Assembly: GCA_947479085.1 (NCBI GenBank)
Contig: CANJYB010000004.1
Location: 124,001-188,000, forward strand
Reading direction: 5' to 3'
Source of the DNA: Bacteroidota bacterium
GTDB lineage: Bacteria; Bacteroidota; Bacteroidia; 2-12-FULL-35-15
DNA length: 64,000 bases
Position numbers and translations under genes: made by a program. Positions 1-64,000 of this stretch are shown here, one piece after another; within the stretch, counting starts at the first letter, position 1, and each line of letters begins with the position of its first letter. Under the pieces are notes generated by a model. The model ran no database searches. It was not told the DNA's origin and worked only from the letters and a program-made list of their open reading frames with translations.

Positions 1-1
1 A

Positions 2-1300
2 CTGAAGATTGCGGCAGTTTCTGAACGCGAAGATGCGGCAGAGCTGGTGATAGTTCGGAAGGAATGTGTGGATAACGGGCAGAAATTTGCTTTTAAACTT
101 AATGCCATTGTAGGTACATCATCTGCCAGAAGAAAATCGCAATTGCTTGCTTTCCGAAAAGATATTACTATTGAAGACCTTCGAGGAAATGTTCCTACCA
201 GAATTCAAAAGTTACGCGATAAAAAATACGATGCAATTATGCTGGCAGCAGCAGGTGTAGAACGTTTGCGAATTGATTTAAGTGAATTTAAAGTAGTTCG
301 TCTTGACCCGAAAGAGTTTATTCCCGCTCCGGCACAAGGTGTATTGGCTTTGCAAATAAGGGAAGACGACCATGAATTGTTTGAATACATTAATAGGTTA
401 AATTCAGAAAAGGTTGAAGACATAATAGGAATAGAACGAAAGGTGTTGAATTTGTTTGATGGTGGATGCCATTTGCCTTTGGGTGTTTATTGTATCAAGG
501 AAGAAAATAAATTTAAAGTATGGACCTCTAAATCAGATGCATGGGATACAATGCCAAAACGATTGTACTTTGAATCGTTTACAGATGAAGGGTTTCCGGA
601 GAAGATAGTGAATGGATTAAATACTATTAAACCAACTTCTGTTTTAATTACGAGGGATTTAAAAGGAAATTCTTTTTTCAAAAATGTTTTGGAAGGGAAT
701 GGCTATACTGTTCAGGGGATTTCATTTATAGAAACTAAAACAGTTGCTATTTCTGATTTGCCGCATACGGGTTGGGTGTTTTTTGCAAGCAGTAATGCAG
801 TGGAACATTTCTTTTCTCAAAATCCTGAACTAAAACCTAAAACGAAATTTGGTGTTATTGGTAAGTCAACGGAACAGGAATTGAAGAAATACGATAGGAA
901 TGCAGCATTTGTAGGCTCCATTGCAGATACAAAGGTGGTGGGTAAAAAATTCGCAAAGGCAGTGGGAGAAGAAACAGTCTTGTTTCCACAGGCAAAAGGA
1001 GGATTAAGAACCATACAGCAGCAGTTTGCGGATTCGACAAAACTGTTTGATTTAGTTGTTTATGAAACAGTAAAAAAGGAAAACGCCACTATGCCGGAGG
1101 TGGAAATAGTGGTGTTTACAAGTCCGTCCAATGTGGAATCTTATTTTGAAAAGGGAAAAATAACTGCTAATCAAAAAGTGATCGCCATTGGAAAGTCAAC
1201 AGAAAAAAAACTATTAGAAAAAGGAATAGAAAAATGTGTGTTGCCTGTTTCGTTTGATGAGGTGGGATTGGCGGAAGCTGTGTTTAGCTGTTCGAGATAA
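2..1300 (+). CDS. hemCD: HemC-HemD fusion (hydroxymethylbilane synthase / uroporphyrinogen-III synthase), 5' end cut by window
   Basis: The reading frame is open from base 2, so the start lies outside the window; the GTG at 47 is internal. The first half is hydroxymethylbilane synthase (porphobilinogen deaminase): it has the GTSSARRKSQ and DLRGNVPTR substrate-binding stretches and the GGCHLPLG loop, whose Cys (codon at 467-469) carries the dipyrromethane cofactor. From about base 630 the protein continues without a stop into a uroporphyrinogen-III synthase domain (VLITRDLKGN, FFASSNAVEHFF, VVFTSPSNVESYF). Together the two domains would turn porphobilinogen into uroporphyrinogen III in the cytoplasm. 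hemB follows 24 bp downstream, so the two probably share a transcript. HemC-HemD fusions are known in Bacteroidota. Confidence 0.93.
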   Translation: MKIAAVSEREDAAELVIVRKECVDNGQKFAFKLNAIVGTSSARRKSQLLAFRKDITIEDLRGNVPTRIQKLRDKKYDAIMLAAAGVERLRIDLSEFKVVRLDPKEFIPAPAQGVLALQIREDDHELFEYINRLNSEKVEDIIGIERKVLNLFDGGCHLPLGVYCIKEENKFKVWTSKSDAWDTMPKRLYFESFTDEGFPEKIVNGLNTIKPTSVLITRDLKGNSFFKNVLEGNGYTVQGISFIETKTVAISDLPHTGWVFFASSNAVEHFFSQNPELKPKTKFGVIGKSTEQELKKYDRNAAFVGSIADTKVVGKKFAKAVGEETVLFPQAKGGLRTIQQQFADSTKLFDLVVYETVKKENATMPEVEIVVFTSPSNVESYFEKGKITANQKVIAIGKSTEKKLLEKGIEKCVLPVSFDEVGLAEAVFSCSR

Positions 1301-1324
1301 AAGAATAATTAAGTAAATATTAAA

Positions 1325-2293
1325 ATGATACAAAGACCAAGAAGACTCCGTAAAAATGCAATCATCAGGGAAATGGTTGCTGAAACAAGACTTTCAAAGG
1401 ATATGTTTATTTATCCTTATTTTGTGGTGGAAGGGAAAAGTATAATTCACCCAATTGATGCCATGCCCGGAATCAATCATTTTTCAATAGATGAATTATT
1501 AAAAGATGTGGAGAATGGTCTGAAGGTTGGGATAAATAAGATTTTATTGTTTGGAGTCGGAGAACAGAAAACTGAAGATGCGAGTTCTTCGTTCAGTAAT
1601 AATTCAATTATTGTAAAGGCGGTAAAAGCATTAAAAGAAAAATTTGGAGAAAGTCTTTATGTAATAACTGATGTTTGTGTTTGTGCTTATACTACCCATG
1701 GTCATTGCGGCATATTACACGATGATTATGTACATAATGATTCCTCGGTTGCAGTGTTGTCGAAGATGGCATTAGCCCATGCACAGGCAGGTGCTGATAT
1801 GGTTGCCCCGAGTGATATGATGGATGGAAGAATAGAAGCCATGCGACACCTGTTGGATAAAAATGGTTTTGAGAATACAGCTATTATGTCTTATTCAATA
1901 AAGTATGCATCGGCCTATTATGGACCGTTTCGCGAAGCAGCTGATTCCGCTCCTCAAAAAGGAGACAGAAAATCGTACCAGATGGATTACCGGAATGGGA
2001 ATGAATCGATGACAGAAGGATTGCTGGATGAGGCAGAAGGGGCAGATGTATTGATGGTAAAACCGGCACTTGCTTATATGGATGTTATTTTTAATCTTCG
2101 GCAAAATACATTGTTACCAATAGCCTGTTATAATGTGTCAGGAGAATATTCAATGGTGAAAGCAGCAGCAGCAAATGGCTGGATTGACGAACAGAAAATA
2201 GTAATGGAAAATATGTATGCCTTTGCCCGTGCAGGTGCAAACATTATCATCTCCTATCATACCAAGGATATTTTCGAAAAGGGCTGGTTATAG
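1325..2293 (+). CDS. hemB: Delta-aminolevulinic acid dehydratase (porphobilinogen synthase)
   Basis: Condenses two 5-aminolevulinate molecules to porphobilinogen, the substrate of the HemC domain encoded just upstream. The 322-residue length is normal for the family. The cysteine-rich metal segment DVCVCAYTTHGHCGI is present, as are both active-site lysines, in SYSIKYASAYYGPFR and VLMVKPALAY, the latter being the Schiff-base lysine. The N-terminal PYFVVEGK and the AMPGINHFS stretch also match. It lies 24 bp after hemCD on the same strand. The 3' end converges on the sirtuin gene with only 13 bp between the stops. Confidence 0.97.
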   Translation: MIQRPRRLRKNAIIREMVAETRLSKDMFIYPYFVVEGKSIIHPIDAMPGINHFSIDELLKDVENGLKVGINKILLFGVGEQKTEDASSSFSNNSIIVKAVKALKEKFGESLYVITDVCVCAYTTHGHCGILHDDYVHNDSSVAVLSKMALAHAQAGADMVAPSDMMDGRIEAMRHLLDKNGFENTAIMSYSIKYASAYYGPFREAADSAPQKGDRKSYQMDYRNGNESMTEGLLDEAEGADVLMVKPALAYMDVIFNLRQNTLLPIACYNVSGEYSMVKAAAANGWIDEQKIVMENMYAFARAGANIIISYHTKDIFEKGWL

Positions 2294-2306
2294 TTTTTCT
2301 TGTCTT

Positions 2307-3002
2307 TTACTTTAAAAGGTTCTCCACCAGTTTCGGCAAACCAATCCCAGCCTTTTCCTTAATTATAGTCAGGTTTTTTATTCCACTTACGTTTATCTCA
2401 TTGGGGTCGATGAGGTATTTGGGGATGTTAGCACTCACGTAATTAATTATTCCAGCAGCAGGGTAAACCACCAATGAAGTTCCAACTACAATAAAAATAT
2501 CTGCGGTTGATGCCACTTCATAAGCGAGGTCCATCATGGGTACCATTTCTCCGAACCAGACAATATGGGGCCGAAGTTGGGAACCTCTTTCGCATTTATC
2601 ACCTAATTTTATTCCTTCTTTTTTCATCGGATAAATAAGCGTTTCGTCCACGGTACTTCTGCATTTATTAATTTCACCATGCAGGTGCAGTACTTTTTTT
2701 GAACCTGCACGTTCATGCAAATCATCAATGTTTTGAGTAATGATGATTACATCGTATTTTTTTTCCAGGTCTTTTAATGCTTTATGTGCAGGATTGGGTT
2801 TGGCTTCCAGTGATTGCTTTCTTCTTTTATTATAAAACTCCAGAACCAGTTCTCTGTTTTTAGCCCAGGCTTCAGGAGTGGCTACATCTCTGATGTTATA
2901 TTCTTCCCACAATCCATCACTATCGCGGAATGTTCTGATACCACTTTCTGCACTTATTCCTGCTCCGGTAAAAACGACAACTTTCTGTTTTATTTGTTTC
3001 AA
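2307..3002 (-). CDS. cobB: Sir2-family NAD-dependent deacylase (class III sirtuin, CobB-like)
   Basis: Removes acyl groups from protein lysines using NAD+. The 231 residues carry the NAD-binding GAGISAESGIRTFRD loop, the QNIDDLHERAGS motif, the catalytic His of LHLHGE and the WFGEMVP segment. A Tyr-x-x-Arg pair in EFYNKRRKQ matches the pair that gives SIRT5/CobB-type enzymes preference for succinyl and malonyl lysine, so desuccinylase activity is likely by inference. The zinc ribbon looks incomplete: only one Cys remains at each half (NKCRST and DKCERG) instead of two CxxC pairs. It is convergent with hemB. The 150 bp between its start and maeB must hold both promoters. Confidence 0.93.
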   Translation of the reverse strand: MKQIKQKVVVFTGAGISAESGIRTFRDSDGLWEEYNIRDVATPEAWAKNRELVLEFYNKRRKQSLEAKPNPAHKALKDLEKKYDVIIITQNIDDLHERAGSKKVLHLHGEINKCRSTVDETLIYPMKKEGIKLGDKCERGSQLRPHIVWFGEMVPMMDLAYEVASTADIFIVVGTSLVVYPAAGIINYVSANIPKYLIDPNEINVSGIKNLTIIKEKAGIGLPKLVENLLK

Positions 3003-3103
3003 GGCAATTCTTTTTTACTTTGATTGATGAGACTTCCTGTTTGCTAAAATAGAAATTATATTTCTAACATTGGTTTCAAAAACATCAAATTATATTAAAC
3101 CAC

Positions 3104-3132
3104 TTGTGATAATTGATAAATTGTTATATTCG
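3104..3132 (+). promoter_or_regulatory. Bacteroidota-type promoter of the malic enzyme gene
   Basis: A TTG at 3104-3106 is followed after 18 bp by TATATTCG (3125-3132), one base off the Bacteroidota -7 consensus TAnnTTTG. The ATG of maeB is 22 bp further on. The same TTG-18-TAnnTTTG geometry recurs before mazG and before the DUF177-rpmF operon. Confidence 0.55.
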
Positions 3133-3153
3133 CAACTCTAAATTTTTAAGGTA

Positions 3154-5427
3154 ATGACAAAATTAAGAAAACAAGATGCTTTAGATTATCATTCGCAGGG
3201 ACGCCCGGGAAAGATTGAAGTGATACCTACCAAGCCTCACAGTACTCAACGTGACCTTTCTTTGGCTTATTCGCCAGGGGTTGCAGAGCCCTGCCTTGAA
3301 ATAGAAAAGAATCCGGAAGATGTATATAAATACACTGCAAAAGGAAATCTTGTAGCTGTTATTTCCAACGGAACTGCGGTTCTTGGTTTGGGGAATATAG
3401 GGGCTTTGGCTTCTAAACCAGTAATGGAGGGGAAAGGATTATTATTTAAGATATTTGCGGATATTGATGTGTTTGATATTGAGGTGGACGCAACAGATAT
3501 CGACCTGTTTGTACAAACCGTAAAAGCCATTTCTCCCACTTTTGGAGGTATCAACCTGGAAGATATAAAAGCTCCGGAGTGCTTTGAAATTGAAAGAAGG
3601 TTAAAGGAAGAATTAAACATTCCTTTGATGCACGATGACCAGCATGGAACGGCTATCATCTCTTCGGCAGCATTGCTCAATGCATGTGAGGTGGCCAGAA
3701 AAAAAATTGACAAAGTAAAAATTGTAGTAAATGGGGCAGGAGCATCTGCTATTTCCTGCGCCAAACTTTACATAGCTGTAGGAGCTAAAAAGGAGAATAT
3801 CATTATGCTTGACAGCAAAGGAGTATTAAGCATTTACCGTGATGATGTTACTGATGAGCAGAAAAAGTTTTTCTGCACTACTGATAAAAAAGCAAAAACT
3901 CTGGAAGATGCAATGAAGGATGCCGATGTATTTGTTGGCCTTTCGAAGGGAAATATTGTTAATGAAAAAATGATACAATCTATGGCCAAGCGTCCGATTG
4001 TATTTGCGCTTGCCAACCCTGACCCGGAAATACCTTACGACTTAGCTATGGCTGCCCGTAAGGATATCATTATGGCAACAGGCAGAAGCGATCATCCTAA
4101 TCAGGTGAATAATGTACTTGGCTTTCCATTTATTTTCCGTGGAGCGTTGGATGTGAGAGCTACGCAGATTAATGAAGCCATGAAACTTGCGGCTGTGTAT
4201 GCCATTGCGCAACTTGCAAAAGAACCTGTGCCGGAAACGGTAAACCTGGCTTACAATTTAAAGAACCTGACCTTTGGACCAGAGTACATTATTCCGAAAC
4301 CCATTGACCCGCGTTTGATTTATACAGTGGCCCCGGCAGTTGCAAAAGCAGCTATGGAATCAGGGGTGGCGCAACATGCCATTACCAACTGGGAAGGTTA
4401 TGAACAGGAATTGATTAACCGTTTGGGATTGGATAATAAACTGATTCGGAACATTACCAATAAGGCAAAACAAAACCCGAAACGGGTAGTGTTTGCTGAA
4501 GCTGACCATTACAAAATTCTGAAAGCTGCACAACAGGTAGCGGATGAAGGTATCGCAAAACCGATACTTTTGGGTGATGAAGCAAAAATAAGAAAACTGA
4601 TTGCGGATAATAAACTTGAACTTGGAGATATTCCAATCATTGATACCAGGAGCGCATCTGAAGAAGAAAGAAGGAATACTTTTGGAGATATATTTTTCCA
4701 GAAAAGAAAACGTAGAGGATTTACATTATTTGAAGCCAGAAAAATTATGCGGGAGCGTAATCACTTTGGCTCTATGATGGTGGAAACAGGTGCTGCAGAT
4801 GCAATGATTTCGGGACTTACCAGGAAATATTCGGACCCTATTAAGCCTGCATTGCAGATTATAGGTGTGCAGGATGGAGCAAAACGCGTGGCGGGTATGT
4901 ATATTATCAATACCAAACACGGACCGTATTTTTTTGCTGACTGTACGATGAATGTGGACCCGACTGCCCAGGAAATTGTGGACATTGCAGTACTTACAGC
5001 TAATACGGTAAAACAATTTAATATTATTCCACGCATTGCATTGTTATCATATTCCAATTTTGGCTCTGCCGAAGGCGAAATACCTAATAAGATGCGCGAA
5101 GCAACAGAAATATTGCACAAGGATTATCCGGGGATGATAGTGGATGGGGAGATGCAGGCGAACTTTGCATTGAATAATGATTTGTTAAAAGAACAGTTTC
5201 CGTTTTCTGATTTGGTGGATAAAAAGGTAAATACACTTATTTTTCCTACACTTGCAGCCGGAAACATTGCTTATAAGTTAATACAGGAAATGGGCGAAGC
5301 AGAAGCAATCGGGCCTATTTTGATTGGAATGAAGAAACCGGTTCATATTTTACAACTGGGAAGCTCGGTAAGGGAAATTGTAAACATGGTTACAATAGCC
5401 GTGGTAGATGCGCAAGCAAGGAAATAG
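3154..5427 (+). CDS. maeB: NADP-dependent malic enzyme (MaeB type, with C-terminal phosphotransacetylase-like domain)
   Basis: Decarboxylates malate to pyruvate while making NADPH. The 757 residues are typical of the hybrid MaeB form. The N-terminal half has the malic enzyme signature (LAYSPGVAEPC, FGGINLEDI, MHDDQHGTA) and the NAD(P)-binding VNGAGASAISCAKL. From about residue 430 a phosphate-acetyltransferase-like domain follows (RVVFAEADHYKILKAA, VETGAADAMISGLTR, IPRIALLSYSNFGS), which in this family is regulatory rather than catalytic. It has its own promoter and is followed by ruvA 139 bp downstream. The order malic enzyme, ruvA, sprA is familiar from other Bacteroidota genomes. Confidence 0.96.
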   Translation: MTKLRKQDALDYHSQGRPGKIEVIPTKPHSTQRDLSLAYSPGVAEPCLEIEKNPEDVYKYTAKGNLVAVISNGTAVLGLGNIGALASKPVMEGKGLLFKIFADIDVFDIEVDATDIDLFVQTVKAISPTFGGINLEDIKAPECFEIERRLKEELNIPLMHDDQHGTAIISSAALLNACEVARKKIDKVKIVVNGAGASAISCAKLYIAVGAKKENIIMLDSKGVLSIYRDDVTDEQKKFFCTTDKKAKTLEDAMKDADVFVGLSKGNIVNEKMIQSMAKRPIVFALANPDPEIPYDLAMAARKDIIMATGRSDHPNQVNNVLGFPFIFRGALDVRATQINEAMKLAAVYAIAQLAKEPVPETVNLAYNLKNLTFGPEYIIPKPIDPRLIYTVAPAVAKAAMESGVAQHAITNWEGYEQELINRLGLDNKLIRNITNKAKQNPKRVVFAEADHYKILKAAQQVADEGIAKPILLGDEAKIRKLIADNKLELGDIPIIDTRSASEEERRNTFGDIFFQKRKRRGFTLFEARKIMRERNHFGSMMVETGAADAMISGLTRKYSDPIKPALQIIGVQDGAKRVAGMYIINTKHGPYFFADCTMNVDPTAQEIVDIAVLTANTVKQFNIIPRIALLSYSNFGSAEGEIPNKMREATEILHKDYPGMIVDGEMQANFALNNDLLKEQFPFSDLVDKKVNTLIFPTLAAGNIAYKLIQEMGEAEAIGPILIGMKKPVHILQLGSSVREIVNMVTIAVVDAQARK

Positions 5428-5566
5428 ATTAAAAAAATCTAAATTCTATTATCTGAATTCTAAAGTTTAAAAAGAATAAAAACCTTAGAATTCACAATAA
5501 AGATATTAAAATTTGGAGTTTTACAGGCAACCTTTTTGAGTTTTTACGTCTTTAATATACAGATGA

Positions 5567-6154
5567 ATGATTTATTATATAGAAGGAACATTATTTGAGA
5601 AAACCCCTACATATGCTGTAATCGAGGCTGGCGGCATTGGCTACCAGATGCAGATATCGCTAAACACATTCACCAAATTGGGTGAATCAGCGACCTGTAA
5701 ATTGTATACAGAAGAACTTTACGTACGTGATGATATGCCCAGATTTTTTGGGTTTGCTGATATTGCTGAACGCGATTTGTTTCGCCAGTTGGTATCGGTT
5801 TCCGGTGTGGGAGGCACCAGCGCATTGCTGATGCTCTCTTCCTTAAGTGCTGCTGAAATTCAGAGTGCTATAGTGACCGGAAATGTGGCTTTGCTGAAAA
5901 GCGTAAAAGGAATTGGTGAAAAAACAGCACAAAGAATAATTGTTGATTTAAAAGGAAAAATGGGGAAAGAGGAACTTTCTTCAGAATTTTTTGTTGGATC
6001 GCACAATAAAATTAAAGAAGAAGCGTTATCTGCTTTAGTAATGTTAGGATTTAATAAACAGGCAGCAGATAAAGTGCTGGATAAAGTACTGAAAACCGAG
6101 GGAACAGGCCAAACGGTGGAGCAAATGATTAAATCGGCTTTGAAGAACCTGTAA
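5567..6154 (+). CDS. ruvA: Holliday junction branch migration protein RuvA
   Basis: The DNA-binding subunit that holds the four-way junction and loads the RuvB motor during recombinational repair. The 195 residues show the three RuvA domains: an N-terminal OB fold (MIYYIEGTLFEKTPTYAVIE), a middle helix-hairpin-helix region with VSGVGGTSAL and VKGIGEKTAQRII, and a C-terminal RuvB-binding helical domain (KEEALSALVMLGFNKQAADK). The start at 5567 matches the usual M-I-x-x-I-x-G beginning. ruvB and ruvC are not in the window. Confidence 0.97.
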   Translation: MIYYIEGTLFEKTPTYAVIEAGGIGYQMQISLNTFTKLGESATCKLYTEELYVRDDMPRFFGFADIAERDLFRQLVSVSGVGGTSALLMLSSLSAAEIQSAIVTGNVALLKSVKGIGEKTAQRIIVDLKGKMGKEELSSEFFVGSHNKIKEEALSALVMLGFNKQAADKVLDKVLKTEGTGQTVEQMIKSALKNL

Positions 6155-6320
6155 GATAAAGCTTCCAAGCCTATAAGAAAGGTTCTTGGCTAAGGTCAAA
6201 AAATTGAAAACGGATCTTCAATGATTAGTAATTGAGGTAAAAAAGTTAAGTTTTAAGTATTAAAAAGCGAAAAAAGGATTTATTAGTAAAAAATAGCAAA
6301 ATAAAAAAAGTAATTTCATT

Positions 6321-9300
6321 TTGAATAAATCAGTTGCAAAGTTTATAGTTGTCGGGTTAGCTTCCATTGTGTTGCTTACTTTTATAGTAAGTTCCAATGC
6401 CAAAGTAAGTCCGTATAACCATGCAGAAAATATTGACGATTACGACCCGTTGGTGGTGGTGGATACTCCCATCACTCCTATTACGCTTCATTACAATTTT
6501 GATGACCAGAGTACTGGCGACCCGCTGAACTACCCGAATGGGGGTGGGCTGATGCTGAACAATCCTTCGAATATTCATACCAATGTGGAATACGACCCTG
6601 TAACTGGGCAGTACATTACTACGCAAACCATGGGAGGTATTAATTACCGTCCGCCAACTTACCTGGAAAGCGAAGAATACCAGGATTACATGTTTAAAAA
6701 ACAGGTAAAAGGTTACTGGAGTGCTCGAGCACATGCAGATTCGAAAAATGCAGCAAATGGTTCAAAAATCCCTAAACTACAGGTGGGTGGCGAAATTTTT
6801 GACCGTATTTTTGGAGGAAATACCGTGGATATTCGTCCGAATGGTTCTGCTGAATTGATATTTGCCTACAATGCTACCAAAACGGATAACCCGGCATTGC
6901 CAGTAAAACAAAGAAAGATACATACCTTCGATTTTAACGAAAAAATTCAGCTGAATGTTATTGGTAAAATAGGAGATAAGTTAAAGTTAACTGCCAGCTA
7001 TAATACCGAGTCCACCTTTGATTACGAAAACCAGATGAAACTGGAATATACAGGTTATGAGGATGAGATTATTAAAAAAATAGAGGCTGGAAATGTAAGT
7101 ATGCCATTATCGGGTTCGTTAATTACCGGTAGTCAGACACTTTTTGGTGTCAAAACTCAATTGCAGTTTGGTCGGTTAACAGTAACCAGCATTTTATCTC
7201 AGCAAAAAGGTAAAAAGAGTGAAGTGGAATCTGCCGGAGGTGCGCAGGTTACCAAGTACGAAATAGCGGGCGATAATTATGAAGCCAATAAGCACTTTTT
7301 CCTTGCCCAGTATTTCCGTGACCATTATAACGAAGCTTTGGCAGGATTACCATTTATCAATTCGCAGATAAACATTACCCGTATGGAAGTGTGGGTTTCC
7401 AACACCAATAACGTGGTGCAAGACATAAGAAGTGTGGTAGGTTTTTCGGAATTGGGGGAAAGTGCAGCACATATTCCTGCAAGCCAAACTTATGTTCATC
7501 CTTATCCTCAAAATTTGCCTAATGGTAATGCAGGGATTCCTGACAACCGTCAAAACGATTTATACCAGAATTTAACACACCTTGGCTTGTATCCTGCAAA
7601 TAGATTTGATCCAACCGATTCTACCTTAAGGGTAATAAATTATACCGTATCAGGTATTAATAGTAAGTTCAATCATACCCTGCAACAATCGGCTCAGTTT
7701 GAGTTATTGAATGCTAAAAAGTTGCAACCATCAGAATACACCTTTAATCCAAAACTCGGTTTTATCTCTTTGAACCAACAGCTAAATCCTGACCAGGTGC
7801 TTTGTGTGGCTTATGAATATACTTATAACGGGCAAGTGTACCATGTGGGTGATTTTTCTGAAAATGCTTTTGCTCCCAAAGCATTATTTGTAAAATTATT
7901 AAAAAGTACAACCACCAATACCCGTGCACCATTATGGAACTTGATGATGAAAAACGTTTATTCCATTGGTTCCTATCAAATAAATGCGGCCGATTTTAAA
8001 TTGGATGTGTTTTATACCAATTCCAAAACAGGAACTGATATTAATTACCTGCCGGTATCCAACTGCCAGACCAATGTGGTGAGCAAACCATTGATACAGG
8101 TATTGAGTTTTGATAAATTAAATTCGCAAAACGACCAGACTCCGGATGGGCAATACGACTTTATTGATGGGGTAACTATCAATGCAAATACGGGGCGCAT
8201 TATTTTCCCGGTGGTGCAGCCTTTTGGTGATTATTTACAATCCAGGTTTTCTGCCAGTTGCGACCCCTTTGAAGCAGGAAAGTATGTGTTTCACCAGTTA
8301 TACGATTCCACCAGGGTGCAGGCGCAGCAGATACCCAGCCTGAACCGATTTAAAATAAAGGGTTCTTATAAATCTGCCGGAGGTTCCGAAATTTCATTGG
8401 GAGCACCCAACGTGCCGCAAGGTTCTGTAACCGTAACAGCAGGTGGAGTAAAACTGACGGAGAATGTGGATTATACTGTGGATTACACGCTTGGAAGAGT
8501 AAAAGTAATTAACGAAGGAATTCTGAATTCGGGAGCGCCTATTAAAGTATCGCTTGAAAGTAATTCGCTTTTTGCTGTTCAGCAAAAAACATTGATGGGC
8601 ACTCACCTTGATTTTAAAATAAATAAGGATTTCAGTATTGGTGGTACCATTATGAATTTGAAAGAACGCCCATTGACCAAAAAAGTGAACATTGGTGATG
8701 AGCCTATTAATAATACCATCTGGGGATTGGATGGAAATTACCGTACCGATGCACCCTTCCTTACCCGATTAATTGACAAACTTCCTTTCCTTTCTACCAA
8801 GGAAATGAGTACCATTACTGCTTCTGCCGAGTATGCCTATTTAATTCCGGGACATAATAAAGCCATTGGAAAAAACGGGAATGCCTACATTGATGATTTT
8901 GAAGGAAGCACTTCCACTATTGATTTGCGTTCGCAAGGAGCATGGAACCTGGCGAGTACACCACAGGGGCAGCCAATATTATTTCCTGAAACGGCACCAA
9001 CACGTTTAGATACTTCTGTAGTTTCCGGATACAACCGTGCGAGATTGGCATGGTATGTTATCGACCCGATGTTTTTAAGGGCGGATGGGAATACACCAAC
9101 CGGAATTACAAGTACTGTTATGTCGAATAACTTTGTTCGTGAGGTTCCCGAAACGGAAGTGTTCCCAAATAAACAATCTCCGAATGGAGTACCAGTAAAT
9201 ATTTCTACTTTGGATATGGCTTATTACCCTCACGAAAGAGGGCCCTATAACTATGACCTCCCGAATGGAAAACCAGGTGTTTCCAGCGGGCTGGAGTTAG

Positions 9301-12300
9301 ATGGAAGTTTGAAAAATTCCGATAAACGATGGGGAGGAGCAATGAGAGCCATCTCTTCTAACGATTTTGAAGCTGCCAATATCGATTATATTCAGTTTTG
9401 GGTAATGGATCCTTTTAATGCTGATAATCCGGCCGGAAGCTGGAACACAACAGGTAATTTGTATTTTAACCTTGGTAATGTTTCTGAGGATATTTTGCAC
9501 GATAATTATAAAAGTGCTGAAAATGCTTTGCCTGCGCCTTCGGCAAACGTTCCAACCATTTCCACAGCATGGGGAATAGTACCCAACACACAGCCATTAA
9601 TTAATGCATTTAATTCGGACCCTGCCGACAGACCTTACCAGGATGTGGGATTGGATGGATTGAGCAATGTTACAGAAACTAATTTTTTTAATACTTATCT
9701 TAACCAGGTAAATAACTATTCTGCTGCAGCATATCAGAATATTCTTAGTGACCCTTCTGCCGATGATTATCATTATTTCAGAGGAGATGATTATGATAAT
9801 GCAGTAACATTAACCCGCGAACGGTATAAAAAATTTAACGGCCTGGAAGGGAACTCGGCTATTTCTTCAGGGTCTTATCCTACCGCTGCTAGCACCTTAC
9901 CAAACGTGGAAGATATTAATCATGATAATAACCTTTCCACTGTAGAAAGTTATTATCAATATCATATCGGTTTGAAACCAAGCGATTTTGCAGGAGGAGT
10001 GGGTACCAATTACATTACCAATGTTTTGGAAACTACGGGCCAGAATATTAAAGACGGAACCACCAAACCTATCAAATGGTACCAGTTCAAAATTCCTATC
10101 AGATCTCCTGAACTAAAAGTAGGAGCGATTGAAAATTTCCAGTCCATTCGTTTTATTCGTATGTTCTTTAAAGATGTGGATGAGAATATCCTATTGCGTT
10201 TTGCCCGTTTGGAATTGGTACGTGACGAATGGAGAAAATATGGTTTCGATTTATTATCACCGGGATTATATATTCCTAATGATGACGATTTGACTTTGTT
10301 TGATGTAGGTGCTGTAAACATTGAAGAAAACGGAAGTAAACAACCGGTGAATTATGTATTGCCACCAAATATTGACAGGGAAATAAATGCAGCTTCGGCT
10401 AATTTAACACAGCTGAACGAGCAGGCCATGTCGCTTACCGTTTGTAACCTGGCTGATGGGAAAGCACGTGCAGCCTATAAAAATACCGACCTGGATGTGC
10501 GTAATTACCATACATTAAAAATGTACATTCATGGTGAAGCTTCTGCTAATACTGCTTCTCACCTTAACGACAATGATCTGGATGTATTTGTTCGTTTAGG
10601 AACTGATTATACTGACAACTATTATGAGTATGCCATTCCGCTGCAGGTTACCCCTCCGGGAAGTTATACCAATACCGAAACTGACCAGTATAAGGTTTGG
10701 CCATCTGCCAATGAAATGATATTGGAATTTGCAAAACTACTGGATGTAAAACAAAACAGGAACGCCAAACTGAATGGAAGTACAGTAACATTAAACACCG
10801 AATATTCGGAATTGGATGGAACCAGAACCATTACCATAAAAGGAAACCCTACCATAAGCGAGATACGAACGATTATGATCGGAATTCGTAATCCTAAAAA
10901 ACTGGCTCCGGGAGGAAACGATGACGGGCTTTCGAAATGCGCACAGGTATGGGTAAACGAATTAAGGTTAACCGACTTTGACCAGAAAGGTGGCTGGGCA
11001 GCTAATGCGCGAATTACGGCAAAGCTTGCCGATTTGGGAACACTCTCTTTATCAGGAAGTACTTACACTCCCGGTTTTGGAAGTTTGGAAAACAAGGTGG
11101 ATCAGCGGAAAAGAGAAACCATGAGACAGTATGATGTTTCATCCAGTCTGGAATTGGGCAAGTTTTTACCAAAGGATGCCGGAATTCATATCCCGATGTA
11201 CATTGGCCGTGCCGAGACATGGATTACTCCTAAGTATAACCCGCTGGACCCGGATTTGGAATTGATACCCCAATTCAAAGAAATGGACAAGCACGATAAA
11301 GATTCTTTGAAATCAATAGTTCAGGATTATACCAAACGAAACAGTTTGAATTTTACCAACGTGAAAAAAGACAAAGGCAAGAATTCGAAGAAAAGCCATA
11401 TATATGATATCAGCAACTTTGCTTTATCTTATTCCTACACCCAGATTTTTAAGCGAAACGTAAATGTGGAATACAACGACCAGAAAAACTATCGCGGTGG
11501 GTTGATGTATAGTTTTTCTCCCGCGCCTAAAAACATAAAACCTTTTGCTAAAACAGCTTTTCTGCAATCCAACTACCTTGCATTGATACGGGATATTAAT
11601 TTTTATCTGAAGCCAAGCAACGTTGGTTTTTCTACCGATTTAATCCGTTCGTTCGGGACAGCCAAGGACAGGAACACGACAGGTGGCGACATTCTTATTT
11701 TGCCTACCTATAACAAACAGTTTAACATGAACCGGAATTATACCCTGAAATGGGATTTGACAAAGGCATTGAAGTTTGATTTTACGGCTAATAACCTGGC
11801 GCGAATATTTGAGCCTGCAGGGGATATTGATACCAAAGAGAAAAAGGATACCATTCTTACCAATTTGATGAATTTGGGACGAACATCGCAGTATAACCAC
11901 CAGGTAAACCTGAATTATACTATTCCTATTAATAAGATACCTTACCTGGATTTTACTTCTGCTTCGGTAAAGTATACGGGTACTTATACCTGGCAACATT
12001 CGCCATTGTATGATAACAAGTATTACACCAATCCGATAAGCGGAGAAGTATTGCCGGTGCACGTTGATACTTTGGGAAACACGATTCAAAACTCTCGAAA
12101 CATACAATGGAGCGGGCAGTTAAATATGACTACCTTATATAACCGGGTGCCATATTTTAAGAAAATAAATACCAAGGGAGGAGGCAAGAACCAGCAGGAT
12201 AATAAAGGGGGAGGAAAAGCTCAGGACCAGAATCCGAATGATACCACTAAACAGAAAAAGACAGAACCGCATGGACTGGGGCTGGTGTTTGCAAGATTAA

Positions 12301-13679
12301 TAATGAGTGTGAAAACCATATCGGGTACGTATGCGATGATAGACGGAATAATGCTGAACGGATATAACCAGAGTACACAAATGCTGGGTATGGATGCGCA
12401 TTTTAAAGCACCTACCACCGGGTTTATATTAGGTAGTCAGCAGGATATACGCCAACTGGCCATTGATAATTCGCAACACGATGAAGAACATCGAAATGAC
12501 GACTGGCTGGTGCATACCAGTTCGCTGAATACGCCTTATACTACCACTTCGAGCAGGAACCTGAACCTGAAAGCCAACCTGGAACCTATGCCGGATTTGA
12601 AAATAGAGTTGAGTGCCACACGTGCGCAATCGAGGGCTACTACCGAGTTCTTTAAATGGGGAGGAGCCAGCGATCCGCAATTTGTACATCAATCGCCTAC
12701 GGAATCGGGGAACTTCAGTATGTCGTTTTCGAGTTACCGAACTTCGTTTATGAATGGTGATGATGTGTTTGGAAATTTCCTGGAAGGAAGACAGGCGGTT
12801 TCTAACAAACTGGCGCTGGATAATCCGTATTCTAATTCGGCAAACTCAGTGGATGGTTATTCTGAAGGTTATAACTCAGTGTCGCAGGAGGTATTGATTC
12901 CGGCTTTCTTAGATGCTTATTCGGGTAAATTTTCTAAAAATGCAAGCACCAGCAGTTTCCCTAAAATACCTAAACCAAACTGGAGAGTGACCTACGATGG
13001 ATTATCGAAATTGAAAAAGGTGAAAAAACATTTCAAAACAGTTACCTTGAGTCATGCGTACCGCTCTAATTATAGTGTAGGTGGTTATAGTTCCAACTTA
13101 TTGTTTCATGATGAGTTTGGTGGATACACACATCAGAAAGACACGGTATCTACTGATCCTAACCCGAATTTTTATTCCGATAAATTAATAAATGCAGTAA
13201 CTATTTCGGAACAATGGAGCCCGCTGATAAAAATAGAGGTGATGATGAACAACAGCATTACCCTGAATTTTGAATACAAAAAAGACCGTAACGTTTCGCT
13301 GGGACTAACCAGTAAAACAGTGACCGAAGTGGCAGGACGCGAAATGATATTTGGGGCTGGCTATCGAATACAAGGCCTTACGCTTGGTAAACAGCTGTTG
13401 ATAAAAGGAAAACCTATAAAGGCTGACTTGGTGCTGAAAGGAGATTTATCGTTCCGGAAAAACATTACTACCATCAGGCGGATAGTGGAAGGTGTTAGTC
13501 AGCCTACAGGTGGTACCAATATTATTTCTATTAAGGTTTCAGCCGATTATCAGATAAGCACTACGGTGAGTATTCGTTTGTTTTACGACCATATTATCAA
13601 CAAACCGGTTATTTCTTCGTCTTTCCCTACCACCAATACCAATGCGGGAATCAGTTTGAGGTTAACTTTATCTAACTAA
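6321..13679 (+). CDS. sprA: SprA (Sov), outer-membrane translocon of the type IX secretion system
   Basis: SprA is the giant 36-strand beta-barrel through which T9SS cargo crosses the outer membrane; it is also needed for gliding in gliding species. The 2452 residues match the family's length. The protein begins with a TTG codon and an evident signal peptide (roughly residues 1-27, ending SSNA). Family stretches include VSPYNHAENIDDYDPL, VKGYWSARAHADSK, GGNTVDIRPNGSAELIF, the plug-like ADLGTLSLSG region, and GRAETWITPKYNPLDPD near residue 1635. A Gly/Lys/Gln-rich linker lies around residues 1950-1980. Five T9SS cargo genes and a T9SS plug gene lie elsewhere in the window. The gene ends just before repeat block 1. 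Confidence 0.97.
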   Translation: MNKSVAKFIVVGLASIVLLTFIVSSNAKVSPYNHAENIDDYDPLVVVDTPITPITLHYNFDDQSTGDPLNYPNGGGLMLNNPSNIHTNVEYDPVTGQYITTQTMGGINYRPPTYLESEEYQDYMFKKQVKGYWSARAHADSKNAANGSKIPKLQVGGEIFDRIFGGNTVDIRPNGSAELIFAYNATKTDNPALPVKQRKIHTFDFNEKIQLNVIGKIGDKLKLTASYNTESTFDYENQMKLEYTGYEDEIIKKIEAGNVSMPLSGSLITGSQTLFGVKTQLQFGRLTVTSILSQQKGKKSEVESAGGAQVTKYEIAGDNYEANKHFFLAQYFRDHYNEALAGLPFINSQINITRMEVWVSNTNNVVQDIRSVVGFSELGESAAHIPASQTYVHPYPQNLPNGNAGIPDNRQNDLYQNLTHLGLYPANRFDPTDSTLRVINYTVSGINSKFNHTLQQSAQFELLNAKKLQPSEYTFNPKLGFISLNQQLNPDQVLCVAYEYTYNGQVYHVGDFSENAFAPKALFVKLLKSTTTNTRAPLWNLMMKNVYSIGSYQINAADFKLDVFYTNSKTGTDINYLPVSNCQTNVVSKPLIQVLSFDKLNSQNDQTPDGQYDFIDGVTINANTGRIIFPVVQPFGDYLQSRFSASCDPFEAGKYVFHQLYDSTRVQAQQIPSLNRFKIKGSYKSAGGSEISLGAPNVPQGSVTVTAGGVKLTENVDYTVDYTLGRVKVINEGILNSGAPIKVSLESNSLFAVQQKTLMGTHLDFKINKDFSIGGTIMNLKERPLTKKVNIGDEPINNTIWGLDGNYRTDAPFLTRLIDKLPFLSTKEMSTITASAEYAYLIPGHNKAIGKNGNAYIDDFEGSTSTIDLRSQGAWNLASTPQGQPILFPETAPTRLDTSVVSGYNRARLAWYVIDPMFLRADGNTPTGITSTVMSNNFVREVPETEVFPNKQSPNGVPVNISTLDMAYYPHERGPYNYDLPNGKPGVSSGLELDGSLKNSDKRWGGAMRAISSNDFEAANIDYIQFWVMDPFNADNPAGSWNTTGNLYFNLGNVSEDILHDNYKSAENALPAPSANVPTISTAWGIVPNTQPLINAFNSDPADRPYQDVGLDGLSNVTETNFFNTYLNQVNNYSAAAYQNILSDPSADDYHYFRGDDYDNAVTLTRERYKKFNGLEGNSAISSGSYPTAASTLPNVEDINHDNNLSTVESYYQYHIGLKPSDFAGGVGTNYITNVLETTGQNIKDGTTKPIKWYQFKIPIRSPELKVGAIENFQSIRFIRMFFKDVDENILLRFARLELVRDEWRKYGFDLLSPGLYIPNDDDLTLFDVGAVNIEENGSKQPVNYVLPPNIDREINAASANLTQLNEQAMSLTVCNLADGKARAAYKNTDLDVRNYHTLKMYIHGEASANTASHLNDNDLDVFVRLGTDYTDNYYEYAIPLQVTPPGSYTNTETDQYKVWPSANEMILEFAKLLDVKQNRNAKLNGSTVTLNTEYSELDGTRTITIKGNPTISEIRTIMIGIRNPKKLAPGGNDDGLSKCAQVWVNELRLTDFDQKGGWAANARITAKLADLGTLSLSGSTYTPGFGSLENKVDQRKRETMRQYDVSSSLELGKFLPKDAGIHIPMYIGRAETWITPKYNPLDPDLELIPQFKEMDKHDKDSLKSIVQDYTKRNSLNFTNVKKDKGKNSKKSHIYDISNFALSYSYTQIFKRNVNVEYNDQKNYRGGLMYSFSPAPKNIKPFAKTAFLQSNYLALIRDINFYLKPSNVGFSTDLIRSFGTAKDRNTTGGDILILPTYNKQFNMNRNYTLKWDLTKALKFDFTANNLARIFEPAGDIDTKEKKDTILTNLMNLGRTSQYNHQVNLNYTIPINKIPYLDFTSASVKYTGTYTWQHSPLYDNKYYTNPISGEVLPVHVDTLGNTIQNSRNIQWSGQLNMTTLYNRVPYFKKINTKGGGKNQQDNKGGGKAQDQNPNDTTKQKKTEPHGLGLVFARLIMSVKTISGTYAMIDGIMLNGYNQSTQMLGMDAHFKAPTTGFILGSQQDIRQLAIDNSQHDEEHRNDDWLVHTSSLNTPYTTTSSRNLNLKANLEPMPDLKIELSATRAQSRATTEFFKWGGASDPQFVHQSPTESGNFSMSFSSYRTSFMNGDDVFGNFLEGRQAVSNKLALDNPYSNSANSVDGYSEGYNSVSQEVLIPAFLDAYSGKFSKNASTSSFPKIPKPNWRVTYDGLSKLKKVKKHFKTVTLSHAYRSNYSVGGYSSNLLFHDEFGGYTHQKDTVSTDPNPNFYSDKLINAVTISEQWSPLIKIEVMMNNSITLNFEYKKDRNVSLGLTSKTVTEVAGREMIFGAGYRIQGLTLGKQLLIKGKPIKADLVLKGDLSFRKNITTIRRIVEGVSQPTGGTNIISIKVSADYQISTTVSIRLFYDHIINKPVISSSFPTTNTNAGISLRLTLSN

Positions 13680-13709
13680 TCCAACTTAAATTTTTTAATT
13701 ACGAGGCAA

Positions 13710-13717
13710 TATTTTTG
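13710..13717 (+). promoter_or_regulatory. -7-like element upstream of repeat block 1
   Basis: TATTTTTG fits the Bacteroidota -7 consensus TAnnTTTG and is followed by CACTGC, a context common at transcription starts in this phylum. I see no clear -33 TTG at the right distance. No credible gene follows; transcription from here would run through repeat block 1 to the terminator at 14211-14239. Confidence 0.3.
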
Positions 13718-13876
13718 CACTGCAAAGTTATTTTGCGGAGCAGAAATATTGGTTTGTGGTCTTTGGGGTGATATTGCTGCAAAGTGCTTTTGGCAGACCT
13801 ATATTTTGGAGGTACTTGCACAGGATAATGAAAATGGCACAGGAAAAATAAACCTGCGTATACCGGAATGATGGAA

Positions 13877-14002
13877 CCGGACCGAATAATGATAAGAACG
13901 GATACAATAATGATGGAAAAGGATGGGATAATGAAGCGAACGGAAGGGATAATGAAGGAAGCGGATGGGATAATGAAAGGAACGGATGGTGTAATGATAC
14001 GT
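13877..14002. repeat. Repeat block 1a: six degenerate 21-bp tandem units
   Basis: Six head-to-tail units of exactly 21 bp begin at 13877, 13898, 13919, 13940, 13961 and 13982. The shared core is GGATGGGATAATGA with variable ends. A partial unit precedes at about 13863. Because 21 is a multiple of three, several frames stay open and spell heptad-repeat pseudo-proteins, but none has a start, composition or context like a gene. Part of the 588-bp gene-free gap between sprA and the acyl-CoA dehydrogenase gene. Confidence 0.85.
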
Positions 14003-14090
14003 TTTCGTCAAAAAGTAACGTTTCCGTCAAAAAGTAACGTTTTCGTTCAAAAGTAACATTTCCGTCCGAAAGTAACGTTTTCGTTCAAGC
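14000..14090. repeat. Repeat block 1b: five degenerate 19-bp tandem units
   Basis: Directly after block 1a come units at 14000, 14019, 14038, 14057 and a last partial one at 14076. Their consensus is CGTTTTCGTCAAAAAGTAA with C/T and A/C substitutions. The switch from 21-bp to 19-bp period is abrupt. Nothing else is seen from 14091 to 14203 except AT-rich sequence. Confidence 0.85.
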
Positions 14091-14203
14091 TAAGTTCAAT
14101 AAGCAATCATTAACTTTTACAAAAAAGATTTTTTTTACCTGTGTAGGCGCAGGAATAAGTTTGGCAATAAAATAATTTTTTAAAATCATATCTTATTAAA
14201 AAT

Positions 14204-14239
14204 AAAAAAACTCCTTACAATTTCTGTAAGGAGTTTTTT
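14204..14239. terminator. Bidirectional intrinsic terminator after the acyl-CoA dehydrogenase gene
   Basis: A perfect 8-bp stem, CTCCTTAC (14211-14218) with GTAAGGAG (14226-14233), has A7 before it and T6 after it, so it can act on both strands. On the minus strand it ends the acyl-CoA dehydrogenase transcript 28 bp past the stop. On the plus strand it would end anything transcribed through repeat block 1. Confidence 0.85.
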
Positions 14240-14267
14240 ATTATCAATAGTGGTTTTATTCCTTCTA

Positions 14268-15446
14268 CTAAGTAAACGCATTAAACCCGGTAACATCCAT
14301 ACCGGTAATAAGCAAATGAATATCATGTGTACCCTCGTAAGTAATTACCGACTCCAGGTTCATCATGTGGCGCATAATAGGGTATTCGCCAGTAATTCCC
14401 ATCCCGCCATGTATCTGGCGGGCTTCGCGGGCTATCTGTAATGCCATGTTTACATTGTTTCTTTTTGCCATCGATATCTGTGCCGGGGTGGCACGGTGTT
14501 CGTTTTTCAATACACCCAGTCTCCAGGTAAGCAATTGCGCTTTGGTAATTTCGGTAATCATTTCGGCCAGTTTTTTTTGTGTCAGCTGAAATGCACCAAT
14601 GGGTTTACCAAACTGGATACGTTCTTTGGAATAACGCAAAGCTGAATCGTAGCAGTCCATAGCAGCACCTATCACTCCCCATGAAATACCGTAACGGGCA
14701 GAATTTAAACAACCCAATGGTCCTTTTAATCCTTTTACGTTCGGGAAAATATTTTCTTTCGGCACTTTTACATTAGAGAAAACCAGCTCACCGGTGGCAC
14801 TGGCACGAAGGCTCCATTTGCCATGTGTTTCGGGTGTGGTAAAACCTTCCATCCCTCTTTCCACTACCAGCCCGCGAATATCGCCTGCTTCATCTTTAGC
14901 CCAAACTACTGCTATATCAGCAAAAGGAGAATTGGAAATCCACATTTTAGCACCATTTAATAAATAATGGTCGCCTTTGTCTTTTATGTTGGTAATCATT
15001 CCGGAAGGGTTACTTCCATGGTCAGGCTCGGTTAATCCGAAACAACCCATCAGTTCTCCTGCTGCCAGTTTTGGTAAATATTTCTTTTTTTGTTCTTCAG
15101 AACCATAGGTAAAAATAGGGAACATTACCAGTGAGCTTTGCACAGATGCGGTGCTGCGCAATCCGCTGTCTCCTCTTTCCAGCTCCTGCATAATTAATCC
15201 GTAAGAAATCTGGTCCAATCCTGCTCCTCCGTATTCGGTAGGTATATAAGGCCCGAAAGCACCAATCTCTGCTAACCCTTTTATCCATTGTTTCGGAAAT
15301 TTTGCATCCTGGCAGGCTTGTTCCACTATCGGGGTTACTTCCTTCTTTACCCATGCACGGGCGGTTTCGCGTATCAGTTTATGTTCATCGGACAGTAATT
15401 CATCCATCAAATAATAATCGTGTGCTTCAAATCTATCTGTTGCCAT
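14268..15446 (-). CDS. Acyl-CoA dehydrogenase, glutaryl-CoA dehydrogenase-like
   Basis: FAD enzyme that would oxidise and decarboxylate glutaryl-CoA to crotonyl-CoA in lysine/tryptophan breakdown. Seen: RSTASVQSSLVMFPI, whose Arg corresponds to the substrate-carboxylate-binding Arg of glutaryl-CoA dehydrogenase; FGLTEPDHGSNPSGM and MWISNSPFADI (flavin site); the C-terminal HGGMGITGEYPIMRH; and YEGTHDIHLLI with the catalytic Glu. I choose the ATG at 15446 (392 residues, normal length) over the upstream TTG at 15476, because a TACTTTTG promoter element overlaps that TTG. The neighbours are unrelated surface-polysaccharide genes. Terminator at 14204-14239. Confidence 0.88.
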   Translation of the reverse strand: MATDRFEAHDYYLMDELLSDEHKLIRETARAWVKKEVTPIVEQACQDAKFPKQWIKGLAEIGAFGPYIPTEYGGAGLDQISYGLIMQELERGDSGLRSTASVQSSLVMFPIFTYGSEEQKKKYLPKLAAGELMGCFGLTEPDHGSNPSGMITNIKDKGDHYLLNGAKMWISNSPFADIAVVWAKDEAGDIRGLVVERGMEGFTTPETHGKWSLRASATGELVFSNVKVPKENIFPNVKGLKGPLGCLNSARYGISWGVIGAAMDCYDSALRYSKERIQFGKPIGAFQLTQKKLAEMITEITKAQLLTWRLGVLKNEHRATPAQISMAKRNNVNMALQIAREARQIHGGMGITGEYPIMRHMMNLESVITYEGTHDIHLLITGMDVTGFNAFT

Positions 15447-15473
15447 TGTTCTCGGTTTTTTATTTTTGCGGTG

Positions 15474-15481
15474 CAAAAGTA
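15474..15481 (-). promoter_or_regulatory. -7 element of the acyl-CoA dehydrogenase gene
   Basis: On the minus strand TACTTTTG, followed by CACCGC, fits the TAnnTTTG consensus 28 bp before the ATG at 15446. No convincing -33 TTG was found. The position argues against use of the TTG start codon at 15476. Confidence 0.45.
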
Positions 15482-15490
15482 AGTATTTTA

Positions 15491-16645
15491 TTACTTCGTT
15501 CTGTTTTCTTTGGTAAGCATATCATACATCTGCTCAATAAACCCGTATCCGCCTTTATTCAGGTTCACTTCGTTAAACAGGATAAGGATAAAATCGCGGT
15601 TCAGGGTCTGTTCTTTCAGGTTCAGTTTGCTTACATCATTATCAATATCGTTATTGCTAGGTTTCCATGTTATTTGCTTATTATAATACCAAAACGAAGT
15701 TTTTGGACTAAATTCGTGTTCAATATATTCATACGAATAAAGCCAGGATTCTACATAGCTATCTCCCACAATCAATACATTCGGTTTTGTTTTGGTTGAA
15801 TCCTCTTTAAAGACAATGTTCGGATAATACATAGTATAGGAAGGAATGTCGCGAAGCAAATCCATCGCTTTTCCAATATCCGCATCCGATCCTCTTGGCG
15901 CTGTTGTTTCTTCTCCGCCATCCGAATAGTATTCAGGCATGTCAATGTTCCTCAACTTTTCCATATACTTAATTAAAGTATCAGCAGCCAGGGTGGAACC
16001 ATACAAACTCCAATGAACACCGCATCGTGTTGCCAGTGGATGTTTAACGGAGTTTTTTATTTTCAGAAAATAGTCAACAAAGTCTATAAAATGGATGTTT
16101 TGCTTTTTAAATTGATAAACATAGGCATCGTAATTACTTCTTGTTTTTTTAGTAACATCATATTTCGAAGAAATAAATTCCGGCATCAGTTTGGGTTTGC
16201 AAGGTGCGATGGCAAACAGTAAATCAACATTGCGTTTCTTCAATTCATCCTGCACGTATTTAAGCTTTCTTGCTTTCTCACTGATTTCATTCTCTCCAAC
16301 AAAATCTTTTCCAAGGTAGGCCTCAATATGCCCGCCACCAAACAGGTTTTGGTCTTTGCCCAATTCCACCGCACTCACTTTTACTTCATCAAACAAAGAA
16401 TAACCAATTTGATTTCGTAACCGGACCAGGAAAGGATGAAGGTTCATTTGCTGTTCATTGTATGTCATTGCGCTGTCCTGGTATTTTCCGCTCAGCCAGT
16501 TGCTTTTTGTAAAGGTGGGTTTTGGAATAACATAAATAGCTCCTTCCAGCATTTGGCTATTTATGTATTTAAAATACGTTTGAATAATTTCGCCACAGCA
16601 AACAAGGAAGAATAAAACAAAGAAAATGTGCTTTATTGTTTTCAT
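15491..16645 (-). CDS. AlgX/AlgJ-like SGNH-fold polysaccharide O-acetylation protein (pair 1)
   Basis: Likely acts outside the cytoplasmic membrane to pass acetyl groups from the membrane MBOAT protein to a polysaccharide. The 384 residues begin with an uncleaved-looking hydrophobic anchor (residues 5-22). The SGNH hydrolase-like signatures of the AlgX/AlgJ family are visible: VGDSYVESW with the nucleophilic Ser near residue 293, and GVHWSLYG near residue 210 with the His. The gene starts 3 bp after the stop of the MBOAT gene (16649-18061), so the two form an operon. A paralogous pair lies at 19277-22061. The specific glycan substrate is not readable from sequence. Confidence 0.82.
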   Translation of the reverse strand: MKTIKHIFFVLFFLVCCGEIIQTYFKYINSQMLEGAIYVIPKPTFTKSNWLSGKYQDSAMTYNEQQMNLHPFLVRLRNQIGYSLFDEVKVSAVELGKDQNLFGGGHIEAYLGKDFVGENEISEKARKLKYVQDELKKRNVDLLFAIAPCKPKLMPEFISSKYDVTKKTRSNYDAYVYQFKKQNIHFIDFVDYFLKIKNSVKHPLATRCGVHWSLYGSTLAADTLIKYMEKLRNIDMPEYYSDGGEETTAPRGSDADIGKAMDLLRDIPSYTMYYPNIVFKEDSTKTKPNVLIVGDSYVESWLYSYEYIEHEFSPKTSFWYYNKQITWKPSNNDIDNDVSKLNLKEQTLNRDFILILFNEVNLNKGGYGFIEQMYDMLTKENRTK

Positions 16646-16648
16646 TCT

Positions 16649-18061
16649 TTAAAACCGGAAATAAATAAACGGATTAAAATCACTTGCGTTAATATCGCTG
16701 ATACAGATAACTAACAGCAACAATAATATAGTTCCCTGTGCAATCAGAAATGTTTTTTGCCAGTTAAGTTTTATGTTTTTAAAACTCCAATTTGTAATCG
16801 GGATAAAAGAAAAAACAGCAGCAATAATAAACACTGTCCAAAACCGTGTTGCAAAAACAGGCTGAAGAAACGATGAGGATGAAAAGGAAAACAATTTATG
16901 AATGTATTGAAAAGCAAAAGTAACATCGTCTGCCCGGAAAAACACCCAACCTGTCATTACAAAAAAGAAAGTGAGGATTATTTTAATCGGGGAAATAAAT
17001 TTCTCAGTCCATTTAATAAAAAACAAACGGTCCATAATTAATAGCACACCGTGATAAGCGCCCCATATAATAAAAGTCCAGGAAGCACCATGCCATAAAC
17101 CGGAAATCAAAAATACTATCCACAGGTTTAATAAGAGGCGCGATTTGGAAACTTTATTTCCCCCCAGAGGTATGTATAAATAATCTTTCATAAACCGACC
17201 AAGAGTGATGTGCCACCTGCGCCAAAACTCGGTAATGTTTTTGGATATATAAGGAAGATTAAAATTTTCCGGAAAAGTAAAACCCATCATTTTAGCCAAA
17301 CCTATTGCCATATCTGAATATCCGGAGAAGTCGAAATAAATCTGGAAGGTATAGGCCAGTATCCCAATCCAGGCAGTGGGAGTGGACATATCATTAATAT
17401 GCAATGCAAATACAGAGTTGGCAGCACTTCCCAGCGGATTGGCAATGAGTACTTTTTTTGACAATCCTTTTACAAAACGAAACATGCCTTCCAACCTATT
17501 ATCAATAGTATAGGCGTTTTCACGATTTATTATCTGGTCAGCTATCTCATTGAACCGAACAATGGGTCCTGCAATCTGATGAGGAAACATGATGATGTAT
17601 AAAACATAATCTGTAAATTTATTTAATGGTTGGTGAACTCTCCTGTAAGCATCAATGGCATAAGTAAGCTTGTGGAAGGTGATGAAAGAAATTCCGATAG
17701 GTAACACTATTTCTGTCCAGTGCACTTCGTTTATTCCCATTCCATGAAGGACAAGATTTACGTTTTCTATAAAAAAATTAGCATACTTGAAATAACCAAG
17801 CAAACCTATATTAAGAACAACAGAAATGAAAAGCCAATGTTTACTTGATTTCCCTTGTGTTTTATATATCTGCTTAACAAGAAAAAAATCAATAAGAAGA
17901 GAAACAAATAAAACAAAAATAAATTCAGGTGCTCCCCATGCGTAAAAGAAAATACTCCCAACTAAAGCAACAAGATTTCTGAGTTGATTAGGAGCAAGAT
18001 AATAAGCTAAAAAGAAAAGGGGTAAAAAAGAAAGTATAAAAAAGTTGTTGCTAAAAACCAT
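16649..18061 (-). CDS. MBOAT-family O-acyltransferase, AlgI-like (pair 1)
   Basis: Multi-pass membrane protein (470 residues) that would move acetyl groups across the membrane for polysaccharide acetylation. The MBOAT core is clear: LPIGISFITFHKLTY, YSDMAIGLAKMMGF, NITEFWRRWHITLGRFMKDY and GLWHGASWTFIIWGAYHG near residue 325 with the conserved His. The first 40 residues, LAYYLAPNQLRNLVALVGSI, are also typical of AlgI. It is transcribed with the AlgX-like gene that follows after 3 bp. The second copy in the window (20631-22061) is clearly homologous along its length. The 5' end faces the divergent gene at 18126. Confidence 0.92.
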   Translation of the reverse strand: MVFSNNFFILSFLPLFFLAYYLAPNQLRNLVALVGSIFFYAWGAPEFIFVLFVSLLIDFFLVKQIYKTQGKSSKHWLFISVVLNIGLLGYFKYANFFIENVNLVLHGMGINEVHWTEIVLPIGISFITFHKLTYAIDAYRRVHQPLNKFTDYVLYIIMFPHQIAGPIVRFNEIADQIINRENAYTIDNRLEGMFRFVKGLSKKVLIANPLGSAANSVFALHINDMSTPTAWIGILAYTFQIYFDFSGYSDMAIGLAKMMGFTFPENFNLPYISKNITEFWRRWHITLGRFMKDYLYIPLGGNKVSKSRLLLNLWIVFLISGLWHGASWTFIIWGAYHGVLLIMDRLFFIKWTEKFISPIKIILTFFFVMTGWVFFRADDVTFAFQYIHKLFSFSSSSFLQPVFATRFWTVFIIAAVFSFIPITNWSFKNIKLNWQKTFLIAQGTILLLLLVICISDINASDFNPFIYFRF

Positions 18062-18125
18062 TCAGTTGCTTGTTTCGGAGGTCAAATATATTAATTTTAC
18101 AGCATTAAAAATAAGGCATTTCAAA

Positions 18126-18731
18126 TTGACCGATACTATTGTTCCTCATACTAAAAGCAAATCATCCTTTCAATTTCTAAGAGTGGTGGTGTTGCTGATT
18201 CTTATTTTATACATTATTACAAGGATAATGCTTTTTCTGGGCTTATTTATGGAAGAAATTAATTGTTCTGCAGAAAAAACAATTTCAAAAGAAAACAAAG
18301 AATGCCTTGTTTCAGATAATGGTTATGAGTTTGATAATGCAAATGGAAGAACGGATGAAAAAGCTTTGGAAAGTAAATATTCAATAAAACTTACTCCGGA
18401 TAATCAATATGGAATGTCGATGACATTAGCTGTCCCAAAAGGCGGAGAAGAATATGAAGCATCTGTCTGGTGTTTTGAAAATGCAATTTCTGCGGATTCT
18501 TCCGGCTGGCCTTATTTAGTTGTTTCCGTTGGAAATCAGTTCTGGAAAGGGGTGACAAATTTTTCAGAAAAGAAAAACAGTTGGGGAAAACTTCATTTTA
18601 AAGTTATTGTCCCTCATGGAATATATAAAGATCCGCTTGTAATATATTGCTGGAATAGTACAAAGAATATTGTTTACTTCGATAACATGACCATCAAAAG
18701 AGAAAACTACCTGAAGTTTTTTAAATGGTAA
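18126..18731 (+). CDS. Membrane-anchored protein with a jelly-roll-like (carbohydrate-binding-like) module
   Basis: I do not recognise a named family. A hydrophobic segment at residues 20-40 (VVVLLILILYIITRIMLFLG) would anchor the protein, leaving a single beta-rich domain outside. That domain ends NSWGKLHF...VIYCWNSTKNIVYFDNMTIK, the same pattern found twice in the protein at 24704-26458 and once in that at 26494-27015, so it probably binds the same surface glycan. The start is uncertain. The open frame reaches a TTG at 18045 but that overlaps the divergent MBOAT start; I prefer the TTG at 18126. It is the only plus-strand gene inside the polysaccharide locus. Confidence 0.6.
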   Translation: MTDTIVPHTKSKSSFQFLRVVVLLILILYIITRIMLFLGLFMEEINCSAEKTISKENKECLVSDNGYEFDNANGRTDEKALESKYSIKLTPDNQYGMSMTLAVPKGGEEYEASVWCFENAISADSSGWPYLVVSVGNQFWKGVTNFSEKKNSWGKLHFKVIVPHGIYKDPLVIYCWNSTKNIVYFDNMTIKRENYLKFFKW

Positions 18732-18738
18732 AAATAGT

Positions 18739-19203
18739 TTAATCCTTTTTATTATGCACCACCCCGTACTTAATACGATACCAGATACGTTCGTGCCAAT
18801 AGTAAACTAAGATTTTTACAAACAATTCTGCAATTACTACCTTTGTTGCCATTGTCGTCATATCAGAGTGGTTTTTATTAAGAAATAAAGCCAATCCAAA
18901 TGTAACAAATGACCCCAGAATTCTCCATGTTACAGATTTAGCAATGTGGCGAACCCGCGAAACAATATCAAAATCAAAATTAATATGGTACCAAATACGT
19001 TCATGAACTAAATAGAGGACCATTTTAAAAAAGAATTCACCAATTGCAATTCCGGATGCAATGTCTGTAGCGTTTTCTTCTTTTTGAAAAATAATAAGAA
19101 CCAATAAGAAAGTAGTTACAAAACTAAACACACGCCATGTAATTGCTTTAGCAATATGCCGTTTATATAAAATGACTGGTTTGTTTATATTACTGTTTGG
19201 CAT
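18739..19203 (-). CDS. Membrane protein with two tandem DUF2061 domains
   Basis: The 154 residues contain two copies of the DUF2061 unit: residues 14-75 (AKAITWRVFSFVTTFLL ... EFFFKMVLYLVHERIWY) and residues 86-147 (AKSVTWRILGSFVTFGLA ... ELFVKILVYYWHERIWY). Each has two predicted membrane helices and ends in HERIWY. DUF2061 proteins have no settled function; in Bacteroidota the domain often sits beside sulfate-assimilation genes, which is not the case here. The gene sits between the two acetylation pairs and points the same way. Confidence 0.85.
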   Translation of the reverse strand: MPNSNINKPVILYKRHIAKAITWRVFSFVTTFLLVLIIFQKEENATDIASGIAIGEFFFKMVLYLVHERIWYHINFDFDIVSRVRHIAKSVTWRILGSFVTFGLALFLNKNHSDMTTMATKVVIAELFVKILVYYWHERIWYRIKYGVVHNKKD

Positions 19204-19276
19204 TTTTAATCAGGTTATTCAAATAAATAAAGTTTTCAAATGTATGTTATTTTTAATTAAGCAACTCTGTGGAGTA

Positions 19277-20626
19277 TTAATTGTTTATTTTTTCCTTAAG
19301 TATTCTTTCTTTCTCATTATAACACCAAATGGCGGCATTAATAAATTCATCCGTTTGCGAAATGCCTTTTTGTTTGGCATTATCAATAAGTTGTTTTTTC
19401 CACACTTTATTAGTGTTAATGTTTTTCATGGTTTCAAGAATAAATAATTTGTATTCCTTTTGTTTAAGAATATAGTAAGCTTTGTTTTTAGGTGAATAAA
19501 GCTCATAAGCCTGATCAATAAATCCAAAAGGAAAGGCTGCAAGGGAAGCATCAGTTGCTAATAATAAAACAACATCCCTTTTTTCTATTTCTTTTTTTAA
19601 ACGAAATACTTTATCATTTTTGTCAGAAGATTCCCCATTATTGTAGTTCCAATAGCTCCACCCGGAAAAAACACTATCTACAATATTTGTGGCCACAATG
19701 TTACTGAAGTAACTATCAGATATGGCGAGTAGATTTGGCTTAACTGAATTAGAATCGGAAGAGTAAGTCAAATTCAAATAAGCCATTTTATAAAAAGGTA
19801 ATTCACTAAAAACATTTAATAAACTTCCTTCATCCTTATCTGTTCGTATAAGCGTATCACCTAATTTTATTTTATTTATTCCAAAATTGGTTAACCTGAT
19901 ATTTTTGATTTGTTCAATTTTTTTTGCAATAGTATCAATGGCCAGGTAACAGGCATATTGCCCCCAGTGTACACCTATTTGTGAATAGATTGGAAATTTT
20001 GTTTTGTCCTTTAAAGAAATAAAATAATTACGCAAATCTATAAAATTCAAATCTGTTTTTTTTAAGGCATTGATATAGCATTGATAATTATTGCTGTCTT
20101 TCGAAGAAAATTCATTCAATTTGTCAGGAATAAATTCAGGAAAATAACTTGCCTTGCCGGGAGCAAAAGCAAAAAGCACTTCTATGTTTTTTTTCTTTAA
20201 TTCATTTTTAACCACTCTGGCCTTTTCTATTTGCAATTCAATTCTTTCTTTGCCAATAAAGTCCCTTCCTGTATATCCATCTATGTACCCTTTATCATAG
20301 AGATAGCCATTCTTACCAATTATTACTGTTTGAAATTTTGAAATATTATACAGGGAGTAATTAATCTGGCATTGTAGTTTCACAAACCAATCGTGAAACC
20401 CAAGATTTTCATTTATTGCCTTTTCAAAATTCTGTTGAAACATTCCGGTTTTCCATGTTTCCTTTTTAAATTCAGGAAAAGTTGCTACATCAAAAAAACC
20501 ATTTAAGGGTTTTTCTTTAATCAAATCAAATTGCTTTTGAAGAAAGGGAATAAATAAGGAAAGAAGAAAAACTAAAAAAATAACATATTTTAATTTATCA
20601 GAAGTGGTTTTATTCATTGCATCCAT
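19277..20626 (-). CDS. AlgX/AlgJ-like SGNH-fold polysaccharide O-acetylation protein (pair 2)
   Basis: Paralogue of the protein at 15491-16645 with the same role by inference. After a hydrophobic anchor (about residues 12-30) it has GKNGYLYDKGYIDGYTGRDF, FAFAPGKASYFPEF, IGVHWGQYACYLAID (His near residue 219) and ISDSYFSNI near residue 301, where the usual Gly-Asp-Ser is Ser-Asp-Ser. The frame extends upstream to 20674, inside the MBOAT gene; the ATG at 20626, 4 bp after that gene's stop, mirrors the spacing in pair 1 and is preferred (449 residues). A C-terminal tail of about 60 residues, rich in Lys/Asn/Glu, is absent from the pair 1 protein. Confidence 0.8.
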   Translation of the reverse strand: MDAMNKTTSDKLKYVIFLVFLLSLFIPFLQKQFDLIKEKPLNGFFDVATFPEFKKETWKTGMFQQNFEKAINENLGFHDWFVKLQCQINYSLYNISKFQTVIIGKNGYLYDKGYIDGYTGRDFIGKERIELQIEKARVVKNELKKKNIEVLFAFAPGKASYFPEFIPDKLNEFSSKDSNNYQCYINALKKTDLNFIDLRNYFISLKDKTKFPIYSQIGVHWGQYACYLAIDTIAKKIEQIKNIRLTNFGINKIKLGDTLIRTDKDEGSLLNVFSELPFYKMAYLNLTYSSDSNSVKPNLLAISDSYFSNIVATNIVDSVFSGWSYWNYNNGESSDKNDKVFRLKKEIEKRDVVLLLATDASLAAFPFGFIDQAYELYSPKNKAYYILKQKEYKLFILETMKNINTNKVWKKQLIDNAKQKGISQTDEFINAAIWCYNEKERILKEKINN

Positions 20627-20630
20627 CTGC

Positions 20631-22061
20631 TTAAAATTTATAATAAATAAATGGATTAAAATCGTTACTAACAATAGAGCTTGCGCATATAACCATTAAA
20701 GCATAACAGCATATACCGAAAACAATTGTTTTCCTATTTGTTAATGAAAGATTGAACAGGTTTTCCTGGAATAAGGTAAACCTTTTAAGTATACCACCAA
20801 AGGATAAAAGAATAGCTATTCCCAAAATGACATAAAAATCATTAAGAATATACGGGCTTTGTGAATTCGAAAAATTGAAGGAAAACATTTTTTGAATTAT
20901 TGCATTTGCGGTTGGTAAATCAGCTGTTCTGAAATATACCCACCCAATTACAACAATGATATATGTAATAACAATGCTTGGAATACGACCAACTGATTTA
21001 TAAAAATTTAAAAGGAAAATCCGGTCAGCTATCAAAAAGAAGCCATGGAAAGCCCCCCAGATAATAAAGTTCAAGGATGCCCCGTGCCACAATCCGGATA
21101 ATAAGAATACTATCCATAAATTGAGATTCAAACGGGATTTCGATTTTACCTTATTTCCGCCTAATGGAATATAAAGATAGTCGCGCATCCACCTGCCAAG
21201 GGTTATATGCCATCTTCTCCAAAAATCGGTAATACTTTCGGCTATATATGGATTATTAAAATTTTCAGGAAACTTAAATCCAATCATCCTGGCAATACCA
21301 ATGGCCATGTCCGAATAACCTGAAAAATCGAAATAAATCTGGAACGAATAAGCAATCATTCCAAGCCAAACCAAAGGAGTATTTAATGTGGAAATATCAT
21401 TACTGAATATTTTATCCACTTCTGCTCCCAAAACATTTGCTATCAATACTTTTTTGGAAAGTCCTATAACAAATCGAAACAACCCTAATAATTTATTATT
21501 TATTGTTTCATGGTTTTTCCGGTCAATGATCTGGTCAGCAATTTCATTAAATCGTACAATGGGTCCCGCAATCAATTCGGGGAACAGAAGTATAAATAAT
21601 CCATAGTCCGTTATTTTAATAAAAGGGGCATGTTCGTTTCTATATACGTCAATGCAGTAACTTAATTTTTTGAAAGTAAAAAAGGAAATGCCTATAGGCA
21701 AAGCTACCTCCGCAAAATTTAGCGGATGAATATGAACGGATGCAAAAAACGAATTAACATTTTCAACAAAAAAATTAAAGTATTTAAAATATGATAAGAG
21801 ACCAAGATTTAATAGTACAGAAAGAGAGAGTAGCTGCTTCCTTCTTTTTTCTGAAGTTGCCTGGTATATTTTCTTTACGATAAAAAAATCTAATATTATA
21901 GAACCTAAGACAACAAAAATAAAAACGGGGGCACCCCAATAAAAAAACAGAATGCTGGAAAGTAAAATGAAATAATTTTTAAAGGCCTTTGGTAAAGAAT
22001 AATAAATAACAAGGAAAGCAGGGAAGAAATAAAATAGGAATAGACTACTGCTGAATACCAT
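20631..22061 (-). CDS. MBOAT-family O-acyltransferase, AlgI-like (pair 2)
   Basis: Membrane acyltransferase of 476 residues, homologous to pair 1. Signatures: LPIGISFFTFKKLSYCID, DFSGYSDMAIGIARMIGF, SITDFWRRWHITLGRWMRDY, and GLWHGASLNFIIWGAFHG near residue 325 with the conserved His. It starts 3 bp after the stop of the lipoprotein gene at 22065-22703 and is followed 4 bp later by its AlgX-like partner. It therefore sits in a run of closely spaced minus-strand genes that begins with the module lipoprotein at 27015. Confidence 0.92.
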   Translation of the reverse strand: MVFSSSLFLFYFFPAFLVIYYSLPKAFKNYFILLSSILFFYWGAPVFIFVVLGSIILDFFIVKKIYQATSEKRRKQLLSLSVLLNLGLLSYFKYFNFFVENVNSFFASVHIHPLNFAEVALPIGISFFTFKKLSYCIDVYRNEHAPFIKITDYGLFILLFPELIAGPIVRFNEIADQIIDRKNHETINNKLLGLFRFVIGLSKKVLIANVLGAEVDKIFSNDISTLNTPLVWLGMIAYSFQIYFDFSGYSDMAIGIARMIGFKFPENFNNPYIAESITDFWRRWHITLGRWMRDYLYIPLGGNKVKSKSRLNLNLWIVFLLSGLWHGASLNFIIWGAFHGFFLIADRIFLLNFYKSVGRIPSIVITYIIVVIGWVYFRTADLPTANAIIQKMFSFNFSNSQSPYILNDFYVILGIAILLSFGGILKRFTLFQENLFNLSLTNRKTIVFGICCYALMVICASSIVSNDFNPFIYYKF

Positions 22062-22064
22062 AAG

Positions 22065-22703
22065 TTATTGAGTTTGCCCTGCAAGAATTTTTCTGTTCGG
22101 TGTTCGATTTAAAGCAAATTCTTTAATTGTTAAATTTGATCCAGATCTTGATATTAAGATCCAACCATAATGATAATTGCCATTTCGTTTTATTTTAAAC
22201 CCAACGTAACTATCACCGTATGGTCCATTATATGAGGGTCCCCAAAACACTATAGATTTGATTGTTGCGGAAGTGTGATAGCGAAGATTGCTGTTAATAG
22301 CATCATTAATATGTAAAAAATTGAGTACAGTTAAATTTACTCCAAACTGTGTATCATAGTAATTTAATGTTGCAATAGAGTCTATTGAATTTATCATATT
22401 TAAGCCACTTTGATAAAAATAATTTGATAAAGGATTTGATGCACTTTGCCATTGATAATAATGACTAACACTCAAAGTAATATCATTAATGCCGTCATTA
22501 TCAAGATCTATCTGAATAGAAGCAGTTGAATCATTTGGATTAGGAATTCCTGAAAAGGGATAATAGGAACTAACAGATGTTATTGTTGTATCTGGAATAA
22601 TATTATAATAGTAAATGTCATCTACTTCTAGGTGGGATTTTCGGCAAGACAAGAAGGAGAAAACAATGCAAAACGAAAAAGAAATTTTTAAGATTATTTT
22701 CAT
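22065..22703 (-). CDS. Lipoprotein of unknown function in the polysaccharide operon
   Basis: The 212 residues begin with a lipoprotein signal ending FSFLSC (Cys near residue 20). The mature part contains IQIDLDNDGINDITLSV, an Asp/Asn-rich calcium-loop-like stretch, followed by a beta-rich region with YVGFKIKRNGNYHYGWI. I do not recognise a named family. It is translationally close to the MBOAT gene of pair 2 (3 bp gap), so it is probably made together with the acetylation machinery at the cell surface. Confidence 0.75.
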   Translation of the reverse strand: MKIILKISFSFCIVFSFLSCRKSHLEVDDIYYYNIIPDTTITSVSSYYPFSGIPNPNDSTASIQIDLDNDGINDITLSVSHYYQWQSASNPLSNYFYQSGLNMINSIDSIATLNYYDTQFGVNLTVLNFLHINDAINSNLRYHTSATIKSIVFWGPSYNGPYGDSYVGFKIKRNGNYHYGWILISRSGSNLTIKEFALNRTPNRKILAGQTQ

Positions 22704-22756
22704 TGAGTTTGTTTCTTAATGCAAAATTATTAGCTAACAAAAGTAAAATAAAATAT

Positions 22757-24700
22757 TTACTCTATCGTTAAATCATAAATCTCTCCCGGAATATCATTCG
22801 CAGGGAAAGGAATATTATCCTGTGCATAAGGTGTTCCCGGCCACCATTTGGTATTATGATACTCCTGTGTAATAATTAAAAGCATCTGGTTATTTGCAAT
22901 AGATGTTATCTTATCATTCATGTAACCTACTTCTCTCATTTTATCAGGTGATGGTCCTATACGCCAGATAATTTCAGTTGGTCTCCAATCAATTTCGAAA
23001 TAGTAAAACTTACCGGCAAATAATTCATCATCGGTTTCTTCCTTTTTCTCGGTAAGGGCTCTGTAATTCTGGTCCCAACGGTGTGCATAATAAGTTTGCC
23101 CTTTATAATCTACAGGGTTGCATCCAATTCCGAAATCCTTAGGTTCGCTGCATGCCATATCCCAATTGGTGCAGGCAACTGTTATTTTATCATCCGTGTT
23201 TAAAATTTCATCCGGCAATTTTACATTCCAGCTATTTATATTTTTATTATTGTCATTCGGGTTTTTATAAACAGGTGGAAAAGTATTGTCTGGACAATAA
23301 GGAGGGGTCTTTAAGATTTCAAAATCTATTTCAGTATAATCAACTGCAGGTACTCTTTTATCAGTACTACCGCCCCAATAGGTGGCCATATACCCATTTT
23401 TATTGCAATTTCTGCGGAAGTTCCAGTCTCCGCCTCCTTGGGTAATCAGCCAGATGGCATTTGTAAGACCATTCCATACATTGTTTTTATTCAGCAGTTC
23501 GGTCATTTTAATTTTTACCCGAAACTTACCATACGTTAATCCGTGTCGGGTAATAATACCAACACTTTCTTTTTTCCATTCTCCGTAAGTTGTTCCGGGA
23601 TTCTTAATAATTACCTTTTTTTCTTTTGCGTCAGAAAACACCGTTTGACATGGATGCTTGGCGGTCTGAATAATCGTTGGAATTAATTCATCTTTGGTGT
23701 AAAAACTTTTATTCCAATTGTAATCCATTTTTGAATAATTGTCTTTCAACACATCAGCCACCACCGGAATATTATCCATTTTTGTAGAAATATCCACATA
23801 GTTGATGAATTGCTGTAGTGGAGCATTCTTAAAAAGGTTGCTATCCTGTCCGCATGTGGCACAAAAGAAAGATTTGTCATAATCCTTTCCTCCATAAACA
23901 TTATCATTAACGTAAATACCATTTCCTAAATTCGGTTGTGCTATTACTTTTAAAGTGCCTGAAGATTTGGTGGCGATGGAATTCTTTAATTGTTTTCCTT
24001 CACCAAAAAGGTAATAGTAATAGGGGTTAGCGAAGTGTTCATTATTCTTTTTATGGATGTCCTGGATATATGCAGGAATATTTTTTAAATCATTTTCTGA
24101 AACCACCACCAATAGAAAACTATATTTCCCAACCCTTGGATTCCTTTGCCAGCGATTATTAATTCCATTTTTTATATACCTTTCTTCATTCCGGGGGTTG
24201 CCAATAATTCGGAAATTACCCTGAATTTTATGAAAGTTGTTATCAGCAGTTAAACTAATTTCTTTAAATAATGTGGATGTGTTTTCCCAACTGCCATAAA
24301 AATTCTCTTCTGCATATTGGTGTTCTTTATTTGTTGAGGAATCTAATTCAGGAAACTTATAGGTTTCGTTTTGGTAGTATAATTTGTAAAAGAACTTTTG
24401 GTTGGAAGATGTATTGTTTTTTATTTCAAATTCAAATGAAAATAATCCATCCTTTTGTTGTTTTACAGTTGGTAGCACGAAACCGCCATTTGCGTTATCA
24501 TAATCAATAAAAATAGTTTTGTTTTCAGCACTATCCTTTTGCCAGTTTTCAAGAGGATTAAAATTCTGTAAAGTAAAATCTTCACATTTTAGGGAAGAGC
24601 CATCTGATGAAGTATTATTATTGCAGGAATAACTGATGACAATAGCAACCAGTATGATTACTAACCTTTGTGTAAATTTTAAAATAGATAGTTTATTCAT
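22757..24700 (-). CDS. GH16-like (laminarinase/carrageenase superfamily) lipoprotein
   Basis: Predicted surface glycan hydrolase or transglycosylase of 647 residues. A lipoprotein signal ends SYSC (Cys near residue 26). Residues 35-330 form a less familiar beta-rich region. From about residue 370 the fold looks like GH16: YGKFRVKIKM, AIWLITQGGGDW, then YTEIDFEIL near residue 455, which fits the GH16 E-x-D-x-E catalytic signature, and later YFEIDWRPTEIIWRI. The Cys-rich stretch in between (CPDNTF, MACSEPKDFGIGC) is unusual for the family. It begins 3 bp after the stop of 24704-26458. Substrate unknown; an inactive glycan-binding role is possible but the three acidic residues are intact. Confidence 0.78.
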   Translation of the reverse strand: MNKLSILKFTQRLVIILVAIVISYSCNNNTSSDGSSLKCEDFTLQNFNPLENWQKDSAENKTIFIDYDNANGGFVLPTVKQQKDGLFSFEFEIKNNTSSNQKFFYKLYYQNETYKFPELDSSTNKEHQYAEENFYGSWENTSTLFKEISLTADNNFHKIQGNFRIIGNPRNEERYIKNGINNRWQRNPRVGKYSFLLVVVSENDLKNIPAYIQDIHKKNNEHFANPYYYYLFGEGKQLKNSIATKSSGTLKVIAQPNLGNGIYVNDNVYGGKDYDKSFFCATCGQDSNLFKNAPLQQFINYVDISTKMDNIPVVADVLKDNYSKMDYNWNKSFYTKDELIPTIIQTAKHPCQTVFSDAKEKKVIIKNPGTTYGEWKKESVGIITRHGLTYGKFRVKIKMTELLNKNNVWNGLTNAIWLITQGGGDWNFRRNCNKNGYMATYWGGSTDKRVPAVDYTEIDFEILKTPPYCPDNTFPPVYKNPNDNNKNINSWNVKLPDEILNTDDKITVACTNWDMACSEPKDFGIGCNPVDYKGQTYYAHRWDQNYRALTEKKEETDDELFAGKFYYFEIDWRPTEIIWRIGPSPDKMREVGYMNDKITSIANNQMLLIITQEYHNTKWWPGTPYAQDNIPFPANDIPGEIYDLTIE

Positions 24701-24703
24701 TAT

Positions 24704-26458
24704 TTACTTGTTTTCAATTTTGTATAAACCTATGCTATTGGGCAAACTTGTATTACTTTCCATTTGATTACAATGTTTTCCATTAAAATCTGCATCAGAA
24801 CAATTGCAACTAATAACAATTAAAGTTGACTGATTGGAACTGATAAATCTACCTGAAATGATTTTTGTAAACTCATAGTATTTTGGATTGTAGTCATTGG
24901 AATAACCTTTGAAATCAATATTACCTAAAATAACATAACCACCTCTTTCTTCCTGTACTAACTTCAGATCAAATCTCCAGTCCATATTTAACTTTACTAT
25001 TTCCGATTTATTATCGCCATAATAATCTCCTGAAAAAGTAATGTCAGTAGGTTTGAAGAAAGTAAAGTCATGAATTTCTGAGTTTTTTTTAATTTTTAAT
25101 AAACTATCCACCGACAAAACTTTTCCCTTCACTTTTGTAAATTCATTTGTTGTTGATGAGAAAGAAAACAGTTCTGCTTTGCCATCATGAATACAAATAA
25201 TTTCGTCTAAATTACTTTTATCTTTAATAAAGTCGCCTACTATAAATTCATCATTGGGAGTAAAACCCGATAAGCTACTATAGTTAAAGTTTTGTTTTGA
25301 AAAATAAATGGTTCGAAATGGAGGTTTGTTTTTTTGTGGAGAGAATTTTTTTTCATAGATACTGTTTGCATCAATTGTTGAGACATCTCCTTTTCTATCG
25401 GCACCTTCCCCATATACAACTTCCATATCATCAATAAGTAAGTCCGTTCTCCCTTTGTTCCAAACATTCACCTGTATTTTATCTTCCAGTGAAATCTTTT
25501 CAGGAGGAACACTAAAGGAAGCATTTATTTTTGTCCATTGATTTTTAGGGAATGGTTTGTTCTCTGTACTTTTTCCATCCCAAAAAACACTTTCTCCTTT
25601 TGAATTTGTTATGGAAGCTGTCAATACAGCATTCGGTTTATCGGTCATCGGATAAACCCAAACACTTGCAGTTATTTTTTTTATTAATGAGGTAGAAACT
25701 TCCGTCATCTTTTTTACCACCAATGGTCCATACTCTCTTCCTCCTGTTAAATCACAAGCCATTTTACCGGAATGTGCAACAGTTTGTTTAATACTCTCCG
25801 TTCCAGTTAATCCTTCGTTACTTTCAAAATCATAAAGGAAATTACTTGTTGAGCTTTGTCCCACCGGAACGGGAATTCCCATTCCTTGATAGTTAACAGC
25901 AATATCATCTATATAAAATTCTTCTTTTGCTTTATTCCAGGGATAGAGTTTAATAATATAAGCAGGGTTGATAGTTTCTGGTTTAAGATTAAAAGTAAAA
26001 TGAAGATTCCTCCAGTTTTCTGTTTTATCACCATTCATTGGTTTGCTTTCCCAGTAGATGTTTTTTCCATCCTTATCTTCCACAGATAAAACATATACAG
26101 CCTCCACTTTCTTTTTTGCCCAGCATTTTACTTCAATGTCTATATTCTTCAAACCCTGATAACCCGGAATGGCATTCATCTCCTTATTTATTCCAAAGCC
26201 GTATTCAATAGAAGATTCTATTTTAAAACTTCTCTTTCCCGAAAATGCTTTTTCTGCAGAGACATTTTCCATAGACTCAAAGTCTATTTTTTCTGATAGC
26301 AAAGTGGTAAGCACAGCAGAATCTTTTCTGACAAGCTCTGCACCAGTATTAAATTTTTTAGCGTACTGGTGTCTTAAAAAAAGATAAGAGGATGTAAACC
26401 CACATATAACAAGGATTGAAAAAATAATAATTAGTTTCCTTACTTTCTTTTGTGGCAT
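24704..26458 (-). CDS. Membrane-anchored protein with two jelly-roll-like modules and an FG-GAP-like C-terminus
   Basis: A 584-residue protein with an N-terminal transmembrane anchor (residues 8-27). Two homologous beta modules follow, about residues 55-190 and 205-350. Each runs from an SGKRSFKI/SGKMACDL stretch to a W-x-x-L/I-x-x-x-F stretch and closes with a YIDDIAV or LIDDMEV strand. This is the pattern of carbohydrate-binding jelly-roll domains. The last third has GDFIKDKSNLDEIICIHDG and GDYYGDNKSEIVKLN, which resemble FG-GAP/VCBS calcium-loop repeats, and a Cys cluster (SCNCSDADFNGKHC). No named family recognised. It is in tandem with the GH16-like gene (3 bp gap), suggesting a partner in glycan handling. 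Confidence 0.72.
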   Translation of the reverse strand: MPQKKVRKLIIIFSILVICGFTSSYLFLRHQYAKKFNTGAELVRKDSAVLTTLLSEKIDFESMENVSAEKAFSGKRSFKIESSIEYGFGINKEMNAIPGYQGLKNIDIEVKCWAKKKVEAVYVLSVEDKDGKNIYWESKPMNGDKTENWRNLHFTFNLKPETINPAYIIKLYPWNKAKEEFYIDDIAVNYQGMGIPVPVGQSSTSNFLYDFESNEGLTGTESIKQTVAHSGKMACDLTGGREYGPLVVKKMTEVSTSLIKKITASVWVYPMTDKPNAVLTASITNSKGESVFWDGKSTENKPFPKNQWTKINASFSVPPEKISLEDKIQVNVWNKGRTDLLIDDMEVVYGEGADRKGDVSTIDANSIYEKKFSPQKNKPPFRTIYFSKQNFNYSSLSGFTPNDEFIVGDFIKDKSNLDEIICIHDGKAELFSFSSTTNEFTKVKGKVLSVDSLLKIKKNSEIHDFTFFKPTDITFSGDYYGDNKSEIVKLNMDWRFDLKLVQEERGGYVILGNIDFKGYSNDYNPKYYEFTKIISGRFISSNQSTLIVISCNCSDADFNGKHCNQMESNTSLPNSIGLYKIENK

Positions 26459-26493
26459 TTGTCTGGTGTTTATTCTTTACTAAAGAAAAAGAA

Positions 26494-27015
26494 CTAATAA
26501 AATTCTACTTTAAAATCATCTAACAGTATTTCCTCTTTTGAAGTGTTCCAGACATAAAGTTTCATTATGCTCTTCGGGTCCAAGCCGGCAGGTATTTTAA
26601 ATGACTCAGAAATATGAACCCATTTGTTGTATTCGTTTACCTTTTCATCTGCCGGATTTCCTGCCCAAAAAAGATTTTTTGTATTATCTGGTTTATCAAT
26701 ACTTATTACTGTTTTAGCTGTAGCTTTTTTGTCTTTTAAAAATATCCAATACGAAAAAACTACCGAATCAATTTTTGTTTTGCTGATATCTTCCAATGAT
26801 TTTGAATATCCAAGACTATAAATAGTTGCTGAATCTATTACGGCCACCGTTCTGCCGGAATGTGCGTTGTCTGTTCTTTTTGATGGAAATGAAGTGGACC
26901 ATTCGCCAGGTTCTGCATTATTAGATGACATGATAACAGGTTCAGTTGCCTTTTTTTCTTCTGTTGAACAGCTTGAAACAATTAAAATGGTTGATAGTAA
27001 TAAAAGTGTACGCAT
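26494..27015 (-). CDS. Small lipoprotein with a single jelly-roll-like module
   Basis: The 173 residues open with a lipoprotein signal ending IVSSC. The rest is one module of the kind duplicated in the next gene downstream: NAHSGRTVAVID at its start, KWVHISESFKIPAGL in the middle and KLYVWNTSKEEILLDDFKV at the end. Likely a surface glycan-binding lipoprotein by inference. It lies 9 bp downstream of the ABC ATPase gene and 35 bp upstream of the two-module protein. Confidence 0.72.
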   Translation of the reverse strand: MRTLLLLSTILIVSSCSTEEKKATEPVIMSSNNAEPGEWSTSFPSKRTDNAHSGRTVAVIDSATIYSLGYSKSLEDISKTKIDSVVFSYWIFLKDKKATAKTVISIDKPDNTKNLFWAGNPADEKVNEYNKWVHISESFKIPAGLDPKSIMKLYVWNTSKEEILLDDFKVEFY

Positions 27016-27024
27016 AATTTATTT

Positions 27025-28827
27025 TTAGTTTAATATTAATTTTTTCTTTTTTATTGATTCTTTAATATCATCCAACTGCCCTTTAGGAATTGCATTGATT
27101 AATTTTTTAGTGTACTCCGTTTCCGGGTTATTGTAAATTCTATCAGCATCCCCCATTTCTTCTATTCTGCCCTTGTTCATTACTACCATTCTGTCGCTCA
27201 TAAATTTGACAACCGATAAATCATGGGAGATAAAGATATAGGTAAATTCGAATTCCTGTTTCAATTCATTCAGCAAATTTAATACTTGTGCCTGAACTGA
27301 CACATCTAATGCAGAAACAGATTCATCGCAAATGATAAACTTTGGTTTTAAAGCCAAAGCGCGGGCAATGCATACCCTTTGTCGTTGCCCACCCGAAAAC
27401 TCATGGGGATAACGATTAAATTGCGATTCATTCATATTTACCCGCTCCAGCAGTTCAATCACTCTTTTTTTTCTTTCTTCATCATTGGCTAATACTCCAT
27501 GCACCTTCATAGGTTCCATAATTGCATTCCCAATAGTTACCCTTGGGTTTAAGGAAGAGTAGGGATCCTGAAAAATAATCTGGATGTCTTTTCTCAACTT
27601 CATCATCTCGCCCGAACTGATGCGGGTAATATCCTTTCCGTTTAATATAATTGTTCCCGAAGTTGGTTCTATTAACCTTAGTATCGTTCTTCCCAATGTA
27701 GTTTTTCCGCAACCGGATTCACCTACCAGGCCAAGCGTTTCTCCCGGGAATACATCAAAACTTATATCATCCACTGCATTTACCCAACTGGTTGGTTTTC
27801 CAAACATCCCTTTATTAACAGGAAATGATGTCTTGATGTTCTTCAATTGAAGAACAGGTTCGCGCGCATATAAAATTTTATGGTTCGCTGCTCTTTCCTC
27901 TTTTGTAAGGACCAGCTTTTCGGTGATATCATTAACGGATTGTTTGTTTTCAATTATTTCCCCTGCTTCATTTGTTTTCATAAAATCAGCAACAGTTGGT
28001 AACCATTTTAATCTTTTATCCAATGGCGGGCGGCATGCCAAAAGACCCTTTGTATAAGGATGCTGAGGGTTAGAAAATATATCCAATACATTTCCCTGTT
28101 CCACCACTTTTCCTTTGTACATCACCAGCACTTTGTCTGCAAGTTCGGCTATTACCCCCAAATCGTGAGTGATAAACACAATTCCCATATCATTCTCTTT
28201 TTGCAATTCCTGCATTAAGTCGATGATGGTTGCCTGCACGGTTACATCCAAAGCAGTAGTAGGTTCATCTGCAATAAGAATGTTGGGGCTGCAACTCATA
28301 GCCATCGCAATCATTACCCTTTGTTTTTGTCCGCCCGATAATTGATGAGGATAGCTATTAAAAATAATCTCCGGCCGGGGCAATTGAACTTTTTTAAATA
28401 ACTCAATTGTTTTTTCTTTTGCTTCTTTTTTAGAAACGTGCTGATGAAGCAGTATGGCTTCCATTACCTGGTTTCCGCAGGTAAATACAGGGTTGAGAGA
28501 AGTCATTGGTTCCTGAAAAATCATTGCTATTTCATTGCCCCGCAATGTTCGCATTTCTTTTTCCGAAATTTTTGTTATATCTATTGTACCTTTTGTTTTG
28601 GAATGATAGATGATTTCACCACCGGTGATTTTTCCGGGAGGGTTTGGAATCAAACGCATGATGGACAAAGAAGTAACTGATTTTCCTGAACCGGATTCGC
28701 CCACTATTCCTATCGTTTCTCCGCAGGAAAGCGAAAAGGAAACATTATTAACAGCTTTTATCGTTTCGCTGTCGCTCCGAAACTCAGTAACCAGATTTTT
28801 TATTTCCAACAAAATTTCTTTTGCCAT
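27025..28827 (-). CDS. ABC transporter ATP-binding protein with two fused peptide-type ATPase domains (DppD-DppF-like)
   Basis: Energises uptake through an oligopeptide/dipeptide-type ABC importer. Two full nucleotide-binding domains are joined in 600 residues. The first has [20 protein letters not shown] and the Walker [10 protein letters not shown]. The second has [21 protein letters not shown] and CDESVSALD. Each is followed by the oligopeptide-type C-terminal extension ([29 protein letters not shown]). In many genomes the two ATPases are separate genes; fused forms are common in Bacteroidota. No permease or binding protein is in the window. It sits 6 bp after a lipoprotein gene and 9 bp before the module lipoprotein. 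Confidence 0.93.
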
Positions 28828-28833
28828 TTACTC

Positions 28834-29382
28834 TTAATCTTTATCGGGGTATATCCAGAGAGAGATTTTTCCCGGGGCTTTTTCTACTGTAAAATCAGAG
28901 CTTTCATTACTCAGGTTGATTCTTACTAAACCATATTTAGCACTTGTAACGGTCCACACCGTATATCCCTGGTGATTCTGGCTTTCACCAAAATGGTCAT
29001 CAAAATAGGATTTGAATTTTGAAAATGCTTCATCAGCGGCAGCTGCATTGTTTATATAAATGTCGGACTGTATTTCATTAAGTCCTGTTTCATCAAAATT
29101 ATAAGTGATGTTAAAAGACCCTGTGGTATCCAGTTTCATTTCATAATATAGATAACCGCTATCGGCTTCTATTGGTTTCACGGTTTCTTTTAACTGAACG
29201 GAATCCAATTTGTCTCCAAGATTTAATCCTCTGAAAAGACCATTTTCCGAACGCATCACACTGTCGAAAACGGGCCCGTACTTAGATGCCTTTGGAGCAG
29301 GAGGGGTACAGGAATGCAAAATAAATATCAACCCGGCTAATGCAAGGACTGTTTGTTTGTGCTTTAAAAAGAGAGAAATCAT
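28834..29382 (-). CDS. Lipoprotein of unknown function
   Basis: The 182-residue protein has a hydrophobic signal ending ILHSC (Cys at about residue 25) followed by a Pro/Lys linker. The mature domain is alpha/beta with RGLNLGDKLDSVQ and KFKSYFDDHFGES, and ends ISLWIYPDKD. I do not recognise a family. The stop is 6 bp before the ABC ATPase start, so the two genes are probably cotranscribed. Confidence 0.7.
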   Translation of the reverse strand: MISLFLKHKQTVLALAGLIFILHSCTPPAPKASKYGPVFDSVMRSENGLFRGLNLGDKLDSVQLKETVKPIEADSGYLYYEMKLDTTGSFNITYNFDETGLNEIQSDIYINNAAAADEAFSKFKSYFDDHFGESQNHQGYTVWTVTSAKYGLVRINLSNESSDFTVEKAPGKISLWIYPDKD

Positions 29383-29426
29383 TTGTAAAATTTATGGGTA
29401 AAGATAGCAGAAATGCAAAAGGGATA

Positions 29427-30125
29427 TCAGGCAATTATTATATTTTTATCAGCAATCAACGGTTCATTCATAAACCGAAGTAATACCTGTGCCACTGTCA
29501 ACACATCCTTTTGGCAATAAGTAACTATCCTTTCCAGGTTGCGTTCGTCCCAATACACCCTGGCTACATCTGAGCCGTCAATATCGTCTTTTGGGGTTTG
29601 AATATTAAATATAGCTGCCAGCAAGTTTAAGGATGTAAAACTTTTATAATCTCCGAATTTCCATAGCTCCATGGTGTCCAGGTGATTTATTTCCCATGGT
29701 TTTTTGCCTGCTATGTTTAATACTTTGGGTAGTTTAATTCCGTTAATCAGCATACGCCTGCAAATAAACGGAAAGTCGAATTCCTTGCCGTTATGTGCAC
29801 ATAACATTTTGTCTTTATTGTTGTAATGCTTGTTCAGCAATCCTGCAAAGTCTTTTAAAATTTGTTTTTCATCGTCCCCATAAAACGATTTGATACGAAA
29901 GGTGCCCTCATTTAATATCCCAACCGAAATACAAATCACCTTTGCAAACTCTGCATATATGCCCGCTTTTTTATATCCCGATTCGGGAGTTTCTTCTTTT
30001 TGAAACCGGAATTTCAAATCCCATTGCCCTTTCATGGTAGTGTTCAGGTCAGCATATTTGTAAACCACCGGAGCCGTTTCCACATCTAGGAACAATACGT
30101 CTGATAGTTTTATGTTTTCGAGCAT
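29427..30125 (-). CDS. Predicted 3'-5' exonuclease, DnaQ-like / PolB-exonuclease family
   Basis: A stand-alone RNase H-fold exonuclease of 232 residues resembling the proofreading domain of family B polymerases (Pfam DNA_pol_B_exo2). The DEDD catalytic pattern is visible: FLDVETAP near residue 14 (ExoI), LCAHNGKEFDFPFICRR near residue 110 (ExoII) and YCQKDVLTVA near residue 205 (ExoIII, Y-x-x-x-D form). DNA repair or RNA trimming is possible. The first 19 codons and about 195 bp upstream are duplicated at 34898-35151, where they now form the start of a different gene. Confidence 0.88.
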   Translation of the reverse strand: MLENIKLSDVLFLDVETAPVVYKYADLNTTMKGQWDLKFRFQKEETPESGYKKAGIYAEFAKVICISVGILNEGTFRIKSFYGDDEKQILKDFAGLLNKHYNNKDKMLCAHNGKEFDFPFICRRMLINGIKLPKVLNIAGKKPWEINHLDTMELWKFGDYKSFTSLNLLAAIFNIQTPKDDIDGSDVARVYWDERNLERIVTYCQKDVLTVAQVLLRFMNEPLIADKNIIIA

Positions 30126-30203
30126 GGTTTCTTATTCATTTAGTTAAAGCAAAAAGGAGGATTCTTTTCGGTAAAGATAGTTGGTTTTTCTTTTTCTAAA
30201 AAC

Positions 30204-30238
30204 AAAAAACTCCCCACATTTCTGTAAGGAGTTTTTTT
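30204..30238. terminator. Terminator-like hairpin, copy A
   Basis: CTCCCCAC and GTAAGGAG flank a short loop between A6 and T7. Compared with the perfect terminator at 14204-14239, two stem positions are mismatched (CC opposite AA), so the hairpin is weaker. The same altered form is present in copies at 32052 and 35033. Confidence 0.55.
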
Positions 30239-30257
30239 GTTTTAAAGTTACTTAGAT

Positions 30258-30290
30258 AAACCTTCAAGGTTTTTAAAACCTTGAAGGTTT
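30258..30290. repeat. 33-bp palindrome AACCTTCAAGG family, copy A
   Basis: A near-perfect inverted repeat, AAACCTTCAAGGTTTT with its complement, separated by one base. Other copies are at 32106-32138, 35085-35117 and 63132-63165. All four lie just past the 3' ends of genes, so it could act as an RNA 3' end or be a REP-like element. Confidence 0.85.
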
Positions 30291-30346
30291 CTGCTATTGC
30301 AAAACTATCTTCCTGTTCACCACATTTTTCTTTTCATCTTCTTTAA

Positions 30347-31996
30347 TTAATCCACTTTAAATTTACTGAACCTGTCTTTTCCCTTTTGATTCGTAAATAT
30401 GATTACTTCATTATTGTTTTGCAGAAACAATTCTTCCCATTCAAATTGTAACTTCATTTTTTTGCTAAGACTTCGGATATAAGGTTTAATGATGGTTGTG
30501 TGTATATCCGGATTGACAGAAGGAACAAAACAATAAGGCTTGTTAGTGAAAATCAATTTGTGCTCATAGTTGCCATCATCTGTGGTAAGTGATGAATAAA
30601 CAAAATTGGTCCATCTAACATCCGTATAGTAGGCCATGTTTTTTGAATCATTTGTTTTCATGGTATTTTTAAGTGAAAATATGTTTTCATTATTCAGGAC
30701 ATAAATTTTCTTATTGTTTATAAATGCGACATAATCATCAAAATAACTAGGTCCTTTATCATCTGTGGAAAACCGGAATGGAAGTTTTTTTACCCATTCA
30801 AATTTTCCTTCGGGATTATATTTCACAGCTGTTATATCATAATAATCATGGTTATAGGTTACCATCGTTACGGTGCTGCCGCCTTCAATATTTCGTTTTA
30901 TATAATATTGTTGTCCCAAAAGGAATGCACTATTATTTTCTTCAAACATATAATCCACTTTATAATTGATATGCTTTGCATCATCCGGCTCAAAGCCTTT
31001 CGGGGTAAGGGCATTTTCTTCAAAAAGTTGTATTGCGTTAGCTGTTATCTTATAGGTTTCGAGGCTGATGGTATATCCGAAAATGCCATTGGTAACATAA
31101 TCCGGACCGCTTGCCTGAACGATGTTCCTTAAAAAACCAGCCACAAGCAATTGGTTATTGGAGTTGATAACAAATTTTACATTATATATTTTGTTGGTGG
31201 GTTCAAGGACGAGTTCTACTCTTTTTGCTTCCCTTTCTTTTGCAGGCATAATCACCATTGTCAGGTTATTCATCAAGTCTTCATCTTTATCCAGATTTTT
31301 TTTTACAAACCCATATCCCCAAAAAATAGTATTGTTCTTGTCTGTTGCAATTTCCATATACCGGATATGATTAAAGGAAATTCCCCCTTTTGAGTTGGAG
31401 GATTCAGAACTCAACATAAAAAAGCTTTCATCTATGGTTTTCCTGTTAAGGATTTCAAATGTTTTTGAATTAATCACCGCAAAATCTGTTTGAATGCTGC
31501 CGGACTTGACATCCCTATAGGATACTTTAAAAACAAACTTCGACTTGTCAGGGTTTTGAATAATTTCCAAATTCACAAACTCTCTACTCCCGCTTATCAC
31601 ACTCATTATATCTCCTTTTTCAGGCATCAGCTTTCCTTCGGGCGACATTTCGCGGAAATACAACGACAGTTTTTTCTCCGCCTCATTATATTCCTGAAAA
31701 AAAAGATAGAGATGATTGCCCACACTTAATATACTTTCCAGGTTGTCTTTGCTTTCCATTTCGGTAGAATAAACAGGCTTCAAACTGTCTTTTTCATATT
31801 TTTCTATCACAAAATAAAACTCGCTTTTCGATGATTTGTAACGATACGCAAAAAAGCAGGTACCATCTCCCTCCAGCATTTTTGTAACCATCCTGTTTTT
31901 GGGGTTTTCCAGTTCCGAACCATTGATTACCTCCTGTGATTGTACTTTTGTGAAAAGCATAATTAACAGGATAAAAATTATTGTTTTTCTTTCCAT
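30347..31996 (-). CDS. Secreted protein of unknown function (beta-propeller-like)
   Basis: The 549 residues begin with a cleavable signal peptide ending VQSQ. The rest is a succession of short beta-strand blocks with alternating hydrophobic residues (YFVIEKYEKDS, LYLFFQEYNEA, LLVAGFLRNIV, IYVLNNENIFS) consistent with a propeller, but no named repeat family is recognised. It has no T9SS sorting domain; the frame ends FSKFKVD. A sorting-domain remnant lies 22 bp beyond the stop but in non-coding sequence. It sits inside the segment flanked by the 255-bp direct repeats. Confidence 0.7.
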   Translation of the reverse strand: MERKTIIFILLIMLFTKVQSQEVINGSELENPKNRMVTKMLEGDGTCFFAYRYKSSKSEFYFVIEKYEKDSLKPVYSTEMESKDNLESILSVGNHLYLFFQEYNEAEKKLSLYFREMSPEGKLMPEKGDIMSVISGSREFVNLEIIQNPDKSKFVFKVSYRDVKSGSIQTDFAVINSKTFEILNRKTIDESFFMLSSESSNSKGGISFNHIRYMEIATDKNNTIFWGYGFVKKNLDKDEDLMNNLTMVIMPAKEREAKRVELVLEPTNKIYNVKFVINSNNQLLVAGFLRNIVQASGPDYVTNGIFGYTISLETYKITANAIQLFEENALTPKGFEPDDAKHINYKVDYMFEENNSAFLLGQQYYIKRNIEGGSTVTMVTYNHDYYDITAVKYNPEGKFEWVKKLPFRFSTDDKGPSYFDDYVAFINNKKIYVLNNENIFSLKNTMKTNDSKNMAYYTDVRWTNFVYSSLTTDDGNYEHKLIFTNKPYCFVPSVNPDIHTTIIKPYIRSLSKKMKLQFEWEELFLQNNNEVIIFTNQKGKDRFSKFKVD

Positions 31997-32051
31997 TATA
32001 GTTGATGTTAGCTGGTAGCAAAAATACTTTTAATTTTCTTTTTCTAAAAAC

Positions 32052-32087
32052 AAAAAACTCCCCACATTTCTGAAAGGAGTTTTTTTG
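32052..32087. terminator. Terminator-like hairpin, copy B
   Basis: CTCCCCAC and GAAAGGAG between A6 and T7. One more stem base is changed than in copy A. On the minus strand it follows the cargo gene at 32142-33569 and precedes the gene at 30347-31996. Confidence 0.5.
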
Positions 32088-32105
32088 TTTTAAAGTTACT
32101 TAGAT

Positions 32106-32138
32106 AAACCTTCAAGGTTTTTAAAACCTTGAAGGTTT
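32106..32138. repeat. 33-bp palindrome, copy B
   Basis: Identical in design to copy A, ending 4 bp before the stop codon of the T9SS cargo gene at 32142. Confidence 0.85.
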
Positions 32139-32141
32139 CTG

Positions 32142-33569
32142 CTATTGCAATACTATCTTCCTGTTTACCACACCGGTTGCTGAGCCTGCCGAACCATCTG
32201 TTATTTGCACAAAATATACCCCCTTTGCATACCCGCTCATATCTATTGCAGCGCTCGTACTGTTCACTATTAACTGTTCACTATTAACTATTCTTCCCAT
32301 CACATCTATTACTCTTACTTCTTTTATTTTTGTTGCTACTGCACTTATTGTAAATATTGCATTCGTAGGATTAGGATAAATACTTACTTCGTTTTCTTCA
32401 ATACTATTTTCCTCCACCCCCACATTACACCCCGCTACTTCACAGCCATTACTATCTACTTTTACAAGCCAAAAATCGGTTAAAGTAGAATACGCTTGCC
32501 CAGACATAATAAAGCCATTATTCAATGTATGCTTAACATCGTTAACATAATTGTCAATATTAAGATTTGAATAATATGAACGTAACCATTGCTGATTACC
32601 CAAACTATCCGTTTTAATTAACATACCCATTGTGACTCCACTTTCATTATTAACTCCAGAACAAACAATACTGCCGTCATTTAAAATTATCGGAACAGCA
32701 TAAAACTGCTGGTCTCCCACTCCTCCATAAGTTTGTTGCCAAATTACAATACCAGCCTTTGTCAACTTTGCCATATATGCCTGGTATGCCAAACCTGTAA
32801 CAGCTTTGGCACCAACTAAAATGTAAGTGCTGTCTGGGAGTTGCTTTAGGAATCCTTGGCCCGCAGTACCTGCGAATATCTTTTGCCATTGAAAAATTCC
32901 ATTCGAATCAGTTTTGACAATATAAAGTTCATTATTGCGTGAACCAGATAAAATATAACCATTATCCATGGTAATAAGCGCAGAATATGCCACTTCTTGT
33001 AAGCTGGATCCATATGTCTGTTGAAAAAGAAAATTACCAGCACTATCTGTTTTAATGAAATAAAAATCATTCTGGCCATTACCATAACTATTAGTAGCGC
33101 CTACAAGCACAAACCCACGGTCACTGGATTCAATTACAATATTTGAATTATCAAAACCTGCCCCTCCATATTTTTTTGTCCATAGGGTATCTCCATTAGT
33201 ATTTAATTTTACCAATAAACAATCTCCTGTATTTGCAGTATCAAGCAGGTTTATTATTGTGCCCCCAAACGCATAGTTATTATCCCTTGTTTTTATTAGA
33301 GAGTTAGAACTACCGGTATAATACGCAAATTGATTTCTAGGATAACTCTTTGTCCATAGAGTATCACCGTTTAAATTGACTTTAATAAAAAACATTGAAC
33401 GATAGGACGAAGTGATTTCTTGCCCAATAGCTAGGTAACCCGTATCCTCAATAATACTTGTTGATCCTTGATATTGATTAAGATTATAGGTATTATTAAA
33501 ATAAATTTGCGCATTTGCCTTTAAAGCAAATGTACAAATAGCTATAAGTAATCTGAAAATAGATTTCAT
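32142..33569 (-). CDS. T9SS type A sorting-domain protein with propeller-like repeats
   Basis: A secreted cargo of SprA, 475 residues. The frame opens at 33602, but the ATG at 33569 is chosen because it gives an immediate signal peptide (MKSIFRLLIAICTFALKANA) and lies 1 bp after the stop of the previous gene. The body has about seven 50-residue repeats of the pattern KTDSNGDTLWTKKYGG plus DRGFVLVGATNS, a propeller-like family also seen at 56495-58084. The C-terminal sorting domain is complete: YPNPTNAIFTI, VIDVMGRIV, DMSGYAKGVYFVQI and the end VVNRKIVLQ. A tandem 14-bp repeat (CTGTTCACTATTAA) inside it encodes IVNSEQLIVNS. Confidence 0.88.
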   Translation of the reverse strand: MKSIFRLLIAICTFALKANAQIYFNNTYNLNQYQGSTSIIEDTGYLAIGQEITSSYRSMFFIKVNLNGDTLWTKSYPRNQFAYYTGSSNSLIKTRDNNYAFGGTIINLLDTANTGDCLLVKLNTNGDTLWTKKYGGAGFDNSNIVIESSDRGFVLVGATNSYGNGQNDFYFIKTDSAGNFLFQQTYGSSLQEVAYSALITMDNGYILSGSRNNELYIVKTDSNGIFQWQKIFAGTAGQGFLKQLPDSTYILVGAKAVTGLAYQAYMAKLTKAGIVIWQQTYGGVGDQQFYAVPIILNDGSIVCSGVNNESGVTMGMLIKTDSLGNQQWLRSYYSNLNIDNYVNDVKHTLNNGFIMSGQAYSTLTDFWLVKVDSNGCEVAGCNVGVEENSIEENEVSIYPNPTNAIFTISAVATKIKEVRVIDVMGRIVNSEQLIVNSTSAAIDMSGYAKGVYFVQITDGSAGSATGVVNRKIVLQ

Positions 33570-33570
33570 T

Positions 33571-34953
33571 TTACTTGGAAATAATGACTTTTTGTTTATC
33601 AATTACCTGAGAGGAATTAACATCCTGTAAGGTATAAAAGTAAATTCCATTATCGTAATTTTGATTATCAATTTTAATAGTATTGCCTCCTACTTTCAAA
33701 ACCTCTTCATACAATTTTATTCCGAGCAAATTAAATATGGTTATTTTATCTGTTTGCCCTTCTTCTATAAATATTTCAACAGTAGTAACAGCGTTGGATG
33801 GATTAGGATAAATCTTCATTTTGTTTTTTATTGGTTGTGCCGAATTAGAATATAAAGGTAGTGCCACCCTTTTTTCTTCCCCTCCTCCCAAATCAAATGG
33901 GTAACGGTCGTAATCCAATCCTTGTGTTAATGCCAAAATGGAGCGGGCGTGGATAGCTGTTAGAGGATGATTTTCATATATCTGCCTTACCACGGTCATC
34001 AGACTATCTGGCAAATCGAACCACGATTTGCCTTGTTGGGCAAGTACAAGGTTCATTGCACTTAACTTGGTGCGGTCGCTTATATTAGCCCCTTCTCGGG
34101 TAAAAATTGCGTTCAGTACATTTTGAGCAGTTGCATAATCTCTGTCGGTTATTAATACCCCAATTAATTTAAGCTGCCCCATCAGGGTCGAATCTTTTTG
34201 CGATATACTTGCAAGGCTATCCATATTGCCTGTTTGCAGGTATGCTTGTTTCAGTTGTATAGTGGCCCTATTGGCCTGAAAAGCATAATAATCTGCTTCG
34301 TTTTCTCTTTCTGAACGTGCAGATATTCCTGTTTGATATGGTGCTATGCTATCATTAATTTTCGAAAGATAAGTTCTTCTTTTCATTGCATTCAAAACAC
34401 TCATAGTAACTGGCGAATTTGCTATTACAAGTTCCTTAATTGCAGTGGCTGATAATGTATCTTCTCTCCCGATTGCCTGTGTTAACACCGCATCACTTAA
34501 GTAAGGCGACTTGCTAAGTAATAAGCTTTTCAAGGCTGCTAAATCAGTTGAAGTACTTATTTCATTCAATAGTGCTTCGGTATTTCCTCCATCCAATAAA
34601 TTTTTATAAGCAGTATTGGAATTGGTAGCCATTCCCTGCGTAATAAAATACTGATCTCTGATAGCAGTAATAGTGCTCAGAATTGTGTAATAAGATGGGC
34701 AAGGATTTGGGATATCTGGGTCAGAAGGATTAGGATTAAAACAAGTAACTAAGGTTCCATTTGAACATGTTGGCATAGCTAAACCATAATCTCTATAAAT
34801 AAAACTTTGATTATTACCTATAGAGTTAGTGCCAAATTCCAATTGACTAAAGTCAGCAGAGGAGCATCCATTATAAGTATTTCCTGCCTGCAAACTCGGA
34901 GCCGTTTCCACATCCAGGAACAATACATCTGATAGTTTTATGTTTTCGAGCAT
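33571..34953 (-). pseudogene. 5'-truncated T9SS cargo gene fused to the first 19 codons of the exonuclease gene
   Basis: The 460-codon frame begins MLENIKLSDVLFLDVETAP, identical to the start of the exonuclease at 29427-30125, then switches at codon 20 (34898 boundary) to an unrelated protein. That protein ends in a T9SS sorting domain (YPNPSNAVTTVEIF, NLLGIKLYEEV, NGIYFYTLQD, KQKVIISK). A signal peptide is missing, so the product could not reach the T9SS from the cytoplasm. The middle (residues 90-380) is an Ala/Leu-rich helical repeat region typical of the C-terminal part of a much larger secreted protein. I read it as the 3' remnant of a big cargo gene, recombined onto the exonuclease leader. 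The frame itself is intact and may be translated. Confidence 0.75.
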
Positions 34954-35032
34954 GGTTATTTATTCATTTAGTTAAAGCAAAAAGGAGGATTCTTTTGGGT
35001 AAAGATAGTTGGTTTTTCTTTTTCAGAAAACA

Positions 35033-35065
35033 AAAACTCCCCACATTTCTGTAAGGAGTTTTTTT
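35033..35065. terminator. Terminator-like hairpin, copy C
   Basis: CTCCCCAC and GTAAGGAG between A5 and T7, with the same two mismatches as copy A. On the minus strand it ends the cargo gene 35121-37529. Confidence 0.55.
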
Positions 35066-35084
35066 ACTTTAAAGTTACTTAGAT

Positions 35085-35117
35085 AAACCTTCAAGGTTTT
35101 TAAAACCTTGAAGGTTT
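35085..35117. repeat. 33-bp palindrome, copy C
   Basis: Same sequence as copies A and B, 4 bp past the stop of the cargo gene at 35121. Confidence 0.85.
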
Positions 35118-35120
35118 CTG

Positions 35121-37529
35121 CTATTGCAAAACTATCTTCCTGTTCACCACACTGGTTGCTGAGCCTGCCGAAGCATCTGTTATTTGCACAAAATATATCC
35201 CCTTTGCATACCCGCTCATATCAATAGTAGTATTCCTTCCATTCTGCATTTTTAATCCTGCATTCTGCATTTCCCTTCCTGCCACATCCATTATTTTTAT
35301 AGTGGTGTTTTTTTGTTCTTCATTAAAAGTAATGGTGGTTTGGGAAGTAAAAGGATTAGGATAAATAGTAATTGTATTTTCTTTCGAAATAGTATTTACT
35401 CCCACAGTTGTAGGATTAAAAACATTAATTGTAAAACCGGCTGTCCTATAAATATTGCCCCAATAATCTTTCCCTATAATATGGCAATACTCACATGAGT
35501 CCCCTGCGGCAGTATATATTTTCAAACATACGTTATAAACTGTATCAACTGTATATGTATGTGAAGGAGTGGAAAGAGTGGATGATGTACCATCACCAAA
35601 ATCCCAATGATACGCTATGGCTAAAGCTGAAGTATTAGGATTTACATTTAATGTAAATGTATTTTGAATGGAGTCGTATGTTGTAGTATAAGATGAAATA
35701 CAATTTAAAATATCTGGTATCGAACGAGTCCATACTCCACTACTTAGTGTTCCTGCAAAAACAGAAGAACCACTAATTGCAATTGATTGAATATTGGTAT
35801 AATCAGATAAACCAAAATTGACAGCAGACCAATTGTTTCCATTATCTGTAGATAAAAATATAGCAGTAGATAACATGACACCACCACTATTAGAAGTTCC
35901 AGCAAAAATATTTGTTCCATTTATTGCTAAAGAAACAATATTTGTACTTGTAATCCCTGTATTCATGGCAGTCCAACTGCTTCCGTTATTAGTGGATAAA
36001 TACACACCAGCAACAGTTCCTGCAAAAATATTAATACCATCTGAGGCAAATGTGTTTATTACATGGGCTGCAGTTGGCATACCAGTATTAGCAGCAGCCC
36101 AATTACTCCCATTATTAGTAGAGATAAATATACCACTATTTGTCCCTGCGAGAATAGTCGATCCGTTACAAAATATTGCACGAATTAAGGTGTCGGTGAG
36201 TCCTGTATTCACTGCTGTCCAATTACCTCCATTATTGGTAGATAAAAACACACCATGATCGGTACCTACAAAAACAGAAGACCCGCCAATGGCAACTGAA
36301 TAAACATTAGTAGTAGTCAATCCGCTATTCATAACAGTCCAACTGTTTCCACTGTTGCTTGAAAAGTACACACCACCAGCACTACCACAAATTCCTGCAA
36401 AAATGTTTGTACCATTCACAGCAAAAGAACGCACCCCATTACTTATCAAGGGTGGCAAACCTGTATTTGAAGTATTCCAATTATTCCCATTATTAGTAGT
36501 CAAATCAACTTCATTTAATGAAGTTGCGGCTAAAATGTTTGTTCCACTTATGGCTAATGCGCTGATGTTTGTATTTTTTAGCCCTGTATTTACAGATGTC
36601 CAATTGCTTCCATTATTTGCGGATAAAAATATTCCACCTCCTGCATTACTTCCTGATCCTGTTCCCGCAAAAATGTTAGAACCATTAACAAGTAATGATG
36701 TAACATATGGGCAGGTTAACCCTGTATTTACAATTGACCAAGTACCTCCATTATTCGTGGATAAAAACACACCCGAACCAGTACCTACAAAAATATTTGC
36801 TCCATTTATGGCTAAAGAAGTAATATAATATGGTAACCCAGAATTGGTAGTCGTCCAGGTGCTTCCATTATTTGTGGATAAACAAACACCTCCACCTACA
36901 GTACCTGCAAAGATGGTTGTTCCGCTTATCGCTAATGCATTAACCCAATTGGTTGACAACCCACTATTCACGGCTGTCCAACTGTTGCCATTATTGGTAG
37001 ATAAAAACACACCTCCAGGATAAGTTGCTGCAAAAATATTTGTTCCACTTATCGCAATTGAATTAATTTGAGCGTTTAGTGGCAGTCCTGTACTCACATT
37101 TGACCAACTGTTTCCATTATTGGTGGATAAGAAAATCCCTCCAGAGTAACCGCTAACAAAAATATTTGCACCACTTATAGCGATTGATTTAATGGAAGTA
37201 ATGGTCAACCCATTATTCACCGAAATCCAACTACCACCATTATTTGTTGATAAAAACAAACCATGGTTCATCGATCCTGCAAAAATATTCGTTCCATCAG
37301 AAGCAATGGCATAAATATTCAAATCTGTAAGTCCATTATTTACCGGTGCCCATGTATTTCCATTATTAGAAGATAAATATACACCTTGTAAAGTTCCAAT
37401 AAATAGGTCTGTCCCATTTGCTGTCATACAATTTACATTGCCTCCATAAGGACCATTAGTTTGCTGCCACTGTGCGTTTGCAAAACTCACACACAAAACA
37501 AGTGTTACAATTATTAGTATTTTTTTCAT
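35121..37529 (-). CDS. T9SS type A sorting-domain protein with 13 Asp-box (BNR-like) repeats and a PKD domain
   Basis: A secreted cargo of 802 residues. The frame opens at 37652, but the ATG at 37529 begins a clear signal peptide (MKKILIIVTLVLCVSFANA) and is chosen. Residues 20-630 hold 13 repeats of about 42-50 residues centred on STNNGNSW-x-x-VNTGL and ALAISGTNIFAGT, the sialidase/sortilin-type Asp-box propeller motif. A PKD domain follows (YHWDFGDGTSS, VYNVCLKIY). The sorting domain has IYPNPFTSQTTITF, IKIMDVAGREM, DMSGYAKGIYFVQI and ends VNRKIVLQ. The repeats are alike at DNA level, so copy number may vary between strains. Confidence 0.9.
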   Translation of the reverse strand: MKKILIIVTLVLCVSFANAQWQQTNGPYGGNVNCMTANGTDLFIGTLQGVYLSSNNGNTWAPVNNGLTDLNIYAIASDGTNIFAGSMNHGLFLSTNNGGSWISVNNGLTITSIKSIAISGANIFVSGYSGGIFLSTNNGNSWSNVSTGLPLNAQINSIAISGTNIFAATYPGGVFLSTNNGNSWTAVNSGLSTNWVNALAISGTTIFAGTVGGGVCLSTNNGSTWTTTNSGLPYYITSLAINGANIFVGTGSGVFLSTNNGGTWSIVNTGLTCPYVTSLLVNGSNIFAGTGSGSNAGGGIFLSANNGSNWTSVNTGLKNTNISALAISGTNILAATSLNEVDLTTNNGNNWNTSNTGLPPLISNGVRSFAVNGTNIFAGICGSAGGVYFSSNSGNSWTVMNSGLTTTNVYSVAIGGSSVFVGTDHGVFLSTNNGGNWTAVNTGLTDTLIRAIFCNGSTILAGTNSGIFISTNNGSNWAAANTGMPTAAHVINTFASDGINIFAGTVAGVYLSTNNGSSWTAMNTGITSTNIVSLAINGTNIFAGTSNSGGVMLSTAIFLSTDNGNNWSAVNFGLSDYTNIQSIAISGSSVFAGTLSSGVWTRSIPDILNCISSYTTTYDSIQNTFTLNVNPNTSALAIAYHWDFGDGTSSTLSTPSHTYTVDTVYNVCLKIYTAAGDSCEYCHIIGKDYWGNIYRTAGFTINVFNPTTVGVNTISKENTITIYPNPFTSQTTITFNEEQKNTTIKIMDVAGREMQNAGLKMQNGRNTTIDMSGYAKGIYFVQITDASAGSATSVVNRKIVLQ

Positions 37530-37582
37530 GTTATTTTCTTTTAAATTCTCTGTAAAGCTACCTTTATTTTCCTGTTTCCAAC

Positions 37583-37614
37583 AAAAAAAATCCCGCTCTT
37601 TTTCAAAAGCAGGA
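37583..37614 (-). terminator. Terminator-like hairpin in the leader of the Asp-box cargo gene
   Basis: On the minus strand TCCTGCT pairs with AGCGGGA (one G-T pair) around a 10-nt loop, followed directly by eight T. It lies 54 bp before the ATG at 37529. The upstream gene already has its own terminator at 37820-37850, so this one may act as an attenuator for the cargo gene. The rest of the 326-bp gap (37530-37855) shows no gene. Confidence 0.55.
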
Positions 37615-37819
37615 GGTTTGATAAAATAAAGGGTGCTTACTTTTTCCCCCACATTTGTTTCCTAATTTTATCCGTTTTAAAAGCAAGTTCGAATGGACTG
37701 CTTATGGGCAAGGGCAGCAGGTAATCAGTTGCTGATGGGGTATTAACAATGCTAATTGTTTTTATACCTATAGCAGGTACATTGGTCGGTTTTGTTTCTT
37801 TTCATTTGTTTTTTATAAA

Positions 37820-37850
37820 AAGGTTCCGCCCCGGCATAAGGCGGAACCTT
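37820..37850 (-). terminator. Intrinsic terminator of the gene at 37856-38521
   Basis: A perfect 11-bp stem, AAGGTTCCGCC with GGCGGAACCTT around a 9-nt loop, starts 5 bp past the stop codon. On the minus strand it is followed by an interrupted T tract. Confidence 0.8.
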
Positions 37851-37855
37851 TATAA

Positions 37856-38521
37856 TTAAACAATCACTATCGAAAACGGCCTGCTGTCCGGCCCAGCCTC
37901 GTGGGTAGGACTTAGGTAATAACATATTACCCATAAGCGTTTTCCTTCTTTATCCCCCACAGAAAGGATTTCGAAAACAGTGGAACCTTCCGGCTCCTGC
38001 CTTCTGTAATCCTCTGCCACTGGAGGAACAGCATCAGCCCCTGTATAGGCTGTTTTGTACCCTATCGATTCCACATCTTTTGGTTTTCCTTTTTTGCCAA
38101 TCCGGTTAGGGTCCATGGCAAAAATTTTGGTTGTTAAATGTGTGTTCGAAACCAATGTAATGGTTGGTGCAAAATCTTTTGCAGGCACATTGCTTCTCGG
38201 CTTTTTAGGTCTTGCAATTCCCAGGTTTACATAGTCCACCCCCGAAAGCTCGATGGATGGATTCGACTTGATTTGAGTTTTTACACCTTCGGTGATGGCA
38301 TGGTCGGTAATATATAAGACATTGATATCTCCAATGCTTATATTATTATGAAAATTAGGGTTCGTGTAGTCGTCAAAGACGAGCAGCCAGGCCGTAAAAA
38401 GGCCAACAATCTCATCTTTTTGGTCCGAAGAAATTCCTAACGCAAGGAAGTTAGTTGATATATATGCCGAAAAGGCTTTAAAAAAGAAATGGTAGTCTAA
38501 AATTGTTTTTGATAATTCCAT
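37856..38521 (-). CDS. Conserved-looking protein of unknown function
   Basis: The 221 residues have no signal peptide or membrane segment and I recognise no family. The N-terminal 70 residues are probably helical (TILDYHFFFKAFSAYIS). A central stretch, IARPKKPRSNVPAKDFAP, is basic. The end is beta-rich (FEILSVGDKEGKRLWVICYYLSPTHEAGPDSRPFSIVIV) with an immunoglobulin-like or fibronectin-like strand pattern. A strong terminator follows, so it is probably monocistronic. Repeat block 2 lies upstream, about 235 bp from its start. Confidence 0.65.
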   Translation of the reverse strand: MELSKTILDYHFFFKAFSAYISTNFLALGISSDQKDEIVGLFTAWLLVFDDYTNPNFHNNISIGDINVLYITDHAITEGVKTQIKSNPSIELSGVDYVNLGIARPKKPRSNVPAKDFAPTITLVSNTHLTTKIFAMDPNRIGKKGKPKDVESIGYKTAYTGADAVPPVAEDYRRQEPEGSTVFEILSVGDKEGKRLWVICYYLSPTHEAGPDSRPFSIVIV

Positions 38522-38756
38522 TGTACTATAATTTAGGTGTTATTATTATTTTTTTAGTGTTAATTTTTTGATGTTCCGGAAACCAATTGATGGGTGCGGG
38601 AACAGGTTTTTTTACTGTTTTCTGTAGTTTTTCTTCTTTGTTTGGGTATTGGTCATTAGCCTGTTGTTTTTATAAGTTGTTAGTTATTAATAAATTAGTT
38701 GTTACTGTTCATCTCTTCCACGTCCTTTTATAGCATTTCCCCTTACTTCTTCATCC

Positions 38757-39029
38757 CATCGGGATGTGACGAGAAAACATCGGGATAGGATGAAAAAAAA
38801 TCGGGATGAAAATTAAAATCATCCGCATGAGATGTAAAACCTTAGGAACAAAAATCAAAATCATTGGGACGATATGCGATACCTTCGGAACGAAATTGAA
38901 AACCATCGGAGCGAGAAGTAATGTCGAGTCAGTTAACATTACCTCTCAGGTGGATAAGACGTCATCTCATTCACTTAACTTTACCTCTCATCGGGATGAG
39001 ATGAGCTCTCACGTGGATTTGTTGCTAAA
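38757..39029. repeat. Repeat block 2: about thirteen degenerate 21-bp tandem units
   Basis: Units start every 21 bp from 38757 (38757, 38778, 38799, 38820, 38841, 38862, 38883, 38904, 38925, 38946, 38967, 38988, 39009). The core of the first ones is CATCGGGATG with a variable tail. Later units alternate, so that units 5 and 7, 4, 6 and 8, 9 and 11, and 10 and 12 resemble each other, giving a 42-bp higher-order period. The open frames across the block (7-residue periodicity) are by-products of the 21-bp unit. The rest of the gap 38522-39158 is AT-rich and shows nothing else. Confidence 0.85.
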
Positions 39030-39158
39030 TCAGCCACTTTTGGCTTTTTTGTGTAATTATTCAATGAACTTTGTTAGCGGCATCAAAGCTACGTGGAAGG
39101 TTTTACATACAAACTATGGTATTCCATAAGTGGGAAAATCTAGCGATAAGTGGGAAAA

Positions 39159-39740
39159 TTAACGGAAAGTGGAAACTAAAAACTGTTTAATCATTATGTC
39201 AAAGGCTTGTTTCTTTCGTTTGGATATGTCCAGGTCTTTGTTATCTATCATTATTACAACGCCATTAATAGTATTATCTATATAATGTGAAATATATTTC
39301 ATATTGACAATATGCCCTGCGTGTATATTCATAAACTGGTGGGAAGGTAATTTGCTAACAAACCAACTTATTGTGTTCTTGGTCACATATTCTTTTTTAT
39401 TTAATAAAGTGGTTAAAGTGTAGTCTCCTCTTTTTTTAATGTGGACTATTTGATTAAAAAACACTTTAACAGATTTAGTTCCTTCTTTCAGATAAATAAA
39501 ATCAATCCATTCCACACCCGCTTTCTCTTCCAATACTTTTTCAATATACAAGTTCGAAATTACCAGCCCAATTTCTTTTTTATTTATTTTCTCCTGGTAT
39601 TTTTTAATAATATCAGCAGGTACAGCAAAGATTTCTTTACCGTTTAGAATCTCTAACCGACCTTCAATCGGTATTGTTTCCTCATCATTTTCGGTGATAA
39701 GTGAAAGAGCAAGTGCGAGTTTAAACAGAGGAGCATCCAT
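39159..39740 (-). CDS. LytTR-domain DNA-binding protein without receiver domain
   Basis: The 193 residues end in a LytTR DNA-binding domain (about residues 95-190): VFFNQIVHIKKRGDYTLTTL, then SKLPSHQFMNIHAGHIVNMKYI and the terminal DLDISKRKKQAFDIM. The N-terminal 90 residues (GLVISNLYIEKVLEEKAGV, EWIDFIYLKEG) are not a response-regulator receiver and no Asp phosphorylation site is seen. It probably binds direct repeats as other LytTR proteins do; targets unknown. Two 21-bp-spaced GGTCGTTTT units lie about 85-130 bp upstream of its start. Confidence 0.8.
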   Translation of the reverse strand: MDAPLFKLALALSLITENDEETIPIEGRLEILNGKEIFAVPADIIKKYQEKINKKEIGLVISNLYIEKVLEEKAGVEWIDFIYLKEGTKSVKVFFNQIVHIKKRGDYTLTTLLNKKEYVTKNTISWFVSKLPSHQFMNIHAGHIVNMKYISHYIDNTINGVVIMIDNKDLDISKRKKQAFDIMIKQFLVSTFR

Positions 39741-39825
39741 TTAATTTCATTTTTAAAAGTGTTATCTAAAAGTCAGGACAAAGTAAAATAATTTCTGAAA
39801 AATAAAAGGGGCAGTTTGAGAGTTT

Positions 39826-39867
39826 GGTCGTTTTGGGCACTTAAGCGGTCGTTTTTGCATTTAAATG
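39826..39867. repeat. Two-unit 21-bp repeat upstream of the LytTR gene
   Basis: GGTCGTTTTGGGCACTTAA at 39826 and GGTCGTTTTTGCATTTAA at 39847 are exactly 21 bp apart. LytTR proteins usually bind pairs of direct repeats two helical turns apart, so this may be an operator of the adjacent gene. Confidence 0.4.
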
Positions 39868-39977
39868 GTAAAAGAGGGAAGCTTTTTTCCGACTTTTTTT
39901 CCATCAGGTACTTTATAAATTCCCTTGGAAAATGAACTGAAATTAATTTCCGATTTTGAATTTCGGCCTGCAGTAAC

Positions 39978-41381
39978 CTACCTGTTTTTTATAGAGTTTA
40001 ATCTTTTTACTCCTATCAGCTGGTCGTAAAAAGTACCTACGGGGTGGTGGTACACATATATGGTGTAATCGTTTTCGGTTTCCTGGTGCATGCCTTCTAT
40101 AAATGTTTGGTCGGGTGCGGGTTCGTTGTTATAAATAAACATGTACTCGTAATTATAATAGCCTTGTTTTAAATACAAGGTACATTCGTATCCAAACCGT
40201 TTGGGGTTAAATTTCATTTCGTTTTCGGGCAAATATTTCCAATCGTTAAAAGCGCCTGCTACATATAATTTTCCATCGGAAATGGCATTGTCGAAAGGAA
40301 TAAAAAAGGTGACAGAGCAGTAATCGGCTTCCACATTGCTGTACGTTCCTTCCTGTATTTTTACAATATAGTTTCCGTTCATGTCGGGAGCGGAGGAGTA
40401 TCTTTTAAAAGATCTTTTTTCGTCAGGCTGCAGTTCTACATGAACGCCAAGCGTGTCTTTATAGATATTCCGGATGCGTTCGGAATGGTAACGAATGCTC
40501 TTGATATCAAAAACCCGAAACTCGCTTCCTCCATCAAACACGTTTACATCGTCATAATCGTACACCAGTTCATCATCTTTTACAAACAGCGGTTTGAGGT
40601 TTGTTTTTGCATTGTCCCATCTGTTGTTTTGGGTAATCACTACTTTCAAATCCTGGTAAGGGTCGGTAATGGCGTATTCGGTATGAAATATGGAGAAATC
40701 AATTTCCTGTTTAAAGGTCCGGTATTCTATAATACTTGCGGGTTTCACTCTCGCTTCCACCGAAACTTTATTTTGAAAAACCATGAAACGTTTGGTCAAT
40801 ACCAGGTTGTCGGGCTTGCTATCCTGGTACACTTTCAATATGTAATTTCCCGATTTGGTTATCTTCATGTTGTCGTTCGGAAAACTAACGCTGTAATGCG
40901 TAAAGCTTTGAATAGTGTTTATGGAATATTTATAATCGATAATGACATTGTCAGGAAAGCCATCGATGTAATCGGAAGTGCTTAAGTCATCGGGTTTCCA
41001 ATCGGAAGTGCAATGAATGAGGGTGTACATGTAGTTTTTATTGTCGGCATCCAAATCATCAAAACTGAGTATTAATTTTTCGTCCGACTCGAGACTTAAT
41101 ATAGGTTGAGATAATTCAAAACTTACATCATGAAGTTGAACGGTTCGTATATAAGGTTTGTAAATAAAATCATCGCAAAGCATTCCGTTGGTTATGCGGG
41201 CAGTGGTGTCAATCAAATCGGCCCATCTTCTTTTTTTCTTAGTTTGAGAAAAAGAAGTGAGCGAACTAAAAACAAGAATACAAAGCAGGAAAAAAGAAAA
41301 AATCTGTTTTGATTTCCACCTTCCTTTTTTCTTTGTTGCTTTAAATAAAGGACAAACTATTTTTGCAGTATGCTCCATCAT
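39978..41381 (-). CDS. Type IX secretion system plug protein (DUF5103)
   Basis: A secreted beta-rich protein of 467 residues matching the DUF5103 family, identified as the periplasmic plug of the SprA pore. A signal-type hydrophobic segment lies at residues 28-46 (FSFFLLCILVFSSLTSFSQ), after an unusually long basic N-terminus; a later start is possible. Family features include LSFDDLDADNKNYMYTLIHC, DYIDGFPDN, ITDPYQDLKVVITQN, and a glycogen-binding-like C-terminal strand KLYVAGAFNDW. The start overlaps the preceding stop by 4 bp (ATGA), so it is translationally coupled to the truncated membrane protein. With sprA in the same window, it completes two parts of one pore complex. Confidence 0.9.
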   Translation of the reverse strand: MMEHTAKIVCPLFKATKKKGRWKSKQIFSFFLLCILVFSSLTSFSQTKKKRRWADLIDTTARITNGMLCDDFIYKPYIRTVQLHDVSFELSQPILSLESDEKLILSFDDLDADNKNYMYTLIHCTSDWKPDDLSTSDYIDGFPDNVIIDYKYSINTIQSFTHYSVSFPNDNMKITKSGNYILKVYQDSKPDNLVLTKRFMVFQNKVSVEARVKPASIIEYRTFKQEIDFSIFHTEYAITDPYQDLKVVITQNNRWDNAKTNLKPLFVKDDELVYDYDDVNVFDGGSEFRVFDIKSIRYHSERIRNIYKDTLGVHVELQPDEKRSFKRYSSAPDMNGNYIVKIQEGTYSNVEADYCSVTFFIPFDNAISDGKLYVAGAFNDWKYLPENEMKFNPKRFGYECTLYLKQGYYNYEYMFIYNNEPAPDQTFIEGMHQETENDYTIYVYHHPVGTFYDQLIGVKRLNSIKNR

Positions 41382-42121
41382 TTGTTTTTCTGCTCCAGTT
41401 TAGTATCTCTTATTTCATAAAAATCAGCATCCGCTTTTGAATCTAAAAAGGTATGTGCCAGGTACCAGATATTATTGGTGGCAATAATATTGTTTACCTG
41501 CGAATCGGAGTATTCCGAATTGGTTTCATTTATAGGAGAATCCTGGAGTCCTCCGCGAAAAGCAATGATGACAATGGCCGGAACTAAAATAATCTGGACA
41601 AGTCGCATTTTGTTATTCTCTATCGGGTAAGAGAAATTAGTAATGTACCTGCGATAAAATTTTATTCCCACATAAGCAAATACTCCCGAAGCGCAAATAA
41701 GCAACAATACCGACCAGAGTGAAATAAAAGTCAGGGATTCTTTGGGAGAAAGGAAATATTTTAATGCGCGCATTCCAAGCAGGGTTCCCCATTCGCCATA
41801 TATTTTTAAATTAATAACACTTAACAAAGCAACTAAGCTGATGAGTGTAAAATTAAAAGTAAGGTTAAGAACATGTATGAGCCTGTTTTTATAATACTGC
41901 TGAAACACCCATAGAATAAAAGGAATAATGATGGCACCGGTGGCGGCAGATAAATCTAAACGCAAGCCATACAGAAAACTTAATCCTGTTTCGGAATGCT
42001 GTCCGTCAAGAATTCGGGTATGATGATAAATAATAAATGATAGCCTGAAAAGCGCAAAGTAAAGCAGCCAGAAAATAACCAGCCGGAATATAAAATGTAT
42101 TTTAATTTTTGGAAACGTCAT
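41378..42121 (-). CDS. LTA-synthase-family N-terminal membrane domain, lacking the sulfatase domain
   Basis: The 247 residues have five predicted membrane helices (about residues 8-28, 47-70, 83-105, 128-155, 170-185) in the pattern of the N-terminal half of LTA-synthase/phosphoglycerol-transferase family proteins, including YGLRLDLSAATGAIIIPF and VINLKIYGEWGTLLGMRAL. Full members continue into an extracellular sulfatase-like catalytic domain of about 400 residues; here the frame stops right after the linker. The next gene begins at the stop codon, so nothing of the catalytic part remains nearby. Either a truncated remnant or a stand-alone membrane protein. It is the third gene of a four-gene operon. 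Confidence 0.75.
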   Translation of the reverse strand: MTFPKIKIHFIFRLVIFWLLYFALFRLSFIIYHHTRILDGQHSETGLSFLYGLRLDLSAATGAIIIPFILWVFQQYYKNRLIHVLNLTFNFTLISLVALLSVINLKIYGEWGTLLGMRALKYFLSPKESLTFISLWSVLLLICASGVFAYVGIKFYRRYITNFSYPIENNKMRLVQIILVPAIVIIAFRGGLQDSPINETNSEYSDSQVNNIIATNNIWYLAHTFLDSKADADFYEIRDTKLEQKNK

Positions 42122-42124
42122 TTT

Positions 42125-42865
42125 TTATTCAAAATATAGATGTCCGTCACCGGTAATCTTTTTTTCTACAGAAGCAGGATTGCCGGTGCAGTGAATGTCT
42201 CCGTTCAATTCGATATAACAAAGTAAACTCGAGGTGGCATTTACATAACAGTTGCCGGTAGTGAAACTATGCACATAGGTAATATCAGTATGTAAGTTCT
42301 GACAATTTAAAAAAGAACTACCTCCAATGTCGACATCGTGTTCGTGTGTTGTTCCGCTTAAGTTTATATCACCATATCCAAAAACTCTGGAAGTAACACT
42401 ATTGTTATTCACCGTTAATTCAATGTTCCCGGAGTTTTTAATCTGTATATCAAAGTTGTCCGTAGTAATGGTATTCAGGCCTTTTATATCTCCTGTGCCA
42501 TCAGAGGTGATGTATTTTATAGAAGGCATTTGTATGTATACATTTAGAGGTTTGTCATAACTTCTGGTCCAGTTGCAACGGTTTTTATTAGTGATTACTA
42601 ATTCGCCATCATTCACTTCTGTTCCTATCAGCCAGCCAACATTTTTTCCGGCTTCCACTTCCACATCAAATTCCGGGCCCTGAGTAATAAAAACATTTAC
42701 ATTGTCTTTCAAATATATCCTGTCGAAATCTTTTACCCATCGTTTGGAGGTTTCAATAGTTCCGGTTCGTTTAATGCAATCGCATGCATTATCTTTTTTG
42801 CAGGAAGAAATAAAAATTATACATATAAATAATGAAATAATCTTTAGCAGTGTTAATTGTCTCAT
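42125..42865 (-). CDS. DUF2807 (GIN-type, head-domain) lipoprotein
   Basis: The 246 residues start with a lipoprotein signal ending FISSC. The mature protein is a right-handed beta-helix-like DUF2807 domain: DRIYLKDNVNVFITQGPEFDVEVEAG, GELVITNKNRCNW, then repeating short strands such as GTGDIKGLNT, NSGNIELTVNNN and GYGDINLSGTT. These proteins are abundant in Bacteroidota and thought to be adhesin-like surface proteins; their function is not established. The gap to the next gene is 3 bp. Confidence 0.88.
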   Translation of the reverse strand: MRQLTLLKIISLFICIIFISSCKKDNACDCIKRTGTIETSKRWVKDFDRIYLKDNVNVFITQGPEFDVEVEAGKNVGWLIGTEVNDGELVITNKNRCNWTRSYDKPLNVYIQMPSIKYITSDGTGDIKGLNTITTDNFDIQIKNSGNIELTVNNNSVTSRVFGYGDINLSGTTHEHDVDIGGSSFLNCQNLHTDITYVHSFTTGNCYVNATSSLLCYIELNGDIHCTGNPASVEKKITGDGHLYFE

Positions 42866-42892
42866 TTTATTAATTGTTTACTTTGTATTATT

Positions 42893-43999
42893 CTACAACT
42901 GGTATCCTATTCCCCATTCAAAATAATCAGCAACGGCCCAATGCGTAATTAATGTTACGTTAGCAATCAGATGTTTGGTCACCATGTATCTTAATCCTAC
43001 CCGGTGAAAAAATCTTCCATCATAATTTCTGTTATCATATAAATATACTCCAAAATCTACAGGCACAGAAATACGGTGCATATTAAAAGAGTAGCAGAAT
43101 TTTACACCAGCCCTAAGCAGGTTGGCATTTGAAAAACTCAGGGAATCATCACCCAATAATTTTTTTAATGAATTGTTATACGACATTTCCAAACCTCCAC
43201 CTATTTTATTTTTGTAATTGGAATTATGATAAAAATTCACCATCAATCCGTAAGCTGTGTAACGTTGAGTTCCGGGAGGCATCATTTCTTTAATACCTAC
43301 CACCCCGATTATTTGCGGATGCCATTCCTTTTTGGCTTTTGCAATAGAATCTTTTTTTAGTTGCAAATTTTTATTTCCGAATACATAACCAACACCTAAA
43401 TTTATGGATGCCATATTTAAACCTAAGTTGGGAGTGGTAATTGCTCCATTAGAAGCATGGCTAAGACCAACGCCTGCTTCCAATCTCCATGACTTTGAAA
43501 GCATGATACCGGTGTTTAATCGTAAATTTACAAACCCATTAAAGTGCGAGCCAATAGCATTGTTCTGATGATTGGTTAGCCTGTCGAAAGGTTTGGTGAT
43601 GTATGCCAGGCCTAATCCCAGGCGCAGGTTCAGGCTCATTTTTTTGTTTAGTTTATTTAAGCGAATGTTGGTATAAGGATAGATGGCCTCCAAAGTTCCC
43701 AGTTGCTGGGGGTTGCCCAGATCGAAATGCAAAGCACAAATACCTATTTCAGGATATTTATGAATTTGTTGCCAGGGTTTGCTTCCATCCGTTCTGAAAA
43801 CATAATTTAATTCTCCCCCGAAAATATGTCCTTTGATTAATTGAGTCATATTATGACGGTGGGCTATAATATAACCAACATGCCCATTAGCAGAAAGAAT
43901 AAAATCATGGTTAGGGGAGTCTTGCGCCTGCAATACTGCAGAAACAGGAAACAAAAGGATTATCAGGAAAACTTTAAAATAGTTATGGACTTTATACAT
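42893..43999 (-). CDS. Acyloxyacyl hydrolase, PagL-like lipid A 3-O-deacylase
   Basis: Outer-membrane beta-barrel enzyme that would remove the 3-O-acyl chain from lipid A. The frame opens at 44041, but the ATG at 43999 gives a normal signal peptide (VFLIILLFPVSAVLQAQ) and 368 residues. The catalytic PagL motif is visible as VGLSHASNGAITTPNLGLN, with the His and Ser of H-x-S-N. Amphipathic barrel strands surround it (GGELNYVF, GLGLAYITK, INLGVGYVFG) and the protein ends in a barrel-type terminal strand (FEWGIGYQL). First gene of an operon with DUF2807, the truncated membrane protein and the T9SS plug. Confidence 0.85.
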   Translation of the reverse strand: MYKVHNYFKVFLIILLFPVSAVLQAQDSPNHDFILSANGHVGYIIAHRHNMTQLIKGHIFGGELNYVFRTDGSKPWQQIHKYPEIGICALHFDLGNPQQLGTLEAIYPYTNIRLNKLNKKMSLNLRLGLGLAYITKPFDRLTNHQNNAIGSHFNGFVNLRLNTGIMLSKSWRLEAGVGLSHASNGAITTPNLGLNMASINLGVGYVFGNKNLQLKKDSIAKAKKEWHPQIIGVVGIKEMMPPGTQRYTAYGLMVNFYHNSNYKNKIGGGLEMSYNNSLKKLLGDDSLSFSNANLLRAGVKFCYSFNMHRISVPVDFGVYLYDNRNYDGRFFHRVGLRYMVTKHLIANVTLITHWAVADYFEWGIGYQL

Positions 44000-44071
44000 T
44001 AAAAAGAAATTGTTGTTTGCTTTTTTTGAAAAGGCGTACAAAATTATTAAAATAATTGGCTTACACCATAG

Positions 44072-44100
44072 TTGTTATAAACTCAATACCCCTACCTTTG
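44072..44100 (+). promoter_or_regulatory. Bacteroidota-type promoter of mazG
   Basis: TTG at 44072-44074, an 18-bp spacer, then TACCTTTG at 44093-44100, a full match to TAnnTTTG. The mazG ATG is 19 bp downstream. Confidence 0.75.
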
Positions 44101-44119
44101 TATTATAAAATAGAACTAT

Positions 44120-44887
44120 ATGAAAGAAAAGCTGGAAGCATTTGAACGATTGCTGATAATAATGGATGAATTGCGGGAGCAATGCCCGTGGGATAAAAAG
44201 CAAACCATTGAAAGTCTGCGACATTTAACCATTGAAGAAACCTACGAACTTGCAGACGCAATCATAGATAAAGATATGCCTAATATCAAAAAGGAATTGG
44301 GCGATATTTTACTACATATTGTTTTTTATGCCCGTATTGCTTCTGAAACCAATGAGTTTACGATTACCGATGTTATCAATTCGTTATGCGATAAGTTAAT
44401 TCATCGCCACCCTCATATTTACGGAGATGTAAAAGTAAATAACGAAGAAGATGTGAAACAAAACTGGGAAAAACTGAAGCTAAAGGAAGGAAACAAATCC
44501 GTATTGGGTGGTGTTCCGGTTTCGTTGCCCTCTTTAATAAAAGCTTCACGTATCCAGGAAAAGGCGCGTGCTGTGGGTTTTGATTGGGAAAATCCGGGAC
44601 AGGTATGGGAAAAAGTGCAGGAAGAAATAAATGAATTGCGACATGAAATAGATTCTGGAGCTCCATTAGAAAAGGTGGAGGATGAGTTTGGTGATGTGCT
44701 GTTTTCTTTAATTAATTATGCAAGGTTTGTAAATATTAGTCCGGAAGATGCGTTGGAGAAAACGAATAAGAAGTTTATCAAACGGTTTCAATACCTGGAG
44801 GCAGGTGCTGCAAAAGCAGGAAAACAGTTAAGCGATATGACCCTTGCAGAAATGGATGTGTATTGGAATGAAGCAAAAAAATTATAA
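44120..44887 (+). CDS. mazG: Nucleoside triphosphate pyrophosphohydrolase MazG
   Basis: Hydrolyses nucleoside triphosphates to monophosphates and pyrophosphate, cleaning the nucleotide pool. The 255 residues have the two MazG repeats: the first with ECPWDKKQT-type CPWDKKQTIESL and EETYELADAI (the E-x-x-E metal site) plus ELGDILLHIVFYARIA; the second with KVQEEINELRHEI and VEDEFGDVLFSLINYARF. The typical end EMDVYWNEAKK is present. A textbook promoter precedes it, and the ACP phosphodiesterase gene starts on the base after its stop codon. Confidence 0.97.
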   Translation: MKEKLEAFERLLIIMDELREQCPWDKKQTIESLRHLTIEETYELADAIIDKDMPNIKKELGDILLHIVFYARIASETNEFTITDVINSLCDKLIHRHPHIYGDVKVNNEEDVKQNWEKLKLKEGNKSVLGGVPVSLPSLIKASRIQEKARAVGFDWENPGQVWEKVQEEINELRHEIDSGAPLEKVEDEFGDVLFSLINYARFVNISPEDALEKTNKKFIKRFQYLEAGAAKAGKQLSDMTLAEMDVYWNEAKKL

Positions 44888-45481
44888 ATGAATTTTCTCT
44901 CCCACCTTTATTTAGCAGGCAATTCAGAAGGTTTAATTATCGGGAATTTTATTGCAGATTCGGTAAAGGGAAGCAGTTATAAAGATTTTTCAAAAGAAAT
45001 TCAACAAGGTATTGTATTGCATCGAAAGATAGATGCTTTCACCGATTCTCACCCAATAGTGGAGCTTAGCAAACAAAGACTAAGGGAGAAATACCGGAAG
45101 TATGCTGGTGTTATTGTAGATATTTATTATGACCATTATTTAGCAATTAACTGGGATAAGTATTCGGATGTCGAGTTAAAAACATTTGTAGAGAACGTAT
45201 ATTCAATAATAAAAGAGAACCATTCCATACTTCCTTTAAAATCGGTTCAATTTACCAGGTATATGCTGGAGCACAATATTCTTTTGAACTACTCGAAACT
45301 GGAGGGAATAGAAAAAGTTCTTTATGGAATGTCGAGGAGAGCGAAATTTCAATCGAATATGGAACATGCCATACATGATTTGAAAGAACATTTTACTTTG
45401 TTTGAAAATGAATTTGCAATTTTCTTTCCGGAACTGCAGCAATATGTAAACGATGAAATTACAAACTCATTAATTCCCTGA
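44888..45481 (+). CDS. Acyl carrier protein phosphodiesterase (AcpH family, DUF479)
   Basis: Would remove the 4'-phosphopantetheine arm from acyl carrier protein. The 197 residues are the length of E. coli AcpH. Visible features: MNFLSHLYLAGNSEGLIIGN at the start, GIVLHRKIDAFTDSHP with the metal-binding His/Asp pattern of the HD-like fold, and VIVDIYYDHYLAINW. It directly follows mazG and is cotranscribed with it. Its last 23 bp overlap the 3' end of the convergent LytTR regulator gene. Confidence 0.9.
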   Translation: MNFLSHLYLAGNSEGLIIGNFIADSVKGSSYKDFSKEIQQGIVLHRKIDAFTDSHPIVELSKQRLREKYRKYAGVIVDIYYDHYLAINWDKYSDVELKTFVENVYSIIKENHSILPLKSVQFTRYMLEHNILLNYSKLEGIEKVLYGMSRRAKFQSNMEHAIHDLKEHFTLFENEFAIFFPELQQYVNDEITNSLIP

Positions 45482-46181
45482 GTCGGGCTGCCTGCCTGCG
45501 CGAAAGTTCTATTCTTTCACCACCTTTTAATGTAACCATTAATCCCCCGCTGAACCAGTTTTCAATTCCTTCTACCCATTTTAAATTGATAATAAATTTT
45601 CTGCTCGCCCTGAAAAATGTCCGGTTGTCCAAACGTTCTTCGAGGTTATTTAATGAACGTAAAATTAAGGGGTGGTTTTTTTCAAAATGTACCCTTACAT
45701 AATTTCCTTCCGATTCTAAAAGCCTTACATCGCTCAACTTTACAAACCAGCACTTATCACCGTCTTTTACAAATACCTGGTCTTTATCAGACAGGAGGTA
45801 AGTAGGAGGGGTGGTTTCCATTTTATCCAACACTTCTTTATTCAAAATCTTTTTAACTGATTCGGCAAGGCGTGTTGTTTGTATAGGTTTCAATAAATAG
45901 TCCAATGCATTCACTTCAAACGCACGAATGGCATATTCATCAAAAGCAGTGACAAAAACCACATCCGGCACACCGCTGATTTCTTCCAGCAGTTCAAACC
46001 CGTTTTTGCCCGGCATCTGAATATCCAGGAATATCACATCGGGATTTAATTGTTCAATCATTTCTACTGCCTGCTCAGCATTTGCAGCTTCTCCCACTAT
46101 TTGAATTTCAGGATAAGTGGCCAATAAATTTTTCAGTTCCTGGCGAGCCAGGCGTTCGTCATCAATTATTAGTGCTTTCAT
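45459..46181 (-). CDS. LytTR-family response regulator
   Basis: A two-component transcription regulator of 240 residues. The receiver domain has the acidic pair (IIDDERLAR), the phospho-acceptor Asp in VIFLDIQMPGKNGFELL near residue 55, and the conserved Lys in LDYLLKPI. A LytTR DNA-binding domain follows (FVKDGDKCWFVKLSDVRLLE, FFRASRKFIINLKWVEGI, ELSRRQAARLRELM). It is translated after the histidine kinase with a 20-bp overlap, so the two form one signalling pair. Target genes cannot be read from the sequence. Confidence 0.96.
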   Translation of the reverse strand: MKALIIDDERLARQELKNLLATYPEIQIVGEAANAEQAVEMIEQLNPDVIFLDIQMPGKNGFELLEEISGVPDVVFVTAFDEYAIRAFEVNALDYLLKPIQTTRLAESVKKILNKEVLDKMETTPPTYLLSDKDQVFVKDGDKCWFVKLSDVRLLESEGNYVRVHFEKNHPLILRSLNNLEERLDNRTFFRASRKFIINLKWVEGIENWFSGGLMVTLKGGERIELSRRQAARLRELMSL

Positions 46182-47220
46182 AACTTATTACGTTTTTAGG
46201 AATTAATAATTCGGTTAATACATATTTTGAATCTTGATTTTTAATTTTCAGAGTGGCGCCATTTCCATACAATAAATGTAATCGTTGAACGGTGTTCTTT
46301 ATTCCAAAACCACTTTCGCTTTCGGTACTCTCTTTTAACTGGCCGCTATTACGAATAGAAATAAGCAGGTTTCCCTTGTCCACTTTTGTAATCAGTTCCA
46401 GAAGTCCACCTTCGGTAAGTTTTGAAATACCATGTTTAATTCCATTCTCCACCAAGGTTTGAATCATTAAAGGAGGAACTTCAAATTCGGAACTCTTAAC
46501 ATCTATCTGCATGCTGATTTTTAATCGTTCTTCGTATCGAACTGATTCCAGGGCCAGGTAGTCATTCACTATTTTTAATTCTTCATCAAAAGCTATGACC
46601 TTATTTTTTCCCATTTGTAAGGTGTTCCGCAATAGATTGGAAAGTTGGGTGATTGCTTCTTTTGATTTAACCGGGTTTTCGTCCACCAATGCTCTTATGC
46701 TGTTCATGGCATTAAACATAAAGTGAGGGTTAAGCTGAGATTTGAGTTTGTTTAATTCTATTTCATTAATGGAAGCCTGCCATTTAAAGTTTTCAATCTC
46801 TGCCTTTTTATAGTTTTGAATAAAGTGGAACAGAAAATAAATAAGGGACCAAAAGAAATATACAAAAGACAGATTGATAATGGCGGAAGCAACAATAATG
46901 GTATTAAAATGCCTGTTGCCGGCAATGTTTAAAAGCGATTCTACTCCATATTGTCCATAATCGTGCAGGGAAGCAAAAAAGACACTGGCAAAAATAACAA
47001 GAGGGATAACTAATAAGGTGTTCAGGCGCAACCAGCCAAACTGAATAATTAAATTGCGATAAATATGAGAGATAATAACACCAAAAACAAACTGGATGAA
47101 TTGGCTTTCTGCGAAGCTAACATTAAATTTCCCATCCAGTTTTGCAAACACACACTGGAACAAAACAAAAATCAACCAACCGCCAAGCTGACATATCCAA
47201 TAGAGTTTTTTTTTTGTCAT
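46162..47220 (-). CDS. LytS/YehU-type sensor histidine kinase
   Basis: Membrane-bound kinase of 352 residues that would phosphorylate the LytTR regulator encoded next. Four predicted membrane helices fill residues 10-135 without a large extracellular sensor domain. The His_kinase domain follows with LKSQLNPHFMFNAMNSIRA (phospho-accepting His), and the ATPase part has LVENGIKHGI (N box) and SGFGIKNTVQRL (G box). The sensed signal is unknown. Confidence 0.95.
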   Translation of the reverse strand: MTKKKLYWICQLGGWLIFVLFQCVFAKLDGKFNVSFAESQFIQFVFGVIISHIYRNLIIQFGWLRLNTLLVIPLVIFASVFFASLHDYGQYGVESLLNIAGNRHFNTIIVASAIINLSFVYFFWSLIYFLFHFIQNYKKAEIENFKWQASINEIELNKLKSQLNPHFMFNAMNSIRALVDENPVKSKEAITQLSNLLRNTLQMGKNKVIAFDEELKIVNDYLALESVRYEERLKISMQIDVKSSEFEVPPLMIQTLVENGIKHGISKLTEGGLLELITKVDKGNLLISIRNSGQLKESTESESGFGIKNTVQRLHLLYGNGATLKIKNQDSKYVLTELLIPKNVISYESTNN

Positions 47221-47388
47221 TTATTGAGAATAAATAAGGGAATGGCTGCTACGGACCATTCCCTCTTGTGAAATAAAATTAAATACACTAACCATGCATT
47301 AAAAAAAATTTCAATACAAAATTACTCTTTGCTCCTTATTGAATTTTAAAAATTACATGAATGGTAAAATACCATTACTAAAGGAGAT

Positions 47389-47829
47389 TTATGCGGTTTC
47401 GTGAACTGTTATTTTTTCAATTACATCTCCCTGGCGCAACTGGTCAACGACTTCTATTCCTTTTACCACTTTGCCAAAGCAAGTATGGTTTCTATCCAGA
47501 TGTGCGGTATTATCACGGCTTAAAACAATAAAGAATTGCGACCCTCCGGTATCTCTTCCGGCATGTGCCATGGATAGTACTCCTTTATCGTGGTATTGAT
47601 TTTCCCCGGTTAATTCACATTTTATTTTATAACCCGGACCACCAGAGCCGGTACCATTCGGACAACCACCCTGTACCACAAAGTCAGGTATAACTCTGTG
47701 AAAGTTTAATCCGTTATAAAATCCTTTATTTGCTAAATCGCAAAAGTTTTTTACTGTATTGGGAGCATCTTTTTCATAAAACTCCACCTCCATTATGCCT
47801 TTGGCGGTTACTATTTCTGCAGTTTTCAT
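47389..47829 (-). CDS. Cyclophilin-type peptidyl-prolyl isomerase
   Basis: Speeds cis-trans turning of proline bonds during folding. The 146 residues lack a signal peptide, so it is cytoplasmic. Core motifs: [20 protein letters not shown] (active-site Arg and Phe/Gln), [18 protein letters not shown] and [19 protein letters not shown]. The gene is 36 bp downstream of secA on the same strand; whether it shares the transcript is not clear. Confidence 0.95.
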
Positions 47830-47865
47830 ATTAATTATTTCTGTTATATATTTATTGTAAAAATC

Positions 47866-50800
47866 TTATTTACCGTGGCAGTTTTTATACTTTTTACCAC
47901 TTCCGCATGGGCAAGGATCGTTACGTCCTATTTTTTGTTCTACTCTTACCGGTTGTGATTTTGGTTTTTGTGCTTCAGGCTCTTCACCTCCACCTATTTC
48001 TGTTCTGTTGGTTTGTGTTTGAGGTTGGCGTTGCGGAGCCTGCACTCGTGCCTGTTGAATAGGCGGTTGGTTTTCGTTAGGTAAATTAGCACGCATTAAA
48101 AAAGAAACAATTTCTTTATTTACTTCGCTTACCATTCGTTTAAACAATTCAAAAGACTCAAACTTGTAAATCAACAAAGGATCTTTTTGCTCGTACACTG
48201 CATTTTGAACAGACTGCTTCAACTCGTCCATTTCACGTAAATGTTCTTTCCATGAATCATCAATCATGGAGAGCGTAGTTCCTTTTTCCAGACCTAATAC
48301 CAACTCACGGCCGCTTGTTTCATAAGCACGCTTTAAATTTACCACTACCTGTAATGTTTTTATCCCATCGCTCATAGGGGTAACAATATTTTGATATTGT
48401 TGCGATTGGTTTTCGTAAACGTGTTTTATTGTTGGTAAAGAAGAACTTGCAATAAAATCATTTTTATGAGTATAGTTGGTTTCTGCCTGGTGATATAATT
48501 TCTCTATTACCTCCTGTGCATTTAGGCTTTCAAAATCATTTTCATTAACAGGAGATTCAATAGAAAGAACGCGAAGTACTTCCATGTTGTAACCTTCAAA
48601 ATCCTTCACATCGTGATATTCATTCACAATAGTTTCACAGGTATCATAAATGGAATTGGCAACATCAATTGCCAATCGCTCTCCAAATAAGGCATGCCTG
48701 CGTTTTTTATAAATCACTTCCCGTTGACTGTTCATTACGTCATCGTATTCAATCAAACGCTTACGGGTACCAAAGTTATTCTCTTCCACTTTCTTCTGAG
48801 CACGTTCAATGGACTTTGTAATCATGGAATGCTGAATTACTTCACCTTCCTGAATACCCATTCTGTCCATCAGTTTGGCAATACGTTCCGAACCAAACAT
48901 TCGCATCAAATCATCTTCAAGCGATGCAAAAAACTGGGAAGAACCCGGGTCACCCTGACGACCAGCACGACCACGCAACTGCCTGTCCACACGTCTTGAT
49001 TCGTGACGCTCGGTACCAATGATTGCCAGACCTCCTGCTTCTTTTACTCCTGCCCCTAATTTAATATCCGTACCACGACCTGCCATGTTGGTTGCAATAG
49101 TCACTGTTCCTGCCTGTCCTGCTTCCTGAACTATTTCTGCTTCGCGCTGATGCTGTTTTGCATTTAATACATTGTGTTTGATACCACGTAATTTCAACAT
49201 CCGGCTTAATAATTCCGAAATCTCTACGGATGTAGTTCCAACCAATATTGGTCTTCCGGCTTTTACACATTTTTCTACCTCTTCAATTACGGCATTGTAT
49301 TTTTCACGTTTTGTTTTGTAAACCAAATCTTCCGAATCAATACGGGCTATTGGTCTGTTGGTAGGTATTACCACCACATCCAGTTTGTAAATATCCCAGA
49401 ATTCCCCCGCTTCTGTTTCAGCTGTTCCGGTCATACCGGCCAGTTTGCTGTACATACGGAAATAATTTTGCAAGGTAACCGTTGCATACGTTTGAGTAGC
49501 GTCCTCTACTTTCACATTTTCTTTCGCCTCTATTGCCTGGTGCAAACCATCGGAATACCTTCTGCCTTCCATAATACGACCGGTTTGCTCATCCACAATC
49601 TTAACTTTCCCGTCCATAATTACATACTCCACATCTTTTTCGAATAAGGTGTATGCTTTTAATAATTGGTTAATGGTATGCACCCGTTCGGACTTAATGG
49701 AATAGTCGCGAATGAGCTCTTCTTTCTGTTTTACCTTTTCTTCCAATGAAAGTCCAGATTTTTCAAGAGTAGCTATTTCACTGCCAATATCAGGAAGAAG
49801 AAAGAACCTAGCATCTTCAGAAGAAGTAGAAATCAATTCAATCCCTTTTTCAGAAAGTTCTATGGTGTTGTGTTTCTCATCAATCACAAAAAACAATTCA
49901 GCATCTACTTTATGCATTTCCCTTGATTGGTCCTGCATGTAATGGTTTTCAGTCTTTTGTAAAATCACTCTCACACCGGGCTCACTCAAAAACTTAATCA
50001 ATGCTTTGTTTTTTGGTAATCCCCTGTAAGCACGAAGCAAGGCCATTCCACCTTCTCCTTCTTTTTCTCCGGTTTTACCTTCGGCTATTAATCTTTTAGC
50101 ATCCGTTAAAGCAATATTTACATAAGCTCTCTGCGCATTTACGAGTTTCTCTATTCTTGGTTTTAAAGGCGCAAATTCCTGGTTATCTCCTTTAGGAGTT
50201 GGACCCGAAATAATTAAAGGAGTACGTGCATCATCTATCAATACACTGTCCACCTCATCCACAATGGCATAATTATGTTTACGTTGCACCAAATCTTCCG
50301 GGCTACGAGCCATGTTGTCACGTAAATAATCGAACCCAAATTCATTGTTGGTTCCAAAAGTTATATCAGCAAGGTAGGCTTGTCTGCGTTCTTCTGAATT
50401 AGGATCAGTATCATCAATGCAATCAACTGTTAATCCATGAAATTCGAACAAAGGTCCGTTCCACTGGGAGTCACGTCTTGCCAAATAATTATTTACCGTT
50501 ACCACGTGAACGCCCAATCCGGTTAAAGCATTCAGATAAACAGGCAAAGTACCCACTAAGGTTTTTCCTTCACCTGTTCCCATTTCAGAAATCTTACCCT
50601 GGTGCAAAACAATACCACCTATCAACTGCACATCGTAATGCATCATGTCCCAGGTCACTTCTATCCCTGCCGCGTCCCAGGTGTTTTTCCAATAGGCTTT
50701 ATCTCCTTTTATTTCTATTGATGTTCTTTCAGCAGCCAGGTCTTTGTCCATCTGAGAAGCAGTAACCTCAATAACTTGGTTTTCTTTGAATCGTCTTGCT

Positions 50801-51165
50801 GTTTCTTTCATTACAGCAAAAGCTTCAGGTAAAATTTCCGCTAATACCTCTTTATTGTTATCGATAATTGTTTTTTCCAGTTCATCAATTTCTTCGTAAA
50901 GCTTTTCCTTTACTTCCACGTCCATTGACAGGTCACCATCAATCTTACTTTTAATCTCGTCAATTTGTTTCTTTTCTTTTGATGAAAAGTCAACAATCCG
51001 CTTTTTAAATTCAGTGGTTTTATCACGCAACTGGTCGTTAGATAACTTGGCTAGTTTAGGAAACTCCTCCAATATTTTATTAACTATGGGTTGTATTTCT
51101 TTTAAATCTCTATCTGACTTTGTTCCAAATAATTTGGAAACACTTTTTGTAAAAAAATCTAACAT
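47866..51165 (-). CDS. secA: Preprotein translocase ATPase SecA
   Basis: Motor that pushes unfolded preproteins through SecYEG. The 1099 residues include the long insertions usual in Bacteroidota SecA. Seen in order: Walker A in [20 protein letters not shown], the DEAD-like [38 protein letters not shown], the helicase motif [11 protein letters not shown] and [19 protein letters not shown], a Gln/Pro-rich linker, and the zinc-binding tail [15 protein letters not shown] that binds SecB or ribosomes. A minus-strand TATTTTTG lies 30 bp before the ATG. Confidence 0.98.
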
Positions 51166-51195
51166 TCTAAGTATTTGGTTTTAATTAAAGGATTG

Positions 51196-51203
51196 CAAAA
51201 ATA
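51196..51203 (-). promoter_or_regulatory. Possible -7 element of secA
   Basis: TATTTTTG on the minus strand fits TAnnTTTG and is followed by CAATCC, 30 bp before the secA ATG. No convincing -33 TTG was seen. Confidence 0.35.
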
Positions 51204-51366
51204 GTGAAATTTTAGTTTTAATATTCATAAATTATTGGTTGTTCAAAACGCCCGAAAATAAAGAGAAACAGCATTATTGTAAAGCAATAAAAATTTGGCG
51301 CAATTAGTCAAAAGGTATTCCTTTTGTAATAAGTATGACAAATTAACAGGCCTTTTACTCAAAATA

Positions 51367-52122
51367 TTACTTCTCTTCCTTCTTTTCTTTAGGAACAATG
51401 GTATAATGAACAACAATATTGTTTTGTGACGAATCGGAAGTAGTGCCTTTGTTATCATCAGGTTCTTCCAAATTAATAATCGGATTTTCGGAATCTTCCC
51501 CATCATACGAAACATCAATTGCTTCATTTTCCTCGTCATCTCCCAAATCATATTTGCGGGCAACCGGCCCCTCTTTTCGAAAATGATAAGCAGTAACGAG
51601 CCCGGCTAAAGAACCCATTAAATGGGATTCCCAGGAAATACCTTTTGTAAGGGGCAAAATGCCATACATGGTTCCGCCATATAAAAAGGCCACAAACAAG
51701 GAAATGGCAAGCAGGCGGGTATCTTTTCGGAATGCACCGCTAAAAAACAGAAATGTGAGAAAACCATAAACCAGTCCGCTGGCACCTATATGATAAGCAT
51801 CCCGGGCTGCTACCCAAACCCAAATACCTGTCATAATATATACCCAAAAGAATACCTGGAAAGCAATAGGTCGATAAAAATAAAACATAACGCTACCTAA
51901 TATAAGTAAAGGAACGCTATTGGAAAAAAGATGGCCTGCATCTCCATGAATTAAAGGTGATGTAAGTATTCCCATTAATCCATGGGTGGTGCGCGGGTAT
52001 AAACCATACCATCCTAATTCCACATGCGATACCTGTTCAAAAAGGCGAATGCTCCAAAGTATGGCTATAAAAAGCGAAGGGTAAAGAATACTGAAAAATA
52101 ATTTGGATGTAGTATTTCGCAT
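51367..52122 (-). CDS. Rhomboid-family intramembrane serine protease with acidic cytoplasmic tail
   Basis: Cuts transmembrane helices inside the membrane. The 251 residues have about six hydrophobic helices. The catalytic Ser is in HIGASGLVYGFL (G-x-S-G) and the catalytic His in WESHLMGSLAG; the L1-loop segment HGDAGHLFSNSVPLL is also present. After the membrane part comes a hydrophilic tail of about 60 residues rich in Asp and Glu (residues 185-250, e.g. DLGDDEENEAIDVSYDGED) that is not part of the core fold. Substrates unknown. Confidence 0.92.
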   Translation of the reverse strand: MRNTTSKLFFSILYPSLFIAILWSIRLFEQVSHVELGWYGLYPRTTHGLMGILTSPLIHGDAGHLFSNSVPLLILGSVMFYFYRPIAFQVFFWVYIMTGIWVWVAARDAYHIGASGLVYGFLTFLFFSGAFRKDTRLLAISLFVAFLYGGTMYGILPLTKGISWESHLMGSLAGLVTAYHFRKEGPVARKYDLGDDEENEAIDVSYDGEDSENPIINLEEPDDNKGTTSDSSQNNIVVHYTIVPKEKKEEK

Positions 52123-52313
52123 AAAGCTAAACTAATGGATAATTTTAAGCGCACGGAATTTCAATGTTTGTACCAAATCATGGAAGCATGACGATTAGTC
52201 AGCAAAAAATGAACCAACCACTTGCTCTGAAACTTACATTTATCTGATTTGTATAGGAAATGTGTTTTCCTTTTCTTTATTTCGCAGTCTGTTTAATAAC
52301 CGATTTATAAATT

Positions 52314-52769
52314 ATGAGCAAACACCTATATATATTAAGTATCATTCTTTTCTCTGCCTGTCATCACAAAGAAATGGCAAAAACCACCGATGCAGTAAAA
52401 ACCACCAATGTGGCTAACCCTGTTTCGGCAACAAAGGAAGTAACCATTGACCCAAGTGCTGATATGGCTGCTACCGGTGCAATGTATCAGAATACCGGTT
52501 TTGAAATAAAAGGAGATACACTTGTATTAACTGTTCAATATTCGGGCGGATGCAAGGAGCATAACTGGGAATTGGTTTCTAACGGCATGTATGCAAAATC
52601 GTTGCCTCCTCAAATTTCCGTTTGTTTGAAACACACCAATAATGGCGATGCCTGCCGTGAATTGAAAATTCAGGAATTGAAATTTAATATTTCAAAGTTA
52701 AAAAATCCATCAGGCAAAACAGTGGTGGTGAAAATGGGCGAGAATAGTGCCCGATACAGTTATAATTAA
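52314..52769 (+). CDS. Small lipoprotein of unknown function
   Basis: The 151 residues start with a lipoprotein signal ending ILFSAC. After a Thr/Ala linker comes a compact beta domain with FEIKGDTLVLTVQYSGGC, a Cys followed by KEHNWELV, then PPQISVCLKHTNNGDAC; the three Cys could form a disulfide. I do not recognise a named family. The lysyl endopeptidase gene starts 25 bp downstream of its stop, so the pair is probably cotranscribed. Confidence 0.75.
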   Translation: MSKHLYILSIILFSACHHKEMAKTTDAVKTTNVANPVSATKEVTIDPSADMAATGAMYQNTGFEIKGDTLVLTVQYSGGCKEHNWELVSNGMYAKSLPPQISVCLKHTNNGDACRELKIQELKFNISKLKNPSGKTVVVKMGENSARYSYN

Positions 52770-52794
52770 ACAAAATAATAAACTAATATATACT

Positions 52795-54465
52795 ATGAAA
52801 AAAACCACTACAATTATTTTATCAGCTTTCTTGCTTTGTTCCACATTGGTAAAAGCGCAGGAAAACCCGGGGATTGAACCTTACTCTTTCAGTCATGAGG
52901 TTGCAGGAACTGTTCCTACTTTAACCATGCCTTACCGCGATTTTGCCAAGGACATTAAAGCGGCAGAAGAATTTGAAAAGAACGGAAATTATCCCCGCAT
53001 TGCTTTTCACTTTGATGTAAATAAAACCATGTTGAATTCCGGAGTTTGGACAGACTTAACAAACGGTGATCGCATCTGGAGACTGAACCTTAAATCGGAT
53101 GGAGCCATAGGTACAGCTTTGTTTTTCAATGATTTTTTTATTCCTCAGGGAGCCATGATGCATGTTTATTCTCCTGATCATAAATTCAAATCGGGATCAT
53201 TTACTTTTCTCGACAACCAGGGAGATGGCTTGTTTTCAACTGAGTTTATGACCGGAAGCGAATGCACTATAGAATATTTTGAACCTGCCATCGTGCGTGG
53301 TCAGGGTAAAATGCAAATAACTTCATTTGCTCATCAATACCGCAGTATGGCATTGGCGCAGGATTGCGAAGTGAATATTATCTGTTCTCCAGAAGGAAAC
53401 AACTGGCAGGCAGTTAAAAAAGGAGTGGTTCGCGTATATGTGGTGGAAGCTGCCGGAGCGGGATATTGTTCAGGTTCATTAATCAATAATACCAACCTGG
53501 ATTGTACCCGTTATATTTTAACAGCATTCCATTGTGGAGTAAGTTCTACTACTGCTAACTTTACCCAATTCAAGTTTTATTTTAATTTTGAAGCTTCTAC
53601 CTGCGGTGGTGGCGATGGTGGTATTCTAACCAACTTTTTGACCGGCTGCACCAAAACAGCAAGTTCGAATGATAATGGAGGAGATACAGGTTCCGACTTT
53701 TTACTTTTACACATGACCGCCACCAGTTCACCTTCCTGGTGGTCGGGTGTTTATTATAATGGTTGGAATCGCTCCGGAACTGCTCCTGCTAGCGGCTCCA
53801 TTTGTATTCATCATCCTAACGGAGATAATAAAAAAATATCTGCCACTACTGGTACAGGTTCTTCTGTTTCCTGGGGTGGTCAGGTGGCAGCTACTCACTG
53901 GTCGGTACATTGGGGTGGAACTACCAACGGATGGGGAGTTACTGAGGGTGGATCTTCAGGTTCGCCTTTGTTCAACAGTTCTAAACAAATTATCGGAACT
54001 TTAACCGGTGGCGGCTCATATTGCAATAGTGTGCAGGCAGGAGGTCAAAACCAGCCGGATGCTTATGGTAAATTATCTCATCAATGGATATCAAATGGAA
54101 CTACCTCTGTTACCCAGCTGAAGCCTTGGCTGGACCCTGCCAATACCGGAGTTACTTCCCTTCCTGGAACTTTTGCTCCTTGCACTCAAACAGGAATTGC
54201 TGATTTTGCCAATGAAAATGATGTCATTCTTTATCCTAACCCAACCAACGGAAGTTTTACAGTGTCGGTTACTTTAACTAAATTTTCGGACATTAAGTTC
54301 AGAGTGATGAATGTAATGGGACAGGAAGTGAGCAACCGGATGGTGGTAAATTCCATTGGCGGAAATTTTGAAATGGATTTGTCCGGCCAGGCCGAAGGAA
54401 TTTATTTTGTAGAAATAAAAGCAAATGGAAATTCTACTGTTAAGAAAGTAACGGTGGTGCATTAA
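52795..54465 (+). CDS. Secreted lysyl endopeptidase-like serine protease with T9SS sorting domain
   Basis: Chymotrypsin-fold (S1) protease of the Achromobacter protease I type, which cuts after lysine. The ATG at 52795 is chosen because it begins a signal peptide (IILSAFLLCSTLVKAQ); the frame opens 16 codons earlier, inside the previous gene. The triad is readable: His in ILTAFHCG (about residue 245), Asp in GSDFLLLHM (about 301), Ser in EGGSSGSPLFN (about 388). Paired cysteines of the family are present (CEVNIIC, GYCSGS, DCTRY). The sorting domain begins at YPNPTNGSFTVSV and ends KKVTVVH, so the enzyme is exported by the T9SS. Confidence 0.93.
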   Translation: MKKTTTIILSAFLLCSTLVKAQENPGIEPYSFSHEVAGTVPTLTMPYRDFAKDIKAAEEFEKNGNYPRIAFHFDVNKTMLNSGVWTDLTNGDRIWRLNLKSDGAIGTALFFNDFFIPQGAMMHVYSPDHKFKSGSFTFLDNQGDGLFSTEFMTGSECTIEYFEPAIVRGQGKMQITSFAHQYRSMALAQDCEVNIICSPEGNNWQAVKKGVVRVYVVEAAGAGYCSGSLINNTNLDCTRYILTAFHCGVSSTTANFTQFKFYFNFEASTCGGGDGGILTNFLTGCTKTASSNDNGGDTGSDFLLLHMTATSSPSWWSGVYYNGWNRSGTAPASGSICIHHPNGDNKKISATTGTGSSVSWGGQVAATHWSVHWGGTTNGWGVTEGGSSGSPLFNSSKQIIGTLTGGGSYCNSVQAGGQNQPDAYGKLSHQWISNGTTSVTQLKPWLDPANTGVTSLPGTFAPCTQTGIADFANENDVILYPNPTNGSFTVSVTLTKFSDIKFRVMNVMGQEVSNRMVVNSIGGNFEMDLSGQAEGIYFVEIKANGNSTVKKVTVVH

Positions 54466-54545
54466 GAAAGTCCAAAGTTTTAAAGTTGCAAAGTCCAAAG
54501 TTACATAGCTAGCTTTGGACTTTGAACTTTTTAACTTTGAACTAT
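54466..54545. repeat. Hairpin repeat of the AAAGTCCAAAG family, between convergent genes
   Basis: Imperfect inverted repeat: AAAGTTGCAAAGTCCAAAG on the left and CTTTGGACTTTGAACTTT on the right, around TTACATAGCTAG. It fills the gap between the protease and TetR stops and supplies the last three TetR codons. A related element lies at 61668-61766. It may serve as a bidirectional 3' end. Confidence 0.7.
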
Positions 54546-55154
54546 CTTTTTATACGGCCCCAGCAACTCCTTTATCAGTTGAAGAAAATAATTTATTTGA
54601 ACTTCTGTTTTTTCTTTGGGATGAGAAATGAGAGCTTCCGAAATCCAGAATTTGAGTATTAATAAAATGTGGTGAATCAAAAAATCGTTTTCTTTTTTAG
54701 AAAGTTTTTTTAGTTCCCCGTTTTTTGTCATCGCTGCAATAGTATCACCTATTATTATTTTTCTCGCCTCTTCTTCTTTTTTATTTCGTTCGGCTATTTC
54801 GGGATGGTGTGTCTGAAGATTTGCAAAACTGATGAACAGGCAGCGGTATTGCGTTTGCAATAACATATAAGATTTTAATAAAGAAAAAAAATCTTTCAGA
54901 TTATTTCCTGCCTGTCCGCCTGCCTGTCCGGTAGGCAGGGTAGGCAGGTTTTCGTTTTGCCAGAGCAGATTATTTTTTTCTGAAAACTGAAAAGCAATGG
55001 CATTTGCAAGGTATTCTTTTTTGGAAAAATGACGGGTAATGTTTCCCGAATTCAAATCCATTTGATCCGCAAGCTGGCGTACCTCCACCTTATCCAGCCC
55101 ATACACGTTATATAATTCGAGTGCTTTGTTGATGATTTTTTGTTTAGTTTTCAT
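54531..55154 (-). CDS. TetR-family transcription regulator with an in-frame palindromic insertion
   Basis: A repressor-type regulator of 207 residues. The N-terminal HTH is typical: IINKALELYNVYGLDKVEVR, QLADQMDLNSGNITRHFSKK. The C-terminal ligand domain is helical and unassigned. Residues around 65-80 (PTLPTGQAGGQAG) come from a 42-bp GC-rich repeat element inserted in frame at 54907-54948, in the linker between the HTH and ligand domains. Its promoter faces the divergent gene at 55275, with a perfect palindrome between them, so it probably controls itself and that gene. Confidence 0.85.
   Translation of the reverse strand: MKTKQKIINKALELYNVYGLDKVEVRQLADQMDLNSGNITRHFSKKEYLANAIAFQFSEKNNLLWQNENLPTLPTGQAGGQAGNNLKDFFSLLKSYMLLQTQYRCLFISFANLQTHHPEIAERNKKEEEARKIIIGDTIAAMTKNGELKKLSKKENDFLIHHILLILKFWISEALISHPKEKTEVQINYFLQLIKELLGPYKKIVQS
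54907..54948. repeat. GC-rich palindromic repeat element inside the TetR gene
   Basis: Two tandem CCTGCCTGTCCG units are followed by two tandem GTAGGCAGG units, 42 bp in all, able to form a hairpin. It is far richer in GC than its AT-rich surroundings. Its length is a multiple of three and it encodes PTGQAGGQAG-type sequence without a stop. Similar PTGQAG stretches are familiar from other environmental Bacteroidota proteins. Confidence 0.8.
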
Positions 55155-55175
55155 GCTGAAAAATTTTTTTTGAAA

Positions 55176-55194
55176 ATGTTCACCTTGTGAACAT
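55176..55194. promoter_or_regulatory. TetR operator palindrome
   Basis: ATGTTCAC and GTGAACAT flank a 3-bp centre (CTT), a perfect 8-bp-arm palindrome 22 bp before the TetR start and 8 bp before the -7 element of the divergent gene. Position and form are those of a TetR autoregulatory operator. Confidence 0.8.
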
Positions 55195-55201
55195 TATTTT
55201 A

Positions 55202-55209
55202 TACATTTG
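55202..55209 (+). promoter_or_regulatory. -7 element of the gene at 55275
   Basis: TACATTTG matches TAnnTTTG. The nearest TTG (55185) is only 14 bp upstream and lies within the operator, so a bound repressor would cover the promoter. Confidence 0.55.
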
Positions 55210-55274
55210 CTTCTGAAAATTAACAATATCAAAATAACAAATCAATTATTATAAACTAAAAACCCCTAAACACT

Positions 55275-55724
55275 ATGGCTTATCAAGATGTAATTCAAAA
55301 CCACCTTACCCAAGGAGAACTTGACGCAATCAACACAAAAATGGACGAACTGTGGGCATTGCTCAACCCGAAAGTGGTAAACCTTACCGAGCAGGAAAAC
55401 GATCGGTATGGAAGTATTAATGAAAAAAACAAAGGCATTGTAAACAAGGCAAATGATTATAACAATAATCAGCCGTCCTTAAATAGCCCGGAAGTGGACT
55501 GGGTGGAGTATAAAAAAGATTACTTCGACAGGTCAGCGCTCGAAGGCATTCAGTTGAGGTTACTCGGGTATGCACGCGCATGCGAAGAAACCAAGCGCGC
55601 TCACGATTACGATAATTATCAAAACGCATTAACTGACAAAGAATATGCAGAATATAAAGCTAAAACCGGAGGAGGTGTACTTTACGAAACCAAAGCGGCA
55701 GAATACAAACAGTTTTTTACATAG
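55275..55724 (+). CDS. Unknown protein, likely TetR target
   Basis: A 149-residue soluble protein with no signal peptide or membrane helix. It is rich in Tyr, Asn, Lys and Glu and probably mostly helical (ELDAINTKMDELWALLN, ALEGIQLRLLGYARACEETKRAH). I recognise no family. It is divergent from the TetR gene across the operator at 55176-55194 and ends in its own terminator, so it is most likely a single-gene unit under TetR control. Confidence 0.7.
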   Translation: MAYQDVIQNHLTQGELDAINTKMDELWALLNPKVVNLTEQENDRYGSINEKNKGIVNKANDYNNNQPSLNSPEVDWVEYKKDYFDRSALEGIQLRLLGYARACEETKRAHDYDNYQNALTDKEYAEYKAKTGGGVLYETKAAEYKQFFT

Positions 55725-55745
55725 ACATATATATAATGTATGAAA

Positions 55746-55781
55746 ATGCAGTCAGGCTTAAAAGCATGACTGTATTTTTTT
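55746..55781 (+). terminator. Intrinsic terminator of the gene at 55275
   Basis: ATGCAGTCA pairs with TGACTGTAT (one G-T pair), with an inner GCTT/AAGC stem, followed by a run of seven T. It lies 21 bp past the stop codon. Confidence 0.85.
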
Positions 55782-55798
55782 GGTTTTTAGCGAAAAAG

Positions 55799-55987
55799 AG
55801 GTTTTAAACCACTATGTATAGGTTTTAAACCCCTAACAATAGGTTAAAAACCCCTACACATAGGTTTGAAACCCCTATCGAGGGGTTAAAAACCCCTAAC
55901 AACAGGTTAAAAACCCCTACGGATAGGTTTTAAACCACTAGCGAGGGGTTAAAAACCCCTAACAACAGGTTTAAAACCTAATAGCAA
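55799..55987. repeat. Repeat block 3: nine 21-bp tandem units with palindromic core
   Basis: Nine units start every 21 bp from 55799 to 55967. Each has a 15-bp conserved part, AGGTTTTAAACCCCT or GGGTTAAAAACCCCT, which is palindromic, and a 6-bp variable part (ATGTAT, AACAAT, ACACAT, ATCGAG, AACAAC, ACGGAT, AGCGAG, AACAAC). The array ends 31 bp before the start of the HTH/coiled-coil gene at 56019. It fills most of the 294-bp gap after 55724. Confidence 0.92.
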
Positions 55988-56018
55988 AGGATTTCAGTAA
56001 CAAAGTAATAACAAAAAG

Positions 56019-56390
56019 ATGAAAAGAGGGAAAAAAAATTCGGATGTAATGACAATAAATGTCGGAATAATGATTGCCGAAAAAATTAAAGAACAAAAAA
56101 TTTACAAAACAGATATTGCCAAAAAAATGGGCCGGCAGGAAACAGCAATGATTCCAATTTTAAAACGACCTTCAGTACAAACCTATTTGCTTTGGGAAAT
56201 AAGCGAAGCAATAGGCCATAATTTTTTTCACGAAATAGCAGAAGCACTAGACGAAAAAACAAAAGACACATTGACCAACGGAAAACAAAAAGAAAAACAA
56301 AAAATAGCCGAACTGGAAAAAGAAAATGAAAAACTAAAACTGGAAGTGGAGATTTTGAAGGAGATAGTGAAGGGGAAAAATGGGGGGTGA
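56019..56390 (+). CDS. XRE-like HTH protein with C-terminal coiled coil
   Basis: A small basic protein of 123 residues. Residues 15-70 look like an XRE-type helix-turn-helix (IAEKIKEQKIYKTDIAKKMG, ILKRPSVQTYLLWEISEAIG). Residues 85-120 are a highly charged coiled coil with Leu/Ile heptads (KIAELEKENEKLKLEVEILK), suggesting a dimer or higher oligomer. No catalytic or ligand domain is seen. The gene lies immediately downstream of the nine-unit palindromic array, which makes that array a candidate binding site. Function otherwise unknown. Confidence 0.75.
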   Translation: MKRGKKNSDVMTINVGIMIAEKIKEQKIYKTDIAKKMGRQETAMIPILKRPSVQTYLLWEISEAIGHNFFHEIAEALDEKTKDTLTNGKQKEKQKIAELEKENEKLKLEVEILKEIVKGKNGG

Positions 56391-56494
56391 AAATAATTTC
56401 AAATTTCAAATTTCAAAATCCTGCTCTTGAAAAGGGGGGGATTTTTTTTTGTGAAATTTGTTAGCTATTATATAAAGAGTAATTTTACAGGGAA

Positions 56495-58084
56495 ATGAAA
56501 AAAGCGATTTCTTTATTTACTCTTTGTTTATCCTTGTTAAGTGTATTTGCCCAGCAAACCACTTTTCAAAAAGTGATAGGAGCAAACTTGGGAACCCAAG
56601 AAGGCTCTTCGATTGCAGAAACATCCGATGGGGGATTTATTATTACCGGACAATCTAATTCTCCATTTTATGCAAATGGAATTTGCCTGGTCAAAACAAA
56701 TGGTAATGGCGATACATTATGGACAAAAGCCATAGTACAGGGAACTTATCAGAATTATACATATTGTATTAAACAAACATTAGATGGTGGTTATGCGATT
56801 ACCGGAGCAACTAATTGTTTTAATATTAACCATCATCCTGAAATGAATTTGATGAAAACAGATTCATTAGGAAATTTTGAATGGGAAAAAACATATGAAG
56901 CTCCATATAAAAGTTGGGGTAATAGTCTTCAGCAAACCATTGATGGAGGTTATATAATAACCGGACAAGCAAATTTTGATTCTATAAATAATAATATTTT
57001 TCTTGTAAAAACAGATGCCTTTGGAGATACTTTATGGACAAGAAATTTTTGGGGTGCTTATTACAGATATAGCTCTGAAGTATGCCAAACGAGTGACCAT
57101 GGTTATATAGTGGTTGGAAATAATTATAATACCAGTTTAGGTAATAACAGTGATTTAATGTTAATTAAAACAGATTCAACAGGTAATGTACTTTGGTCGA
57201 AAACCTATGGCGGTACTTCATTTGATGCTGGAACTTCCATTAAACTAACAATGGATGGAGGATACTTAATAGCAGGTATTACCGGTAGTTTTGGTGTTTA
57301 TGGTTCAGATGTTTTATTAATGAAAACAGATATGAACGGGAATGTAATTTTTGCAAAAACATACGGGACTGGTTCTGAAGATTATGCACTTTCTGTTTCT
57401 ATAACAACCGACCATGGATATTTTTTATGTGGATATACCTGTCCAACAGTAGCTGAAATATATGACCCTTATGCCATCAAAACAGATTCTATTGGAAACC
57501 TTGAGTGGTCTAAAACTTATGGCTATACCTATATTGACCAAACTCTATCGGGACAACAAACAACCGATGGAGGTTATGTACTTGCAGGGAATATCAGGAA
57601 TTTTGCTTTTGGTGATGCCATCTATTTAATCAAAACAGATGAAAATGGAGCCACGGGGTGTTTTTGGGAACAAAATCCGGTAACTATTGTTGGAAACCCT
57701 TCCGTACCTATTACAAATCACGTTATATTTACAGGAAGCGGAGCCGTGGTACATTCCATCGCAGATTCATTAATTCACACTTCTAGGGGGAGTCAAGAAC
57801 TTCCTATGTGTTATCATGCTGGCATTTCCGAAATCCAAAATCCTCAATCCGAAATCCTAATCTCCCCCAACCCTTTCACCTCCCAAGCCACTATTACTTT
57901 TAACGAACCACAAAAGAACACCACCATAAAAATAATGGATGTAATAGGTAAAGAAATAAAAACCATCAACTTTACAGGCAAACAATGTGAGATAGAAAAA
58001 GGAGAAATGAGAGCCGGGGTATATTTTATTAGAATAGAAGACGAACAGAAAAATGTGGTGAACAGGAAGATAGTTTTGCAATAA
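56495..58084 (+). CDS. T9SS type A sorting-domain protein with propeller-like repeats
   Basis: Secreted cargo of 529 residues with signal peptide MKKAISLFTLCLSLLSVFAQ. Residues 25-390 hold about seven repeats of the type TSDGGFIITGQSNS plus LVKTDANGNTLWTKTYGG-like strands, the same family as the protein at 32142-33569. The sorting domain has ISPNPFTSQATITF, IKIMDVIGKEIK, AGVYFIRIED and ends NVVNRKIVLQ, the same terminal peptide (and nearly the same DNA) as the two intact cargo genes at 32-37 kb. It stands alone, between the HTH gene and the fatty-acid operon. Confidence 0.88.
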   Translation: MKKAISLFTLCLSLLSVFAQQTTFQKVIGANLGTQEGSSIAETSDGGFIITGQSNSPFYANGICLVKTNGNGDTLWTKAIVQGTYQNYTYCIKQTLDGGYAITGATNCFNINHHPEMNLMKTDSLGNFEWEKTYEAPYKSWGNSLQQTIDGGYIITGQANFDSINNNIFLVKTDAFGDTLWTRNFWGAYYRYSSEVCQTSDHGYIVVGNNYNTSLGNNSDLMLIKTDSTGNVLWSKTYGGTSFDAGTSIKLTMDGGYLIAGITGSFGVYGSDVLLMKTDMNGNVIFAKTYGTGSEDYALSVSITTDHGYFLCGYTCPTVAEIYDPYAIKTDSIGNLEWSKTYGYTYIDQTLSGQQTTDGGYVLAGNIRNFAFGDAIYLIKTDENGATGCFWEQNPVTIVGNPSVPITNHVIFTGSGAVVHSIADSLIHTSRGSQELPMCYHAGISEIQNPQSEILISPNPFTSQATITFNEPQKNTTIKIMDVIGKEIKTINFTGKQCEIEKGEMRAGVYFIRIEDEQKNVVNRKIVLQ

Positions 58085-58208
58085 ACTTTTAAAATAACAA
58101 CTAAACAAAGGAGGGATTTATCGTTTAGAGAGAAAAGAAGGGTAGAATTCTACCTAAATCTTCAAATTTCGCTTGAAATCCGCCCAAAAAATTAAATTTT
58201 CCTTTAGA

Positions 58209-58239
58209 TTTTGTCGTAAAGCTTATTTTTTTACCTTTG
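58209..58239 (+). promoter_or_regulatory. Bacteroidota-type promoter of the DUF177-rpmF-fab operon
   Basis: TTTTG at 58209-58213, an 18-bp spacer, then TACCTTTG at 58232-58239, a full match to the consensus. The first ATG follows 27 bp downstream. The -7 box is identical to that of mazG. Confidence 0.78.
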
Positions 58240-58266
58240 CGGTCTTTTCTTTAAAACTTAAATAAA

Positions 58267-58803
58267 ATGCAAACCCGAAAAGAATACATTATTCAGTTTG
58301 TAGCCTTAAGCTTTGGGGAACATAAGTACGAGTTTAAAGTAAACGATAAGTTCTTTGAGCACCTTGATTATTCGGAGATTAAACAAGGTGATATAACAGT
58401 AAACCTTAACCTGCTGAAACAATCGTCCATGATGGTTCTTCAGTTCGATATTTCGGGAACTGTTAAAATGACTTGCGACTTATGTGCAACCGAGTTTGAT
58501 TTGCCTATAGAGGGAAATTATAAACTGATAGTAAAAGTGGGCGGGGCGGATGATAATAAGGAAGATGATGATATTATTACCATAGCTGCAAACGAACATC
58601 AGTTAGACCTGGCTCAGTATATATATGAGTACATTACCTTGTCGTTACCTATCAAGCGCGAACATCCGCTGGATAAAAAGGGGAAACCTACCTGCGACAA
58701 GGAAATGCTTAAAAAGGTGAAGAAGTTTTTGATTAAAGAAGAAAAAAAAGAAGAAAACACCGACCCGAGATGGGATGGATTGAAGAATATAAAATTGAAT
58801 TAG
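58267..58803 (+). CDS. DUF177 (YceD-like) protein
   Basis: The 178 residues match the DUF177/YceD family, whose gene almost always precedes rpmF and which has been linked to 23S rRNA maturation. The CDLCATEFDLPIEG segment (C-x-x-C) and the middle DDDIITIAANEHQLDLAQYIYEY and LSLPIKREHP stretches are typical; a third Cys is in KPTCDKEM. It heads the operon behind a strong promoter, 77 bp before rpmF. Confidence 0.92.
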   Translation: MQTRKEYIIQFVALSFGEHKYEFKVNDKFFEHLDYSEIKQGDITVNLNLLKQSSMMVLQFDISGTVKMTCDLCATEFDLPIEGNYKLIVKVGGADDNKEDDDIITIAANEHQLDLAQYIYEYITLSLPIKREHPLDKKGKPTCDKEMLKKVKKFLIKEEKKEENTDPRWDGLKNIKLN

Positions 58804-58880
58804 GCAATAGCCAATAGCGAATAGGAATTAGTAAACGAAAGTAAATAATAAATAAACAATAATAAATAAACAATTAAAAA

Positions 58881-59066
58881 ATGCCACATCCAAAGCGAAA
58901 ATTATCGAGATCGAGAAGAGATAGCCGAAGAGGACAGGACAAAGCTGTAGCTTCAACCATGTCAACCTGCTCTAACTGCGGAGCTCCAACCTTATACCAC
59001 CGTGTGTGCGGTGAGTGCGGTTATTACAGAGGAAAACTAGCAATAGAGAAAAAAGCAGCAGTTTAG
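58881..59066 (+). CDS. rpmF: 50S ribosomal protein L32
   Basis: A 61-residue ribosomal protein. It starts MPHPKRKLSRSRRDSRR and has the zinc-ribbon CSNCGAPTLYHRVCGECG (two C-x-x-C pairs). The DUF177-rpmF-plsX-fabH order is widely conserved and ties ribosome and lipid synthesis together. Confidence 0.98.
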   Translation: MPHPKRKLSRSRRDSRRGQDKAVASTMSTCSNCGAPTLYHRVCGECGYYRGKLAIEKKAAV

Positions 59067-59165
59067 TTAATTGAGTAATTGGGGTAAGTAAGGTAATTTG
59101 GGCTATGCCTTAATTTTACTTAATTACCTCAATTGCCTGAAAACTTAATTACCCAATTACCATAT
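59067..59165. repeat. Imperfect inverted repeat between rpmF and plsX
   Basis: AT-rich sequence with GTAATTGGGGTAAGTAAGG on one side and TTAATTACCCAATTAC on the other, plus internal AATTACC/GGTAATT matches, able to fold into a long interrupted hairpin in the transcript. It resembles the other intergenic hairpin repeats of the window in style but not in sequence. Confidence 0.45.
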
Positions 59166-60104
59166 ATGAAGATAGGTATAGATATTATGGGCGGTGATTT
59201 CGCACCCGAAGCTCCTATTTTAGGAGCAGTTAATGCTTATAATGAATTACCCAAAGAGGTAAGAATTGTTTTAATAGGGGATAAAACCCGCATTTTAGCA
59301 GGGCTTGCACAACATAATGCAGATGCATCCAATTTTGATATAGTGGATGCCCCTGAAGTAATAGGCATGGGCGAACATCCTACCAAAGCTTTCTCACAAA
59401 AACCCAACTCCAGTATTGCAGTTGGGTTTCATCTTTTAAAAGAGGGAAAGATTGATGCTTTTGCCAGCAACGGAAATACCGGTGCAATGCTTATTGGCTG
59501 CATGTTTACCATAAAAACCATTGCCGGAATTATTCGTCCGTGTATTACCACCATTCTTCCGAAAGAACATGGAGGGGTAGGTTTAATATTAGATGTTGGT
59601 ATTAATGCTGATTGTAAACCGGATGTATTATACCAGTTTGGTGTATTGGGCTCTATCCTTGCCGAATTTGTGTATGGTATAAAAAATCCTAAAGTAGGTT
59701 TATTGAATATAGGCGAAGAGCCTGAAAAAGGCAACCTGGTGGCCCAGGCAGCTCATGGTTTGATGAAAGATTCCAAAGATTTTAATTTTATCGGAAATGT
59801 GGAAGGGCGTGATGTGTTTAACGACAAGGCTGATGTAATAGTATGCGATGGGTTTACAGGCAATGTGGCATTAAAACAACAGGAAGCATTTTACGAACTG
59901 ATACAAAGAAGAGGAATAAAAGATGAATATTTCGAAAGGTTCAATTATGAAATATACGGTGGAACTCCTGTATTGGGAATTAACTCCACTGTAATGATTG
60001 GTCACGGAATATCAAATGATTTTGCAGTAAAAAACATGATTTTGCTTACCAAAGATGTGGTGGAAGCAAAATTACCGGAGAAGATAAAAAACGTATTTCA
60101 ATAA
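59166..60104 (+). CDS. plsX: Phosphate acyltransferase PlsX
   Basis: Converts acyl-ACP to acyl-phosphate for phospholipid synthesis. The ATG at 59166 gives the usual start MKIGIDIMGGDFAPEAP; the frame opens 11 codons earlier in the preceding hairpin region. The 312 residues contain FASNGNTGAMLIGCMF, RPCITTILPKEHG, VGLLNIGEEPEKGN and VCDGFTGNVALKQQE. Next gene fabH begins 9 bp downstream. Confidence 0.96.
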   Translation: MKIGIDIMGGDFAPEAPILGAVNAYNELPKEVRIVLIGDKTRILAGLAQHNADASNFDIVDAPEVIGMGEHPTKAFSQKPNSSIAVGFHLLKEGKIDAFASNGNTGAMLIGCMFTIKTIAGIIRPCITTILPKEHGGVGLILDVGINADCKPDVLYQFGVLGSILAEFVYGIKNPKVGLLNIGEEPEKGNLVAQAAHGLMKDSKDFNFIGNVEGRDVFNDKADVIVCDGFTGNVALKQQEAFYELIQRRGIKDEYFERFNYEIYGGTPVLGINSTVMIGHGISNDFAVKNMILLTKDVVEAKLPEKIKNVFQ

Positions 60105-60113
60105 CTATTAATA

Positions 60114-61100
60114 ATGAAAATAACCGCTGCTATTACCGCTGTTGCGGGTTACGTACCAGAATACGTTCTTTCCAATTCTGAATTGGAAAAATTAGTTCCT
60201 ACTACTTCCGAATGGATAGAAAGCAGAACCGGAATTAAGGAGCGCAGAATATTAAAGGGCGAAGGACTTGGAACATCGGATATGTGTGTGGAAGCAATTA
60301 ACTTGCTTTTGAAAAAACGGGGAATTGCCGCTACCGAAATAGACATGATAATAGTGGGTACGGTTACACCTGATTTTGTGTTCCCTTCCACTTCCAATGT
60401 TATTTGTGATAAAGTAGGGGCAACCAATGCGTGGGGATATGACCTTTCGGCAGCCTGTTCAGGGTTTGTGTTCGGTCTGGTAACCGGGTCTCAGTTTATT
60501 GAAACAGGAAAATACAAAAAAGTAATAGTAGTAGGAGCTGATAAAATGTCGGCCATACTTGATTATACTGACCGTTCGACCTGCATTATTTTTGGTGATG
60601 GGGCAGGGGCAGTATTGCTTGAACCTAACACCGAAGGTTATGGAGTTGTAGATTCCATTCTTGGAGTGGACGGTTCTGGAAGAAAATACCTGCATCAAAA
60701 AGCAGGAGGTTCAGTAAAACCTCCTACACATGAAACGGTAGATGCGCGCGAACATTTTGTTTACCAGGACGGACAACCGGTTTTTAAAAGAGCGGTTGTT
60801 GGAATGGCTGATGTTTCGGCAGAAATAATGAAGAAAAATGATTTAAAATCAGAAGACATCAGCTGGTTGGTTCCTCACCAGGCAAACAAAAGAATTATTG
60901 ATGTTACCGCTGAACGAATGGGATTACCTTCGGAAAAGGTAATGCTGAACATTCAGCGTTATGGAAATACCACCGCAGGAACCATTCCACTGTGTTTATG
61001 GGATTACGAAAGCCAGTTAAAAAAGGGAGATAACTTAATTATTTCTACATTTGGTGCAGGATTTACATGGGGAGCAGTTTATGTAAAATGGGCCTACTAA
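60114..61100 (+). CDS. fabH: 3-oxoacyl-[acyl-carrier-protein] synthase III (FabH)
   Basis: Starts fatty acid synthesis by condensing an acyl-CoA with malonyl-ACP. The 328 residues show the Cys-His-Asn triad: Cys in YDLSAACSGFVFGL (near 113), His in WLVPHQANKRIIDV (near 257) and Asn in QRYGNTTAGTIPL (near 286). The substrate region EWIESRTGIKERR is also present. Ninety bp separate it from accB's start, without a terminator. Confidence 0.97.
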   Translation: MKITAAITAVAGYVPEYVLSNSELEKLVPTTSEWIESRTGIKERRILKGEGLGTSDMCVEAINLLLKKRGIAATEIDMIIVGTVTPDFVFPSTSNVICDKVGATNAWGYDLSAACSGFVFGLVTGSQFIETGKYKKVIVVGADKMSAILDYTDRSTCIIFGDGAGAVLLEPNTEGYGVVDSILGVDGSGRKYLHQKAGGSVKPPTHETVDAREHFVYQDGQPVFKRAVVGMADVSAEIMKKNDLKSEDISWLVPHQANKRIIDVTAERMGLPSEKVMLNIQRYGNTTAGTIPLCLWDYESQLKKGDNLIISTFGAGFTWGAVYVKWAY

Positions 61101-61173
61101 AAGAAACGTTGCAAAGTTAATATTCAAAAGACAATAGTTAATTTATCAAAATAACAATTTAATAAAACAGAAG

Positions 61174-61662
61174 ATGAAACTAAACGAAATTCAGGACCTG
61201 ATAAAGTTTGTTGCTAAATCAGGTGTTAGCGAGGTGGAGGTAGAAACCAAGGATATTAAAATTATTATAAAAACTCCAGCTAGCAAATCAAAAGACCTTC
61301 CTGTGGTTCAGCAGGCAGCACCGGTTCAAACTGCTGCTCCTGTGGTTCACCAGATAGCTGCGCCAGTGGCTGAAACTAAAGCACTGGAAGTAAAACCAGC
61401 AGCTGTGGCTGATGATGCTAAATATGTTACCATCAAATCTCCAATGATTGGAACATTTTATCGTTCCCCTTCGGCAGACAAACCACCGTTTGTTAATGTA
61501 GGAGACGATATTACAGCCGGACAAACTGTATGTATTATTGAAGCGATGAAGTTATTCAACGAAATAGAGTCAGACATTAAAGGGAAAATTGTAAAAGTGT
61601 TGGTGAACGATGCCACCCCGGTGGAATACGACCAGCCTTTGTTTTTAGTGGACCCTTCATAA
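61174..61662 (+). CDS. accB: Biotin carboxyl carrier protein of acetyl-CoA carboxylase
   Basis: Carries the biotin that moves CO2 to acetyl-CoA. The 162 residues have an N-terminal helix (MKLNEIQDLIKFVAKSGVSE), an Ala/Pro/Val/Gln-rich flexible linker (about residues 45-80) and the C-terminal biotinyl domain with the biotinylated Lys in CIIEAMKLFNEIES. The end VEYDQPLFLVDP is typical. Confidence 0.97.
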   Translation: MKLNEIQDLIKFVAKSGVSEVEVETKDIKIIIKTPASKSKDLPVVQQAAPVQTAAPVVHQIAAPVAETKALEVKPAAVADDAKYVTIKSPMIGTFYRSPSADKPPFVNVGDDITAGQTVCIIEAMKLFNEIESDIKGKIVKVLVNDATPVEYDQPLFLVDPS

Positions 61663-61667
61663 AACAA

Positions 61668-61766
61668 GTCTAAAGTTCAAAGTTAGAAAGTCCAAAGTTG
61701 TGTTTAAGGTAAAACATAATTTCCGGTTAGCCAACTTTGAACTTTGGACTTTTCAACTTTAAACTG
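61668..61766. repeat. Hairpin repeat of the AAAGTCCAAAG family between accB and accC
   Basis: Left arm AAAGTTAGAAAGTCCAAAGTT and right arm AACTTTGAACTTTGGACTTT-type sequence form a long inverted repeat around about 40 nt. The arms resemble those of the element at 54466-54545. It lies inside the operon, so it must be read through or act as a partial terminator or RNA stability element. Confidence 0.7.
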
Positions 61767-61774
61767 AAAAAAAT

Positions 61775-63115
61775 ATGTTCAAGAAAATATTAATAGCAAA
61801 CAGAGGAGAAATTGCGTTACGTATTATACGTACGTGCAAAGAAATGGGCATACAGACAGTAGCTGTTTATTCTACTGCTGATAAAGAATCTCTTCACGTA
61901 AAATTTGCAGATGAGGCGGTTTGTATCGGACCTCCTCCCTCCAAAGAATCGTATTTAAATATTCCAAGTATAATATCTGCTGCTGAAATTACCAACTCTG
62001 ATGCTATTCATCCGGGTTATGGTTTCTTGTCTGAGAACGCTAAGTTTTCAAAGATATGCCAGGAACATGATATTAAATTTATCGGGGCTTCTCCGGAAAT
62101 GATAAATTCCATGGGAGACAAAGCATCTGCTAAAGCAACCATGATTGCTGCAGGTGTTCCTTGCGTTCCTGGTTCGGACGGGTTACTGGAAAGTGCTGCA
62201 CAGGCAATTGAACTGGCACCTAAAGTAGGTTACCCTGTAATTATTAAAGCAACTGCCGGTGGTGGTGGAAGAGGTATGCGTATTGTCTGGAAACCGGAAG
62301 AAATGGAAGCATTGTATGATTCTGCTTTTAAAGAAGCAGAAGCGGCTTTTGGAAATGGTGCCATGTATATGGAAAAATACATTGAAGAACCTCGCCATAT
62401 TGAAATTCAGATAGTAGGTGACCAATACGGAAAAGCTTGTCATTTGTCGGAAAGAGATTGTTCTATTCAAAGACGCCATCAGAAATTAATGGAAGAAACT
62501 CCTTCACCGTTTATGACAGACGAGCTGCGTGAAGCAATGGGGGCAGCTGCTATTAAAGCTGCCATGGCTGTGAAATATGAGGGAGTAGGTACGGTAGAGT
62601 TTTTGGTAGACAAACACCGTAAGTTTTATTTTATGGAAATGAATACCCGTATTCAGGTGGAACATCCTATTACCGAAGAGGTGATTAACTATGATTTAAT
62701 TCGCGAACAGATATTAGTGGCAGCAGGTGTGCCTATTTCCGGTAAAAATTATTTCCCACAATTGCACGCCATCGAATGCCGGATAAATGCAGAAGACCCG
62801 TTTAATAATTTCCGTCCGTCACCAGGCAAGATTACTAACCTTCATACTCCGGGTGGACACGGTATCAGGGTAGATTCGCATATCTATTCAGGATACACCA
62901 TTCCTCCTAATTACGATAGCATGGTGGCTAAACTTATTACTGTGGCTCAAACAAGGGAAGAAGCTATCGCTAAAATGCACCGGGCGCTGAGTGAATACGT
63001 TATAGAAGGTGTAAAAACCACTATTCCTTTTCACCTGAAATTAATGAAAGACGAAAACTTTATCAAAGGAAATTATACCACAAAGTTTTTAGAGGGCTTT
63101 GACTTAACCGAATAA
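61775..63115 (+). CDS. accC: Acetyl-CoA carboxylase biotin carboxylase subunit
   Basis: ATP-grasp enzyme that carboxylates the biotin on AccB. The 446 residues contain [34 protein letters not shown], the glycine-rich ATP loop [30 protein letters not shown], the [16 protein letters not shown] active-site stretch and [20 protein letters not shown]. It is the last gene of the fatty-acid operon; a palindrome (63132-63165) follows. Confidence 0.98.
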
Positions 63116-63131
63116 AAATAGTAGACAATAT

Positions 63132-63165
63132 AAACCTTCAAGGTTCTAAAAAACCTTGAAGGTTT
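63132..63165. repeat. 33-bp palindrome, copy D
   Basis: AAACCTTCAAGGTT and AACCTTGAAGGTTT around six bases. It is the fourth member of the palindrome family seen at 30258, 32106 and 35085, here just past accC and without the neighbouring terminator and sorting-domain sequences. Confidence 0.85.
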
Positions 63166-63187
63166 GATACCCATTAAAATATAAACC

Positions 63188-63676
63188 ATGAAAAAATTAT
63201 TATTTGTACCACTTATCGCTTTGTTTTCAGCTTGTGGAAATAACAATCCGGAAACAAAAAACGAAACAGCAACTAAAGATACGACTCTTCAATATTTCGG
63301 TGATTCAATAACCACGGAAGGTGCTTTAGCAGCTGACCAACTTTCTACGATGATGAAAGGAAAGGATTCAATGAAAGTGAAACTTACCGGAACGATAGAG
63401 GCCGTTTGTCAGAAAAAGGGCTGTTGGATGAACATTGGTATTGGTAATAACCAATCCATGAAAGTACGTTTTAAGGATTATGCTTTTTTTGTTCCAAAAG
63501 ATGCTTCCGGAAAAATGGTTTACATGGAAGGGGTAGCTAAAACAGACACCACTTCAGTAGCAGAACTGAAACACTATGCAGAAGATGGTGGAAAATCAAA
63601 AGAAGAAATCGCAAAAATTACTGAACCTGAAATAAACATTGGTTTTGAAGCAAATGGTGTTATTATCAAAAAATAA
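63188..63676 (+). CDS. DUF4920 lipoprotein
   Basis: The 162 residues start with a lipoprotein signal ending LFSAC. The mature domain fits DUF4920: STMMKGKDSMKVKLTGTIEA, VCQKKGCWMNIGIG, then VRFKDYAFFVPKDASGKMV. The C-x-x-x-x-C-W motif is reminiscent of a metal or heme site, but the family's function is not established. The next lipoprotein gene starts inside its last codons. Confidence 0.88.
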   Translation: MKKLLFVPLIALFSACGNNNPETKNETATKDTTLQYFGDSITTEGALAADQLSTMMKGKDSMKVKLTGTIEAVCQKKGCWMNIGIGNNQSMKVRFKDYAFFVPKDASGKMVYMEGVAKTDTTSVAELKHYAEDGGKSKEEIAKITEPEINIGFEANGVIIKK

Positions 63677-64000
63677 GTTTTTTGTAATAACTTTATTGCT
63701 TAGTGGTACCGTGTTGTTAACACGATGTAATAGCAACAAGGAAAGCGAAACCAAGGAAACCTCAACTACAGATACTGCCACCTGTTCGAGTAAAAAGATA
63801 AATCCTAACGGAGACAGTGAACTTGCCTTATTAATGCGCAAAATGATTCAGTCTTCGGCAAGTTTAAAAGAGTTGGTAAAACAAGGTAAGCTTCCTGATA
63901 AATTTCCTGAAGAGTTTTTAAAGATACATACAGCAAAACCTACGGATTCGGACACAAAAAAAGCCAGCTTTGATGGTTTTGCAACAAATTACTTGGATAA
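63654..64000 (+). CDS. Putative lipoprotein, 3' end cut by window
   Basis: An open frame with no stop begins at the ATG at 63654 (a GTG follows at once), overlapping the end of the DUF4920 gene by 23 bp. It reads MVLLSKNKFFVITLLLSGT, then VLLTRCNSNKESETKETS, a hydrophobic signal followed by a Ser/Thr/Lys linker, as in lipoproteins, although Arg just before the Cys is unusual. The visible mature part (LALLMRKMIQSSASLKELV, LPDKFPEEFLKIHTAKPTD) suggests a small helical domain. Family not recognised. Translational coupling with DUF4920 is likely. Confidence 0.72.
   Translation, partial: MVLLSKNKFFVITLLLSGTVLLTRCNSNKESETKETSTTDTATCSSKKINPNGDSELALLMRKMIQSSASLKELVKQGKLPDKFPEEFLKIHTAKPTDSDTKKASFDGFATNYLD

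Follow-up and report, generated by a model that had tools for sequence, protein, structure and literature searches.

A candidate extracytoplasmic glycan-modification locus with a predicted GH16-fold lipoprotein, a recurrent binding module and two MBOAT/SGNH pairs in uncultured Bacteroidia

Hydrolases of Bacteroidia are mostly read as digestive. In the alginate system, AlgI, AlgJ, AlgX and AlgL bring together an MBOAT protein, an AlgX-family SGNH protein and a polymer-cutting enzyme, a combination also predicted for the locus described here, and the glycoside hydrolase of the wss cellulose system belongs to GH8. For cellulose made from ccs and wss loci, the available part of PMC7710045 presents the hydrolase and the MBOAT/SGNH pair as serving one polymer. 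Deletion of prmQ alters the matrix in Sphingomonas promonan, according to the accessible portion of PMC11340318. The GT-C enzymes EmbA/B/C, AftD and Citrobacter ORF12 are linked to a polyprenyl-phosphate donor pathway in the excerpts available of PMC11127046 and PMC7341804. Among the titles and abstract openings found in the literature, none describes the gene set of positions 15491-27015 of the window analyzed here, which is a stretch of 64,000 nucleotides from a Bacteroidota bacterium.

All open reading frames underlying the original prediction were found within 15491-27015 (ORFs called with a greedy script). The interval contains two complete pairs of MBOAT and AlgX-like SGNH genes, a gene for a predicted GH16-fold lipoprotein (GH16L), three genes for jelly-roll module proteins (modA, modB and modC, with four module copies), an orphan lipoprotein gene and a DUF2061 gene (Table 1). 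Gene order on the minus strand is ABC ATPase, modA, modB, GH16L, orphan lipoprotein, MBOAT1, SGNH1 and DUF2061, continuing past modC (plus strand) with MBOAT2, SGNH2 and an acyl-CoA dehydrogenase-like gene (named from sequence). Between the ABC ATPase gene and SGNH1 the successive gaps measure 9, 35, 3, 53, 3 and 4 bp, and this spacing of 3-53 bp on one strand is operon-like, so that a single transcript is likely. The ABC ATPase is probably not a functional member of the system. BLAST with the orphan lipoprotein (E<=1e-3) matched none of the other loci compared, which places it outside the conserved gene set. GC content was 0.31-0.34 across 18-26 kb versus 0.38-0.42 across 4-16 kb (2-kb windows), and low GC is common for surface-glycan genes. 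A Pfam scan of the ten proteins of 15491-27015 detected no SusC/SusD pair, and no glycosyltransferase was seen in the interval, in agreement with the original prediction. No synthase, polymerase or exporter was identified in the locus, the window gave no Rfam or tRNA match, and one Poly_export match was located elsewhere in the genome. The earlier description is corrected in that modC lies on the plus strand and is membrane anchored, and in that the DUF2061 gene lies within the locus.

Table 1. Positions, strands and features of the locus and its syntenic upstream neighbor (window coordinates)
Feature	Position	Strand	Remarks
ABC ATPase, peptide-type	27025..28827	-	Named from sequence; syntenic upstream neighbor, 9 bp from modA
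modA, small lipoprotein with one predicted CBM22/CBM4_9-type jelly-roll module (26500-26883)	26494..27015	-	CBM_4_9 sub-threshold
modB, N-terminal TM anchor, modules 25889-26266 and 25412-25795, C-terminal beta domain	24704..26458	-	
GH16L, lipoprotein with N-terminal conserved region and predicted GH16-fold domain, EIDFE 457-461	22757..24700	-	
Orphan lipoprotein	22065..22703	-	Absent from other loci compared
MBOAT1, with the acyl-shuttle motif FxYxxF at the C-terminus and the two conserved His	20631..22061	-	Pfam, alignment
SGNH1, AlgX-like	19277..20626	-	ATG at 20626 preferred over TTG at 20674
DUF2061 membrane protein	18739..19203	-	Pfam; shared with one relative (L022, 91%)
modC, TM segment, then a single module (18345-18698)	18045..18731	+	True start probably downstream of TTG at 18045
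MBOAT2, both His and FxYxxF motif	16649..18061	-	Pfam, alignment
SGNH2, AlgX-like	15491..16645	-	Pfam

Pfam did not match GH16L at E<0.1, and NCBIfam gave a weak match far below its cut-off; PF00722, the GH16 Pfam family, had no match in the entire genome, leaving GH16L unrecognized by Pfam. Its sequence likewise matched no solved structure in either single-sequence or profile searches. An AlphaFold2 model built with 23 homologues was of middling quality (pLDDT 66.7, pTM 0.69; mean 48-55 per ten-residue block over residues 451-470, which contain EIDFE). GH16 structures formed the top Foldseek rows for this model, the nearest structures including PUL enzymes such as a Bacteroides ovatus GH16, and VIA-align superposed the model on 7kr6 with Z 14.8 and rmsd 3.5 over 210 residues. 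This model of middling quality points to the GH16 (clan GH-B) beta-jelly-roll fold, so that the GH16-like lipoprotein of the original prediction is borne out by modeled fold, with no Pfam match. The GH16 catalytic motif is ExDx(x)E; E457, I458, D459 and E461 of the EIDxE motif are present in 21/21 rows and F460 in 20/21, and by alignment GH16L carries this catalytic motif. The lipobox cysteine C26 is invariant (21/21 rows), and a conserved N-terminal region (about 35-245) precedes the predicted GH16 domain (about 250-647). GH16L was found in 21 of 59 near genomes (22 named loci) and, across Bacteroidia, in 55 of 395 genomes and 25 of 196 genera.

The same domain occurs once in modA, twice in modB and once in modC. 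The original prediction of three proteins sharing a jelly-roll-like module holds as to the common, CBM22-like domain, with the correction that modB has two modules plus a C-terminal domain. Pfam CBM_4_9 matched modA and modB below the cut-off, and a search of solved structures with a modB profile returned no match; the module profile (A5) matched 4xup, the tandem CBM22 of Xyn10C, by sequence with E 1.2e-5. The modB model matched 4xup with E 6e-12 and aligned to CBM22 1dyo with Z 13.2 and rmsd 3.1 over 140 residues. The modules are assigned on these models to the CBM22/CBM4_9-type beta-sandwich fold, and glycan binding is predicted. Structure models of unrelated folds would have counted against the original prediction, and the models gave a GH16 fold for GH16L and a CBM22 fold for modB. 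In the genus, modB mostly lies directly upstream of GH16L. Across the compared loci, the module was found at the very C-terminus in 24/24 module proteins with at least six predicted TM segments, which is what "GT-C-like" denotes in the counts below; PMT_2 was checked for a few of these, with a match for L027:14891 (PMT_2) and no Pfam match for L028:16316. In the genome itself, 2 of 12 PMT_2 matches carry the module, both outside the locus.

Both pairs of the original prediction were recovered by Pfam and pairwise comparison as homologous MBOAT plus AlgX-like pairs. Pfam MBOAT matched both partners (1e-25 and 3.9e-33) and ALGX both SGNH genes (2.2e-14 and 4.8e-10), with PF16822 scores of 54.2 and 40.0 bits against a cut-off of 26.5, which places them in the AlgX family; MBOAT1 and MBOAT2 share 54.6% over 478 aa, and SGNH1 and SGNH2 31% over 381 aa. 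Both conserved His residues and the FxYxxF shuttle Tyr are present in 18/18 full-length MBOATs of the loci, including the two of the window. In the available text of PMC12148441, FxYxxF carries the acyl-Tyr intermediate in PatA and is a motif of MBOAT-SGNH pairs. The catalytic Ser (GDS-type) and the Block V His are retained in both window SGNHs (each in 44/45 rows), and the Asp of Block V DxH, the defining AlgX-family motif in the available sections of PMC9487903, is replaced by Gly in both and in 43/45 Bacteroidia rows. AlgX, AlgJ and PatB1 have a Block V Asp that the window SGNHs lack, so activity of the latter is not certain; the same sections describe Ser-His dyads without this Asp in CE2 and SsEst (PMC9487903), so its loss alone does not mean inactivity. 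A DxD motif approximately 45 residues past Block V is nearly invariant in the SGNHs. Restriction of the Block V Gly to SGNHs linked to GH16L was considered and rejected, as Gly was present in 20/20 further rows, 19 from stretches without GH16L and one (L140) GH16L-linked. A single-sequence search with SGNH1 found no match among solved structures; the SGNH profile (A4) found PatB1, AlgJ and AlgX. AlgX-like SGNH matches occur in 132 of 395 Bacteroidia genomes, and no GH16L was found in 20 further MBOAT/SGNH stretches examined. The genome of the window has eight MBOAT genes (nine rows, of which the last two are a single gene) but no Pfam ALGX match beyond the two in the locus.

A tree of MBOATs was built leaving out L053 (a 317 aa ORF, not an MBOAT), the L055/L056 doublet (one gene) and L054. 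It contains window pair 1 with its kin, window pair 2 with its kin, families f27/f41 and single rows, and GH16L-linked rows fall in several groups. At least two changes of the GH16L-linkage label are forced by well-supported branches (four on the best tree), so GH16L linkage was gained or lost on more than one occasion, and the occurrence of MBOATs beside GH16L in several clades suggests repeated pairing. MBOAT1 and MBOAT2 belong to separate well-supported clades and are not recent tandem copies; this separation is compatible with different targets and says nothing about sugar position.

Partner genes within 8 kb of GH16L were counted in 53 nonredundant loci, after dropping L032 and L090 (no GH16L called) and leaving out five duplicates (L046, L047, L084, L113 and L114). 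MBOAT was present in 17 loci, an SGNH match in 20 (an upper count, because the profile at 1e-5 also catches other proteins, such as those of 632 aa in L030 and 501 aa in L038) and both in 16; GT2 was present in 17, a standalone module protein in 30 and a GT-C-like protein ending in the module in 20, and 9 loci had no partner gene. The co-occurrence in other genomes that was expected at the outset is thus found, for MBOAT plus SGNH (16/53) and for module proteins (30/53). The original proposal of a dedicated system that acetylates, binds and trims a polysaccharide gains from this co-occurrence and from the folds. MBOAT/SGNH is not obligatory, the combination being absent within 8 kb in 37/53 loci; acetylation, binding and trimming is still the most natural reading. 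GT2 genes in relatives were identified by Pfam Glycos_transf_2, their polyprenyl-phosphate kind being inferred from sequence. At the genome level, a module match was present in 49/55 genomes with GH16L and 163/340 others (p 3e-9, kinship ignored), and an SGNH match in 30/55 and 102/340, a moderate association that likewise ignores kinship; 49/55 and 30/55 were counted by hand from listings, with the 395 genomes taken as the same draw.

Genes for an RNaseH-like protein, lip182, the ABC ATPase, modA/modB and GH16L mostly keep their order in the genus, and the part downstream varies among MBOAT/SGNH, GT2, GT-C-like proteins with the module, a STELLO-like glycosyltransferase (L043) and an MNT-HepT pair (L028, L029, L031 and L033). 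Genes of 103 and 113 aa after GH16L were considered as Arn-type flippases and rejected, being NTP_transf_2 and HepT-like, and for L105/L108 a reading of the large genes upstream of GH16L as SusC/SusD was dropped on their sequence ends. GH16L followed directly by MBOAT and SGNH also occurs in families f27 and f41. The earlier view that the locus is neither a normal PUL nor a biosynthesis cluster is unsupported as written, as the core in relatives adjoins GT2 and GT-C-like glycosyltransferases; its second half is weakened because the setting of the core in these relatives is one of glycan assembly and decoration outside the cytoplasm.

We consider it reasonably probable that the locus encodes an extracytoplasmic system modifying a surface glycan that the cell makes itself. 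The secreted lipoprotein GH16L would cleave or transglycosylate the glycan by the GH16 retaining mechanism, and modA, modB and modC would keep that glycan at the membranes by way of the module, which elsewhere in the class would be the C-terminal end of GT-C glycosyltransferases. At the outer face of the inner membrane, each MBOAT would acylate the tyrosine of its own C-terminal FxYxxF motif, from which the partner SGNH would transfer the acyl group to the glycan. What lies downstream of modB-GH16L may be an exchangeable decoration cassette, holding acylation pairs here and GT2 plus GT-C glycosylation in relatives. A module common to GT-C-like enzymes and free lipoproteins, the position of GH16L beside these or beside acylation pairs and the recurrent GT2 fit a self-made glycan system. 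Counting against it are the nine loci lacking every partner gene, the lack of an identified synthase, polymerase or exporter in the locus, the many MBOAT/SGNH pairs away from GH16L, the moderate genome-level association of GH16L with SGNH, the missing Block V Asp and the middling quality of the GH16L model. Enzyme activities, a common substrate, membrane location and the origin of the polymer in the cell itself are inferred from genes, folds, motifs and neighborhoods.

There is a lesser chance that GH16L and modB form one unit, with the other genes chance neighbors in a variable surface-glycan island and the acylation pairs acting elsewhere. The loci without the MBOAT plus SGNH combination, the unrelated inserts at the same position (e.g., the MNT-HepT pair) and the frequency of MBOAT/SGNH pairs on their own all fit this account; it is countered by the scarcity of AlgX-like SGNH genes (two Pfam ALGX matches in the genome, both in the locus) and by the adjacency of MBOAT and SGNH to GH16L in families f1, f27 and f41, from separate MBOAT clades.

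Improbable in our judgment is a catabolic surface system without SusC/D, in which an acetylated glycan from outside would be bound and cut by the lipoproteins and deacetylated by the SGNHs, even though the combination of GH16 lipoproteins and binding proteins is typical of PULs and PUL enzymes are among the nearest structures. In relatives, GH16L repeatedly has GT-C-like and GT2 genes as neighbors; no SusC/D is among the locus genes identified, and MBOATs with the shuttle motif export acyl groups (available text of PMC12148441). Peptidoglycan O-acetylation by PatA/PatB-like pairs would use identical MBOAT-SGNH chemistry, and among solved structures the SGNHs have their best relative in PatB1 of Bacillus cereus; we nevertheless regard this account as improbable too, as the modules resemble xylan- and glucan-type CBMs. 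To our knowledge, GH16 activities are on glucans and galactans and not on peptidoglycan.

The locus offers a testable handle on surface-glycan making in Bacteroidia, in an uncultured group of which it probably decorates and trims a surface sugar coat. A GH16-fold family unnamed by Pfam and NCBIfam in these scans turns up repeatedly alongside acylation and GT-C machinery; a GH16 label is therefore not proof of degradation, and neighbors should be checked. In addition, a free binding module is linked to the tail of GT-C enzymes. More speculatively, and with doubt, GH16L may found a Bacteroidia-wide GH16 subfamily for building rather than eating glycans, as a lipoprotein endo-glycanase or transglycosylase that cuts or re-joins a GT-C-decorated surface polymer; the module common to glycosyltransferases and free lipoproteins would recognize this polymer, downstream acylation and glycosylation cassettes would be exchanged in a serotype-like switch, and the SGNHs would use a Ser-His dyad or another acid, perhaps the conserved DxD 254/256.

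The alginate system differs from this locus in having a synthase and in its cutter, which is a lyase and not GH16. In addition, the acid of the AlgX-family DxH motif (PMC9487903, in part) is Gly in the window SGNHs. EmbA/B/C, AftD and Citrobacter ORF12 are GT-C enzymes that end in a beta-sandwich binding module (excerpts of PMC11127046 and PMC7341804); the likeness is one of fold and position, the module here being a Bacteroidia family that also occurs as free lipoproteins beside GH16L. The nearest known systems are the loci for acetylated cellulose (ccs/wss) and promonan. In clostridial ccsZABHI and Pseudomonas wss, too, a glycoside hydrolase is accompanied by a carbohydrate-binding protein and by an MBOAT/SGNH pair (PMC7710045, available part). 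They hold a GT2 polymer synthase, and the ccs hydrolase is GH5, whereas the present locus has no synthase, a GH16-fold lipoprotein by prediction, two pairs and other modules. Sphingomonas promonan, as described in the accessible portion of PMC11340318, similarly involves PrmQ, a GH16 enzyme, and the acyltransferase PrmO in exopolysaccharide making, but from a full cluster with many glycosyltransferases and an acyltransferase of the AT3/OafA type. The locus is a variation on known surface-polymer systems and not wholly new, joining an uncatalogued enzyme family to known acetylation machinery.

In AlgX-like SGNH proteins of Bacteroidia, the Asp of Block V, the SGNH motif block that reads DxH in the AlgX family, was replaced by Gly in 43 of the 45 rows compared. 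Further along the sequence than this Gly, these rows share a DxD that is almost invariant.

The position directly after the gene for the GH16-fold lipoprotein GH16L is an insertion site, since an MNT-HepT pair (NTP_transf_2 plus HepT-like) was found there in four relatives (GH16L loci L028, L029, L031 and L033). In two Bacteroidales relatives (L040 and L041), a secreted protein is encoded between SGNH and the TM-anchored module protein modB, and by eye its sequence looks like that of a papain-type protease. Other membrane proteins near GH16L (L028 and L027) carried beta-trefoil-type parts instead of the module, with a Fascin match in one and a ricin-B lectin match in the other.

A protein that we take to be SprA-like is encoded approximately 2 kb past the locus (15491-27015), and the region at 32142-41381 and beyond encodes proteins with T9SS sorting domains as well as a T9SS plug protein.

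Coordinates of features in the window and, where prefixed, in loci of relatives
Feature	Coordinates	Remark
Tandem repeat	13867-14088	unit 21 bp (alternatively 42 or 63)
Tandem repeat	55799-55978	unit 19 bp
SGNH2 (AlgX-like)	15491-16645	residues 209, 254, 256 concerned in Block V Gly/DxD pattern
Putative SprA-like protein	6321-13679	2452 aa
Secreted protein, ~1500 aa	L040:3574-8088	1488-aa ORF in L041
Membrane protein, beta-trefoil-type parts	L028:13622-15589	
Membrane protein, beta-trefoil-type parts	L027:16959-18773	
MNT-HepT pair	L028:12002-12641	directly after GH16L

Follow-up and report, generated by a model that had tools for sequence, protein, structure and literature searches.

The array and the gene behind it

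This locus raises the question of whether a tandem array of 21-bp repeats is a binding platform for the protein encoded directly downstream of it. Both lie in a window of 64,000 nucleotides, which is the whole stretch of DNA that was analyzed. A preliminary description had placed nine repeat units 31 bp before an HTH gene, and this arrangement is present as claimed. The features are as follows.

55799..55987, no strand assigned: array of nine 21-bp units, each with a core of the AGGTTTTAAACCCCT type and a 6-bp variable part; candidate multi-site binding platform
55988..56018, plus strand: leader of 31 bp from the array to the ATG, containing no TAnnTTTG -7 element
56019..56390, plus strand: open reading frame of the HTH-coiled-coil gene, 123 aa, fold predicted

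All nine units are in phase and each is exactly 21 bp long; units 5 (55883-55903) and 8 (55946-55966), said to match in core and variable part, are the same over 21 bp. When both strands of the window were searched with a two-unit pattern (GGTTNNAAACC-N10-GGTTNNAAACC, up to 2 mismatches), 16 matches were obtained, compared to 0.01 expected by chance. Eight of the 16 were mismatch-free, on the plus strand and all inside the array, and no match was found elsewhere in the 4.28-Mb genome. Variation within the array is limited to some columns (column heterogeneity p=0.0005). The palindromic core that had been described is significant here, with 0 of 400 column shuffles as good, but in several units the palindrome is not perfect (GGTTAAAAACC). 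About eleven single AGGTTTWAAACC sites lie outside the array in the same genome versus one for the reversed control; these outlying sites, which include C28:9242, C28:9782, and C3:72870 of G000, are possible extra targets of the HTH protein.

Several other identities for the array were considered and rejected. Its anatomy, with a 6-bp variable part and no cas gene among the neighbors, speaks against a CRISPR, and every Rfam match was far below the gathering score, which speaks against an RNA family. A coding repeat (21 bp being 7 codons) is excluded at the homologous loci L057, L060, and L061 because the period there is 22. A palindromic, REP-like CCTGCCTGTCCG/CGGTAGGCAGG repeat is present nearby at 54907-54950, in frame within a TetR gene (54531-55154).

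The protein had been described as an XRE-type HTH with an oligomerizing coiled coil and no other domain, and an AlphaFold2 model (mean pLDDT 75, from a small alignment of five sequences) gives an HTH followed by a long helix. The predicted five-helix Cro/C1 fold, which is that of XRE proteins, has helices at residues 15-25, 30-37, 41-49, and 55-65 and then one helix at 69-120, with the predicted recognition helix at about 41-49. Among the solved structures closest to it in fold are C.Esp1396I, Stl, PrgX, and SinR (VIA-align Z 7.6-9.6 over about 61-72 residues). Foldseek gave a probability of about 1.0 with best E values of 0.017-0.02, which are modest, so that the Cro/C1 assignment is one of fold class only. 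No HTH family was reached in a Pfam search with the protein; its paralogue L003 scored above the Pfam HTH_26 cutoff. The match to Pfam KfrA_N (PF11740) had an E value of 0.041 and 15 bits, below the cutoff of 26.1, and no LytTR domain was matched. The neighbors of the gene are P (see below), the TetR gene, and a gene for a T9SS-sorted protein, with no NTPase gene of partition systems (ParABS, ParMRC, or TubZRC) among them. No match to the protein was found in plasmid and phage collections, which are probably poor in Bacteroidota. A mobile origin was set aside on these grounds, the single weak viral-contig match (L317) being without a 21-bp array.

Pairing of gene and array in paralogues and relatives

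Three more members of the HTH family (47, 31, and 30% identical), one of them at C3:243032 of G000, were found in the same genome by protein search alone, with arrays disregarded. Each has a period-21 tandem array directly upstream, and the word is different each time (GTCAAGGTTTATGAC in L002/L013, TTCCGTGAACC in L003, and AAAGTGAAC in L004). Because an array lies within 400 bp upstream of 42 of 673 genes (6.2%) in 864 kb of this genome, the presence of one before all four family members has a p value of about 1.5e-5.

A profile of the four proteins was used to search 148 related genomes, mostly draft and metagenome assemblies, and homologues were found in 70 of them. In about 90 retrieved loci, the sequence ahead of the start codon was compared with the downstream sequence, the array calls depending on thresholds. 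On a quick tree of 86 proteins, which was built from few columns and has many unresolved forks, 24 of 28 labeled rows of one clade had an upstream array; three of these calls were weak (L022, L037, and L055) and were later set aside, so that the count is 21 to 24 of 28 depending on them. All five members of a second clade had an upstream array, and none was found in the remaining >50 rows, a large homologous sister group. The array label changes 5 times on the tree, compared to a mean of 24 for shuffled labels. When 700 bp of downstream sequence was analyzed at each of these loci, none had the values of a clear upstream array, and one truncated locus had a weak value of 0.50. The arrays consist of 5 to 15 units, end 5 to 168 bp before the ATG, and have a period of 21, or of 22 in L057, L060, and L061; a period of 22 also fits helical phasing. 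The expectation that homologues would carry such arrays thus held for close and diverged homologues, at 21 or 22 bp and with their own words, but not for the large sister group. These comparisons argue that the pairing of HTH gene with array is not local chance, and the view of the two as a genetic unit extending over several families of the class is well supported by them.

Array words and protein lineages

Each HTH protein lineage has its own array word. The similarity of words correlates with protein identity (Mantel r 0.41, with 0 of 2,000 permutations as high), and words are alike mainly where the proteins are alike. In the orthologous loci (the window, L163, L164, and L048), GGTTTWAAACC is kept and the spacers are different, which speaks for selection on the core.

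The correlation between word and protein could also be produced if gene and array were merely inherited together, with no recognition between them. When a regression was run, the identity of the recognition helix had a weak effect (p 0.009) and that of the rest of the HTH a stronger one (p below 0.0005); L045 and L016 have a common word although their recognition helices are just 33% identical. Since the recognition helix contributes only weakly beyond the rest of the HTH, these data do not distinguish co-descent from co-adaptation, and helix 3 was not retained as the sole determinant of the word. Palindromic cores were significant in just 14 of 27 HTH arrays, so a single HTH dimer on each palindrome is not a general mode of binding, and palindromy was likewise dropped as a rule for HTH arrays.

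Promoter geometry and the proposed role of the array

Bacteroidota promoters have TAnnTTTG at -7. In seven loci (L013, L003, L004, L043, L044, L046, and L017), chosen after seeing a scan of 27, this element follows the array and ends 14 to 18 bp before the ATG. Compared to a background of 21 of 679 ordinary genes with the element in that position, 7 of 7 has a p value of about 3e-11, and its location after the array indicates that the arrays of these loci are just upstream of the promoter. In the clade of the window, the array ends 18 to 56 bp before the ATG and no TAnnTTTG element follows it; with no -7 element between array and ATG, the HTH promoter probably lies ahead of the array or overlaps with it. 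Either geometry would leave an array-bound protein in a position to control its own gene.

We consider it rather likely, by analogy, that the array is a private platform of the adjacent HTH-coiled-coil protein that serves cooperative binding and autoregulation, because of the anatomy of the locus and because KfrA, StbA, and RptR act on repeated sites beside their own promoters. Dimers of the HTH protein would bind successive cores, and, since these are spaced two helical turns apart, the dimers would lie on one face of the DNA. The coiled coil would join the bound dimers into a cooperative complex. As the array overlaps or directly precedes the promoter, the first consequence would be autoregulation of the HTH gene, as with KfrA. 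A nucleoprotein filament, as proposed earlier for regulation or chromosome organization, may also form, and a further role in local chromosome organization is conceivable.

P, a third conserved part of the locus

The locus has a third conserved part, absent from the preliminary description, in front of the array.

55275..55724, plus strand: P gene, encoding a mostly helical protein of 149 aa that belongs to no known family; conserved in position ahead of the array
55743..55778, plus strand: terminator-like hairpin with a T run after it, located past the P stop codon and ahead of the array (z -4.7 for the fold of 55725-55795)

No Pfam, NCBIfam, or PADLOC match was found for the P protein, and its predicted structure (pLDDT 50) was too uncertain to be used as evidence. 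P homologues occur directly before the array, or before the HTH gene, in L163 (87%), L048 (85%), L164 (64%), L045 (48%), L165 (46%), and L166 (44%) and, as detected by profile, in L057, L060, L076, L077, L098, and L022. The order in these loci is P, array, HTH gene, all on the same strand; no array was called in L166, which has P and the HTH gene. In L048 (1560-1930, G015) the HTH-coiled-coil gene is frameshifted into frames of 77 and 98 aa, and the adjoining P and array look intact.

P is present in 20 of the 148 genomes, and an array directly follows the P stop codon in 39 of 48 distinct P loci. The P profile was seeded with P genes adjoining HTH genes, and none of the 37 loci without an HTH neighbor was a seed. 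In 28 of these 37 an array is found just downstream, compared to 4.5% of genes in general, with an array threshold slightly looser for the P loci than for the general genes. In L280, L283, L284, L303, and L314, the P gene has a 21-bp array after its stop codon and a convergent next gene, so that the array is not the operator of that next gene. At 16742-17524 of L227 (G093), a P gene and an array are followed by an 85-aa gene outside the HTH family, which may encode a regulator of a different type in that position.

The terminator-like hairpin, which was not flagged by a consensus scan, suggests that transcription of P does not extend into the array. A copy of the array word before P was also considered as a possible second target. 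A 12-bit match is present there in the window, but the idea was rejected since the P orthologues do not have the word conserved ahead of them. We propose that P is the partner gene of the module.

21-bp arrays throughout the genome

The second result that goes beyond the preliminary description is that 21-bp arrays occur genome-wide. In 864 kb of the same genome, 53 period-21 arrays were found (L103-L142 and the window). A multi-period scan gave 51 arrays at 21 bp, the next commonest period being 18 with five, and no arrays were found in first-order Markov controls of the array scan. Extrapolation gives about 250 21-bp arrays for the whole genome. Almost all are intergenic, each has its own word, and most have no HTH-coiled-coil gene nearby; mismatches are limited to certain columns in 14 of the 53. 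The flanking genes are tandem in 21 cases, divergent in 7, and convergent in 6, and this lack of promoter bias indicates that the arrays are not confined to promoters. The same scan found 12 arrays in 200 kb of G004, 4 in 100 kb of G093, and 2 in 100 kb of G088. None was found in the 400 kb scanned of G009 and G010, which belong to the same genus, lack the 'b' family (described below), and have HTH homologues of the array-less group alone. In front of ileS, G000 has an array and G015 has another one accompanied by an HTH gene, and in 28 further genomes of the genus the region is without an array; the 21-bp arrays are gained and lost quickly.

The order LytTR gene, array, 'b' gene is recurrent (L107, L118, L138, and window 37859-39740), 'b' being a recurrent hypothetical gene of about 220 aa with no Pfam family. 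The locus in the window comprises the following.

39162-39740, minus strand: LytTR gene
38745-38924: array
37859-38521, minus strand: 'b' gene

In other genomes an array was found upstream of 19 of 23 testable 'b' genes, truncated loci being left out. A profile comparison of P with 'b' found nothing, and the idea that they form one superfamily was dropped. More hypothetical families recur beside 21-bp arrays (L103, L123, and L133; L108 and L116; L126, L129, and L131), and those of them that were put through Pfam or NCBIfam gave no convincing match. A period-21 array followed by a period-19 array (ACGTTTTCGTCAAAAAGTA) lies at 13838-14088 of the window, between a 2452-aa open reading frame (6321-13679) and an acyl-CoA dehydrogenase gene, with no adjoining regulator.

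The preliminary description had named arrays common in genomes without the protein as an argument against its reading, and in part such arrays exist: many in this genome have no adjoining HTH gene, and G012 has arrays upstream of 'b' genes, with the HTH family not found in that genome. Its interpretation is partly supported, and its observation of the array is confirmed. The same findings count against the array as a private HTH platform, since most arrays of the genome have no adjoining HTH gene of the family and some P-array pairs without an HTH gene stand before convergent genes, where an operator role appears unlikely. The lack of significant palindromy in half of the HTH arrays, and of a conserved array word before the P orthologues, also counts against it. 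The platform reading leaves this wider class, with the same pitch, other words and neighbors, and P-array pairs lacking an HTH gene, unexplained.

It is conceivable, although we think it unlikely, that the 21-bp arrays are instead one genome-wide class of element with its own role or origin, for example a landing, recombination, or structural site beside interchangeable families (P, HTH-coiled-coil, and LytTR with 'b'), and that HTH binding is secondary or absent. Such a class would account for 53 arrays in 864 kb with 21 bp strongly dominant and none in the Markov controls, for the arrays after 28 of 37 HTH-less P genes and before 19 of 23 testable 'b' genes, for flanks of all three orientations (21, 7, and 6), and for rapid gain and loss, as upstream of ileS. 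It does not explain why an array stands beside nearly every HTH gene of the array clade or why the words follow the protein lineage.

Other explanations for the array

We regard as improbable that the array is a centromere-like or anchoring site at which the chromosome is locally positioned or condensed by the HTH protein, P being an accessory factor, much as StbA acts for plasmid R388 and KfrA assists for RA3. Long arrays of 5 to 15 units and a protein of HTH and coiled coil with no other domain would suit this role, as would the action of StbA on two sets of five 9-bp repeats (PMC3098194) and of KfrA on five 9-bp repeats (PMC7783346). However, the copies lie on chromosomes, with several in a genome, occur sporadically in relatives, and differ in word each time; one HTH copy is broken (L048), and there was no match among plasmids or phages.

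A neutral minisatellite produced by slippage is very improbable. Nearly identical adjacent units are present in some arrays (e.g., L129 and L137), but the 21-bp period is fixed across unrelated words and genomes, and mismatches limited to certain columns were found in 14 of 53 arrays. Core and spacer columns are not equally diverged in the window orthologues, the cores being kept and the spacers replaced. In addition, the gene context is recurrent, and arrays are absent from 400 kb of two genomes of the same genus. Action of the array as RNA, through repeated hairpins in the HTH mRNA leader, can hardly be credited even though many cores are palindromic and some arrays are 5 to 20 bp from the ATG, since palindromy is missing from half of the arrays, no Rfam family scored above gathering, and a predicted promoter after the array in seven related loci would leave the array untranscribed from that promoter there.

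Significance of the HTH-array pairs and of the wider class

HTH proteins with repeated operators are already known, and the wider class of arrays is the more novel part of these results. Because a single family offers dozens of naturally occurring pairs, each a protein with its private array, rules linking an HTH to its DNA word can be read from evolution. In the same genomes, many more arrays share this pitch, have other words, and lie next to families that have no known function. We tentatively suggest, at somewhat less than even confidence, that some Bacteroidia have a genome-wide system of private, operator-like 21-bp arrays, possibly hundreds per genome, each with its own word and with flanking genes from a few families (HTH-coiled-coil, LytTR, P, and 'b'). 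The arrays would be the hub of a fast-diversifying module for which we found no described counterpart, and the 21-bp pitch would be its common rule. Our literature search, in a library with few subscription journals and preprints, found no description of 21-bp arrays in Bacteroidetes. If all of the arrays are protein platforms, they would amount to a large layer of bacterial regulation or chromosome organization that is undescribed in the literature searched.

Comparison with known systems

Proteins combining an HTH with a coiled coil include pSK1 Par and RocS, which act in plasmid or membrane-linked segregation, and pSK1 has centromere-like repeats upstream of the gene. C.Esp1396I, SinR, Stl, and PrgX have the Cro/C1 HTH fold predicted here but lack the 50-residue C-terminal helix, and we know of no array of the 21-bp kind for any of them.

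LytTR repeats are about 9 bp long. In LytTR systems an autoregulated gene has direct repeats, usually two, upstream of its promoter, mostly separated by 12 bp and in a minority by 11 or 13 (PMC6193735). Together with the repeat length, a 12-bp separation gives a period near 21. The LytTR fold is different from that of the HTH protein; the likeness is relevant to the LytTR-array-'b' loci and not to the HTH gene.

RptR, a small regulator that controls a restriction-modification island, binds as dimers to adjacent direct repeats in its own promoter; there are three repeats of 9 bp, and they contain palindromes (PMC12255303). The locus described here is similar in having a small predicted regulator and direct repeats with palindromes before the gene, but it has nine units of 21 bp.

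The closest functional analogues of the HTH-array module appear to be StbA and KfrA. StbA of R388, which functions in plasmid positioning and conjugation, acts on two sets of five direct repeats (stbDRs) beside its own promoter; these are 9-bp repeats with 2-bp spacing and therefore an 11-bp period, and their word is also found in other plasmid promoters (PMC3098194). Both systems have a direct-repeat array beside the gene of a DNA-binding protein, predicted in our case, and the periods differ (21 versus 11 bp). KfrA of plasmid RA3 is an oligomerizing autorepressor of 355 residues with an HTH and an alpha-helical coiled coil, and the repetitive operator before its plasmid-borne gene consists of five 9-bp repeats in mixed orientation around the -10 (PMC7783346). 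The protein described here has 123 aa, occurs in several private copies per chromosome, and matches KfrA_N below threshold, and the 31 bp from its array to the ATG contain no promoter element. It resembles KfrA in having an HTH with a long helix, here in a predicted fold, and a repetitive array before the gene.
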